Below, in pieces: positions 1 through 44,369 of a DNA stretch of 44,369 nucleotides (within the stretch, counting starts at the first letter, position 1; each line of letters starts with the position of its first letter). Origin of the DNA: Silvibacterium sp. (GTDB lineage Bacteria > Acidobacteriota > Terriglobia > Terriglobales > Acidobacteriaceae); contig JAFAKX010000115.1 in assembly GCA_019234945.1 (NCBI GenBank), forward strand, positions 1-44,369, read 5' to 3'. The translations under genes and the position numbers were made by a program. A model generated the notes under the pieces. It did not search any database. It was given only the letters and a program-made list of their open reading frames with translations, and was not told the DNA's origin.

Positions 1-30
1 AACCTCTTGAAACATCACAGGGTACCCCGG

Positions 31-789
31 CTAGTCTGAGACGACGCCCGCGAAGAGAGCGGTATCATCACTCACCGCAACGCGCCCCGGAGCGGCGGCC
101 AGCAGATACTGCTCGACCTCAAGGTGCTTGCGGACAGCATCGCCGACCCGTTTCAGAACTCCGGCCTGAGTGCTGTGCTTCTGGAACGCCACCAGCTTGG
201 CCTCCGCCAGGCTGCCCAAGTCGAGACTGAGCGAGTATGGCACCGTCGGGAATGCCGACAGCTCGGGACGGTCGCGAACCATGACCCACGGCGTGCTCGA
301 GTAATAAAGCTTTTGCGGAGCGTATGGCTGGATCCCTCGATCAAGCTGCTCAGGAAAGAACTCGCGCCGACCGGCCCAGTGGAAAGCAGCCGTCGTTGCG
401 ACCGAGACCATTGAGTGGTCGCGATGCAGGTTGACGCCACCGTCTCCTCCGAAGGTAAGGATGACATGTGGACGCAGTTTCCTGACGCGCTCGGCGATGG
501 CCCCGACAAGCTCGTAGAAGTCCTGCCGGCGCAGCTCGCCGTCGGGAAAGTGCAGGACCTCACAGCTTGTGATCCGGAGCACCTCGCAGGCAGCAGCAAG
601 TTCGGCCCGGCGCATCTGGCCCAGTTCGGCTGCGTCTGCAGCCTCGCCCCGGTGATGCGCTGCCTGCCCGTCAGTGAGACATAGGAGGTACGTCTCGACG
701 CCGTCGTGGTGCGCCATCAGGAGCGCTCCGCCGAAGGCACCGCTCTCATCGTCAGGGTGTGCGGTGACGCATAACAGGCGGAAGGGCAA
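31..789 (-). CDS. PIG-L family deacetylase
   Basis: The protein has 252 residues and belongs to the LmbE/PIG-L family of zinc-dependent N-acetyl-sugar deacetylases. The family signature AHPDDE lies at residues 10-15 and a second metal-binding H-x-x-H (H122, H125) sits in NLHRDH. Family members deacetylate GlcNAc-type substrates such as GlcNAc-inositol or GlcNAc-malate; the substrate here cannot be told, so a bacillithiol role (BshB) is only possible. No signal peptide is seen, so it is probably cytoplasmic. It starts 9 bases after the rnhB stop on the same strand and is probably cotranscribed with rnhB. It ends with TAG. Confidence 0.93.
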   Translation of the reverse strand: MPFRLLCVTAHPDDESGAFGGALLMAHHDGVETYLLCLTDGQAAHHRGEAADAAELGQMRRAELAAACEVLRITSCEVLHFPDGELRRQDFYELVGAIAERVRKLRPHVILTFGGDGGVNLHRDHSMVSVATTAAFHWAGRREFFPEQLDRGIQPYAPQKLYYSSTPWVMVRDRPELSAFPTVPYSLSLDLGSLAEAKLVAFQKHSTQAGVLKRVGDAVRKHLEVEQYLLAAAPGRVAVSDDTALFAGVVSD

Positions 790-798
790 GCTCGATCC

Positions 799-1536
799 TC
801 AGCAGGGAAGCGGGTTGTCCCAGGGCAGCATGGTCTGCGCCACCGGACGGAAGCTCTTGCGGTGCAGCGGACAGGGGCCGTGCTTGTCCAGGGCGGTGAG
901 GTGCTGCGGCGTGCTGTATCCCTTATGAGAGGCGAGGCCGTACTGGGGGTAGTCCTTGTCGAGTTCGCGCATCCGCGCATCACGATAAACTTTCGCGATG
1001 ACCGAGGCTGCGGCGATCGAGATCGACAGCGAGTCGCCGTAGATGATGCTGGTCTGAGCGCAAGAGAGGTCGAGCCGCATAGCATCGATGAGCAGGTGGT
1101 CTGGTGCGAGGGCGAGCTTGCCGACGGCGTTGGCCATCGCGATGCGTGTGGCCTGGTAGATGTTGACTCGATCGATGGTCTCGACGTCGACCTCGGCAAT
1201 GGCGATGGCGAGGGCCTTGCGCTCGACGACCTTGGCGAGCCGCTCGCGGTCCTCGCGGAGAAGCTGCTTGGAATCGCGCAGCCCGCGGATGCGGGTGTCC
1301 GGCGGAAGGATCACGGCTGCAGCGACGACCGGACCGAAGAGGGCTCCCCGGCCGACTTCGTCGACGCCGGCGATCGTCGTGGCTCCTTCCTTGCGTGCGG
1401 CCTTCTCGTACTTGTTGCCGCAAACGAGCGAGCGCAGCATGCGCAGCTTTCGGGTTGCCGCGGAGACGCTTTCTTCCTCCGCAAGCTCCTCGGCGAGAAG
1501 CTCCGGTTCCCACTCAAGCACTGGAATCCGCGTCAT
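799..1536 (-). CDS. rnhB: Ribonuclease HII
   Basis: The enzyme cleaves the RNA strand of RNA-DNA hybrids and removes ribonucleotides misincorporated into DNA. The catalytic signature GVDEVGRG is at residues 57-64 (D59, E60), followed by ALFGPVVAAAVIL. The third acidic residue is in LLIDAMRLD (D152) and the fourth region is SIAAASVIAKVYRDARM near residues 174-190. The C-terminal CPLHRKSF is typical of the family. With 245 residues it is longer than usual (about 200) because of a charged N-terminal extension of about 50 residues. It follows rplS on the same strand, as in many bacteria, but a hairpin lies between the two. Confidence 0.96.
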   Translation of the reverse strand: MTRIPVLEWEPELLAEELAEEESVSAATRKLRMLRSLVCGNKYEKAARKEGATTIAGVDEVGRGALFGPVVAAAVILPPDTRIRGLRDSKQLLREDRERLAKVVERKALAIAIAEVDVETIDRVNIYQATRIAMANAVGKLALAPDHLLIDAMRLDLSCAQTSIIYGDSLSISIAAASVIAKVYRDARMRELDKDYPQYGLASHKGYSTPQHLTALDKHGPCPLHRKSFRPVAQTMLPWDNPLPC

Positions 1537-1602
1537 GAGGTGAGTCTACAGCGCAGAGCCGCTGCGGAGAGAAGTGGAAAACCGGGCGGGAATCCTGCTG
1601 AC

Positions 1603-1635
1603 ACACAAACGCCCCGGAGATGCTCTTCCGGGGCG
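1603..1635 (-). terminator. Candidate terminator between rplS and rnhB
   Basis: The perfect 9-bp stem CGCCCCGGA (1610-1618) / TCCGGGGCG (1627-1635) has an 8-base loop. Read on the minus strand it is followed by TTTGTGTGT, a weak U tract. It sits just after the rplS stop and probably ends or attenuates the ribosomal operon before rnhB. Confidence 0.6.
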
Positions 1636-1645
1636 CGTGGATGGA

Positions 1646-1999
1646 CTAAGCGCGCTCGATTTCCTTGAGGCGGGCGGCCTTGCCGCGGAGTCCGCGGAGG
1701 TAGAAGAGCTTGGCGCGGCGAACCTTGGCCGAGCGGATCTTCTCTACCTTATCGATGACCTTGGAGTTGAAGGGGAAGATGCGCTCGACGCCGTGGCCGA
1801 AGCTCATCTTGCGGACGGTGAAACTGCCCTGTGCACCGTTCTTGCGGGCAATGACGATGCCCTCAAATGCCTGGAGGCGTTCCTTGTCGCCTTCCTTGAT
1901 CTTGACCTGCACGCGAACCGTGTCGCCCGCTGAGAATGGGGGGATGTCGGTCCGATTGATCTTTTCGGCAAGTCGTTGCATGACTGGATGGATAGACAT
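1646..1999 (-). CDS. rplS: 50S ribosomal protein L19
   Basis: With 117 residues it matches the usual L19 length. The N-terminal block contains [20 protein letters not shown], followed by [16 protein letters not shown] and [19 protein letters not shown], all standard L19 segments that bind 23S rRNA near the subunit interface. It closes the rpsP-khpA-rimM-trmD-rplS order. The stop is TAG right after the usual C-terminus, which shows that TAG is a normal stop in this genome. Confidence 0.97.
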
Positions 2000-2029
2000 A
2001 ACTCGTTCCTGGTGGTGATGTCAGAACTT

Positions 2030-2857
2030 TCAGTTTACAGGAAAATCAGGGGTTTGGCGCGCCAATGCAGCGAGAAATGCCCGGTCCTCACGCGACAGAT
2101 CAGCGGCTTCGAGCAGGTCGGGGCGGTTGCGCAGGGTTTTCTCGAGCGCCCGCTCGCGCCGCCAGCGGCGGATGGCCGCATGATCGCCGCCGGCGAGAAC
2201 TTCCGGGACGGCGAGGCCGCGAAACTCGGCTGGGCGGGTGTAGTGCGGGTAATCGAGAATGCCTCCGGAACCGTGGGTAGAGCGAGGTGGACTGTCGGAG
2301 TCGGCCGGAAAATGCTCGTCAGATTGCCCAAAGCTCTCAAACGCGCTTGAGTCTTGATTGCCGAGCGCGCCGGGAACGAGGCGCATTGTGGCGTCTACGA
2401 TGACGGCTGCCCCGAGCTCGCCTCCGGAGAGGACGTAGTCGCCGATGGAAAGCTCGCGGTCGCAGACGAGTTGGTTGACGCGCTCGTCGACACCTTCGTA
2501 GCGGCCGCAGATCAGGACAGCCCGCTCAAGTTTTGCCAGCTCGCGAGCTGTGGCCTGGGTGAACTTTGCGCCTTGGGCAGAGAGTAGGATCACTGACTCA
2601 GGTGTGCCGTTTCGCGCTGATTTTTGCGGCAACCTCAGAGATTCGACGGCATCCACCAGCGGTTCGGGCTTGAGCACCATGCCTTCGCCGCCGCCGAAAG
2701 GCCGGTCGTCCACGGTGCGGTGCCGGTCGTGGGTAAAGCTACGCAGGTCATGAATTTCGATCTGAATCAGGTCTGCCGCCAGCGCGCGTTTGACGATGCC
2801 GTGGTCGAAAACGCCGGCAAAGAAGCCGGGAAAGATAGTGATGATGTCGAACCGCAT
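2030..2857 (-). CDS. trmD: tRNA (guanine-N1)-methyltransferase TrmD
   Basis: The enzyme methylates G37 of tRNAs with S-adenosylmethionine and prevents frameshifting. The reading frame is open further upstream, but the family N-terminus MRFDIITIFP fixes the start at 2857, giving 275 residues and a 16-base gap to rimM. The SPOUT knot region is visible as ICGRYEGVDERV (about 117-128) and IGDYVLSGGELGA (about 138-150), followed by DYPHYTRP (about 202-209). An insertion of roughly 25-28 residues rich in D, S and P (about 171-198) lies in the linker between the SAM-binding and C-terminal domains, where the catalytic Asp is found in characterised enzymes. Confidence 0.95.
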   Translation of the reverse strand: MRFDIITIFPGFFAGVFDHGIVKRALAADLIQIEIHDLRSFTHDRHRTVDDRPFGGGEGMVLKPEPLVDAVESLRLPQKSARNGTPESVILLSAQGAKFTQATARELAKLERAVLICGRYEGVDERVNQLVCDRELSIGDYVLSGGELGAAVIVDATMRLVPGALGNQDSSAFESFGQSDEHFPADSDSPPRSTHGSGGILDYPHYTRPAEFRGLAVPEVLAGGDHAAIRRWRRERALEKTLRNRPDLLEAADLSREDRAFLAALARQTPDFPVN

Positions 2858-2873
2858 GGGCTGGGACCTAATA

Positions 2874-3467
2874 CTAGCTTCGCTTCCCTTCACCGCTGGT
2901 GTCGAGCTCACGCCTCTCATCGTCAGTGATGGGAGCGTTGATGTCGAGGAGGCCCGGGGGCAAGCGCATCTCAATGCGCTTTGCCACTGGGTCAATACTT
3001 ACCAGGTAGGCTTTGGCGAATGGGATGAGGACGTCTCCGCTTTTTTCTGCCTGAACGATCAGCAGGCCGGCTTCGGGGTCGAGATCGGCGACATTACCGA
3101 TGGGTCTTCCTGGAGACGCGAGGTCGATGACCTCGCAGCCGATGAGATCGACGATGTAGACAGAATCATCGTTAAGCGGAGCGCGTTCGCTAGCCGGAAT
3201 GGCAACCAGGAGGTTCCGCAGCGCCTCGGCGTCGCTGATCGAGTCGATACCCGAGAACTTCAAGACGACACGGCCTTTGTGAAGCCAATGGCGTTCGAGG
3301 GTGAATTTGCGCGCAGTTGCCCTGTCTGTTTCGGACGCAAGGAGATACAAGCGCCTGCGATTGGAGAAACGTTCGGGAAAGTCCGTAAGCAGGTCCGCGA
3401 GAATTTCGCCGTGTCGGCCCTGGGGCCGGACGAGCTGGGCGAGAATTGCCCAGTCGGAATGGCTCAT
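2874..3467 (-). CDS. rimM: Ribosome maturation factor RimM
   Basis: RimM is a 16S rRNA processing factor that binds S19 in the 30S head. The 197-residue protein starts with the family pattern WAILAQLVRPQGRHGEI. The second half contains VYIVDLIGCEVID, IGNVADLDPEAGLLIVQ and DVLIPFAKAYLVSID, the PRC-barrel part. It lies between khpA and trmD in the conserved order. Its Shine-Dalgarno sequence is weak, and a 110-bp palindromic element ends 24 bases before its start codon, so its translation may be affected by that structure. Confidence 0.95.
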   Translation of the reverse strand: MSHSDWAILAQLVRPQGRHGEILADLLTDFPERFSNRRRLYLLASETDRATARKFTLERHWLHKGRVVLKFSGIDSISDAEALRNLLVAIPASERAPLNDDSVYIVDLIGCEVIDLASPGRPIGNVADLDPEAGLLIVQAEKSGDVLIPFAKAYLVSIDPVAKRIEMRLPPGLLDINAPITDDERRELDTSGEGKRS

Positions 3468-3491
3468 GACATTAGGTCGCCCTGATTTCGG

Positions 3492-3601
3492 GCATTTTCG
3501 GAATTATTGTGGTCCGTAGAGAGCGGGGCAGGTCGCTGCTTCTTGATAGTCGCGTCGACATTCGATCTGTGGTTTTCGGGATACACCAATTCCGAAAATG
3601 C
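3492..3601 (-). repeat. 110-bp palindromic element, copy 1 (leader of rimM)
   Basis: The element is bounded by a perfect 14-bp inverted repeat: GCATTTTCGGAATT (3492-3505) and AATTCCGAAAATGC (3588-3601). It fills almost the whole gap between the khpA stop (3603) and the rimM start (3467). A related 111-bp copy lies at 16978-17088, with similar inner sequence: CAGGTCGC against CAGGGTCGC, GTCGCGTCGAC against GTCGCGGCGAC, and ACACC next to the right arm in both. On the minus strand the inside holds a small hairpin GTCG-ACG-CGAC. It could be a MITE or ERIC-like repeat or a structured 5' leader. The coordinates and arms are seen directly; the role is inferred. Confidence 0.75.
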
Positions 3602-3602
3602 G

Positions 3603-3887
3603 TTAATGGTCGGACGTCCCGTGCTTATCCTCTTCCAGGATGTCCAGGGTGTATCGATGATGGTGTTTCATGCTGACGGCGCCGAGAATGGTCCGCATGG
3701 ACCGTGCCGTGCGCCCCTGCTTGCCGATTACCTTGCCGACGTCGCTAGGAGCCACGCGCAATCGCAGGACGGTGCTCTCCTCGCGTTCGACAGCTTCAAC
3801 TACAACTGCGTCCGGCTCATCGACCAAGGCGCGGGCAATTTCAGTTACCAGCTCCTGCATGTCATCCGGACGATCTTCGTGCGTCAT
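3603..3887 (-). CDS. khpA: KH-domain RNA-binding protein KhpA (YlqC-like)
   Basis: This small single-KH protein probably partners with KhpB/Jag in RNA binding linked to cell growth. The KH signature VGKVIGKQGRTARSMRTIL lies in the second half. An upstream ATG at 3923 is possible, but a strong GGGAGG seven bases before the ATG at 3887 decides the start, giving 94 residues (MTHEDRPDDM...). It sits between rpsP and rimM, the usual place in many phyla. The TAA stop is directly next to the right arm of the 110-bp element. Confidence 0.93.
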   Translation of the reverse strand: MTHEDRPDDMQELVTEIARALVDEPDAVVVEAVEREESTVLRLRVAPSDVGKVIGKQGRTARSMRTILGAVSMKHHHRYTLDILEEDKHGTSDH

Positions 3888-3962
3888 TGCCGGGCCTCCC
3901 TTGAGGACGTGGGTAAGTCTCACTCTCGGGCTCGCGCCATACTACCAGTAAGTTTGCCGAGA

Positions 3963-3984
3963 AGACAGAGGAATTCTTCTGTCT
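3963..3984 (-). other. Palindrome between rpsP and khpA
   Basis: AGACAGA (3963-3969) and TCTGTCT (3978-3984) flank an inner GAATTC, so the 22 bases are nearly a full palindrome with one mismatch. No U tract follows on the minus strand. It could be an RNA processing or attenuation hairpin in the operon. Confidence 0.4.
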
Positions 3985-4046
3985 CGCCTCGGTGAATTAG
4001 GCGAAACCAGAAATATTGGGGGAAGGAATTCAGCGGAATCAGCGGC

Positions 4047-4295
4047 TCAGGCAGCAGGTGCTTCAACAGGACGCGCTGCCAGCTTGGCGACTCGATCGGA
4101 GAGCTGTGCGCCTTTGCTGGTCCAGTACTCGATGCGGTCGCGTTTGAGGTCGACCGAAGCCGGATTGGTACGCGGGTTATAGGTGCCAACCACCTCGATG
4201 GAGCGGCCGTTGCGGGCGCGTTCCTTTTCGATCACAACCACTCGATAATATGGTTGCTTGCGCGCGCCAACGCGCGCCAGACGAATCATCAACAC
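4047..4295 (-). CDS. rpsP: 30S ribosomal protein S16
   Basis: The 82-residue protein has the S16 pattern MIRLARVGARKQPYYRVVV at its start, then EVVGTYNPRTNPASV and IEYWTSKGAQLSDRVAKLA. S16 is an assembly protein of the 30S body. It is the first gene of the rpsP-khpA-rimM-trmD-rplS group. The start could also be two codons later (MIRL). A leader of about 100 bases separates it from a candidate promoter. Confidence 0.97.
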   Translation of the reverse strand: MLMIRLARVGARKQPYYRVVVIEKERARNGRSIEVVGTYNPRTNPASVDLKRDRIEYWTSKGAQLSDRVAKLAARPVEAPAA

Positions 4296-4390
4296 GGAAA
4301 AATCCTTTCAAAACTTGTGTGTCTGTTGGGGGAGACGGTGCAACTGGACCCTGCGGACAGGCCGATCCGGACACTAATTCCCAGCAACTT

Positions 4391-4396
4391 AGTATA
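4391..4396 (-). promoter_or_regulatory. Candidate -10 box of the rpsP operon
   Basis: On the minus strand TATACT stands about 95 bases before the rpsP start, in the short gap after the upstream esterase. No convincing -35 hexamer is seen at 16-18 bases, so only the -10 is proposed. Confidence 0.4.
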
Positions 4397-4413
4397 ACAA
4401 GAATCCAGCCAGA

Positions 4414-5313
4414 TCAGACTTTTTCCGCGGGAAACAGAAAACGCAGCATGGGACCGACGCGGTGGGACCAGGCGGTTTCGTCATGGGTTCCTCCCGGTAC
4501 GCGCTCGTAATGAAGATCCTCTTCGGCGCGCCATCCCGATGCCTGGAGCCGGCGGTGCAGGAGGTCGGTGTCGGCGAGGGTGCGGCGGCCTTCCGAATCG
4601 CCCACATCGAGCCAGATGCGAGGGCGGTGAAGAAGCCGTGGCGCCCGCTCGTTGACCCAGCCAACAATGGACTTGTGGTTCCACCACACCGAAGGAGACA
4701 TGACGGCCAGCCTGCCGAAGATCTCCGAGTAGTTGAGGCCGAGATAGAGCGCGACGAGACCACCGAGGGATGAGCCGCCGAGGCCAGTGTGTTCGACGCC
4801 GCGGCGGACACGGTAGGTTGATGCTATCCAGGGGATCAAGTCGTGGACCAGTAGCTTGCCGTATTTGTCCGCGTCGCCGCCGCCCATCTTCCAGTCGCGG
4901 GTAGGGGTGTACTCTGCCAGTCGATGCTCGCCCGTGTTGGCGACTCCGACGATGATGAGCGGTTCGACTGCGTCGGCAGCGATCTCCGCGTCGGCGGTTT
5001 CGGCGACCTGCCAGGTGCGGCCCGGGATGAACGAGGTGCGCGGGTCAAAAAGGTTCTGCCCGTCCTGCAGGTAGAGCACGGGGTAGTGACGTTCGGCGTG
5101 CTCCTCATAGCTGGGGGGAAGGTAGACCGAAACGTCGCGATCAGCGGGAAGGAACCGGGAGTGGAACTGGCGGTGCAGGTGGACGCGCGGGTGGGGTGGT
5201 GTTTCGGGCGAGGGGATTTCGATCAGTGTTGGATCAACCTGTGCCTGCGCCGAGATCTGTGTGGCCAATCCTTGCTTGCCCTTTCTGCGCCGAGATTTCG
5301 GCGTCCGCTCCAT
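4414..5313 (-). CDS. Esterase of the enterochelin esterase/PF00756 family
   Basis: This is an alpha/beta hydrolase of 299 residues. The nucleophile elbow is GGSSLGG (179-185, Ser182), preceded by the family pattern YPVLYLQDGQNLFD (about 77-90). The catalytic His is probably in PGGTHDETAW near the C-terminus and the Asp in WLDVGDSEG. The N-terminus is basic (SRRRKGKQG) with no clear signal peptide. The family includes Fes-like siderophore esterases and carbohydrate esterases; the substrate is unknown. It is divergent from another PF00756-like gene only 48 bases away, so the pair probably shares a control region. Confidence 0.85.
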   Translation of the reverse strand: MERTPKSRRRKGKQGLATQISAQAQVDPTLIEIPSPETPPHPRVHLHRQFHSRFLPADRDVSVYLPPSYEEHAERHYPVLYLQDGQNLFDPRTSFIPGRTWQVAETADAEIAADAVEPLIIVGVANTGEHRLAEYTPTRDWKMGGGDADKYGKLLVHDLIPWIASTYRVRRGVEHTGLGGSSLGGLVALYLGLNYSEIFGRLAVMSPSVWWNHKSIVGWVNERAPRLLHRPRIWLDVGDSEGRRTLADTDLLHRRLQASGWRAEEDLHYERVPGGTHDETAWSHRVGPMLRFLFPAEKV

Positions 5314-5361
5314 TTCCTATCTATTAGAGCGGTTGATGCCTGATACAGTAGCAGGAATGTT

Positions 5362-6072
5362 ATGAACCGTGAATATCACAAATGGTGGTCGCCAAGGCTT
5401 GGGCGCGACATGGAACTGCTAGTCTTCGGGCATGCGGGCGTGCCGTTCGTTGTTTTTCCAACGTCGCAGGGGCGGTTCTATGAGTTTGAAGACCGAGGAA
5501 TGATTTCGGCCGTCGGTCACAAGATCGACAACGGCGAGATCCAGTTTTATTGCCTAGACAGCGCGGATTCGGAGAGCTGGTACAACCGGGCCGTTCCCCC
5601 GCGGTGGCGGATCGCCCGACACGTGCAGTACGAGAGCTATGTGATGGAGGAGGTATTGCCCCTCATCCGGCAGAAGAACTGGAATCCCCACCTGGCCAGC
5701 CTGGGAGCGAGCTTCGGCGGCTATCACGCGGTGAACATCGCGCTGCGGCACCCAGACAGATTTACCGGGTTTCTGTCGATGAGCGGCGCTTTTGAGGTGA
5801 GCGGCTTCCTGAACGGGTACCACGATGACGATGTGTATTTCAACGCACCGACTAGCTACCTCCGGAACATGGGTGACTGGTGGTACCTCGAGCGGTATGC
5901 GCGGAGCACTTACATCCTGGCGACAGGATGGGACGACCAGTGCCTGGGAGCGAACCAATATCTTTCTCGGTTGATGGGCGAGAAGTGGATTCCTCACAAG
6001 CTGTACATCTGGAACTCGTGGAACAGTCACGACTGGCCGACCTGGGCTCGGATGATGAACGAGTACCTGTAG
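5362..6072 (+). CDS. PF00756-like esterase, short form
   Basis: The 236-residue alpha/beta hydrolase starts MNREYHKWWSPRLGRDMELL, like many short esterase-family proteins. The nucleophile is Ser117 in GASFGG; GWDDQC and NSHDWPTW near the C-terminus supply candidate acid and His. There is no signal peptide, so it is probably cytoplasmic. AGGA stands five bases before the ATG. It is divergently arranged with the 299-residue esterase. The reaction can only be given as ester hydrolysis. Confidence 0.87.
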   Translation: MNREYHKWWSPRLGRDMELLVFGHAGVPFVVFPTSQGRFYEFEDRGMISAVGHKIDNGEIQFYCLDSADSESWYNRAVPPRWRIARHVQYESYVMEEVLPLIRQKNWNPHLASLGASFGGYHAVNIALRHPDRFTGFLSMSGAFEVSGFLNGYHDDDVYFNAPTSYLRNMGDWWYLERYARSTYILATGWDDQCLGANQYLSRLMGEKWIPHKLYIWNSWNSHDWPTWARMMNEYL

Positions 6073-6366
6073 GAATTCCCCCGCGCGGGATGTTGCTCAG
6101 CCTTCCCGTTTCTGTAAGTGACTCAAATTTGGAACCCCGCAAAAAACTTTTGCTGCAGAGGGTGCAATTTTTTGGCGCACGTGTATAAGATCGAGACAAA
6201 GCACCGATTGCACGGATTTGGCAGTTGGCAGGCCCGGCGAGGGCCTGAACCATGAGGGATCGATGCAGTTCAGGCTCTGCAGGTCTGAGCGGCGATGGGC
6301 GAAAGTTCTCCACGACGTCGCGGCCGGGTCGGGGCCAAGCATGAAGAGAGAGGAAACGTCAGCACA
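6073..6366 (+). promoter_or_regulatory. Leader region of the bactofilin gene
   Basis: This stretch has no convincing gene. A TATAAG -10 candidate is at 6184-6189. A perfect hairpin CAGGCCC (6229-6235) / GGGCCTG (6241-6247) with a five-base loop would lie in the transcript. The frame of the next gene is open back to an ATG at 6295, but that extension looks unlike a bactofilin. Confidence 0.4.
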
Positions 6367-6894
6367 ATGTGGAAACCGAATCAGCAAAACAGCCCTTCAC
6401 AGACGCCCAGTGAACCGGCTCGTCCGGCAGCACCCGCGACCCCCAGTTATGAACCGGCGGCGCGAACTTCCACGACCACCGCGCAGCCTGCGTCCGCCGA
6501 GCAGGCGACGATCGGCAAGAGCCTGGTGATCAAGGGAGAGGTGACCGGATCGGAGTCGCTTTACATCGACGGAAAGGTCGAAGGCTCAATCAACCTGCAG
6601 GGAAATCGCGTGACCGTTGGTCGTAATGGACAGGTCGCGGCCAATATCACCGCGCGCGAGATCGTCGTGCTCGGCAAGGTGCGCGGCAATGTGACCGCCA
6701 GCGATCGCGTGGACATTCGCAGCGAGGGTTCGCTCACCGGTGATGTGACGGCACAGCGGATTTCGATTGAGGACGGCGCGTTCTTCAAAGGCGGCATCGA
6801 CATCCGCAAGCCCGGCAGCGAGTCCAGGCAGCCGGTCAATTCAGGCGCGAGTGTCAATTCCGAGGCCGGGAAGCCTGTTCCGGTGCAAGTGTAA
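6367..6894 (+). CDS. Bactofilin (polymer-forming cytoskeletal protein)
   Basis: Bactofilins polymerise without nucleotide into filaments that position cell-wall and shape factors at the membrane. From the ATG at 6367 the protein has 175 residues. After a Pro/Ala/Thr-rich tail of about 45 residues comes the beta-helical DUF583 core, seen as SLVIKGEVTGSESLYIDGK, NRVTVGRNGQVAANITARE, DRVDIRSEGSLTGDVTAQRI and GAFFKGGIDI, in which a short turn pattern repeats. The C-terminus is disordered. The gene stands alone and is followed by a terminator. Confidence 0.9.
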   Translation: MWKPNQQNSPSQTPSEPARPAAPATPSYEPAARTSTTTAQPASAEQATIGKSLVIKGEVTGSESLYIDGKVEGSINLQGNRVTVGRNGQVAANITAREIVVLGKVRGNVTASDRVDIRSEGSLTGDVTAQRISIEDGAFFKGGIDIRKPGSESRQPVNSGASVNSEAGKPVPVQV

Positions 6895-6917
6895 CTGCTT
6901 CGGCTACGTATTGTGCA

Positions 6918-6951
6918 AAGGCTCCGGGCGAGGTGCGGGGCCTTTTGCTTT
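6918..6951 (+). terminator. Rho-independent terminator after bactofilin
   Basis: AAGGCTCC (6918-6925) pairs with GGGGCCTT (6937-6944), with one G-U pair, and is followed by TTGCTTT. Confidence 0.75.
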
Positions 6952-6982
6952 AACAGGCCTTCCGTTTTGAACAAGCCAGAGC

Positions 6983-7729
6983 TTATGGATTCGCGGCCTT
7001 GAAAGTCGTCGACAGCTTGCCGATGGCAGACGGGTCAGCGTCTCCAATAACGAAATACCTCAATCCCTGCGATTGCCAGGTATCTATGCTGAATGTGTTG
7101 TGATGGCCCACTCCCTCGGGGAACGCAAACGAGCGATCCAGTTCGGGCCCGGCCTGAAAAATCAGCACGGAAATTTTGTGCTGGCGCACAGCGACAATCA
7201 ACTGCGCCCCCGGACGCTGGTGGAAATAGATGACGCGGCCGCCCAGCAGGGTAAATTCCGTGCCTGCGAACTCGGGCACATTGAATGAAAACGGAATCCT
7301 GCCTTGAAACCAGGGCTTCACGGTGTGCCGGTCGGTCGAGACGACGTCGACGGGGTTAGCGCTGGCAAGCGCGTTTACGTGCAGGTCGGCAATTTCGGCG
7401 AAATCATTGGGGCGATGCAGGAACAGCGCTGACGCTATCACCACAAGCAGCACGGCAGCTGCGAAGACTGCCGCAGGAATAAGCTGCAGACGCCAAAATC
7501 GGCGACTGGGGTAGCTGATTTGCTGTTCGACGCGCCGACGAAACTCCGGGCTCGGCGCAAACCGCGGACCGACGGCGCGAAAACCCCGCTTGATTCGGAC
7601 GAGCTCAGCGATCTCCGTCGCGCATTTCGGGCAACCGCCGATATGTTCGCGCAGGGCGGCCGCTTCGCTCGCGTGCAATTCGTCGTCGAGGTACGCGCCT
7701 AGTGCGACGGGGTTTTGATCACAGTCCAT
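6983..7729 (-). CDS. Anti-sigma factor with zinc-binding ZAS domain
   Basis: The 248-residue protein starts with a zinc anti-sigma domain: an H-x3-C-x2-C motif is visible in REHIGGCPKCATEI (about residues 28-41). One membrane helix follows (LIPAAVFAAAVLLVVIASALFL, about 83-104), then a periplasmic domain of about 140 residues. Such proteins hold an ECF sigma factor inactive until a signal arrives. Its start overlaps the end of the sigma gene by 31 bases, so the two are coupled. The periplasmic part is not a known sensor to me; its context with c-type cytochromes suggests redox or haem-related sensing, which is inference. Confidence 0.9.
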   Translation of the reverse strand: MDCDQNPVALGAYLDDELHASEAAALREHIGGCPKCATEIAELVRIKRGFRAVGPRFAPSPEFRRRVEQQISYPSRRFWRLQLIPAAVFAAAVLLVVIASALFLHRPNDFAEIADLHVNALASANPVDVVSTDRHTVKPWFQGRIPFSFNVPEFAGTEFTLLGGRVIYFHQRPGAQLIVAVRQHKISVLIFQAGPELDRSFAFPEGVGHHNTFSIDTWQSQGLRYFVIGDADPSAIGKLSTTFKAANP

Positions 7730-8253
7730 TTCGAGACCTTTTCCGTGGGCTTTGCTGTCAACAGTTCGCGAAGCATTTTTCTGGCGCGAGCCAGGCGCGA
7801 CATCACGGTTCCGATAGGCACACCCAGAACCTCTGCGATCTCTTTGTATTGCATTTCCTCTATTTCACATAGCAGGATGACCTCACGATAGTTCAACGGG
7901 AGACATGCGAGCGCGTCCCTCACGGTTTGCTTTCCTTCCTGCTGCAAGACGAGGAATTCAGGCGTGAGACTGTGCGCGGCCAACGCGGTGATATCCATCT
8001 CGTCGTCGAGAGGTGAGACGTTATGGGCTCCCAGCCCGGTGCGCGAAGTGAGGAATGAATTTCGCAGGATGCGATACATCCATGCACGCAGATTCGTGCC
8101 CTCTTGAAACGATCGGAAGCCTTTCAACGCTTTCGCATAGGTCTCCTGCACCAGGTCTTCGGCGTCGCTTCTGTTGCCGGTCAACCAGTGAGCGAAGTTA
8201 TAGAGTTGGTCGAATAGCGGCATGGCCGCTGCTTCGAAGAACTCGGGATCCAT
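7699..8253 (-). CDS. ECF-type RNA polymerase sigma factor
   Basis: The 184-residue sigma-70 family protein has region 2 in FDQLYNFAHWLTGNRSDAEDLVQETYAKAL (about 14-43) and RAWMYRILRNSFL, and region 4 in LPLNYREVILLCEIEEMQYKEIAEVLGVPIGTVMSRLARARKML. It lacks regions 1 and 3, as expected for the extracytoplasmic-function group. It overlaps its anti-sigma gene and follows the cytochrome c gene by 25 bases, so the sigma factor is at the end of the operon it may itself control. Confidence 0.95.
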   Translation of the reverse strand: MDPEFFEAAAMPLFDQLYNFAHWLTGNRSDAEDLVQETYAKALKGFRSFQEGTNLRAWMYRILRNSFLTSRTGLGAHNVSPLDDEMDITALAAHSLTPEFLVLQQEGKQTVRDALACLPLNYREVILLCEIEEMQYKEIAEVLGVPIGTVMSRLARARKMLRELLTAKPTEKVSKWTVIKTPSH

Positions 8254-8278
8254 CGTCCCCTTCCTGGTTCGACTCTAA

Positions 8279-8734
8279 TTATTTACCTGAGGATAGTCGA
8301 AGAAATCGAATAATCGCAGCGCGTTCATCGGGCTTGGGCACGGAAAAATTCATATCGGTATCCGTGACGACGGACTCCGGACTGCTAAGCCACTTCTCCA
8401 GTGAAACATCGTTCCATGTGAACTGTGCCGATTTCAGCGCATCGGAATACCTGAAGGTAGATACACTGCCGGCCTTTCGTCCATAGACGTTACGAAGCCG
8501 TGGCCCCTCCTTATCCTGATCGAGTGAATGGCATCCGTTGCAGCGCTTCTCAAAAAGCTGCTTGCCTTGCTCTGCATCAAGCGAATCGTCTGCGCCCGTG
8601 GTTCCATTTCTGGCTGCCAACCCCGAAAATGGAGGCACAGCAGACATAATCGCTATCGCCAGGGTGTGCGCGAGAGAAAGCCTGAGCATTTTATTTCTTA
8701 AAGTGGTAAATAGCTTTAGAACGTGGTATGTCAT
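8279..8734 (-). CDS. Class I c-type cytochrome, exported
   Basis: The haem-attachment motif CNGCH is at residues 65-69 and a Met in TDMNF near the C-terminus is a plausible axial ligand. The segment EGPRLRNVYGRKAGSVSTFRYSDALK matches mitochondrial-type cytochrome c. A signal peptide precedes it; the start is either 8734 or, giving a more standard signal peptide, the internal ATG at 8689 (MLRLSLAHTL). Neither has a clear ribosome site. It would carry electrons in the periplasm. It is the third gene of the metallophosphoesterase to anti-sigma operon. Confidence 0.9.
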   Translation of the reverse strand: MTYHVLKLFTTLRNKMLRLSLAHTLAIAIMSAVPPFSGLAARNGTTGADDSLDAEQGKQLFEKRCNGCHSLDQDKEGPRLRNVYGRKAGSVSTFRYSDALKSAQFTWNDVSLEKWLSSPESVVTDTDMNFSVPKPDERAAIIRFLRLSSGK

Positions 8735-8772
8735 GTTTTCTTTATCGGGTAGTTAGGGCCTCTTAGCCTGCC

Positions 8773-9264
8773 TTAGGGCTTTGCTTGCGCTCCGGCAATC
8801 TGCTGTCGGATGTGCCTGCGTTCTGATTTTGCCCAGTCGTAGATAAGCTGCTGCTCTTCGGAGGTAAGCCGCGCCTGGGGATGAAGTATCAGGTACTGGC
8901 GCAGCGGCATCTCTCCGCTGCGCACTTCAGAAGCGATTCTTGACAGAAGATCGATGCGTGCTTGGGAAGTATAGTGCTGCCATTGCGACATATTCAGGTG
9001 CTCGCGGCCCTCGCGTACATCGTGTTCAATGAACCAGGAGACGGGTGCCAGTCTGCTATAAGCCGGCCAGCTGGTCTTTTCGGAATGGCAGTCGCCGCAC
9101 TTTGTTTCCAGCACATGCAGCACGTCGGCCGGCACACCGCTGCCATCAAGCAGCGCGCCAGTAGCCGCGCGCGAACGTGGGTTGCCTCCGAGATGAACGA
9201 ATGAAAGCGCGACGCTGGCAGCGAACAAAGCAGCTGCAGCAAGGGGAATCCGCACCGGACTCAT
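8773..9264 (-). CDS. Haem-binding domain protein (Haem_bd type)
   Basis: The 163-residue protein has an N-terminal signal or anchor (IPLAAAALFAASVALSF) and one CGDCH at residues 56-60. The flanking pattern ETKCGDCHSEKTSWPAYSRLAPVSWFIEHDVREGREHLN is typical of the Haem_bd family, in which C-x-x-C-H binds one haem c. It probably works in the periplasm with the cytochrome encoded next. Its start overlaps the end of the metallophosphoesterase gene by four bases, which indicates translational coupling. Confidence 0.9.
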   Translation of the reverse strand: MSPVRIPLAAAALFAASVALSFVHLGGNPRSRAATGALLDGSGVPADVLHVLETKCGDCHSEKTSWPAYSRLAPVSWFIEHDVREGREHLNMSQWQHYTSQARIDLLSRIASEVRSGEMPLRQYLILHPQARLTSEEQQLIYDWAKSERRHIRQQIAGAQAKP

Positions 9265-10268
9265 AACGAAGCCGCGGAATGCTCGACTGGCGTGCCGGAC
9301 AATGACGCATCAACGATGGCGAGCTGATGCTTCTGCGCGACGAAGTGTACCTCGGTAATGCCCAGCACATCGCGCAACCTCTCCGCGGAGACCTTCATTG
9401 GCCCCGGCGATGGCGCTGAACCGGGTGCGGGCTGCGGAAAAGCTGTGGACATGGCGGTGTGAAACGAGACGTTTCCTTCTACCTTCTGCATTACCTGATG
9501 GATATGCCCGTTCAGGACGGTAACTGAGCCGAACCGCTTCAGCATTGCGAATGCCTGCTCACTGTCCGATGTTCCCCAGCCCCACGAGGGATACAGCGTC
9601 CAGAGCGGAATATGCGCAAAAAGCACAACCGGGGTGCTGTTCTTCACGCCGCTCAGGTCCTGCTTGAGCCAGTTGAGCTGATCCTGGCCAATCTTCCCCA
9701 TGCCTTCGAGCTGCACCACATTGACGAGTCCGATGAAGTGGACACCCTTGTGGTCGAAGCTGTACCACCCGTTTCCCTTCGTGTCCTTGCCATATCTCTC
9801 GAGGAACAGTTTGCCGTCGTCGACAGCGGTGTCATGCTCGCCGGGCACATAAAAGACCTGCCGCTTTGCTCCGCTCAGCACCTGTTGAAGTGTGTCGAAC
9901 TCGGCAGGTTTGGCTGAGTGGGTAAGATCGCCGGTGTGAATCAGAAAATCCGTAACGCCTGAGTAGCCGTTGATCTTCTCCAGCGCGGTGTGGAGAGTTG
10001 CCGTTACGTCGGCATTGGCAGGTTTGTTGAATCCGATATGGCTGTCGCTGATCTGAACGAAGCTGAAATCGGCCTGTCTTGATGGTTGGTGGGTTTGGCC
10101 GAAGACGCGCGAGACGGGAACGCCACCCGCGAAGCTCCAGACGAGTCCTGTGCCCGCCCATGCCATGCACTTGAGGAAGCCACGGCGGTTGATCCCGTCG
10201 TTCTCACTGCCGGTTGGTTGGTGTTCTGTCAAACGTTGAGGGATGCCGGTTTCGAAAATCTCGCTCAC
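9261..10268 (-). CDS. Metallophosphoesterase with Tat signal
   Basis: The calcineurin-like phosphoesterase motifs are in order: SDSHIG (D-x-H), HTGDLTH (G-D), PGEHDT (G-[N/E]-H-D) and NGHIHQ (G-H-x-H). A Tat signal (RRGFLKCMAWAG) precedes them, so the protein is exported folded with its metals. The frame opens at 10301, but the GTG at 10268 has AGGAG five bases before it and is the better start (335 residues). It is the first gene of the operon with the haem-binding protein, cytochrome c and ECF sigma factor. The substrate is unknown. Confidence 0.9.
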   Translation of the reverse strand: MSEIFETGIPQRLTEHQPTGSENDGINRRGFLKCMAWAGTGLVWSFAGGVPVSRVFGQTHQPSRQADFSFVQISDSHIGFNKPANADVTATLHTALEKINGYSGVTDFLIHTGDLTHSAKPAEFDTLQQVLSGAKRQVFYVPGEHDTAVDDGKLFLERYGKDTKGNGWYSFDHKGVHFIGLVNVVQLEGMGKIGQDQLNWLKQDLSGVKNSTPVVLFAHIPLWTLYPSWGWGTSDSEQAFAMLKRFGSVTVLNGHIHQVMQKVEGNVSFHTAMSTAFPQPAPGSAPSPGPMKVSAERLRDVLGITEVHFVAQKHQLAIVDASLSGTPVEHSAASL

Positions 10269-10304
10269 GATCTCTCCTGATTGCGGGAATCGTGCCCGCA
10301 CACC

Positions 10305-10336
10305 GACGAGAACTGTGTGGGCCCAGTTTTATTCCC
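10305..10336 (-). promoter_or_regulatory. Candidate ECF-type promoter of the cytochrome/sigma operon
   Basis: On the minus strand GGGAATAAAA (10327-10336) is followed by CGTC (10305-10308), about 37 bases before the GTG start. The GGAAT-type -35 and CGTC-type -10 resemble ECF promoters, but the spacing of about 21 bases is long, so support is limited. Confidence 0.3.
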
Positions 10337-10434
10337 GGTGTTGAAGATTTTTCGCAGGGGAGATGGTTCGCGATTGAGAGTGCTTTCTCGCCGGCAAAGG
10401 GTGATAAGCTGGATGGAGTATCTCCCGCCTCTGT

Positions 10435-10510
<76 letters not shown>

Positions 10511-10620
10511 AATTACCCCGGTCATCGTTACCAGAACACTACGGGGCAACCTACGAAAGCGCGTGCCTTAACGTCAGCGAGTTGCCGCTTCGGGTATCCT
10601 TGTGCGTGCAAGGAGAGCCC

Positions 10621-11160
10621 ATGAAGATCCAGTCGAAGTTGCTCCTGATCATAGCGGTGTTCGCCATGACAGCCCTGCCAGCGGTCGTGTTCGCTGCCGG
10701 TCCGAAGTCCGTTAAGGTCGTGATGAAGACCGCGGACGGAAAAGACGCCGGAGACGTTGTGCTCAAGCAGGAGAAGGCGGGCATTGAAGTCAAAGTCGAT
10801 TTGAAGAACCTGCCTCCCGGCGAGCACGCGATTCATATCCACCAGAATGCCAAGTGCGACCCGCCCGACTTCAAGACTGCAGGAGGACACTTCAATCCGG
10901 CAGGCAAGAAGCATGGGTATGAAAACCCGGATGGTCACCACAACGGCGATATGCCTCAGAACCTGACGGTGAACGCGGGCGGAGCGGTCAAAGCCACTCT
11001 CGTGAACAAGGACGTGACACTCGATCCCGCAGCAGCAAACTCCGTGTTTTCAAACGGGGGAACAGCCATCGTCGTTCACGCCAAAGCCGATGATATGAAG
11101 ACCGACCCGGCGGGTAATGCTGGAGACCGGATCGCCTGCGGCGTCGTTGTCGCTCCCTAA
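10621..11160 (+). CDS. sodC: Superoxide dismutase [Cu-Zn], periplasmic
   Basis: The enzyme turns superoxide into peroxide and oxygen in the periplasm. The start at 10621 has AAGGAG five bases upstream and yields a signal peptide ([16 protein letters not shown]...VFAA). The Cu ligands are in [12 protein letters not shown], and the bridging and Zn ligands in the [12 protein letters not shown] segment. DIMPQNL-like NGDMPQNL and the C-terminal [12 protein letters not shown] complete the family pattern, with the disulfide cysteines in KCD and IACGVV. It has 179 residues. It is a single gene followed by a shared terminator. Confidence 0.95.
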
Positions 11161-11172
11161 ATCCTGGTCGAA

Positions 11173-11214
11173 AAAAGATGGGCAGATCCGTGAGGGATCT
11201 GCCCGTTGTCTTTT
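11173..11214. terminator. Bidirectional terminator between sodC and aldo/keto reductase
   Basis: GGGCAGATCC (11180-11189) pairs with GGATCTGCCC (11195-11204). A-rich sequence before and TCTTTT after it let the hairpin end both converging transcripts. Confidence 0.85.
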
Positions 11215-11221
11215 GACGGTA

Positions 11222-12097
11222 CTACTTCCGCGCGGCTTCGCCCTCGATGGTTTTCCATTCGTCGGCGCCGAGTTGTACCCCGGCGGCGGCGACGTTTTCT
11301 TCGAGGTGCTCGACCGATGACGTGCCGGGAATCGGCAGCATCACCGGAGAGCGGTGTAGAAGCCATGCGAGCGAGAGCTGTGCAACCGTGACGTTGTGGC
11401 TCTTGGCTGCGGTGTCCAGCGGGCCTCCCGGTCGCGCGAGTGCTCCGGCCGCGACCGGGAACCACGGGATAAATCCCAGATTGTTGTTCTCGCAGAACTT
11501 CAGCGTCGATTCGTACTTGCGATCGCCGACGTTGTATAGGTTCTGCACACTGACAATGGGAACCGTCTTCTTCGCGCGCTCGATTTCGGCGGGTGTGACC
11601 TCCGAAAGGCCCACGTGGCGAATCTTGCCCTGTTTCTGCAGCTCCTTGATCGCGCCGAGCGACTCCTCGACTGGGACTTTGGGGTCGATGCGATGCAACT
11701 GCCAGAGGTCAATCCGTTCGACCCGCAGGCGGCGCAGGCTCATCTCGACGCACTGGCGCAGATACTCGGGACGGCCGACCGGTGCCCAGCGGTTCGGGCC
11801 GGAGCGGGTGAGTCCGGCTTTGGTGGCGATGACTAGCTCGCCCGGATATGGATACAGGGCTTCGGCGATAAGGCGCTCGCTGACTTCCGGGCCGTAGGAA
11901 TCTGCCGTGTCGATGAAGTTCACACCCAACTCAAGGGCACGGCGCAAGACCTGCTTCGCCGTTTCCGGGTCCTTCGGCTCTCCCCAGATGCCTTCGCCGG
12001 TGATGCGCATGGCGCCGAAGCCGAGCCGGTGGATGTGGAGGTCTCCGCCGAGAGCAAAGGTGCCGCTCGCGGCTGCATTCACATGGGTAGTAGCCAT
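11222..12097 (-). CDS. Aldo/keto reductase
   Basis: The 291-residue TIM-barrel oxidoreductase uses NADPH. The catalytic Asp and Tyr are in FIDTADSYG, the Lys in LVIATKAGL, and the His in [11 protein letters not shown]. The NADP-binding end is seen as [17 protein letters not shown]. The substrate cannot be named. It lies 81 bases after hemY on the same strand and could be a distal part of the haem operon, though a functional link is not evident. It ends in TAG. Confidence 0.93.
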
Positions 12098-12178
12098 AGA
12101 TCGTCAGATGCTACCGCTGTGCGGCAGGCTTCGGCAAGATAACGCCTTTGATGGGATGGATCTTTTTGGGGCGCTTTC

Positions 12179-13576
12179 TTAAGCCTGGCCGGCCCGGCGG
12201 GCTGCTTCGCGGCCCTGGCGGATGAGGTCGGGCAGGCCGACTCCATTGTAGGCATTGCCCACGAGTTGCAGACCGGGAAAGCTGCTGGTCAAATGGTTTA
12301 GCTCAGCCATGCGATCGAGGTGGCCCACCGCATATTGAGGCAACGACAGTGGCCATCGGCGAACAAGCGAGATGTCGGGTTCCGGCACCGAGCCGAGCAC
12401 CTGCGAAAGCCGTTCATGCGCGAGGGAGAGCAGTTCAGCGTCACTGCTGCCCAGAAGCGCGGCCGCGGTCTCTCCGCCGAAGAAGGCGCGGAGGAGCACA
12501 GCTCCTTCGGTTGCGCGGTGCGCGAACTTCTGGTTGACGAAGGTACAGGCTAAAAGCTGTGGCCTGGAGTCATGCGACGTGCTTGGGGACGTCTCTGGTA
12601 CGAGATATCCGAATCCGTGAGGAATGCTGAGATGCCGTGCGCGATCGGTGGAGAACGCGAGCGCGATGACGATGGCGGACGTCGCATCCATCGCGAGCAG
12701 CCGATCGAAGTCAGGGTGCAAGGGTGAAAGCAGGCGACGCGTGACGTGCGCGGGCGTGGCGAGAATAACTGCATCGAAGGAGCCGGCAAATCCTGCAGCT
12801 TCGACGTGCCAGGTGCCGGAATCCTGCGCAATGGAATGCACTGTCTGATTCAGCCCGACTGCATTCGGGGGGAGTTCTTCCGCCATGCGCTCGATCAGGG
12901 TTTCGAGGCCGATCTTGAGAGAGGTAAACACTGAGGCCGAGCTGTCGTTCCGCTTTTGTTGCAACGCTGCGATAAGGCTGCCGTGCTCACGTTCGAGCTT
13001 CACGAAGGCGGGCATTACGGCGCGTACGCTGAGTTGTTCAACGCTGCCTCCAAAAACTCCGGCGAGCAGCGGTCCGGCAATGGTGCGTGTGACTTCTTCT
13101 CCAAAATGCCTGCGGACGAAGTTCGCAACGGATTCGTCCACACCTTCAGGCAGTGCGGAGCGTTTCAATTCCTCGGCCTGGAGGTATTCACGCTGGAACG
13201 ACTGCCGGGCCTGCTCGGAGAAAAGCGACGAGTTGAGTACTGGCTCCCACTGCGTAGGGACCATCATGCGCATGCCGTCCGGCATGGGCACGAGCCGGCC
13301 ACCTTCGAGCAGATAGGTGCGACGCCACTGGTCATTTGAGAGGATGATTTCGGACTCGAGTCCCAGTTCGACGGCGAGTTCGCGCGCCCAGGGTTTCTCG
13401 GTCACCCATGAATCGGGGCCACACTCGATCACAAAGCCCTCGCGGCGGACGGTCTCGACGATGCCGCCGAGTCGCTGAGTCGCTTCGAACAGAGCAAATT
13501 CGATACCTTGCTGGGCAAGTTGGTAAGCGGCAGCGACGCCGCTGATGCCTCCTCCAACAACCGCGACCCGCTTCAT
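12179..13576 (-). CDS. hemY: Protoporphyrinogen/coproporphyrinogen III oxidase HemY
   Basis: This FAD enzyme oxidises the porphyrinogen ring in haem synthesis. The N-terminal Rossmann motif is VVGGGISGVAAAYQL and the flavin end motif is GLQLVGNAYNGVGLPDLI near the C-terminus. GFVIECGPDSWVTEKPWA is typical of the HemY (oxygen-dependent) group. It has 465 residues, the normal length. Its ATG overlaps the hemH stop by four bases. Whether the substrate is protoporphyrinogen or coproporphyrinogen depends on whether HemQ is present elsewhere, which the window cannot show. Confidence 0.94.
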   Translation of the reverse strand: MKRVAVVGGGISGVAAAYQLAQQGIEFALFEATQRLGGIVETVRREGFVIECGPDSWVTEKPWARELAVELGLESEIILSNDQWRRTYLLEGGRLVPMPDGMRMMVPTQWEPVLNSSLFSEQARQSFQREYLQAEELKRSALPEGVDESVANFVRRHFGEEVTRTIAGPLLAGVFGGSVEQLSVRAVMPAFVKLEREHGSLIAALQQKRNDSSASVFTSLKIGLETLIERMAEELPPNAVGLNQTVHSIAQDSGTWHVEAAGFAGSFDAVILATPAHVTRRLLSPLHPDFDRLLAMDATSAIVIALAFSTDRARHLSIPHGFGYLVPETSPSTSHDSRPQLLACTFVNQKFAHRATEGAVLLRAFFGGETAAALLGSSDAELLSLAHERLSQVLGSVPEPDISLVRRWPLSLPQYAVGHLDRMAELNHLTSSFPGLQLVGNAYNGVGLPDLIRQGREAARRAGQA

Positions 13577-14502
13577 TGCGCCTTAAGCCGGGCCACTGCC
13601 AAGCGGGACAGATCGGAGAGCGCCGCGATCAGCAGAGGCGATGTGTTCAGCGATTGCGGACGGCGGAGTTCCATCCCCAGATTGGCAGCGAATTGCTGGA
13701 AGCTGATGTCGATATCGTAGAGGATTTCGACGTGATCGCAGAGAAAGCCAATCGGCTGGATGACGAGGTTGCGGACGCCTTCGTCGTGCAGCACCGTGAG
13801 GGTGTCTTCGACGCTGGGGCCGAGCCAGGGCCCGCCCGACATTCCCTGACTCTGGAACGCGAAGCGCCAGTAATCAGCTGCGAGGCCAACGCGCTCGGCG
13901 ACCAGGGCTGCAGTTCGTTTTGCTTCCACTTCGTACGGGTCGGGTGTATCTTCCGGAGACTGTGCCTGGACGGTGCGGAGAGGCACGCTGTGGGCCGTGA
14001 AGAGCACTGAAACGGGGGTACCGGCTTTAGCGGAGAAGGGATCGAGCACGGCGCACAGACGCTCGGCGAAGGCATCGGCAAGCAGCGGATGGTCCGCCCA
14101 TCCTTCGACGAACTCGATCTTCATCCCATCGGCGACAGTGAACAGGGCCTTGCGGTAGAGTCCAACGCTGGTGCGGGAGTTCTGCGCCGCGAGGGAGATC
14201 GCGACCACCCGATCGACGCCGTCCTCGCGCATCTGGCCGACGACGTCGCGGATGTAGGGCTTCCAGTTGCGCATGCCCACATAGACGGGGAGGCTCAGTT
14301 CCTTGGCGAGCAGGCGGCCCTGCTCGAGCGTAAGGGAGGTCAGCGGGCTTTGCCCGATGAGCGAGTAGCGATGGCGAATTTCTTCGACGGCGCTGTCGGG
14401 AAGCGGGCGGCCTCCGGTGATGTTGCGCAGGTATTCGGAGATATCGTCGAGCGAGTCGGGGGTTCCGTGCGCGAGCAGGAGGACCGCGGTGCGGTCAGGC
14501 AT
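13573..14502 (-). CDS. hemH: Ferrochelatase HemH/CpfC
   Basis: The enzyme inserts ferrous iron into the porphyrin. The frame is open upstream within the hemE gene, but the family start MPDRTAVLLLAHGTPDSL sets it at 14502 (309 residues), overlapping the hemE end by eight bases. Catalytic His lies in LFTAHSVP and the conserved acidic region in QPIGFLCDHVEILYDID. It is near the size of the soluble coproporphyrin-type chelatases. It is the middle gene of the overlapping hemE-hemH-hemY set. Confidence 0.94.
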   Translation of the reverse strand: MPDRTAVLLLAHGTPDSLDDISEYLRNITGGRPLPDSAVEEIRHRYSLIGQSPLTSLTLEQGRLLAKELSLPVYVGMRNWKPYIRDVVGQMREDGVDRVVAISLAAQNSRTSVGLYRKALFTVADGMKIEFVEGWADHPLLADAFAERLCAVLDPFSAKAGTPVSVLFTAHSVPLRTVQAQSPEDTPDPYEVEAKRTAALVAERVGLAADYWRFAFQSQGMSGGPWLGPSVEDTLTVLHDEGVRNLVIQPIGFLCDHVEILYDIDISFQQFAANLGMELRRPQSLNTSPLLIAALSDLSRLAVARLKAQ

Positions 14503-15610
14503 GGCTCGCCTCCCGGCGATATTCGCGGACGAAGCGGACCGCGTGTTGGACGTTTTCGACGGGAGTGTTCGGGACGATGCCGTGCCCGAGGTTGAAGATG
14601 TGTCCGGGGCGCCCCCCCGCCTGGTCAAGGATCTGGTGGACGCGCCGGCGGATGAGGTCGGGGTCGGCGAAGAGGGTGATGGGGTCGAGGTTGCCCTGTA
14701 CGGCGCAAGTATAGTCGAGGGTGCACCATGCGGTGTCGAGCGGGGTTCGCCAGTCAAGGCCGAGGACGTCGGCGCCGGTCTCGCGCATCGAGGGGAGCAG
14801 GCTGGCGGTGTCGACCCCGAAGTAGATCACAGGCACGCCCATGGCCTGCACATCGCGGATGAGGACCTTCGTGGCGGGCAGGACGAAGTCCCGGTAGTCT
14901 TCGACGCTCAGGGAACCGGCCCAGCTGTCGAAGACCTGGATGGCGTCGGCTCCGGCCTCGACCTGCTGGCGGGCGAAGTCGCGCAGAACGGAGACAAGCT
15001 TGTCGAGGAGCCGGCGCCAGGCGTCGGGCTGGCGGTACATCAGGGTCTTGGTTTGGACGTAGTTGCGTGAGCCTCCACCCTCGATCATGTAGCTGGCCAA
15101 GGTGTAGGGCGCGCCGCAGAAGCCGATGACGCCTGCATGGTTCCTGAAGTGGGCGACTACCTGGGCGATGGCTTCGGCGACGTAGCCGAGGTCTCCGGCG
15201 CGATCGGTGCGGAGGCGGGCGATGTCTTCGGCGTTGCGGACAGGCTTGTGGATCACTGGACCTTCGCCGGCCGCGAACTCGAAGTCGAGTCCCATGCATT
15301 CAAAGGGCAGGAGCAGGTCGGCGAAGATGATGGCCGCGTCGACATCGAGCTTCTCGGCCGCGGTAATGGTGACCTCGGCGGCCAACTTTGGCTGCTTGCA
15401 GATTTCAAGCAGGGAGTGGTGGCGGCGGACTGCTTGGTACTCCGGCATGTAGCGGCCGGCCTGGCGGAGGAACCAGACGGGAGTGCGGTCCACGGGCTTG
15501 CGCAGGCAGGCGCGGAGGAAGCGCGATCCGCCGGTCATAGCGAGGTTCGGGGCGCCTGGTTCGGTGCCGGTGCTGAGGTCGGCGGAGGAGATTTGGGATC
15601 GTTCGGACAT
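14495..15610 (-). CDS. hemE: Uroporphyrinogen decarboxylase
   Basis: The enzyme removes four carboxyls from uroporphyrinogen III to give coproporphyrinogen III. The N-terminal signature PVWFLRQAGRYMPEY, IIFADLLLPFECMGLDFEF, GFCGAPYTLASYMIEGGGS and the C-terminal FNLGHGIVPNTPVENV are all family blocks. It has 371 residues, with about 25 extra at the N-terminus. It heads the haem operon, and overlapping genes suggest coupled translation. Confidence 0.96.
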   Translation of the reverse strand: MSERSQISSADLSTGTEPGAPNLAMTGGSRFLRACLRKPVDRTPVWFLRQAGRYMPEYQAVRRHHSLLEICKQPKLAAEVTITAAEKLDVDAAIIFADLLLPFECMGLDFEFAAGEGPVIHKPVRNAEDIARLRTDRAGDLGYVAEAIAQVVAHFRNHAGVIGFCGAPYTLASYMIEGGGSRNYVQTKTLMYRQPDAWRRLLDKLVSVLRDFARQQVEAGADAIQVFDSWAGSLSVEDYRDFVLPATKVLIRDVQAMGVPVIYFGVDTASLLPSMRETGADVLGLDWRTPLDTAWCTLDYTCAVQGNLDPITLFADPDLIRRRVHQILDQAGGRPGHIFNLGHGIVPNTPVENVQHAVRFVREYRREASHA

Positions 15611-16058
15611 CTCGAAATGTGTATAGATGAGGTTAAGACATTCCCGGATTCTGTGCCGTTTTGGAACTGCGGCAGTCCTCGCCGGAGGGGGTCCCCCTCC
15701 CCCTTCGAAAACCTCTACTCATACATTCGGCAGGACTTAAGGGGCACCTCGCTCGTACCTCATGCCAGGGAAATGACTTACGCTATGTCATAGGAAACAG
15801 GAGACTTGCAGGCGGAAGCCTTTCCCGTTTTGGAACAAGCCAATTCCCGAGAGAGTGGAAAGCACGGCTGCGCGGGTGCGGCCGCGCGCTCTTCTTGTCT
15901 CTCTATTTTTATTTTAGCCGGTTTGGCGAAATTCTCGGCCAATCGTAGGCAGGGTTCTGCGGCAGGGTTCCGCGATCAGCGGATCAACGCGAGAGATTGG
16001 CTTCCCACCCTTCGCGCTAGCTGCGGCGCTCAGGATGGGCAACGTAGCAGGTTCAGCG
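15611..16058. other. Noncoding stretch between hemE and the aldolase tail
   Basis: No frame here looks coding. It holds a 17-bp palindrome GGAGGGGG-T-CCCCCTCC (15684-15700), a GCGCGG/CCGCGC hairpin (15870-15887), a CCGTTTTGGAACAAGCCA segment near 15827-15844 also seen near 6962, and a fragment with GGCGCTCAGGATGGGC (about 16025-16040) belonging to a dispersed repeat also seen near 17215 and 30640. The hemE promoter should be at its left end, but no clear boxes are seen. Confidence 0.5.
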
Positions 16059-16946
16059 TCAATTCGCGGCCGAAGCGACGCCTACGCTGTTGAAGAGCTT
16101 CAGGCGTGAAATGGCCACTTCTTTCACGGCGTCGATGACTGGCGGAAGAATCTTGTAGGGCACGACTTCGTTCGGCTTTTTGGCCAGGCTGTCTTCGAGG
16201 CTCTACCTCCACGCAACGCGCAACTCGGTGTTGATGTGGACGATATTGATGCCGGCGGCGATCGCTTTTCGGAAGTCTTCATCGTCAGTTCCCGACCCGC
16301 CGTGCAGCGTGATGGGAACGCCTGTGGCCTTCTTGATATCGGCGATGCGCTGGATGTCGAGGTGCTTGCGGGCTTCTCCGCGGACCATGTTTGCGGACAT
16401 GCCGTGCATGTTACCCACGGCGGGAGCGAGGATGTCTATGCCCGTGGCGGCGACATACTCCCTGGCTTCTTCCGGGGTGGTCAGGCCCTTCGAGACGTCG
16501 ATGGTAGTCTCGTGGATTTCGGAGCCGGTGCCGATGTCGCCGATTTCTCCTTCGATGAGCATCCCGGGATGGATCGCTTTGAGTGCTTTCACGGCTTCTT
16601 TGGTCTGGCGGACGTTCTCCTCGATCGGCAACGCGGAGAGATCGAAGACGATGGCATCGAATCCGGCCCGAGCGGCTTCCTCCGCCTTGGCGAGAGAGTG
16701 AGTGTGATCCGCATTGAGAAAGATGGGAACGCCCGACTCCTCGCGCAGACTCCTTACCAGCGCCGCGATCTCGCTGACTCCCATGAAGTCACGCTCGCCC
16801 TGGGATGCGCCTACGATCACTGGAACGTCGAGCTCATTGGCAGCAGCGACGACCGCTTTGAGGAGAACAAGGTCGGAGATATTGAAGTGGCCGATCGCCA
16901 CTCCCCGTTGTTGCGTCTGCTCGAGAACTTCGCGCAGGGTTTGCAT
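16059..16946 (-). pseudogene. Class II (fructose-bisphosphate-type) aldolase with in-frame amber codon
   Basis: From the ATG at 16946 (strong GGAGGAGG five bases upstream) 247 residues are read to a TAG at 16203-16205. The same frame then stays open for 47 more codons to a TGA at 16059. This tail (SLEDSLAKKPNEVVPYKIL, then DAVKEVAISRLKLF) is the expected C-terminus of the family, so the full product would have 295 positions. Zinc and substrate motifs are before the TAG: LNADHTHS (D80, H81), IEGEIGDIG (E132/E134), H181, HGGSG (H215) and HINTE. The family cleaves fructose or tagatose bisphosphate. The cause may be a recent mutation, a sequencing error or stop readthrough. The truncated form would lack the last helices. 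Confidence 0.85.
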
Positions 16947-16977
16947 GCGTACCTCCTCCGGCTTCCTGGGATCTACG

Positions 16978-17088
16978 GCATTTTCAGAGATACCGTAGCC
17001 CACATCGGCGTTGTACAGGGTCGCCGACTCCCTGTTGGTCGCGGCGACTTGAGGCTAGCGGCCGGGGAGACACCATCTCTGAAAATGC
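16978..17088 (-). repeat. 111-bp palindromic element, copy 2 (leader of the aldolase)
   Basis: A perfect 14-bp inverted repeat, GCATTTTCAGAGAT (16978-16991) and ATCTCTGAAAATGC (17075-17088), bounds it. Compared with copy 1 at 3492-3601 three arm positions differ, and each change is matched in the opposite arm. Inner blocks are shared. It ends 31 bases before the aldolase ATG. On the minus strand CTACGG before the second arm can instead pair with CCGTAG after it, an alternative hairpin that excludes the long stem. Confidence 0.75.
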
Positions 17089-17275
17089 TTTAAGGCGATT
17101 CTGCGCCCCGGGCGGTAAACAATTCAACCGCGCCCCGTGCAGGTTAACGAAAATTCAACTTTCCGACTGATCAGCTGTTTAGATCATCGCTTCTCACCTT
17201 CACACCAACAGCGGGCGCTCAGGATGGGGACCCTCGCTCCGCCTCAATTCCAGTTCGGTGCGAGCGACCAATGCC

Positions 17276-17363
17276 GTCCCTTCGGGACTCAGGGCCGCTT
17301 TTTGCTATTGTCCCGGCACTGCCGTGCCGGGCTACAGATTTGTCGCGTCCCTGACGGGACTCG
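17276..17363 (+). repeat. REP-like palindrome cluster
   Basis: Three hairpins stand in a row: GTCCC-ttc-GGGAC (17276-17288), CCCGGCAC-tgcc-GTGCCGGG (17312-17331) followed by CTACAGATT, and GTCCC...GGGAC (17347-17360). The same architecture occurs twice inside the multicopper oxidase gene (about 32727-32815 and 32902-32990). It is an intergenic repeat next to the kinase tail remnant. Confidence 0.75.
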
Positions 17364-17369
17364 GTTGTG

Positions 17370-17504
17370 CTATTTCTGTTCGAGGGTGAGGGCGTAAACG
17401 TCGGTGGTCGACACGTCGCGGAGCATCAGAGGTGCGTCGGTGGGATCCAGCCCAAACCAGATTCCGATTGTTCCGGTAAAGCTTTTTGAAGGAGCAGGGG
17501 CTCT
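17370..17504 (-). pseudogene. Remnant of a second kinase/beta-propeller C-terminus
   Basis: Directly after the TAA of the kinase gene, in the same frame, 44 codons run to a TAG at 17370. They read ...GTIGIWFGLDPTDAP, LMLRDVSTTDVYALTLEQK, which aligns with the end of the kinase itself (LGVAPDGSVLLTRDLGSEEVYAL). It has no start of its own. It is best explained as the leftover 3' end of a paralogous kinase gene after tandem duplication and deletion, or after replacement of the gene end by recombination. Confidence 0.75.
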
Positions 17505-20102
17505 TTACCGCCAGTTCACGGAGAGCGCGTAGACCTCTTCACTGCCCAGGTCGCGGGTCAAAAGCACTGAACCGTCCGGCGCAACGCCCAGGGTGGTGCC
17601 GAGGTATTGATCGGCGACGCGGCGAAGTCCCTTAATCTCCATGACTGTTTCCATCCGGCGGTCCGAGAGCCGCACGCGAACAATCTTGTGGTAGGGAACA
17701 TCGGAAGTTTCGCAGTATGCAAAGGTTCCATCGGTCGACACCTTCATGGCCGCGCACGGTCCCTTTAGCAATTCTGACCACGCTTGGCTTCGTGGGTTTA
17801 ATATCCGCAGGTTGAAACCCTCATCGTACGCAACCACATCTCCCGCCGCCGACCAGCCGAAACCATATTTCGATTGGCCACCGGGAAATGAGGAGGCTCT
17901 TCCGTTGCTCGGATCAATTTGCTGAAGCTCGAAGTCGCGAATACCGTTCCTAAGACCATTCTTCCCGATATTTATTAAAAGCGACTTCCCATCCGGCGAC
18001 CAACTTCCGCCAGTAGCTCCTTGCAAGAGCACCCGTGCCTTGCCATCCTGTAGGCTCGCACTGAACAGGGCTGACTCGCGCTCCGGAAGATGAGCGCTGA
18101 AAGTGACCCTCGAATTATCGGGTGAGATTCCTCCGATAATGGTAACCACGAGCGGCGGGTAGGTGATCTGCTGACGCTCGCTGCCATCAGCGCGGCAACG
18201 CCAAAGCGTGTGATCGGGGTAGGATATGTACGCCATCCACTGGCCATCTCTCGAAAACACCTCATAAATCGCCGGAAGACCGGACAAAAAAGGCCCCGGT
18301 TGCCCCGTGCCTGCGTCGAATCGAACCAATTCGCCGCGCCGTGTCGTGCCCACCGCATAGATTTTGTCGCCGTCGCGGCTCAGAGCCGGAAGCCCATACG
18401 ATAATGGACCGCTAGTAAGTCGAATGGGCTCGGCTTGCCGATCCCACAACCCAGTTTTCTCTGGAAGTGCCCAAAGGTCTAATCGTTGTTCGTCGCCGCT
18501 CAGGAAAATGAAATAGTGCCCATCAGCTGTCCACGTGCCAGCCCCAGCTTCATGCGCTCCTGGCCAGCGCACCAGCATTTGCTGTAGGCTGCGAGTTTTT
18601 ATGCTGAGTTCCCAAAGGGATGTTGAAGTCGTCACAGCGTTCCAGACACCGAATCGTACGCGTTCACCGCTCGGAGAAATCGCGGGTGTGCTCGTTCGTC
18701 CATTTACCGTCCCCACAACCTGGCGATTTGACCCGTCAAGATCGGCGATTGCTATGGTTGCCCCGTTTGAATAAACCACGTGCTTGCCGTCCGGGAAAAG
18801 AGAGGCCCTCGATACTTCGAGATCTCCAAGAAGCCGGCGAGGTGCTCCAGTGGGAAGCGGTTGCCACCATAGCGGGCCTGGGCCGAAAGCATTTGGTGTG
18901 ACGAGCACTCCTGAATAATCCGGTGCGATGCCCAACAGCCAGGGATGCGGGAGCGTTGTTGCAAGCGCAGCGGTTTCACCACCCGCAGCGGCTACCTCGA
19001 CAATCCGCCAACCGAAATCTTCGCCTTCGGTGAAATACAGACGGGAGCCGTCATATGCGAGGGTCGTGCCTCGCTTGCTGACACCATCGTTCGTGAGTTG
19101 CGCCACACTCGTAATTTGCGGAACGCCTGCCGGCGTGCGCCACCAGAGGAATGCCCCCACCAGGATGGCAACAATCAAAGCGGTGACAACCCAACTCCAA
19201 TTAGTTTTTCGAGCTGGGAGAACCGGCGCAGGAACGGCGACTGGTTCTGAATGTGACGACAGCGCATCGAGTGCAAACGCCAGATCAGACGCGGAGTGAA
19301 AACGCTGTTCGGGATTCTTCTCAAGGCAGCGATGTACGACTCGCTGCAGGGCTGGCGGGATGTTTGCCCCGGTCTGCGAAACTGCGGGCGGCTCGTCGTT
19401 CAGGATGGCCGTCATGGTCTCGGCCGACGTAGACCGTTGGAAGGCGCGCCTGCCGGCCAGCATTTCATAGAGGATGGTTCCGAAGGCGAAGATATCGGTG
19501 CGGTGATCAACGGCTTGTCCGCGCACCTGCTCGGGAGACATGTAGCCGGCGGTGCCCATGACCATGCCGGGATCGGTGCCCTGGGTAAGCGTGGGCGCGT
19601 TGGCCTCGGAATCAGTCTGAGGTTGGATCAGCTTCGCGAGTCCGAAGTCGAGGATCTTGACGCGGCTGTCTTTGGTGACGAAGAGGTTCTCCGGCTTGAG
19701 ATCGCGATGAACGATGCCCTTGTCGTGCGCGGCGGCGAGTCCATGAGCGATCTGCACTGCGTAATCGATGGCTTTGCGGGCGGGCAGCGGGCCGCGCTGC
19801 AGGACGTGACGGAGCGATTCGCCGGTGAGCAGTTCGGAGACGAGGTAAGGCGCGCCCTGGAAGACTCCGAACTGGTGGACGGCAAGGATGTTGGGATGGT
19901 CGAGTGCCGCGGCGGCCTGGGCTTCCTGCTCGAAGCGGCTCAGCCGGTCTGGGTCTCGCGAAACAAAGGACGGCAGGACTTTGATTGCAACTTCACGCTT
20001 CAGGGCAGGATCGCGGGCGCGATAAACCTCGCCCATTCCGCCTGCTCCGAGCAAGGCGTGAATCTCATAGCCGTCAAGTTTCGTGCCTGGAGCTAACGGC
20101 AT
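17505..20102 (-). CDS. Ser/Thr protein kinase with C-terminal beta-propeller
   Basis: The 865-residue protein has a PknB-type kinase domain (about 12-280): glycine loop GAGGMG (19-24), Lys41 in VAIK, HRDLKPEN (132-139), DFG (152-154) and the SPEQ-type activation segment end GYMSPEQVRG. One membrane helix (302-321) follows, then about 540 residues of TolB/WD40-like repeats with SPDGK-, SRDG- and SPDNSR-type turns, forming an outside propeller. Such kinases are abundant in acidobacteria; the ligand and targets are unknown. The gene is single, and a paralogous tail remnant follows its stop. Confidence 0.95.
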   Translation of the reverse strand: MPLAPGTKLDGYEIHALLGAGGMGEVYRARDPALKREVAIKVLPSFVSRDPDRLSRFEQEAQAAAALDHPNILAVHQFGVFQGAPYLVSELLTGESLRHVLQRGPLPARKAIDYAVQIAHGLAAAHDKGIVHRDLKPENLFVTKDSRVKILDFGLAKLIQPQTDSEANAPTLTQGTDPGMVMGTAGYMSPEQVRGQAVDHRTDIFAFGTILYEMLAGRRAFQRSTSAETMTAILNDEPPAVSQTGANIPPALQRVVHRCLEKNPEQRFHSASDLAFALDALSSHSEPVAVPAPVLPARKTNWSWVVTALIVAILVGAFLWWRTPAGVPQITSVAQLTNDGVSKRGTTLAYDGSRLYFTEGEDFGWRIVEVAAAGGETAALATTLPHPWLLGIAPDYSGVLVTPNAFGPGPLWWQPLPTGAPRRLLGDLEVSRASLFPDGKHVVYSNGATIAIADLDGSNRQVVGTVNGRTSTPAISPSGERVRFGVWNAVTTSTSLWELSIKTRSLQQMLVRWPGAHEAGAGTWTADGHYFIFLSGDEQRLDLWALPEKTGLWDRQAEPIRLTSGPLSYGLPALSRDGDKIYAVGTTRRGELVRFDAGTGQPGPFLSGLPAIYEVFSRDGQWMAYISYPDHTLWRCRADGSERQQITYPPLVVTIIGGISPDNSRVTFSAHLPERESALFSASLQDGKARVLLQGATGGSWSPDGKSLLINIGKNGLRNGIRDFELQQIDPSNGRASSFPGGQSKYGFGWSAAGDVVAYDEGFNLRILNPRSQAWSELLKGPCAAMKVSTDGTFAYCETSDVPYHKIVRVRLSDRRMETVMEIKGLRRVADQYLGTTLGVAPDGSVLLTRDLGSEEVYALSVNWR

Positions 20103-20208
20103 CGGTGAGGCGGATTATACCGCCCAGGAAAGAAGAGGTGGCGATATCGTTAGCGGCGGGCGTCCCGGATCTTAGACATTCGAATCTGGGGCGCCCGTTT
20201 TGTGTTGC

Positions 20209-21051
20209 TTACTGAGCGTTCCAGAAGGTGGAGTCGGCTTTGACCCACGTGTCGAGCGGATAACTCATTTTGGGGTTGACTGCAAAGAGACTCGATTCGA
20301 CTGATTCGATAGTGGCGGCGGTGAGTTCTCTCATCTTTCGCCTGTCCTCTTCGCTGACCGTGGAGGCGAACGCCTTGTCGTTCAGCATCTCCTGGTCGAC
20401 TTCTGCCAGAGATTTCATTGGAGTAACCGCGATATAACGGCTGCCGCTCTCAGTGCCGTACATCTTTTCGAAGGTAGCCCAATGAGCATTGGGGATTTTC
20501 TGATAGGCCGCGATGTACATCTTGACGAGGTCCTCCCAGTCCTTGCCATGGCCGGGACGGATCCGGAAGAGCGAGACTTCGATGTAGTGGAAGTGGTCGG
20601 CGGGGACGGGCGCGCGCAGGCTGAGGTCATCGCGAAGCACGTAGGCACTGGTTTCGAGGCTATTGAGAAGCGGGCCATCGGCGACCGCAGCGCTGTCGAG
20701 CGCCGCCGAAAGGCTGGCGTTCTTCGCGGTAGCTTCGATGTCCTTCTGCCAGGCTTCGAAGGAGTCGTAGGCGACGAAGAAGATGGCGCGCGACGGGCCG
20801 GTGAGAGCGTCCATACCGAAGTAGTGCGTAGGCCAGTTGGCGCTCTTGAAAGCCTGGACGAAGGCGCTCTCGGTTTTGATGTGCGGACTGCCGCTCTGGC
20901 CGGGCTTGAGACTTTCGACGACGATCTGGAGCACCTTCGGCGGGGGTGCCATGGCGGCCGCTTGATCCTGCGCGGACGCTGCAGGTGCGGTGAGAGTGAG
21001 GCCGGTGAGTAAAAGACACAGGCCTGCTGACGAACCTAAAAATTTCTTCAT
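20209..21051 (-). CDS. Secreted protein of unknown function with two alpha/beta-barrel-like halves
   Basis: A signal peptide (MKKFLGSSAGLCLLLTGLTL...ASAQ) starts the 280-residue protein, with GAGGAGG nine bases before the ATG. The mature part seems to have two related halves: VLQIVVESLKPGQSG...FFVAYDSFEAWQKDIE and YIEVSLFRIRPGHGKDWEDLVKMY...YIAVTPMKSLAEVDQ. This strand-helix pattern resembles dimeric ferredoxin-like (ABM or NIPSNAP-like) domains. No catalytic motif is recognised. It is a single gene with no obvious functional neighbour. Confidence 0.82.
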   Translation of the reverse strand: MKKFLGSSAGLCLLLTGLTLTAPAASAQDQAAAMAPPPKVLQIVVESLKPGQSGSPHIKTESAFVQAFKSANWPTHYFGMDALTGPSRAIFFVAYDSFEAWQKDIEATAKNASLSAALDSAAVADGPLLNSLETSAYVLRDDLSLRAPVPADHFHYIEVSLFRIRPGHGKDWEDLVKMYIAAYQKIPNAHWATFEKMYGTESGSRYIAVTPMKSLAEVDQEMLNDKAFASTVSEEDRRKMRELTAATIESVESSLFAVNPKMSYPLDTWVKADSTFWNAQ

Positions 21052-21305
21052 GTATGATCGCCTCCTCGGGCGTGATGGAGATTGCGACCAGGAATGTCAG
21101 GCGATAAGGGGGACCTTCGACAGAGGCTAAGGGGCGGGCGCGGGCGTGCTTCTGGGAACTACCGTCGGATCGTTCTTGGACCGCTGTAACGCTACTCCGG
21201 CGTGGTTGGAATCGGCAACTTAAATGTTCATCTCCCCGTTTTGAGCTAACCTGCTCAAGCCACAGAAAGGCCCTTAGGAAGGGGGTATCCCTACTGCCTG
21301 CGGAT

Positions 21306-23759
21306 CTACTGTTTGCGGATTTGGCGAAGAATCGTTTCGTCTTTAATTGCCGCATCGTTGGCGAGCAGAAACGCTTTGCTGAGAATGAGCGCGAGCATGG
21401 TGTCTCCCTCGAACGGCAACCGTACACTTGCCGTGACGTCTCCTGGGCCGTGGACGATGCAGAGATAGCGGCTGCCGGGCTCCATGATGACGTTGCCGCT
21501 GCCGAGATGAATGCGATATTCGTTGGATTCTCCTCTGACCCGCAGATAACGCCCTTCCAGGCGGCAGCGATCCCGGATGGTGAGCTTCGGCAGCAAGCTC
21601 TCCAGAACGCTCTTGCGGTTCTCGGAGGCGACGGAAAGCTCGCCGTCGGCAAAGCGGTGCCAGTAATCGGCATCGGGGAATTCTCCTTCGACGCCCCAGG
21701 TGGGATCTGTCCCGATGCTGGTCACCCCGACCAGCAGGTCCAGATCGCGCATTACCTCGGAGAAGACCACCGCAGGAATCTCTACCAGTGGCACAGCCTG
21801 GCGGCGAACGATCTCGAATCGGCGCGGCTTGGCATCGATGGAGAAGAACCTAACGCTGTCGGTGCTGATGGTGCGATACACCATGTGGCCAGACACCTCT
21901 GCGCCCTCGGAGAAGTCGACGTCAAATTCGGCGCGAAGATTGTAACGCGGAAGCTCGAGATAGGGATTGTTGTGCGAATCCCACTCACCCATGAGGTTGA
22001 ACTGCCATCCGCGCTCACGGCACAGCGCCGAGAATTGATGCTGGCGCACAATGTGCGCGGCGAATCGATTCGAGTACGTCCCGGTCTGGCGCTCGGCATC
22101 GGTCAAGAGATATACCTCGCGATGCGCCTGCTTGAACGGCTGGGGGATGCCGCGGTCTTCCAGCCAGCAGCGCCAGCCCAGCACCTCCTGCACCTGCGCA
22201 CGGATCGGATGCCAGAGGCGCAACTGGGAAGCAGGTGAGGCTGCGACGGGCTTTCCACTCCAATGGACTAATTGATCCTCAAACCAGATGGCGGTCTCGA
22301 CGACGCCGTCAGTTTCAATCTCCCAGATGAGCCGCCGGGCGAATACCGATGTGATGGGTTGTTCCAGATACCACGACTTCCACTGCTCAAATCGACACGA
22401 CGACTGCGACAAGAGCTGGCGCTCCAGCCGAAGGCGCTGCGTAGAAAGCACAGTCTGCAACTCTTTCGCTGCCTTCTTCAGCGATGCCAAAGCTTCCGGA
22501 TGATTTGCCTTCACTTCGGCGGGGGCGGACTTCGCAGGCTTGCCATCTTTCGACCAGTTCAAGACCGCCGCGCCATCTTCGATGGCCAGGGTTGCGGCAC
22601 AATTGCCCACAACTTCGGTACGCACACCCTTTTCATTCAGCCCGAACGACGGAACCGACATGGCCTCCAGGTCGTCCCGGCCGACGTGGTTGCGTTCGGC
22701 AGCCTCGGCCAGCGCCTTCTCAATCAACCTCCTCGCCACGTCGTACTTCACGCGCATGGCAAGGCGGCTGATTTGAGTTACCGCCTCAAGGCCGGGCATT
22801 ACGGCAAGCGCATTGACGCATGCGTTACCGACGCGGTGCGAGACCGCGCCCAGTTGCGGTATCTTGCGAAAACAGGCGAAGGCAAAATCGGCGATCCCGG
22901 CAGCCAGCGATGTGTCGCCCAGTGCGCCCAGCGTCCAGATGAAGCCCTTCTGATAGTCGGCCTCGTCTTCGTGCATCTGCATGTTGGTGGGCATGCCGGG
23001 CATCGGTCCAAGGGCCAGCCAGCGGCTCGCGGCCTCCAGAAACTCCGCGCGGCCGATCAGGTCCACGCGCGCGATAGCCTCCTGCTGCCACTTGCGGGAC
23101 GGATTGCTCTGCGTCAGCGATCGGAAGTGAAGTAACAAACTGCGCCACGCCATCTGCTGTGGGGGACTGTCCATCTCCTGAAAGACCTGCCGGCTCCAAC
23201 CGGAAACCGCCGTGACCGGTTGCTGTTTCGCGCCATGGACGAGGACATCGATGCGTTCGTGGATCTCCTTCATCTCCGAGCCGCCCTGATACTCGGTGAT
23301 CATCGGGCGCATTCTCAGCAGGGCATCTCTTAACTCCCGCGTCATCGGGACATTTTGCAGCGTGGCAAGCAACGCCTTGTAAGGAAAGACCGACTGGCGT
23401 CGCGAAACCCTCTCGACCAGTTGCACCGCATCCGCACTTGTCAGCGGCAGCCCTGCGCGCAGCAGCGCCGAGACGATAGCCTTAAGCGCCACGCGCAAGC
23501 TTATGTTCGTGGGCGCATCGCTGAGCGCCGCAGCCTCAAGAATAAAGGTGACGCGCTCTTCTGCCGGAGCGGCTTTTAATCGCTGCAGGGGTTCTTGCAC
23601 GATCGCCAGAAGCCTGGGACCTCTGAGTGCCGGCGGCCCCGAATTCAAGGCCGCGATAACTTCCTGCATGTGGGGGCTAGCCCCGGCAGGAATTTCGATT
23701 CGGAACGCAAGCATCGCACGCTGCCATGCCTGCGCAATATCTATTGTGTTATCCGCCAC
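21306..23759 (-). CDS. DUF4132 domain protein
   Basis: The 817-residue protein has an alpha-helical N-terminal two thirds and a C-terminal region with the DUF4132-type block IPAVVFSEVMRDLDLLVGV, followed by DPTWGVEGEFPDADYW and, near the end, YRIHLGSGNVIMEPGSRYLCIV. No signal peptide or membrane helix is seen. The start codon is GTG at 23759, whose G is the last base of the TAG of the upstream small gene (TAGTG), so translation of the two is coupled. The function of the family is unknown; some members occur with MolR-like or MoxR genes. It ends with TAG. Confidence 0.85.
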   Translation of the reverse strand: MADNTIDIAQAWQRAMLAFRIEIPAGASPHMQEVIAALNSGPPALRGPRLLAIVQEPLQRLKAAPAEERVTFILEAAALSDAPTNISLRVALKAIVSALLRAGLPLTSADAVQLVERVSRRQSVFPYKALLATLQNVPMTRELRDALLRMRPMITEYQGGSEMKEIHERIDVLVHGAKQQPVTAVSGWSRQVFQEMDSPPQQMAWRSLLLHFRSLTQSNPSRKWQQEAIARVDLIGRAEFLEAASRWLALGPMPGMPTNMQMHEDEADYQKGFIWTLGALGDTSLAAGIADFAFACFRKIPQLGAVSHRVGNACVNALAVMPGLEAVTQISRLAMRVKYDVARRLIEKALAEAAERNHVGRDDLEAMSVPSFGLNEKGVRTEVVGNCAATLAIEDGAAVLNWSKDGKPAKSAPAEVKANHPEALASLKKAAKELQTVLSTQRLRLERQLLSQSSCRFEQWKSWYLEQPITSVFARRLIWEIETDGVVETAIWFEDQLVHWSGKPVAASPASQLRLWHPIRAQVQEVLGWRCWLEDRGIPQPFKQAHREVYLLTDAERQTGTYSNRFAAHIVRQHQFSALCRERGWQFNLMGEWDSHNNPYLELPRYNLRAEFDVDFSEGAEVSGHMVYRTISTDSVRFFSIDAKPRRFEIVRRQAVPLVEIPAVVFSEVMRDLDLLVGVTSIGTDPTWGVEGEFPDADYWHRFADGELSVASENRKSVLESLLPKLTIRDRCRLEGRYLRVRGESNEYRIHLGSGNVIMEPGSRYLCIVHGPGDVTASVRLPFEGDTMLALILSKAFLLANDAAIKDETILRQIRKQ

Positions 23760-24154
23760 TATCCACCTACCAGAGGGACAAGTTTGACAAACTGAACTTC
23801 GGACTGGGCGCGCAACTCGATCGGCTCATCCAGTTCGCTGATCTGGCTGCCGTCCACTATGAGCAGGAAGCCGTTGCGCTGAAAGCCGGCGCAGGCCTTC
23901 TCGAATTGTGCATTCCAATCCAGTGGCCGCCGTACTTTCATGCGGAATCCATTGAGGATTCGCTCCGATTCCTCCGGCTGAACCAGCCCGCAAAACACCT
24001 CCGGCAACGACTGGTTGTGGCGCTCTACTTCCTGCTGAATGCGGCTGCGGATCAGTTCCCTGGCTGTGGTAACCGCCTGCGATACGAGAACGGACTCCGC
24101 CGGCGAGAGTTGTCCAGGGATCACTTCGTCCCGTATGTGAACCGTTATCGGCAT
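23759..24154 (-). CDS. Small beta-grasp-like protein with C-terminal Gly-Gly
   Basis: The 131-residue protein starts with a strand-like ITVHIRDEVI, has a helix ARELIRSRIQQEVERHN, and ends LRAQSEVQFVKLVPLVGG directly before the stop. This end resembles the D-x-V-x-F-x-P-x-x-GG tail of MoaD/ThiS and other ubiquitin-like sulfur carriers or modifiers, in which the exposed Gly-Gly is activated by an E1-like enzyme. No E1-, E2- or JAB-like gene is in the window. It overlaps the DUF4132 gene by one base (TAGTG). The beta-grasp call is an inference from pattern; the Gly-Gly end is seen directly. Confidence 0.75.
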   Translation of the reverse strand: MPITVHIRDEVIPGQLSPAESVLVSQAVTTARELIRSRIQQEVERHNQSLPEVFCGLVQPEESERILNGFRMKVRRPLDWNAQFEKACAGFQRNGFLLIVDGSQISELDEPIELRAQSEVQFVKLVPLVGG

Positions 24155-24246
24155 GCGGCCATTATGAGAGCCACGATGAGCGACAACAAAATGTTTTTTG
24201 GCGTTTTGCCCCTTTCGTGTACGTTACTGCCCTGAAAGAGGTAGAT

Positions 24247-26319
24247 CTAGTTTCCCGTGGCCTTGGGTGGATTGGCAGGTGCAGGTGCTGGAGTCTTGCC
24301 CAGGACCCATTTGTCGTACCAGTCGAAGTAGCGCTGGTAGCGGTCGCGGACGAAGCTGGGACGAGTGAATCCGTGGAACTGGCCGGGGTAGACGACGAGC
24401 TCCGTCGGGACGTTGAGGCTGCGGAGGGCTTCGTACATTTGCTCGCCGCCGTTGAGGGGGACGTTGAAGTCCTTGTCGCCACCCATGAAGAGCGTCGGCG
24501 TTTTGATGCGGTCGGCGTGGTAGAGCGGATAGGCCAGCTTGACGTAAGTTTCCTGCGCCTTCCAGGGCGGGAGGAGTTCGGTGTCGTACTGGTGGATGTA
24601 CTGGTCGACTCCGTAGAGCATGACGGGATTGCCGACGCCCGCGCCGCTGGTTGCGGCTTTGAAGCGCGTGTCGCTGGCGATGGTGTAGTCGGTGAGGATG
24701 CCTCCGTAGCTCCAGCCGCCGACGCCGAGACGGGCGGGGTCGGCATAGCCTTCCTTGACGGCCTCGTCGACGCAGGCGAGAAGATCTTCGACTTCGTGGT
24801 GTCCCCAGTCGGCGAAGATGGCCTGCTGGTAGTCGTGTCCTCGGCCGGCGCTGCCGCGGCAGTTCACGTTGAGGACGGCGAATCCGCGGGCAGCGAAGAG
24901 CTGGCGCTCGATGGTGAAGCTGTGTGCGTCCTGGCCGTTGGGCCCGCCGTGAATTCGTAACAGCATTGGATACTTTTGTCCGGCGACGGCGTCGGGCGGG
25001 AGGGTGATAAGGGCGTGGACCTCGGTGCCGTCCTTTGCGAGGGCGGTGAGGTCGTGCGTTGTGCCGATCTTGAGCTGCGCCATGAGGGCGTCGTTGTGGT
25101 TGGTGAGCTTGCGCAATTTGCCGTCCTCGAAGGCGAAGAGGTTGCCGGGGGCGGAGTCGGTGGTCCAGATGAGGACCTGGTGGCCGTTGGCATCGTTGTG
25201 CGTCGTGGCGACTCCGGGTTCGTCGATGAGGCGTCTGGTGGCGCCACTGGAGATGTCGACGGATAGGGGATGTTCGGAGCGGTCATCTTCGACGAGTACG
25301 GTGACCGACTTTCCGTCGGGTGCCCAGCGCGGCTGGGAGACCGCGCGGTCGAGTTTGGCCGTGAGGACCCGCGGAGGCGCTCCGTCGGCTTCGACGATGG
25401 CGAGCTGGTCGAGGTTGTACTCCTCGTATTTGGGCTCGCTGCCCTGGAGGTATGCGATGGATTGGCTGTCGGGACTCCAGGCGATGCGGCCGCCGTCTTC
25501 GCCCTTGAAGTCGGTCAGCTTTTTGGGGACCGAGTTGGGTTTGGCGTCGACGACAAAGACGTCGGTGTTGATGGTGCGGTCCCAATCGGGGTCGTGGTTG
25601 CTGACGTAGGCAATTTTGCTCCCGTCGGGTGACCAGACGGCGTTGCGTTCGTCGTGGGCGGAGTCGTTGGTGAGCTTGTCGAGCTTGTGGGTGTCGATGT
25701 CGTAGAGGTAGAGCAGATCGCGATTGGTTCCGGAGAGGTAGCCCTCGATATCCTGCTTGAAGTGGTAGCGGTCGATCACGATGGGCTTGGGCTTTTCTTC
25801 TTTCTTATCGGCCTTCTTGTCGTCAGCTTTCTCTGGTTCGTCGTCGGCCTTGATGTTCAGGAGCAGCTTTTTACTGTCTGGAGACCAGACGTAGGCGTCG
25901 AGGTGGCCCTTGACGTCGGTGAGCTGGCGGGCCTCTCCGCCGCGGCGGTCGAGGACCCAGACTTGGGTGCCCTTGGCTTTGCCGGGCCGGTCGGAGGTAA
26001 AGGCGAGGTATTTGCCGTCGGGGCTCCAGCGAGGGGAATTGGCGGAGGTGTCCTGGCCATAGGTGAGCCGGATGTCCTGCGAGCCGTCCCAGCTGACCAT
26101 CCAGATATCAGTGAGGCGCTTGTCGGCGTCGGTGTCCACGCGAGTGAGGGTGTAGGCGACCCACTGACCGTCGGGAGAGACCTGGGGATCTCCGACATCC
26201 TGGAATTTGAAGATGTCGTCGAGCGTGATGGGGTGGGGTGTGGCCGGAGTCTGCGCAGCAGAGAAGCCGGCGGCCAGAACCACGGAAAGCAGAGCAGTTA
26301 GAGACGGGCGTCGGGACAT
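24247..26319 (-). CDS. S9 family prolyl oligopeptidase, secreted
   Basis: The 690-residue serine peptidase has a signal peptide (LTALLSVVLAAGFSAAQ), a beta-propeller with repeated SPDG turns (about 40-400), and an alpha/beta hydrolase domain. The nucleophile is in GGWSYGG, the Asp in FMGGDKDFNVP and the His in PGQFHGFTRP. A charged lysine-rich insert (ADDKKADKKEEKPK) lies in the propeller. It probably degrades peptides in the periplasm, as a dipeptidyl or acylaminoacyl peptidase. It ends with TAG, 92 bases before the Gly-Gly protein gene. Confidence 0.95.
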   Translation of the reverse strand: MSRRPSLTALLSVVLAAGFSAAQTPATPHPITLDDIFKFQDVGDPQVSPDGQWVAYTLTRVDTDADKRLTDIWMVSWDGSQDIRLTYGQDTSANSPRWSPDGKYLAFTSDRPGKAKGTQVWVLDRRGGEARQLTDVKGHLDAYVWSPDSKKLLLNIKADDEPEKADDKKADKKEEKPKPIVIDRYHFKQDIEGYLSGTNRDLLYLYDIDTHKLDKLTNDSAHDERNAVWSPDGSKIAYVSNHDPDWDRTINTDVFVVDAKPNSVPKKLTDFKGEDGGRIAWSPDSQSIAYLQGSEPKYEEYNLDQLAIVEADGAPPRVLTAKLDRAVSQPRWAPDGKSVTVLVEDDRSEHPLSVDISSGATRRLIDEPGVATTHNDANGHQVLIWTTDSAPGNLFAFEDGKLRKLTNHNDALMAQLKIGTTHDLTALAKDGTEVHALITLPPDAVAGQKYPMLLRIHGGPNGQDAHSFTIERQLFAARGFAVLNVNCRGSAGRGHDYQQAIFADWGHHEVEDLLACVDEAVKEGYADPARLGVGGWSYGGILTDYTIASDTRFKAATSGAGVGNPVMLYGVDQYIHQYDTELLPPWKAQETYVKLAYPLYHADRIKTPTLFMGGDKDFNVPLNGGEQMYEALRSLNVPTELVVYPGQFHGFTRPSFVRDRYQRYFDWYDKWVLGKTPAPAPANPPKATGN

Positions 26320-26362
26320 GGACAGAAGTATAGCGGGCAGATCCCCGCTTCTCCTGGTCAGC

Positions 26363-26911
26363 TTAGCTCCTGGCCGCTAGCTTCCCAGCGTCCGCCTGTC
26401 GTGACGCAAATTCCTTTTGGGTGCGGCTGTCAGCCCCAGTGACGGGACCTGATTGTTCCGTTGGTTTCCAGCAGTGGATGAATTCCTTCCGGGTGTGATC
26501 GGTTCCGCGGACGCTGAAGGAGCGGGTCTGTTTGGAGTAAATGACCTGCTGAAGCCCGCCGTGGATGGAGTTGACGTTGTTGTAGTGGCCGATGCCGGTC
26601 CCGGTGTACTCACGGCTCATCTTTATGTAGCTGTGCCATCCCGGGTTGCCGTTGGCGTGAAAGCCCGATGCTTCCAGCAGGCCGTCTTCGGGCTGCCAGA
26701 CAATCTCGACGATCGCGCCGGTCGGCTCCTGTGTCCCGTCGTCCCGTACCCGATATTGTGCGTACCGGCCGGCGAGTGCGGCGTAGTCACGGGTGAGCGC
26801 CCGCAGCTCGGACCGCTTGCGCACTCGGAGACCGATCTGCCACTCGGCCACCGCTCCGAGACCAGCTCCAAGAACGAACCCGATTGCGAGACTCCACCAA
26901 TGGATTGCCAT
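26363..26911 (-). CDS. Membrane-anchored protein of unknown function
   Basis: The frame opens at a GTG at 26920, but GGGAGGAG lies eight bases before the ATG at 26911, which is preferred (182 residues). One N-terminal membrane helix (WSLAIGFVLGAGLGAVAEW) is followed by a coiled stretch with RKRSELRALTRDYAAL and a domain containing GAIVEIVWQPEDGLLEASG and HYNNVNSIHGGLQQVIY. I do not recognise the family. It lies between the SpoIIE-type phosphatase and the S9 peptidase on the same strand. Confidence 0.75.
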   Translation of the reverse strand: MAIHWWSLAIGFVLGAGLGAVAEWQIGLRVRKRSELRALTRDYAALAGRYAQYRVRDDGTQEPTGAIVEIVWQPEDGLLEASGFHANGNPGWHSYIKMSREYTGTGIGHYNNVNSIHGGLQQVIYSKQTRSFSVRGTDHTRKEFIHCWKPTEQSGPVTGADSRTQKEFASRQADAGKLAARS

Positions 26912-27013
26912 TCCGCACACTCCTCCCGGAAAAGGACGAAGCTCTTCGTAGGTGTACGGAGATTGCGGGGTTCTGGTTCCAGGGGAAATGCGGAGAGATG
27001 ACCGGTTCCATGC

Positions 27014-28186
27014 TTATTGAATGATCCGGACCAGAAGCAATGTCTGGTCATCCTGTTGCACACCGTATCGACGGACTTCCTTCATGATCAGGTCCCAAAT
27101 CTGCGGCAACGGTTGCGCAGCGTGTTGGGTCAGGAGTTGCGCCAGGCGGGTCAAGCCAAAATCCTCGTCCCTTTCGTTGGGTACCTCCGATATGCCGTCT
27201 ATTAGCAACAGGAACAGATCCCCTGGTGAGTACGCAACGCGCTTGCTGGCATAGCAGCCGCCGGGAATCAGGCCCAAAGGAAACTGCTCCATCGAGAGCG
27301 TGGTCGTGTCCTGACTGCGATCCCGATAATGCAGAATGGGGACGTGTCCGGCCGAGGAGTACTCCACCTCCGCCGAACCATCGAGTTGCAGTAAAGCCAG
27401 CGTGGCGTACATATCAGGTCCTTTGAGGCCGGGCAAAACGCGGTCTGCACTTTCAAGCAGCGCCACCGGCGTTTGCCGGAATTGGACGGCAAGCCGCATC
27501 GCAGTCTTCAACATCCCCATCAACTGGCCGGCGGCCAGGCCGTGTCCCGATACATCCGCGACATAAACGAGCAGACTCCCATCGCTCGCGATGACATCGA
27601 TCAAGTCACCGCCCATCTCAGCGCTGGGGATGGATTTGCCATACACCTCAAAACTGGCGTTCTGGAAGGAGACGGTTGGCACCAGAGTCGCTTGAATGCC
27701 GTGGGCCAGAGAAAGCTCGGTCTGCATGCGGATGTGAACCAGGCCCTCCGTACCGGCGAAGAAGGTCAGGAGTCGAAAACCAAAACCGACAGCAAACAAA
27801 GTGCCGATGGCGTCGAAGACTACCCGTCTGTGCAACGCGTCCGGCACCGGGAATGGCGCTGAGCCATGCGCGGCGCGATAACCCAGCCAACCCAAACCAA
27901 CCACCAGCACAAACAGGACGGGAACGAGGCGAACTTTCTTGATGATGGCAACGAAAAGTATGGTTGCGGAGATGCCTGCCAAGACAGGCCAAAACAAGCC
28001 TCGACCTAGACTGGGAAAATTGAGCTGCAGCAGATCGTAGCAAAAACCGGCCGCAGCGGCGATGAGGAAGGTGCCCGCCAGGAACAGCTTCATACGCCTT
28101 ATCGGAAGCGCACGCCAGTATGGGCTGAGCGCGCTGGGAAAGGCCGACGTAAGATCCGACAGCGACCTGCGGAGGCGATTGCTCAT
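27014..28186 (-). CDS. SpoIIE/RsbU-type protein phosphatase, membrane-bound
   Basis: The 390-residue protein has several N-terminal membrane helices (from about residue 34 to 150) and a PP2C-like SpoIIE domain (about 180-390). Metal-site motifs are seen in SAEMGGDLIDV, VADVSGHGLAAG, LLLIDGISEV and QQDDQTLLLVRI. It would dephosphorylate an anti-anti-sigma (STAS) partner in a partner-switching pathway; no such partner is in the window. AAGG stands eight bases before the ATG. Confidence 0.92.
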   Translation of the reverse strand: MSNRLRRSLSDLTSAFPSALSPYWRALPIRRMKLFLAGTFLIAAAAGFCYDLLQLNFPSLGRGLFWPVLAGISATILFVAIIKKVRLVPVLFVLVVGLGWLGYRAAHGSAPFPVPDALHRRVVFDAIGTLFAVGFGFRLLTFFAGTEGLVHIRMQTELSLAHGIQATLVPTVSFQNASFEVYGKSIPSAEMGGDLIDVIASDGSLLVYVADVSGHGLAAGQLMGMLKTAMRLAVQFRQTPVALLESADRVLPGLKGPDMYATLALLQLDGSAEVEYSSAGHVPILHYRDRSQDTTTLSMEQFPLGLIPGGCYASKRVAYSPGDLFLLLIDGISEVPNERDEDFGLTRLAQLLTQHAAQPLPQIWDLIMKEVRRYGVQQDDQTLLLVRIIQ

Positions 28187-28337
28187 GGATGGACCTTCCG
28201 GAACCTAACGGTCCAAAGTCATTGAGCGCGAGCGATTTTGTCAATTTAGCGATGAGACGGACGGGCGGTGGTGATTAGGAGAGCGGACATCCGCTGTCGC
28301 CTTTTAGCGGTTAGGCTGCGCAAGCCGAAAACTGGAC

Positions 28338-30392
28338 TTAGCGCTTCTTGGATGCCTTGGCCATCTTCGTTGGCTGATCGGGCACTGTCACTGTCACATG
28401 GATATTCCCATCCTGAACCATAGGTATTGCCACAGTAATGTCATACACGCCATCGCTCGGAAAATTTGCGACGTATCCGTTCGTCACATTCCACCCATCC
28501 TGCTTGACATCAGCATCGCCTTCCTTGGTTATGTGCACGTCCGCATTTGGATGTTCCGGCGGGACGTCGCCCGTCCAGGACTTCCGCCTGACCACCCACT
28601 TCACCTGGGAGGACTTGCCATGGATATTCGCCCCCTGCTGCGGCGTCAAAATTTCCAGGGTGCTCGAATGCGTTGACACGGCAGTAAAATACCAGCTCGC
28701 AACGGCAATGACGCAGCCGACTATGCCAGAACCTCCCACCAGAGCCGGAACCCGGTCCCAGAAAGTCTTCTTTCGCTCTTGACCTGAAGCGTCGAGATTC
28801 TTCGCCTCTCGCTTATATTCCTTCAGGTCGTGAATTGCTTCGAATGGAGCGATGACATCCTTGAATAACTTCCCATCAGAAATGGAGCTCCGTACTGCCA
28901 CCGTGCGGAGCCTGCGGTCCAGCTGGATCACCAGGTCATATCCACGTGGCCCCTGGAGATAGATCTGGGCCGAGACATAGTCGTGGTGTGTTCTCAGTCG
29001 TCCAAGAAATCCGTTCAGGGTCGTCTGCGGAATCAGCTGCTGCTGAACTTCACCCTCAGTCGTCGAAGCGCTCACGACAACATATCGCCGTTCGTCTCTG
29101 AATGCCTCTTTAACAGCATTGCCAATTGCTGTCGCTATGGTTCCGTCGAATTCCGGGCTCCAGACTTCTGTCCTTTCGTATTTCCGCGCGTAACGGTAAT
29201 ACTGATAGGGCCTGCTTGGTACAGGGTCGAGCTTCAGCTCGGTCTCATAATCCAAAAAGGTCATCGCGCCGGACGCAACAGCGCCGGGTTGCCGACTTAA
29301 CTCCAAGCCAACCTGCTCGCGCTTGATATCGATGTCGAGCGACTGGCGCGACTCGTCATTCGATATGGTGCAGCTCGCCGACTGCATTTCACTCCAGCGG
29401 TGACCGACCTCGTCGCGCCACAAATTGAAGTCCGATACTGTATAGTCCTGGTCGGCCTCGCGATATCTGCCATTGAACCACGTCCTATTGACCGCGACTT
29501 TGGTCAGTATTTCCAGACACCGGTGAATCCACTCATCATTGATGGGCTGCTGCGTATAGTAGAGCTTCTTCTCTCCCTTCAGTTGTGCCACCGGAGTTAC
29601 TCGCGGAGCCACTCTCAGCGTGCTTTCGAATCCATCGAAAACGTCGCGTAACGCTGAAGCGTCTTCGGCGGAAGCGCTTAATGTAACAAACTTTTCCGGG
29701 ATCTGCAGACGCAGGTTTGCAGTCCGGACTGTCCTGAAACCTCTGAATTCGACCGTAGCCAAGTCCTGCCAGCGCCGAGTGATCGCGTTTTTCCACGGCT
29801 CGGCGTCTCGTATCTCTTCGGCTGTTCCCGGATCTGCCTTGCTTGTGATTGCTCCACTAAAGATGGCATCTCCCAACCAGGCGCTCACCACGTCTACCGC
29901 TTTCAGACAGTTCTCCGCTGATATCACATCCAGGAGCCGATAACTGCCACTCCTCCTGAAGCTTGAAGTTGGTGGGGGTAGGGCCGGACTACTGGGCTTC
30001 CTAGTTTCTGCAGGTTTCAGCCCGGCTGCTGTTGCGAACGCCGCTATCTGCGCCTGCGACTCCGCCGCCCGCTGCACCTCGCTGCGCATCGACACATTGA
30101 CAGTATCCGAGCCTATTGTGAGGTCCAGGGAAGTGGAACCTTGGCTTGCATACAGTCTGTATGACTTCGCTGGTTCATCCAATGCATTCAGCCATTCCTG
30201 GACCGTACCGAACTCGACGGTCTGCTCGACGTCCTGATCCTGGGTGGTCTGGACAACACTTGCGCTCACATAGCTTGCAGCCGAAACGGCAGAAATGAGA
30301 TGGTCCTCGATCGGCTTCCGCAAGCCTGACGCATCTGGCGATCGCCAGGAATATCGGGCTCGGGCCTGAATGGTGGTTTTCTTTTCCTCCAT
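28338..30392 (-). CDS. Large single-pass membrane protein of unknown function
   Basis: The start at 30392 has GAAGGAG eight bases upstream and yields 684 residues (MEEKKTTIQARARYSW). There is no signal peptide, so the first ~560 residues are cytoplasmic. They seem to hold repeated modules: one near residues 10-115 (VQEWLNALDE...STSLDLTI...VNVSMRS), one near 195-255, and one near 415-535 (LNGFLGRLR...RGYDLVIQLDRRLRTVAVRSS). A helix near 565-585 (SGIVGCVIAVASWYF) leads to an outside Ig-like domain (TLEILTPQQGANIHGKSSQ) with VYDITVAIPM and IHVTVTVPD. I do not recognise any family. Confidence 0.85.
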   Translation of the reverse strand: MEEKKTTIQARARYSWRSPDASGLRKPIEDHLISAVSAASYVSASVVQTTQDQDVEQTVEFGTVQEWLNALDEPAKSYRLYASQGSTSLDLTIGSDTVNVSMRSEVQRAAESQAQIAAFATAAGLKPAETRKPSSPALPPPTSSFRRSGSYRLLDVISAENCLKAVDVVSAWLGDAIFSGAITSKADPGTAEEIRDAEPWKNAITRRWQDLATVEFRGFRTVRTANLRLQIPEKFVTLSASAEDASALRDVFDGFESTLRVAPRVTPVAQLKGEKKLYYTQQPINDEWIHRCLEILTKVAVNRTWFNGRYREADQDYTVSDFNLWRDEVGHRWSEMQSASCTISNDESRQSLDIDIKREQVGLELSRQPGAVASGAMTFLDYETELKLDPVPSRPYQYYRYARKYERTEVWSPEFDGTIATAIGNAVKEAFRDERRYVVVSASTTEGEVQQQLIPQTTLNGFLGRLRTHHDYVSAQIYLQGPRGYDLVIQLDRRLRTVAVRSSISDGKLFKDVIAPFEAIHDLKEYKREAKNLDASGQERKKTFWDRVPALVGGSGIVGCVIAVASWYFTAVSTHSSTLEILTPQQGANIHGKSSQVKWVVRRKSWTGDVPPEHPNADVHITKEGDADVKQDGWNVTNGYVANFPSDGVYDITVAIPMVQDGNIHVTVTVPDQPTKMAKASKKR

Positions 30393-30798
30393 ATCCCGCG
30401 CTCCTTCAAGCCGAATTTGAACTCCCATATTCTCAAGAATGGGTAGGGGGTTGGCAATGGATTTCAGCGTATCGCTTCGATCCCTTCTGCCGCTTCCGAA
30501 TTACAGCTCGATTGTGACTTTTAGGTGTCCCGCGCGGCCGGCGTATTCGTCGAGGGGTAGTAAGGATAGATCGTGCATCCCACCTTCGCTTAACCACCCC
30601 ACCGAGCGTAAAACCGCGCTCGCTGGGGACCCCGGCGCGCTCAGGATTGGGCACCTGTGTCCCGGTTCGCGCTTTGCTCAGGATGACAGCCTCAGGGTGT
30701 AGCGGATAGAGGGTAGGAAGTCAGTTGCTTCCCGCCCTTTCGGCCCAACATAAGGCCGAAAGGATGGGGCACCCGCTGGGCAGGAGTAAGGCTTGAGC
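30393..30798. other. Noncoding stretch with repeat fragments
   Basis: No coding frame is convincing. It contains GCGCTCAGGATTGGGC (about 30637) and TTTGCTCAGGATGACAG (about 30673), fragments of the repeat that is expanded in the multicopper oxidase gene, and a strong hairpin at its right end. Confidence 0.5.
30736..30763. repeat. Perfect 10-bp hairpin after the SDR gene
   Basis: CCTTTCGGCC (30736-30745) and GGCCGAAAGG (30754-30763) form a perfect stem with an eight-base loop, 36 bases past the SDR stop. It lacks a U tract on either strand, so it may be a repeat hairpin that stabilises or ends the transcript. Confidence 0.55.
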
Positions 30799-31545
30799 TT
30801 AGCGCAGGCCGCCGCTGGCGACGAGGCGCTCACCAGTCATCCACTTGGAGTCGTCGGAGGCGAGGAAAACGGCAACGGAGGAGATGTCGCCGACTTGGCC
30901 GATGCGTCCGAGCGGGGTCTGCGCGACAAGGCCCTTCTCGAAGTCGCCTCCAAGAAAGCCTCCGGCCTGTACGCCTTCGGTTTCAACCATGCCGGGATTC
31001 ACCGAATTGACCCGGATCTTGCGGGGGCCAAGCTCGTTGGCGAGGACGCCGGTGATGGCGTCGACGGCTCCCTTGGTGCCGGTGTAGACGGCGCTGGCGG
31101 GCGGGTATAGATCAGTCACGACCGAGCCAATGTTGATGATGCTGCCGCCTTCGGAGAGATGCTTGACGGCGGCCTTTGTGGTGAGAAGCAGACCGAGCAC
31201 ATTGATGTTGAAAATCTTCTGATAGTGCTCTTCGGTGACGGCTTCGATGGGCTGGAACTCATAGACGCCGGAGTTGTTGACCAGGACGTCGAGACGGCCG
31301 AAGTTTTTGACAGCGGTGTTGACGATTTTCTCGGCGTCAGCGGCTTTGGAGACGTCTCCGCCGACGGCGACGGCTTTGCCGCCGGCCCTGGTGATGGCGT
31401 CGACAACGGCGTCGGCTCCGGCTTTGCTGGACGCATAGTTGACAACGACGGAGGCGCCCTCGGTGGCGAGAGATTTGGCGATGGCGGCTCCGATACCCTT
31501 GGACGCGCCAGTAACGACTGCGACTTTACCTTTAAGCTTGCTCAT
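30799..31545 (-). CDS. SDR family NAD(P)-dependent oxidoreductase
   Basis: The 248-residue classical short-chain dehydrogenase has the cofactor motif TGASKGIG near residue 13, NNSG in place of the usual NNAG, the catalytic Ser in INIGSVV and the Y-x-x-x-K in VYTGTKGA. It resembles FabG-like or glucose dehydrogenase-like members; the substrate is unknown. It is divergent from an ArsR-like regulator gene 168 bases away and is probably its target. Confidence 0.93.
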   Translation of the reverse strand: MSKLKGKVAVVTGASKGIGAAIAKSLATEGASVVVNYASSKAGADAVVDAITRAGGKAVAVGGDVSKAADAEKIVNTAVKNFGRLDVLVNNSGVYEFQPIEAVTEEHYQKIFNINVLGLLLTTKAAVKHLSEGGSIINIGSVVTDLYPPASAVYTGTKGAVDAITGVLANELGPRKIRVNSVNPGMVETEGVQAGGFLGGDFEKGLVAQTPLGRIGQVGDISSVAVFLASDDSKWMTGERLVASGGLR

Positions 31546-31649
31546 GTCTGGATTTCTCCCGAAATCTTTGAATTGGAGCGACCGGCGGGAAAGATCGTCT
31601 TCGCCTCGCTCAGGAGAAGAGATGAGCAGGTTTGCGGACAGGATTCACT

Positions 31650-31684
31650 AGTTCAGAATTTATGAACTATAAAACTATTGAACT
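31650..31684. promoter_or_regulatory. Candidate operator between SDR and regulator
   Basis: AGTTCA (31650-31655) and TGAACT (31663-31668) form an inverted repeat with a seven-base spacer, and a further TGAACT follows at 31679-31684. The region is AT-rich (TATAAAA at 31669-31674), unlike its surroundings, and lies between two divergent genes, as expected for a binding site of the regulator. Confidence 0.5.
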
Positions 31685-31713
31685 TTTTGTGCGGGATTGA
31701 CTCTAATAGGCGA

Positions 31714-32094
31714 ATGCGCCCTTTGTTCCATCCATCGATTGAAGACATAACCGTCGAGGGAATTTTGCATGCCCTTTCCGATCCGGTGCGGGCGGCCATC
31801 TATGCCGACATCGTGTCACAAGAATTTGCGCAGAACTGCTCCAACTTTCTGACAGTGAGCAATAAGAGCATCCCGAAATCGACGCTTTCGCAGCACTTCA
31901 GGATTCTGCGGGATGCGGGACTAATCCGCAGTGAACGTCACGGGGTAGAGATGCACAATGTCTCGCGCTGTGCCGAGCTGGCGAAGCGCTTTCCCGGCCT
32001 GATTCATGCGATTGTCACGGCGCACACCATTCAGTCTGCGGGTGAAGCTCGGGGGAAGAAGGCGGGCGCAAAGAAATCCGGGAAAAGGGCTTGA
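31714..32094 (+). CDS. ArsR-like winged-helix transcriptional regulator
   Basis: The frame opens at a TTG at 31678, but the ATG at 31714 (after TAGG) fits better and gives 126 residues. The winged helix is seen in ILHALSDPVRAAIYADI (start of the fold) and KSTLSQHFRILRDAGLIRSERHG (recognition helix and wing). No cysteine metal-binding motif is present, so it is not a metal sensor of the usual type. The C-terminal tail is Lys/Ala-rich. It probably represses the divergent SDR gene. Confidence 0.9.
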   Translation: MRPLFHPSIEDITVEGILHALSDPVRAAIYADIVSQEFAQNCSNFLTVSNKSIPKSTLSQHFRILRDAGLIRSERHGVEMHNVSRCAELAKRFPGLIHAIVTAHTIQSAGEARGKKAGAKKSGKRA

Positions 32095-32124
32095 GCCGGG
32101 CCTCAGGGATGTTCTGCTAGGAGC

Positions 32125-34296
32125 TCAGGAGGGCGAGCCCTCCGATAGCACCTCGTACGGCCGCATCATCTCGTTGTCTTCGTGCTCCAGAATGTGGCAG
32201 TGCCAGATGTAGCGTCCGGCGTATCCGTCGAAGGGGATGATGATGCGAGTGACCATGGCGGGGTCGGCGCGGACGGTGTCTTTCCATCCCATCTCTTCAG
32301 GCGCGGGCGGCTGGGCGGGTCCGAAGTAATGCAGCGTGCTCTTGGACTGATATGCGAATTGGTCGAAGGGGCGGCGGTCGAGGATCTGAAAGCGGACCAA
32401 ATGTAAGTGGATTGGGTGGGAGTCGTCGGTGAGGTTGACGAGCTCCCATATTTCGACTGAGTGGAGGACAGGCTTTTCTGTTATCGGCGCGTGCCAGGGC
32501 GTGTTGTTCAGCAGCATGCCCATCGAGCGCTTGACCATGTCCATGTTCTCGTCGAGAGTGAGGCGGCGGGTGCGGACTGCGGCCGATTCGGCGAGGCGGG
32601 GGGTCTCGTGGAGGGTGGCGGGGATGGATGGCGCTGTTTGGGATGTGAGAAGCAGGTTCTTCGACTGAGCTGGCGCTTCGCTCAGGATAACGGGTTCATA
32701 GGTGGGGCCGGCAGCAAGGTTGCTGTGCCGTCCCTGGCGGGACTCGGCATGTTCCGTGGTCCAATTCCCGGCACTTCCGTGCCGGGCTACAGATTGTTCC
32801 GTCCCTTCGGGACTTGTAAAAAGCAGGTCTTTCGACGCCGCGCTACGTGCTTCGCTCAGGATGACAGGTTCATAGGTGGGGCCGGCAGCAAGGTTGCAGT
32901 GCCGTCCCTGGCGGGACTCGGCTTGTTCCGTGGTCCAGTCCCCGCCACTTCCGTGCCGGGCTACAGATTGTTTCGTCCCTGCGGGACTAGTGAAAAGCAG
33001 GTTCTTCGACTGCGCTGGCGCTCCGCTCAGGATGACAGGTGTGTTCAGAAGCAGGTCCCGCGTCTCCGCCGGCGCTTTGCTCGGGATGACAATCTCATTT
33101 GTTGTCCGCGCTCCGGTTGGGATGACCGGTTTCGTGTTTCCTGCGACGCGGAATTGGAGGATTGAGAAGCTGTCGCTGATGAGTTCGAGGTGCTGTCCGG
33201 CGAGGGAGGCGAAGTCGATGAGGATGTCGGCGCGTTCGGCGGGAGCGAGCGTGATGCGGCGGAGGGGGACGGGTGCGGCGAGGAGTCCCTGGTCGGAGGA
33301 GATGGCGAAGAACTGAGCGGCAGGCGACTGTGAATGAGCCGCGGGCGCTTGAGGCAGGGCCGGGTTGGTGAGCGAGGGGCGGAAGAAGCGTCCGTTGGAG
33401 GCGTTGAGGAGGCGGAAGCGATAGAGGGTGGGCTCGACGTCGAGGTAGGGCAGCAGCTTGCCGTTGGCGAGGATGGCGTCTCCGAAGGCCTCGGGGACCC
33501 AGACTTCGCCGGGCTTTTCGGAGACGGGATAATCAAGCTGGCCATCGGCACGGAGGGTGCGATCGCAGATGAGGATGGGGATGTCGCGGGGGCCGGTGGG
33601 AAGGTTGAGGGGGTCCTCGCGTGCATCGCGGAGGATGCAGAAGCCCATCATTCCCGCCCAGGTGTTGAGGCGGTTAATCCCCATGGTGTGGTCGTGATAG
33701 AAGAGCGTGGCGGCGTGCTGGAGTGAGGGGTAATGGCAGGTCTGCGATTGGCCGGGGAGGGTCCATTCCTCGGGGTATCCGTCGGAGGCGGCGGGGGTGC
33801 GTCCGCCGTGGAGATGGATGACGGCGCGGACATCGGGTGTGGTGATTTCGGCCCCGTGGAGGACGTGGTCGATGGCGAAAAGATGGCGTTGCGGGAGCTG
33901 ATTCTGCCACTCGACGATCATGCCTTGGGCGATGGGCGATTCAAGGGTGGGGCCTGGGAATGATCCGCCGATGGTCCACATGCGGGTGGGCGGCAGGTCG
34001 CGGTGGAGCTTCACGGGGGTCTCGGCGATGGGGAGGCGGTAGAAGGGGATCTGCTGCTTGGGGTCGTCTGGATCGGGGCGGGTTCCGGCGGACTTGGCGA
34101 TGGCGGGTATCGGCAGCGGGTCGACGAAAGGTGCGAGGGTTGAGGGGTCCAAAATCGGGGCGCGGATGGGGGATTTGGCCTCTGCTTCGGTGTGGGCGGG
34201 CTTCTGGGCGCGGAGCGTCAGGCTGACGGCGGCGAGTGCTGACGTGCTGATGAAATGACGGCGTGTGATCGGCGATTTCAAAAGCGAGGATTTCAA
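32125..34296 (-). CDS. CotA-like multicopper oxidase with repeat-derived insertion
   Basis: The copper-site motifs are HLHGG, LFYHDHTMG, HPIHLHLV and YIWHCHILEHEDNEMM, as in CotA/bilirubin oxidase-type laccases. A Tat signal (TRRHFIS) leads to export. A TTG at 34311 is possible, but GGAG overlaps it, so the TTG at 34296 is preferred; the start is uncertain. About 160 residues between the second and third cupredoxin domains come from an in-frame dispersed repeat (units such as VILSEAPAQSKNLL, SVARHGSAGNW, NLAAGPTYEP). Without it the length would be normal (about 560). It oxidises phenols or metals in the periplasm; the substrate is not known. Confidence 0.9.
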   Translation of the reverse strand: MKSSLLKSPITRRHFISTSALAAVSLTLRAQKPAHTEAEAKSPIRAPILDPSTLAPFVDPLPIPAIAKSAGTRPDPDDPKQQIPFYRLPIAETPVKLHRDLPPTRMWTIGGSFPGPTLESPIAQGMIVEWQNQLPQRHLFAIDHVLHGAEITTPDVRAVIHLHGGRTPAASDGYPEEWTLPGQSQTCHYPSLQHAATLFYHDHTMGINRLNTWAGMMGFCILRDAREDPLNLPTGPRDIPILICDRTLRADGQLDYPVSEKPGEVWVPEAFGDAILANGKLLPYLDVEPTLYRFRLLNASNGRFFRPSLTNPALPQAPAAHSQSPAAQFFAISSDQGLLAAPVPLRRITLAPAERADILIDFASLAGQHLELISDSFSILQFRVAGNTKPVIPTGARTTNEIVIPSKAPAETRDLLLNTPVILSGAPAQSKNLLFTSPAGTKQSVARHGSGGDWTTEQAESRQGRHCNLAAGPTYEPVILSEARSAASKDLLFTSPEGTEQSVARHGSAGNWTTEHAESRQGRHSNLAAGPTYEPVILSEAPAQSKNLLLTSQTAPSIPATLHETPRLAESAAVRTRRLTLDENMDMVKRSMGMLLNNTPWHAPITEKPVLHSVEIWELVNLTDDSHPIHLHLVRFQILDRRPFDQFAYQSKSTLHYFGPAQPPAPEEMGWKDTVRADPAMVTRIIIPFDGYAGRYIWHCHILEHEDNEMMRPYEVLSEGSPS
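32651..33130 (+). repeat. Tandem repeat array inside the multicopper oxidase gene
   Basis: Units beginning AGCAGG stand at 32651, 32822, 32996 and 33050, with spacings of 171, 174 and 54 bases, all multiples of three. The two long units each contain GCTCAGGAT, TTCATAGGTGGGGCCGGCAG, GTCCCTGGCGGGACTCGG and the CCGTGCCGGGCTACAGATT palindrome also found at 17312-17340. No unit introduces a stop in the minus-strand gene. Confidence 0.85.
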
Positions 34297-34309
34297 AGCG
34301 GGGAACTCC

Positions 34310-34344
34310 AAAAGAAAAAGGGTAGCAGTGCGGGGCCGCTACCC
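34310..34344 (-). terminator. Terminator after the phosphoesterase gene
   Basis: GGGTAGC (34320-34326) and GCTACCC (34338-34344) form the stem; on the minus strand it is followed by TTTTTCTTTT. It lies right before the multicopper oxidase gene, so that gene may need its own promoter or readthrough. Confidence 0.75.
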
Positions 34345-34367
34345 TTGAAGTGAAGCGACGAGAAGGG

Positions 34368-36008
34368 CTACTGGCCCCCGTCCTGGCTGCCACCGTCATT
34401 GTCCTGATCGGAGATGACCAGACCGGTGGAAGGGTCGAGCAGGTACTTGCCGAAGTTGGAGGGTTTCTTAAAGTCGAACAGACTGTTCAGCCTGCCAGCG
34501 AGGGCGTCGAAGGAGCCAGTGATGCGCTGGCCGCCGAGCCAGTTATCCTCGACGAAGCGGAGGATGGAGGACTGGTCGGTGACAGTATGGTCGACGAAGT
34601 TTTTTCTGGCCCATGGCGAGATGACGAGCAGGGGGAGACGCGGGCCGTAACCGCAGCGCCCCTGGGCCTGCTCGACGCTGACGCCGGCGAGGGCGGTGTT
34701 GGCGGCGCTGCCGCACTGGCCGGGGGCGGTCAGGGCGTCAGCCGACGTCTGTGACTGGTTGACAATGGGGCCGATCTGGTGGTCGTACCAACCGTCGGAG
34801 TCGTCGTAGGCGATGATGACGGCGGTGGACTTCCACTCGGGGGTCGTCTGGAGGAAGTTGATGACCTGCACGATGAAGGTCTGCTCGTCGAGGGGGTCAG
34901 AGTAACCGGCGTGGCCGTCCTGGTATCCGGCCGCCTTAAGGAAGCTGACGGCGGGCATGTTGTGAGCCCTGACGGCGACGTAGAAGTCGCTGAGGTCATA
35001 CTGGTGGTTGGCCTGGTCGCCATCGACGCCGATCATGTTGATTGAGGTCGGGCGCAGGTGCTTGGGGTTCCAAGTCGACTTGTAGTACTGGAAGGGCTGG
35101 TGGTGCGGAATGTAGTCGGCCTTGGTGGTATTGGTGATGGCTGACTTATGGGAGCGCTTGCAGCCGGTGGTCCCGTTGGGGTTGACCGTTTTGAGGTCGA
35201 AGCCGCCTTCAAAGAAGCCCCAGGTGATGCCGCGGGCGTTGAGCAAGTCGCCGATGTTCTGTCCGCTGAACTGGACAAGGGCTCCGGTGGTGGTGGAGCA
35301 CATGTCACCGACGGGGTCGGCGTCGCTGATCAGCGTGAAGCCGCCGGAGCCGTCACCGATGACGTCGCCGCCAGCGTTCGACTGATCGGAGATGCCGTTC
35401 GTCTGGCCGGAGATGAGATTGATGGCGCCGGGGGTCGAGGGGCCAAAGTTGGTGTCGTAGGAGTTGTCACTCATGGCATAGCGCTGGGCATAGTTCCAGA
35501 GCGCGGTGACGGTGTTGCCGTCGTAGTAGCCCATGACAAGGCCGGTGGTTTCCTGGGTCGAGCCGTTGGGCGGCGGGCCAGCGGTTCCGGTGAATTCGGG
35601 AAAGGAGTCCATGAGACCGGCATGGAAGGCCTGTTGCTCCGGCGTGTAGTCGTGGTCCTGGTCGGCGGTGGCGGCTTCAGAGCGGTCGAGGCGGAAAGGG
35701 TTTGAGGCGCCGCCGGCGTTGCCAGTCGTGTTCAGAAAGTTGGGATTGTTGAAGAGCAATCCATCGGTGTAACCGTTGACGGTGGGAGTGCCGGGCTTGA
35801 CGTGGAATTTGGGCTCATTCGGTGGATTCGTTGCGTACGGGTAAGTGCCGAAGTAGTGGTCGAAGGAGTTGTTCTCCTGGAAGATGACAACGAGATGCTG
35901 GATCGGGGTGGAAGTCGAGCCATAGGACTGCGCCTGGACGGCGGCAGGTCCTGCCATCTGACCGGCAACCAAGAGTGTTGCCAGAGACGTTGCAAGTGCT
36001 TTTTGCAT
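34368..36008 (-). CDS. Secreted phosphoesterase (PF04185, phospholipase C/acid phosphatase type)
   Basis: The start at 36008 gives 546 residues with a signal peptide (LATSLATLLVAGQMAGPAAVQAQ). The family N-terminal motif HLVVIFQENNSFDHYFGTYP supplies metal ligands, and DDSDGWYDH and LPLLVISPWARKNFVDH are further family blocks. Members hydrolyse phospholipids or other phosphate esters outside the cytoplasm. The C-terminal domains of classical phospholipase C are absent. It is divergent from a TonB receptor gene. The stop is TAG. Confidence 0.9.
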   Translation of the reverse strand: MQKALATSLATLLVAGQMAGPAAVQAQSYGSTSTPIQHLVVIFQENNSFDHYFGTYPYATNPPNEPKFHVKPGTPTVNGYTDGLLFNNPNFLNTTGNAGGASNPFRLDRSEAATADQDHDYTPEQQAFHAGLMDSFPEFTGTAGPPPNGSTQETTGLVMGYYDGNTVTALWNYAQRYAMSDNSYDTNFGPSTPGAINLISGQTNGISDQSNAGGDVIGDGSGGFTLISDADPVGDMCSTTTGALVQFSGQNIGDLLNARGITWGFFEGGFDLKTVNPNGTTGCKRSHKSAITNTTKADYIPHHQPFQYYKSTWNPKHLRPTSINMIGVDGDQANHQYDLSDFYVAVRAHNMPAVSFLKAAGYQDGHAGYSDPLDEQTFIVQVINFLQTTPEWKSTAVIIAYDDSDGWYDHQIGPIVNQSQTSADALTAPGQCGSAANTALAGVSVEQAQGRCGYGPRLPLLVISPWARKNFVDHTVTDQSSILRFVEDNWLGGQRITGSFDALAGRLNSLFDFKKPSNFGKYLLDPSTGLVISDQDNDGGSQDGGQ

Positions 36009-36533
36009 TGAGGTTCCCTCAGTGGGCGGCGGATTCTTCCGCCGGACCGTATCAAGGAATAAACGCATCGAGCAGCGGATACTTCAACGAAGTGTTACAG
36101 GGCGGAGAAAAAAACCTGGCAGGTGCGAGTTGAGGAGACGCTGGTGGCGTTGACTCCGCTTGACGCGCTTCCTGAGCATCTCGACGAAGTTTTCTAGGTG
36201 GCGGGAGCGCGTCTTCTTCTTTCGTGCCTTGGATTGATCCCGGCGGGGTATTCCTTCGACACCGTCAAGAAGCATTGAAGCGATTGCGGCAATTTGAACC
36301 GGCCGCCGCGGGGATACTTCTCATTGCGAATACCGGGTCAATATCCAATGAATTGATCGTGAATGCCGCCCAACCTTAAGTCTCGCTTAAGGCTTGTCCT
36401 TCTACTCTCAGATCACCCATGTAGGAACTCGCTTCAAACCTAGTTCCTGACGGCCCAGCCCGTTCGAGGCCCACGCGCTCATCGTTCAAGTCAGCTCAGC
36501 AAGCCAACTCTTTTGTTTGGAGGTCCGCGAAGT
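36009..36533. promoter_or_regulatory. Divergent control region of phosphoesterase and TonB receptor
   Basis: No gene is convincing here. A perfect hairpin CCTTAAG-tctcg-CTTAAGG lies at 36374-36392, followed by CTTGTCCTTCT, and could be an operator or a leader hairpin of the receptor gene. Clear -35/-10 pairs were not found. Confidence 0.4.
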
Positions 36534-39527
36534 ATGTTTAGTTATCGGCTGCACCGGTTTTTCTTGATCATATTGTGCTGCGCATGCGCGGCAATGCATG
36601 TCTCAGCCCAGACGGGTCCGGGCACAATCGCCGGGACGGTTCAGGATTCTGCCGGTGCGGTCTTTGTGAGCGCAAAGGTGGTGATTGACCCTTCCGATCG
36701 GCAGGTGGCGACCGACAACCAGGGAACGTTTCGTTTCACGAACGTTGCTCCGGGACAGTACACCGTAAGGGCGTCGTATCTGGGATTCAAGCCCTTTGAG
36801 ACTACGGTGACAGTTGTTTCAGGACAGACAGTAAACGTGTCGGCGACACTGCAGGTGGCGCAGCAGGGTGACGTGGTGATGGTGACTGCGCCTCGACTCG
36901 AAGGCGAAGCGGAGGCGATTAATGTCGAACGCATGTCGGCGCAAATTGTTCAGGTGGCGCCGGAAGGCGTGATCATGAGCCTTCCCAATACGAACATCGC
37001 CGATGCCATCGGCCGCCTGCCCAGCGTGTCCCTGGAAAGGGATGAGGGCGAAGGCAAGTACGTGCAGATTCGCGGAACGGAACCGCGCCTGTCCAATCTG
37101 ACGATCAACGGTGTTAATGTGCCTTCCGTCGAGGTGACAGTGCGCAACGTGAAGATGGACGCGATCCCCTCGGCTGGAATTGAGCGCATCGAGGTTTACA
37201 AAACGCTCGCCTCCGATCAGGACGCAGACGGTGTCGGCGGTACGGTGAACCTGGTGACACCAACGGCGGAGGACAAGCCGACCTACTCGCTGAACGGGAT
37301 GGGCGGCTACAACCCGCTGCAGAACGGATTCTGGCGCGGAGGCTTTGACGGAACTATCGGCAAACGGTTCGGCCCAGAAAAGAAGTTTGGAGCCCTGCTG
37401 GGGGGAAGCTGGGATCGTACCAACCGCGGTATTGACGACCTTGAACCAAGCCAGACGTTCGGAACGTTAGCTAACGGGCAGAATGTCGCTTTCATTAGCA
37501 GCGAAGATCTGCGTTCGTACGAGTACTACCGCACGCGTTATGGCTTCGTCAGCGGACTGGATTACAAGATCAATTCCAGCTTGACCGCGTACATAAAAGG
37601 CTTCTATTCCGATTTTCATGACTTTGGCGAGACGCGAGTCTACACGCCGAATGCCGGCTCCCTGGTATCGGCGAGCGGTTCCACGATAACGTTTGCCGAC
37701 AATACAACCTGCCCACCAGACCAGCAGGCGGCGGGCAATTGTACCCTTGGCAACTGGCAGTATCGGCACTATATTCGCCGGCCCGATCAGCAGGTCTTCA
37801 GTTTTCAGACGGGGGTCACACAGACGCTCTCGAAGGATCTGATCAATTACGAGTTTGCCGTGTCTCGCGGGCATAACATCGGCGGGCAGGACTTTCCGAC
37901 AACTTACTTCCAAGGGGTTTCGGGCGTGGCTTTCGCCCAGAATAACAGCGACCCATTCCGGCCCAAGCTTTATGCTACCGACGGAACGAACGGCTTTGAC
38001 CCCACACCCTACACAGTCACGCAAAATTTCAACGGAATCTACCATGCCACCCAACTCAACATCCAGGGTGGGGTGGATGAGGCACACAACTACACAGCCT
38101 GGGGCCGCCCCAGCACCTTCGCGTTAGGGATGAAATTCCGCAGTTCGTACTCGACGCAGTTCGAGAACAATACGACCCTCAATGCCAACAACACCCCCGG
38201 CCCGTTCCAGCTTTCGAACGTACTCGGCACCTACACAAATCCGACGTACTACAACGGCTCGTTTGCGATTAACGGCCATGCGTATGGACCTACCTCGTCG
38301 TACAACACGATCCTGAACGCGGTATCAAACAACTCGGGCGGGTTCACGCAGGACATAGTAGGAGATGATACAACAAACGCATCGGCATTCTTCAACGCCA
38401 ATGAGCTGATCTCGGCCGGCTATCTCGAAGATACGATTTACCTCAACAACGTACGTCTGGAGGGCGGCGTCCGCTTCGATTCGGGCAGCACTCACTTCCT
38501 GGCGAATAAGTTAACAGCAGTTGATCCCTGCAAAGCGGCAGATCCAACCACGTCCTGCCCTGAACCGCCCATCGTGACGCCCAACCGGCAGAACTCCAGC
38601 TACTTCAACGCCCTTCCCAGCGTGGCGTTGCAATGGCAGTTTAAGAAAGACACTAATTTGCGTGCCGCCTACAGCCGCGGTCTTGCCCGGCCCAACATCG
38701 GCGACCTGGTGCCCGCCACTACAGTCGATCCAAATCAGACGCCCTATCCGACTATTTCGACGGGCAATCCCAGCCTGGTGCCTACTTTGTCGGATAACAT
38801 CGACATTCTTGTCGAACACTATTTCCAGCAGCTTGGCATCATCCAGGGTGGTTACTTCTTCAAGGAGCTACACAACCCGATCTATCCGGTCGCAAACCTG
38901 CTCGGGTTCGACGGCACATCCTTCTGTACGGTAGGCCCATCAGCACCCAACTGCCGAACCTATCAGTTGACGCAATCCATTAACGGCCCGAATGCGCATA
39001 TCAATGGGATTGAGTTTCAATGGGAGCAGCGTTTCTCTTTCCTTCCCGGCCTGCTGAGCGGCCTGGGCATGAATGTGAACTACTCCTACACGACTTCGTA
39101 TGTCACGTTCCCGGCGGGATTCGACGGGGGCCGAACCGATCATCCTACGCTCGATCGCACTGCGCCAAATAACTACAATATCAACATCACCTACGACAGG
39201 AACCGCTTTTCCGGACGCTTGGCCATCAGCTACAACGACGCGAATATTGCGACCTACCAATGGAACGCCACGACTGGTCCGATCAACGATCCGATCTTGG
39301 GAGTTCACGGACCGTCTGGAGACAACTACTTCTACCCGCATACCCAGTTCGACACGCAGGGCAGTTATCGGGTCTATAAGAATCTGCAGGCCGTCGGCTC
39401 TATTCTGAATATGAGCAACGAGGTCTTCGGATTCTACAATGGCAGCGGGATCTATCCGGTGCAGCGCGAATACTACCGGCCGACGTATTCGTTTGGTCTG
39501 CGCTGGACGCTGGCGGGAGAGCAATAG
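36534..39527 (+). CDS. TonB-dependent outer membrane receptor
   Basis: A GGAGG ten bases before the ATG at 36534 sets the start, giving 997 residues. A signal peptide (RFFLIILCCACAAMHVSAQ) is followed by a carboxypeptidase-regulatory-like beta-sandwich (TIAGTVQDSAGAVF to NVSATLQV, about 30-110), a plug domain (VQIRGTEPRLSNLTINGVNVPS, then IERIEVYKTLASDQDADGVGGTVNL) and a 22-strand-type barrel ending in an aromatic-rich YSFGLRWTL. The plug resembles the Xanthomonas/Caulobacter-type receptors for sugars. The substrate is unknown; the divergent phosphoesterase hints at phosphate-ester use. Confidence 0.93.
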   Translation: MFSYRLHRFFLIILCCACAAMHVSAQTGPGTIAGTVQDSAGAVFVSAKVVIDPSDRQVATDNQGTFRFTNVAPGQYTVRASYLGFKPFETTVTVVSGQTVNVSATLQVAQQGDVVMVTAPRLEGEAEAINVERMSAQIVQVAPEGVIMSLPNTNIADAIGRLPSVSLERDEGEGKYVQIRGTEPRLSNLTINGVNVPSVEVTVRNVKMDAIPSAGIERIEVYKTLASDQDADGVGGTVNLVTPTAEDKPTYSLNGMGGYNPLQNGFWRGGFDGTIGKRFGPEKKFGALLGGSWDRTNRGIDDLEPSQTFGTLANGQNVAFISSEDLRSYEYYRTRYGFVSGLDYKINSSLTAYIKGFYSDFHDFGETRVYTPNAGSLVSASGSTITFADNTTCPPDQQAAGNCTLGNWQYRHYIRRPDQQVFSFQTGVTQTLSKDLINYEFAVSRGHNIGGQDFPTTYFQGVSGVAFAQNNSDPFRPKLYATDGTNGFDPTPYTVTQNFNGIYHATQLNIQGGVDEAHNYTAWGRPSTFALGMKFRSSYSTQFENNTTLNANNTPGPFQLSNVLGTYTNPTYYNGSFAINGHAYGPTSSYNTILNAVSNNSGGFTQDIVGDDTTNASAFFNANELISAGYLEDTIYLNNVRLEGGVRFDSGSTHFLANKLTAVDPCKAADPTTSCPEPPIVTPNRQNSSYFNALPSVALQWQFKKDTNLRAAYSRGLARPNIGDLVPATTVDPNQTPYPTISTGNPSLVPTLSDNIDILVEHYFQQLGIIQGGYFFKELHNPIYPVANLLGFDGTSFCTVGPSAPNCRTYQLTQSINGPNAHINGIEFQWEQRFSFLPGLLSGLGMNVNYSYTTSYVTFPAGFDGGRTDHPTLDRTAPNNYNINITYDRNRFSGRLAISYNDANIATYQWNATTGPINDPILGVHGPSGDNYFYPHTQFDTQGSYRVYKNLQAVGSILNMSNEVFGFYNGSGIYPVQREYYRPTYSFGLRWTLAGEQ

Positions 39528-39551
39528 TCTGCAGAAAATCTGCAACACTGG

Positions 39552-39579
39552 AACCCCCGGGAATTAACCGGGGGTTTTC
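39552..39579 (+). terminator. Terminator after the TonB receptor
   Basis: AACCCCCGG (39552-39560) and CCGGGGGTT (39568-39576) form a strong stem followed by TTCAC. The stem overlaps the stop of the converging DUF1905 gene and may serve both directions. Confidence 0.85.
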
Positions 39580-40028
39580 ACTTTGGCATTGAGCATCTCG
39601 ATGGCTTTTTCGAGACGGCGTGCGCGGGTTTCGTCCTTTTTGGCCTCAATGATCCAGCGGCAGTACTCCTTGCGATGGGTGTAGCTGAGCGATTCGAAGA
39701 AGGGCAGCACGCCTTCCTTCTTCATGAGCTTCATGAGGGGTTCGGGGACGTCGAGTTTGCGCTCGGATGCGTCCTTCCAGACGACGACCTCGACGCTGTC
39801 GCCGGGGCCTTTGCCGAGCTGATCGCGGATGGCTTTGGGCAGATGCAGCGTGTGCTGCGGGAATCCGTACTTGATGAGCGATCCGGTGTAGGCAACGCCG
39901 TCGAAGGTGGCGTGGATGGGGACCTTGCCTTTGGTGCCGAAGGCTTCCTGCGTGTCGAAGGGAAAGAGCACGCCGGTGCCACCCTGGCCGGCGGCGAATA
40001 TCTCCGCGGTAAATGTGTACGTCTTCAT
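39564..40028 (-). CDS. DUF1905/YdeI-like (OmdA) protein
   Basis: From the ATG at 40028 the protein has 154 residues; an upstream GTG at 40046 is possible. The first part (YTFTAEIFAAGQGGTGVLFPF to SVEVVVWKDASER) is the DUF1905 beta-barrel. The second (FFESLSYTHRKEYCRWIIEAKKDETRARRLEKAIEML) is the helical bacteriocin-protection/YdeI domain. The role is not established; the family is widespread and soluble. Its stop lies within the terminator shared with the TonB receptor gene. Confidence 0.88.
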   Translation of the reverse strand: MKTYTFTAEIFAAGQGGTGVLFPFDTQEAFGTKGKVPIHATFDGVAYTGSLIKYGFPQHTLHLPKAIRDQLGKGPGDSVEVVVWKDASERKLDVPEPLMKLMKKEGVLPFFESLSYTHRKEYCRWIIEAKKDETRARRLEKAIEMLNAKVKTPG

Positions 40029-40107
40029 GGATTGCCATTGTGCCACCGTGTGCCGTTGCGGTCCAACGGAGACATCGGTCTAGAATTGGGTGCAAGGAAG
40101 TTCGAGG

Positions 40108-41016
40108 GTGTCGGTGTCTGGCTCCAGTTCGATCCTTCAACGCGACAAGCTCAACGATCGTGGAAAGCCGCCGAGCATCGAACCGGTTTACTCAAAGACT
40201 GCGCTGAGCGGCGATCTGATCTTCGAAAGTTACGTTTCATCGGGTGTGGTTGAAGTTCCAGAGATGAAGACTCCCGCGCATGTTTTGATCCTGCGCACGG
40301 GATCTCCATCTGTGGTCGAATGGCGGAGCGATGGGCGCGATCACAGGTGGGAACACGCGCCTGGAAGCGTGTCGCTGCTGCCCGCGGGACTCCGCCGGGC
40401 CGCGCGAGTATTCCGACCCTTGCCGGGCGAAGCATCAATTCTGCAAATGCGGCCGGACTTCGTTGAGCGTGGTATTGGCGAGATTGCGAAGGGTGGAAGA
40501 GTGGAGCTGATGCAGCGCATGGATTTAAGTGATGCGCAGATCGCGCGGCTGATGGAATCACTGCGTGCGGACGTCGCGGCGGGGTTGCCGAGCGGAGCAC
40601 TCTTCGGAGAATCCATTGCTACGGCGCTCTCGGCGCACATAGCGCAGCGATACTCTACTTTGACGAATCGGCTGGAGACGTATCGCGGTGGGCTGGCGCG
40701 CTCGCGGTTGAACCGCGTGGTGGAGTACATCCACGCTCATCTGGACAACAACCTTGAACTGAGCACGCTGGCAGAGGTTGCAGGTCTGAACGTGTACCAC
40801 TTCGCGCGTGCATTCAAGCAGAGCACCGGCGAGAGCCCGCACCAGTATGTGCTTCGCAGGCGGATAGAACACGCGAAAGAATTGTTGCGGCAACCACAAC
40901 TCTCGGTGATTGAAGCCAGCGCCCGCACTGGATTCGTGGATCAAAGCCACTTCAGCAAAGTCTTTCGGCGGATGGTGGGTTTGGCGCCGAGCGAGTACCG
41001 CATTCGAGCGTTGTAA
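40108..41016 (+). CDS. AraC family transcriptional regulator
   Basis: The GTG at 40108 has AAGGAAG seven bases upstream and gives 302 residues; a GTG at 40090 is also open. The C-terminal double helix-turn-helix is clear: LSTLAEVAGLNVYHFARAFKQSTG and SVIEASARTGFVDQSHFSKVFRR, ending PSEYR. The N-terminal part is a cupin-like sensor with no recognised ligand. It lies just before the hydrolase gene, on the same strand, and near the oppositely oriented SDR and flavin monooxygenase, which it may control. Confidence 0.93.
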   Translation: MSVSGSSSILQRDKLNDRGKPPSIEPVYSKTALSGDLIFESYVSSGVVEVPEMKTPAHVLILRTGSPSVVEWRSDGRDHRWEHAPGSVSLLPAGLRRAARVFRPLPGEASILQMRPDFVERGIGEIAKGGRVELMQRMDLSDAQIARLMESLRADVAAGLPSGALFGESIATALSAHIAQRYSTLTNRLETYRGGLARSRLNRVVEYIHAHLDNNLELSTLAEVAGLNVYHFARAFKQSTGESPHQYVLRRRIEHAKELLRQPQLSVIEASARTGFVDQSHFSKVFRRMVGLAPSEYRIRAL

Positions 41017-41084
41017 AGTGAGACGTCGAGAAAATAACTCGGCTCGCGGGCGCTCGTCTTGGGAAGCTGCAAACATTCAAGGGG

Positions 41085-41915
41085 ATGATGAAATACACGA
41101 TCGGCAATTTGACTCTCAACGTGGAGGAGCAAGGTACAGGAGAGCCCTCACTTCTGTTCCTGCACTATTGGGGAGGCTCACTCCGAACCTGGAACAAAGT
41201 CGTCGAGCGGCTCCAGTCTTCTTTCCGCTGTATCGCATACGATATGCGTGGCTGGGGTCAGTCGGATGCTCCGGAGAATGGCTATTCAATCTCGGATCTA
41301 GCGGACGAGGCTGCGTCTTTAATCCGGGTTCTAGGTCTCACAAGGTTTGTCTTAGTGGGACACTCGATGGGAGGCAAGGTTGCTCAGCTTCTCGCGTCCC
41401 GGCGGCCTGCCGGACTCGAGGGCGTCGTTCTCGTGGCACCCGCGACCCCTACGCCGACCCGCTTTTCCGAGGAGATGCGTGAGGGGCAAATCCACGCATA
41501 CGACAGCCGCGAGACGGTGCTCCAGGCGGTTCAGTTCCTCAGTGCGAGAAGCCCTGCTCCTGACGTTCTGGAACAGATTGTCGAGGACAGCCTCCGAGGC
41601 TCGCCTTAGGCGAAGCGGGCCTGGCCGACATCCGCGATCTTAGAAGATATTTCCAAAGAGGTTCCGAATATCGCAGTGCATACGCTTGTTGTCGCAGGCG
41701 AACTCGATCGCCTGGACTCGGTTGAGCAACACCGTCGCGAAGTCCTGGGAAGAATTCCAGGTGCGGCCATGGAAATCGTGAACGGCAGCGGACACCTGGT
41801 TCCGATCGATGAGCCAGATCAACTTGCATCGGCTATTGCGCGATTCGTAACGCGATTAAACGGAACGCAATTGTCCGGGTGGGATCAAGCGGCGAAACAC
41901 CCGCAGAGTACTTAA
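41085..41915 (+). pseudogene. Alpha/beta hydrolase with in-frame amber codon
   Basis: The first 174 residues end at a TAG at 41607-41609, and the same frame continues intact to 41915. Before the TAG are the oxyanion block LLFLHYWGG and the nucleophile elbow GHSMGG (Ser94). After it are the expected AKRAWPTSAILEDISKEVP, the acid region TLVVAGELDRLD and the catalytic His in GSGHLVPIDEP. The shorter product would have no Asp or His of the triad. A one-base change from CAG, GAG or AAG would restore a 276-residue hydrolase. The start is ATG 41085 or 41088, after AAGGGG. Confidence 0.85.
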
Positions 41916-41919
41916 GGCT

Positions 41920-42765
41920 TCATCTGCCCGCCGTCACTTCCGACAATTCGTCGTGCGATTCCTCTTGCACTTGCTCGTGAGAAGGCAGAACCGCGGCTCG
42001 CGTGAATGGGCGCTGTGCCGTCAGACCTCCGTCGAGAACGAGCGACTGGCCGGTGTAATAGGAGGAGGAATCGGAGAAGAGCCAACTGACGGCATCGGCG
42101 ACATCTTCGGGCAAGCCGAGACGGTGGACGGGATGCGCGTCGGCCATCTGATCGAGCACAGAGTCATCTCCGAAGACCTGTCGCAACATATCGGTCCGGA
42201 TGGCACCCGGACTGACAGCGTTCACTCGGATACCGAAGCGACCATATTCGACGGCTGCCGATTTCGTGAGTCCGATAACCGCGTGCTTGCTAGCAACATA
42301 AATGGACGCTCCGGGAGTGGCCAGAGATCCACCCACAGATGCCATGTTGACGATGGACCCGCCTCCGCCCTGACGGAGCATCTGACGAATCTCCTGCTGC
42401 ATGGCGATGAAAAGCCCTTTCACATTGACGGAGAAGACCTCGTCGAAATTTGCGTCTGTCTGATCGGCGATGAGGCCGTTCTCGCCTGAGATTCCGGCGT
42501 TGTTGAAGGCGAAGTCGAGACGCCCGAAGATATTCACGGTTGCTGGAACGATTCTGCGCACTTCATCAGGGTCGCTGAGGTCGGCTTTAAGGAAGACGGC
42601 CGCTGCTCCTTCGCGCAGAAGTTCTGACTCGATGCGGAGACCGTCGTTTTCATCGCGGCCAACAAACACGATTCCTGCTCCGAGGCCGGCAATGCGGCGG
42701 ACGGTGGCCTCTCCGATGCCGGCAGTACCTCCTGTGATAAGTGCGACTTTTCCTTCAAGATTCAT
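41920..42765 (-). CDS. SDR family oxidoreductase
   Basis: The start at 42765 has GGAGG six bases upstream and gives 281 residues. The cofactor motif is TGGTAGIG, followed by NNAG, Ser in NMASVGGS and the Y-x-x-x-K in IYVASKHA. The last ~35 residues (RPFTRAAVLPSHEQVQEESHDE) are an acidic extension. The start overlaps the end of the flavin monooxygenase gene by 11 bases, so the two were probably made together and may act on the same ketone/alcohol substrate. Confidence 0.92.
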   Translation of the reverse strand: MNLEGKVALITGGTAGIGEATVRRIAGLGAGIVFVGRDENDGLRIESELLREGAAAVFLKADLSDPDEVRRIVPATVNIFGRLDFAFNNAGISGENGLIADQTDANFDEVFSVNVKGLFIAMQQEIRQMLRQGGGGSIVNMASVGGSLATPGASIYVASKHAVIGLTKSAAVEYGRFGIRVNAVSPGAIRTDMLRQVFGDDSVLDQMADAHPVHRLGLPEDVADAVSWLFSDSSSYYTGQSLVLDGGLTAQRPFTRAAVLPSHEQVQEESHDELSEVTAGR

Positions 42766-44037
42766 AGGCCACCTCCGGTTGTACAGGCGCGCTCCAGTAA
42801 GGGAACTCAGACTGTTCACGCTGAATGATGTGTGATGCTATGTGAGCGGCATCCTCGGATACGCCGAAAAGCAGACCTGATTTGGCATTGTGCAGCCATG
42901 GCAGACCGATGAAGTAGAGGCCTGGATAGCTGGTCACACCACGCTGCTGAACTGGGTATCCATCGGCATCAAGGATGGGTAGATGCACCATCCTGAAGTC
43001 GAATGAATAACCGGTTGCCCAGATGACGGTGTTGATGTTGGCTTCGTTTAGGTTGAGGTCGTCCATTTCCGGCTGATTGAATCCTGCGGTGAGTTGCGGA
43101 AGTGTTTCGGCCGGGTCTGTCAGGCCGTGCCTATCCATATAGATGTCGATTTTGGCTGTGAGATTCGCTTCGAACTGGTCGGCTGCCGCGAGGTTGGTGT
43201 TCAAGTCCCGCGCGAATTTTACGGTGACACCGTCAAGATCGATTACGCGGCCGAGCAGAGTAACGCCATCGGCGGCGAACTGGTGAAGGTTGAGGGTGTG
43301 TCCTCCTTTTGTGCGCCGCTGATGTGGGGCTTGCCACCAAATTTTTCACGCGGAGAGCTCAGCTGATCCACAGTGCGGTCGTAGAGACCGAGAAGGTTGC
43401 TCCACCGGTTGATGTCTTTCCCGCGATAGCGGCGCGGGACGCGTCCGGACCGGCTGACGCTGAGGTAGACTTTTCGGCCACTTTGATAGAGCTCTTCGGC
43501 AATCTGCGCGCCTGATTGCGCGCTGCCTACAACGAGCACTGCGCCGGAAGCGAGAGAGCCGGGATTGCGGTAAGAGTCTGAGTGCAACCGCCGGATTTCT
43601 GGAGACAGAGCGCCTGTGAATCGAGGAATGCGGGGTTTCTGATAGAGCCCGGTTGCGACGACGACATTCTTCGCGTGAAAGGTGCCTGCGGTGGTGGTAA
43701 CGATGTAGCCGTCCCTGCCGTTTTTCACCGTACGGACCCGCGCACCGTACCAGATCGGGAGCTGATGCATGCGGACGTAGTTCTCGAAATAGTTAACGAG
43801 TTGGTCACGGCTGAGGAATGCGTCGGGATCTTTTCCGGGCAGGCCTCCGTCTTTGAGCTGAGATTGCCAGTTCGGCGTGTTGAGGGTGAAGGAATCCCAG
43901 CGGTGGTTGCGCCATGCGTTGGCTACGTCCGCCGCCTGTTCGAGAACGATGTGCTCACGGCCTTCGGCTTTGAGATGGTAGCTGACGGAAAGACCGGCCT
44001 GCCCTGCTCCGATGATGATGGTTTCGAATTTCTTCAT
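42755..44037 (-). pseudogene. Flavin-dependent monooxygenase, frameshifted
   Basis: The start at 44037 follows GAGG seven bases upstream. The N-terminal frame holds the FAD motif GAGQAGLSVSYHL and the NADPH motif VVGSAQSGAQIAEEL. Near 43307-43310 (a run of four A on the minus strand) the frame is lost: the product ends in an unrelated tail at 43243, while the -1 frame continues with KGGHTLNLHQFAADGVTLLG, then the conserved ATGYSFDF, to a stop at 42755. One more A would restore a normal protein of about 427 residues. The family includes Baeyer-Villiger-like and other flavin monooxygenases. Confidence 0.85.
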
Positions 44038-44329
44038 GTGCGACCTCGTTGCGTTTTGCTTTCATGCGATTGGAGGCGCACGGCGGAAGAGACCTATGTC
44101 GGTTCTTGGCGGCGCTGGTCGATTCTTGGCACGAAGGAATGCCGTGGAATGAATGCTGCTGGGGCTGATGACGATTATGTGTCTTGGGACAGGGAGCTCT
44201 CGCTGGACGCGGCGGGGGATGACTACGAAACTGTAACTTCTGCCAGTGTCCCGTTTCTTCGAAGCCGCCTATGATCACCATGGCGAAATAGGGGCTCAAT
44301 GTTAACTGCCGGAGCGAAAGGAGACGGAC
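44038..44329. other. Noncoding stretch before the right-end gene
   Basis: No convincing frame is seen. It should hold the promoters of the flavin monooxygenase (minus) and of the gene starting at the right edge (plus), but no clear boxes were found. Confidence 0.4.
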
Positions 44330-44369
44330 GTGCGGAACGATATTCGGAAGAACATTACGAAGCTTGGGA
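44330..44369 (+). CDS. Start of an unknown gene, cut by the window edge
   Basis: A GTG with AAGGAG six bases upstream starts an open frame (MRNDIRKNITKLG) that runs off the window. Too little is visible to name a family. Confidence 0.5.
   Translation, partial: MRNDIRKNITKLG

What the first reader, a model, noticed from the sequence alone, without database searches (positions are those of the whole stretch)
3492..17088. Two related ~110-bp elements with perfect 14-bp inverted ends and compensatory changes, each in a 5' leader
Copies at 3492-3601 and 16978-17088 share size (110 and 111 bp), end sequence GCATTTTC[A/G]GA and inner blocks (CAGG[G]TCGC, GTCGCG[T/G]CGAC, ACACC by the right arm). 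The arms differ at three positions, and each change is matched in the other arm, so base pairing is kept. Both lie on the same side of their genes, 24 bases before rimM and 31 before the aldolase. They are either a MITE/ERIC-like repeat that folds in mRNA or a structured regulatory leader. I know no described element with this pattern, though I cannot search.
Basis: partly seen in the sequence, partly recalled or inferred. Interest (0 to 1): 0.82.

Follow-up and report, generated by a model that had tools for sequence, protein, structure and literature searches.

The report
Mobile hairpin repeat in acidobacterial genomes
The two look-alike 110-base hairpins are copies of a small non-coding jumping DNA element found in up to dozens of copies in related acidobacteria; it is most likely not a gene-control switch, and although I found no earlier description of it, it belongs to a familiar kind.

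Summary
In detail: two homologous palindromes (3492-3601, 16978-17088) have perfect 14-bp arms and matched arm changes. They are copies of a dispersed repeat: 29 places in the window's own genome (3.5 Mb, 72% complete), about 70 arm hits per strand in one relative. TA stands two bases outside both ends in 57 of 106 copies (control 0.1%). Six of 22 vacant-site alignments lack the element plus exactly two bases, TA in three of them. Copy 1 sits in the khpA stop codon, where eight congeners have none, and the element's end rebuilds TAA. Of 142 classifiable copies, 31% lie between convergent genes, against a dedicated 5'-leader role for the family. Outer arms and an inner hairpin covary (28 of 31 pairs); in the outer stem G-U pairs do not outnumber A-C mismatches, though four inner columns are mostly G-U. 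Best reading: a TA-duplicating MITE-like element, probably moved by a DDE transposase. No autonomous partner was found among IS630, IS427-type, PF01609 or tyrosine transposases. No Rfam family matches, and no description turned up in my literature searches. A new family of a known kind (RUP, ERIC, Correia).

The parts
3490..3603 (+). Element copy 1 with its inferred terminal dinucleotides (palindrome proper 3492-3601); inserted in the khpA stop codon, 24 bases before rimM
3492..3505 (+). left arm of copy 1 (14 bp, GCATTTTCGGAATT)
   Evidence: pairs with 3588-3601 in fold
3588..3601 (+). right arm of copy 1
3604..3605 (.). right TA of the inferred target duplication; together with base 3603 it forms the khpA stop codon TAA on the - strand. 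The left TA (expected at 3488-3489) now reads TC
16976..17090 (+). Element copy 2 with its inferred terminal dinucleotides (palindrome proper 16978-17088), 31 bases before the aldolase start
   Evidence: absent from the G008 locus
16974..16975 (.). left TA of the inferred target duplication of copy 2
   Evidence: flank profile
17091..17092 (.). right TA of the inferred target duplication of copy 2
   Evidence: flank profile
3603..3923 (-). khpA-like KH-domain protein gene; its stop codon is the insertion site of copy 1
   Evidence: Pfam PF13083; five congeners end at the same codon
2874..3467 (-). rimM, downstream of copy 1
   Evidence: Pfam PF01782
16203..16946 (-). class-II fructose-bisphosphate aldolase family gene, downstream of copy 2
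   Evidence: Pfam PF01116 (which was given 16203-16949)

Best explanation
Both features are copies of one family of small, non-coding mobile elements (MITE-like), about 113-115 bp including two terminal bases on each side of the palindrome. They insert at Y-TA-R-like sites in intergenic DNA and duplicate the TA. Shown: many dispersed copies, TA at both ends far above chance, vacant sites in relatives, near-identical copies at unrelated sites in one genome, patchy distribution, and a covarying palindrome (outer stem plus inner hairpin). Inferred: a DDE transposase acting in trans cuts at the GC-bounded arms; the CTAG-like site and the TAGAGC-type ends of some subfamilies resemble IS5-family (IS427-type) elements, and the TA duplication also fits IS630. 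Also inferred: the palindrome is kept at DNA level, by the need for two matching ends and by hairpin template-switch repair, rather than because a transcript is regulatory. Copies tend to lie near stop codons, and several rebuild the stop from the duplicated TA plus one element base, which would make insertion nearly harmless.
For: Own genome: 10 exact-end copies, reversed-pattern control 0; 29 distinct places at E<1e-5 with the covariance model, of which 10 trained it. TA two bases outside both ends in 57 of 106 copies, control positions 0.0011; flank profile of 109 copies. Vacant sites: 28 filled/vacant pairs tried, 22 spanned the junction, 6 of these (5 insertion loci) lack exactly 6 bases (4 element bases plus 2), four as one clean gap and two interrupted by one base; the vacant dinucleotide is TA in 3 of the 6 (counted by eye). 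khpA: no element in 8 of 8 congener loci. Recent burst: 17 copies in one genome, median identity 0.986, flanks 0.54. 4 of 171 copies called intragenic, against a coding fraction of 0.80. No frame is open in more than 60 of 103 copies.
Against: No autonomous element with these arms was found: PF13358, PF13340, PF01609, arm scans in two genomes; but most genomes are fragmented MAGs and ends could be read for a minority of the transposase loci. Sixteen of the 22 spanning alignments do not show the 6-base difference, both window copies among them; in some (L019/L154, L029/L152, L022/L148) the vacant site aligns with little or no gap at the junction, which the model does not predict, though L019 and L029 have no TA left. 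In three of the six clean cases the vacant site reads TG (L017), TT (L023) or GG (L028/L119) where TA is expected. Perfect arms of 12 bp or more are kept in only 51 of 109 copies. Arms diverge between subfamilies while the interior stays recognisable, the reverse of an ordinary transposase-defined MITE.
Confidence: 0.84

Rival explanations
1. Structured regulatory leader: the element is a cis-acting RNA in the 5' leader of specific genes (rimM, aldolase), and the matched changes keep an RNA fold.
For: Strong fold; 28 of 31 pairs covary; both window copies lie just upstream of genes on the same side. Four inner columns are mostly G-U on the canonical strand (101 of 145 inner G-U cells, against 9 A-C cells there), which a folded single strand would explain.
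Against: 44 of 142 copies lie between convergent genes and orientation is not fixed (30 with, 47 against). G-U and A-C cells are equal in the outer stem (22 vs 20) and, outside the four columns, 44 vs 59 in the inner helices; the plus/minus fold difference equals that of shuffled sequences. The khpA-rimM loci of 8 congeners have none. No Rfam match.
Confidence: 0.05
2. REP-type element moved by a tyrosine (Y1/HUH, RAYT or TIRYT) transposase that recognises the hairpin.
For: Y1 genes in 10 of 12 genomes examined. Acidobacterial TIR-flanked tyrosine transposases are described in PMC3733652 (section 16 read).
Against: Only 2 of 30 Y1 loci have a copy nearby and none has copies on both sides, about what copy density would give (my estimate). 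Long inverted repeats that flank several Y1 genes are other repeats, such as GGGTGCCCCACC and GGCACGGCTTCAGCCGTGCC. The family shows TA at both ends, whereas IS200/IS605-type transposition makes no target duplication (recalled).
Confidence: 0.05
3. The compensatory changes come from replication template-switching within the hairpin (quasipalindrome correction), not from selection on structure.
For: No wobble preference in the outer stem. Near-perfect arms coexist with strongly diverged arm sequences. The mechanism is in print as creating and maintaining hairpins (PMC8794818, title and start of abstract only).
Against: Does not by itself explain the conserved blocks (CTTCGGGATACA, TGTGCCC) seen across subfamilies, the four G-U columns, or why a hybrid with unmatched arms (L336) exists uncorrected.
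Confidence: 0.4
4. Mobilised by an IS630-type rather than an IS5/IS427-type transposase.
For: TA duplication is the IS630 hallmark (recalled), and RUP is the printed precedent (PMC2229807, passages). IS630-like elements in these genomes sit in YTA...TAR.
Against: The IS630-like ends that could be read (about five of 20 loci, for example GTGTTTTGTCCC) do not resemble the element's ends. IS427-type elements share the CTAG-like site and, in four of about eight readable cases, the start TAGAGC. Neither type was found in the own genome.
Confidence: 0.35

Closest known systems
RUP (repeat unit of pneumococcus, IS630-Spn1-associated MITE)
   Same: 107 bp, dispersed, intergenic, TA at the ends, long stem-loop, over-represented between convergent genes (PMC2229807 and PMC3049150, passages)
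   Different: RUP has a named IS partner with similar ends; here none was found. I made no sequence comparison with RUP. Here arms diverge between subfamilies while pairing is kept.
ERIC/IRU/RU-1 of enterobacteria
   Same: 127 bp, palindromic, TA at the ends, found co-transcribed with neighbours (PMC2229807, passages)
   Different: Different host group and length; I did not align ERIC itself.
Correia/NEMIS elements (Neisseria)
   Same: Small (107 and 155 bp forms), TA at termini, terminal inverted repeats, target duplication (PMC2229807, passages)
   Different: Different hosts; arms not compared letter by letter.
CIR repeats of Caulobacter/Brucella
   Same: TA at the termini (PMC2229807, passages). 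Caulobacter vibrioides copies met share CTAGAGCATTTTC ends; that these are CIR is my inference.
   Different: The Caulobacter copies are 95 bp with two separate hairpins; the inner blocks differ.
IS5-family IS427-type insertion sequences (family name recalled; DUF4096 PF13340 found)
   Same: CTAG or TTAG site with TA on both sides; four of about eight readable ends start TAGAGC
   Different: Others start TAGGGC, TAGAGG or TAGAAC, and the rest of the end differs (GCGTGTTTCATAAA and similar); they are full transposons.

Membership tests
[quoted passage not shown]
   103 of 109 copies are 105-116 bp, six longer, up to 154 bp
[quoted passage not shown] 9 bp for RUP and 7 for ERIC in PMC2229807) | tested here: met
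   Perfect arms of 12-15 bp in 51 of 109 copies, interrupted in the rest; 92.7% of outer-stem cells pair over 50 copies. At or just under the 15-30 bp figure.
[quoted passage not shown]
   TA on both sides in 57 of 106 copies, control 0.0011; 6 of 22 spanning vacant-site alignments lack exactly two bases beyond the element, TA in three
[quoted passage not shown]
   No frame open in more than 60 of 103 copies
[quoted passage not shown]
   29 places in own genome; 71 forward and 73 reverse arm hits in G061
[quoted passage not shown]
   None found: PF13358 in 15 genomes, PF13340 in 12, PF01609 in 7; most are fragmented MAGs and many loci had unreadable ends
[quoted passage not shown]
   needs strains or re-sequencing
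IS630-derived MITE (RUP type) | Ends match an IS630 element of the host | tested here: not met
   Readable IS630 ends differ; no PF13358 in own genome, which is 72% complete
IS427-type (IS5) derived MITE | Ends match such an element of the host | tested here: not met
   At most TAGAGC shared; PF13340 absent from own genome
REP/RAYT or TIRYT element | 20-40 bp palindrome with a GTAG/CGTC tag, associated with tyrosine transposase genes | tested here: not met
   Length about 110 bp; no Y1 gene of 30 has copies on both sides
Known Rfam RNA family | Covariance-model score above the gathering cut-off | tested here: not met
   gathering; evalue mode, only hits far below cut-off
cis-regulatory leader RNA | Consistent orientation and position upstream of a gene class | tested here: not met
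   Mixed orientation, 44 of 142 between convergent genes

The most novel reading that the evidence does not exclude
The element is recognised by its folded shape rather than by the sequence of its ends. Arms drift freely and exchange between subfamilies as long as they pair, while a GC base, inner blocks and an inner hairpin persist. It would then move by an undescribed hairpin-recognising enzyme that nevertheless duplicates a TA and often regenerates the stop codon it enters.
Probability: 0.1. Interest if true: 0.72.

Novelty: new member of a known kind. Interest (0 to 1): 0.4.

Why it matters
It adds a MITE-like family to the Acidobacteria, for which the listings of my searches (5 of 5, 15 of 770 and 10 of 168 papers shown) held no paper whose title or abstract start describes such an element. 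It is also a case in which strong base-pair covariation need not mean a functional RNA: a covariation search would readily call it a structured RNA, while the lack of wobble bias in the outer stem, the TA pairs at its ends and the stop-codon insertions point to a mobile DNA element. RNA-motif surveys of Acidobacteriaceae would do well to mask it.

Tried and rejected
Dedicated leader or riboswitch: rejected for the family on orientation, convergent placement, vacant khpA-rimM loci and no Rfam match.

RAYT/TIRYT mobilisation: rejected on lack of flanking copies.

IS630, IS427-type and PF01609 partners: searched in 15, 12 and 7 genomes, none found with these arms; ends could be read for about five of 20 PF13358 loci and eight of 22 PF13340 loci. 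Larger elements bounded by unpaired arms in G061/G062: 20 stretches read, none found; partners were mutated, cut by a contig end, internally deleted (L329), hybrid (L336) or lengthened. One search listed only part of the arm places.

Strand-specific RNA selection: the plus-strand fold is more stable by 4.0 kcal/mol on average (37 of 49 copies), but shuffled sequences give 4.2 (38 of 49), so it is a composition effect. The G-U excess in the two inner helices (145 vs 68 cells) comes from four columns (101 vs 9); without them it is 44 vs 59 (counted). Those four columns remain unexplained.

Counts to qualify: one search used 182 copies; one search removed 11 as duplicates (same element plus 6 flank bases), but L186, L188 and L235 lie on other contigs than the copies they were merged with, so three may be real places dropped. 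Ten of the 80 loci were left out of all counts: Flavobacterium, Phycisphaeraceae, Bacteroidetes, two Lachnospiraceae and Tepidimicrobium, which look like chance or other repeats, and four Caulobacter composites; a few of the 70 kept (for example L223) are doubtful. One search made 116 loci, of which I read the 80 listed. Gene calls are from my own dicodon script, not a standard caller. One search dropped 13 further loci of uncertain orientation and copies outside 104-114 bp, then kept 49 copies under 80% identity; window copy 1 was added unfiltered to make the 50 of A5. The structure counted was drawn by me from these alignments, which favours it over the slid controls. In one search only 9 candidates per genome were scored, so prevalence is a lower bound. 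The arm-by-core table left 68 of 182 copies with an unclassified core. The plasmid, phage and E. coli collections were not searched.

Full report
The observation. Both copies are present as described. They are homologous in the same orientation with perfect 14-bp arms, and no other place in the window fits the pattern. Each folds better than nearly all of 200 shuffles on either strand.

It is a repeat family. The own genome holds ten copies with exact ends and none of the reversed control pattern. A covariance model built on those ten finds 29 distinct places at E<1e-5 in the own genome, the ten training copies included. In 61 genomes it matches 11, own included, with counts that include both strands: 54 matches in one genus of the same family (G016), 20 and 17 in two congeners, 2 in a nearly complete congener in nine contigs, 0 in the single-contig congener G002, and one weak match outside the family (G037, same order, E 7e-6). 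In an even draw of 396 genomes of the phylum, 5 match at E<=1e-5, all of the same family; only 9 candidates per genome were scored, so this is a lower bound.

It moves. The bases flanking 109 copies read Y-TA-N-N on the left (T 95, A 99, pyrimidine before them 104 of 109) and N-N-TA-G on the right (T 95, A 78, G 70). TA stands two bases outside both ends in 57 of 106 copies with long flanks, against 0.11% at control positions. Joined flanks of 19 own-genome copies (and part of a twentieth) were searched in the genus and 28 pairs aligned. Six did not span the junction. Of the 22 that did, six, from five insertion loci (L011 twice, L012, L017, L023, L028), lack exactly six bases next to the junction: two terminal element bases on each side plus two more. 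Four of these are one clean gap and two are interrupted by one base. The dinucleotide left in the vacant site is TA in three (L011 twice, L012), TG in L017, TT in L023 and GG in L028 (my reading by eye). The other 16 show no clean 6-base difference. Most are diverged; three (L019/L154, L029/L152, L022/L148) align with little or no gap at the junction, against the model, two of them at copies whose TAs are gone. Both window copies are among the 16, but the model finds no element in the congener loci. One site (L018/L059) is occupied in both G000 and G005, judging by matching flanks, so some insertions are older. In one genome (G061) the 13-base arm occurs 71 times forward and 73 times reverse; 17 copies from it are 98.6% identical at the median, with unrelated flanks.

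Where it lands. By my own gene calls, 4 of 171 distinct copies are intragenic (all within 75 bases of a called gene start), 25 lie at contig edges, and 142 are intergenic: 44 between convergent genes, 21 divergent, 77 tandem (30 with, 47 against the element's orientation, p 0.07). Convergent gaps are enriched against element-free gaps of the same loci (36 of 238; Fisher p 0.0004). Copies hug gene 3' ends (41 of 165 within 10 bp, against 12 of 119 for 5' ends). Twenty of the 165 lie at exactly one spacing, where the duplicated dinucleotide plus one element base spells the stop codon, against one at the four neighbouring spacings; of 21 listed before removal of duplicates, 19 are TAA or TAG and two TGA. 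Such a stop could also mark a truncated gene. For window copy 1 it does not: KhpA of G005, G008, G001, G006 and G002 ends at the same codon with its own TAA or TAG, the other three congeners end elsewhere, and no element lies within 40 bases after the stop in any of the eight or anywhere in their loci. The 24-base gap to rimM is then about the size of the old spacer (20 bases in G005).

Structure. On 49 copies under 80% identity plus window copy 1, with a structure drawn by me, 28 of 31 pairs in three helices (outer stem, middle helix, inner hairpin) show a change on both sides. 83.7% of cells pair, against 71.2% in shuffles and 33-46% when the partner is slid. Arms GCATTTTC, GCAAATCC, GCAAAACC and GCGGTTCC all occur with matching partners, and two arm types occur with both core types, so arms and cores appear to have been reassorted (with 68 of 182 cores unclassified). 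A copy with a foreign right arm (L336) and an internally deleted copy (L329) look like such events. If a transcript were selected, G-U pairs should outnumber A-C mismatches. In the outer stem they are 22 and 20. In the inner helices they are 145 and 68, but 101 of the 145 lie in four columns; elsewhere they are 44 and 59. The four columns are a point for a folded single strand that I cannot explain away. On balance the structure is better explained at DNA level, by matching ends plus hairpin template-switch repair (a mechanism in print: PMC8794818, title and abstract start only), with the conserved inner blocks unexplained.

Mobiliser. IS630-type elements in these genomes sit at YTA...TAR but have other ends where readable. 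IS5/IS427-type elements (family name recalled; PF13340) share the CTAG-like site and in four of about eight readable cases the start TAGAGC, but not the rest; they are missing from the own genome and six others. PF01609 elements and Y1 genes do not carry the arms either. No partner was found. Most genomes are fragmented, so absence is weak evidence.

Known or new. No Rfam match. Searches for acidobacterial MITEs and palindromic repeats (capped lists) showed no paper describing it by title or abstract start. PMC8841776, an acidobacterial genome paper that holds the MITE term, has it only in its reference list. PMC3733652 describes REPs and tyrosine transposases with other repeats (section 16 read). 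RUP, ERIC and Correia share the build (PMC2229807, PMC3049150, passages). I rate it a new member of a known kind, with an unusual degree of arm divergence under kept pairing.

Noticed in passing
window 32767-32814, with related copies at 32940-32969 and 17311-17340: Rfam's Acido-Lenti-1 'sRNA' hit lies in a direct repeat, and its hairpin CCCGGCACTTCCGTGCCGGGCTAC recurs. Read on the other strand it starts with GTAG, and somewhat similar hairpins flank tyrosine transposase genes, so this Rfam family may be a REP element rather than an sRNA.
   Followed up: partly
L029, L030, L032, L072, L332, L333, L335: Long forms (146-154 bp) carry an extra hairpin of about 40 bp (CCACCCC...GGGG type) in the apical loop. 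In L332 it is flanked by a 7-base repeat GTTGGTC, as if a second tiny mobile hairpin had inserted there.
   Followed up: partly
L182, L221, L230, L241 (Caulobacter vibrioides DSM 9893): 95-bp repeats with CTAGAGCATTTTC...GAAAATGCTCTAG ends and two separate hairpins, sharing the outer end sequence with the acidobacterial element. Possibly CIR elements and a shared end type.
   Followed up: no
copies with exact 1-base spacing to a stop codon (20 of 165 gene 3' ends): The element end plus the duplicated TA spells the stop codon of the neighbouring gene, a possible rule for harmless insertion; checked against relatives only for khpA.
   Followed up: partly
L336, L334: Hybrid and composite copies joining parts of different subfamilies, traces of arm exchange.
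   Followed up: partly
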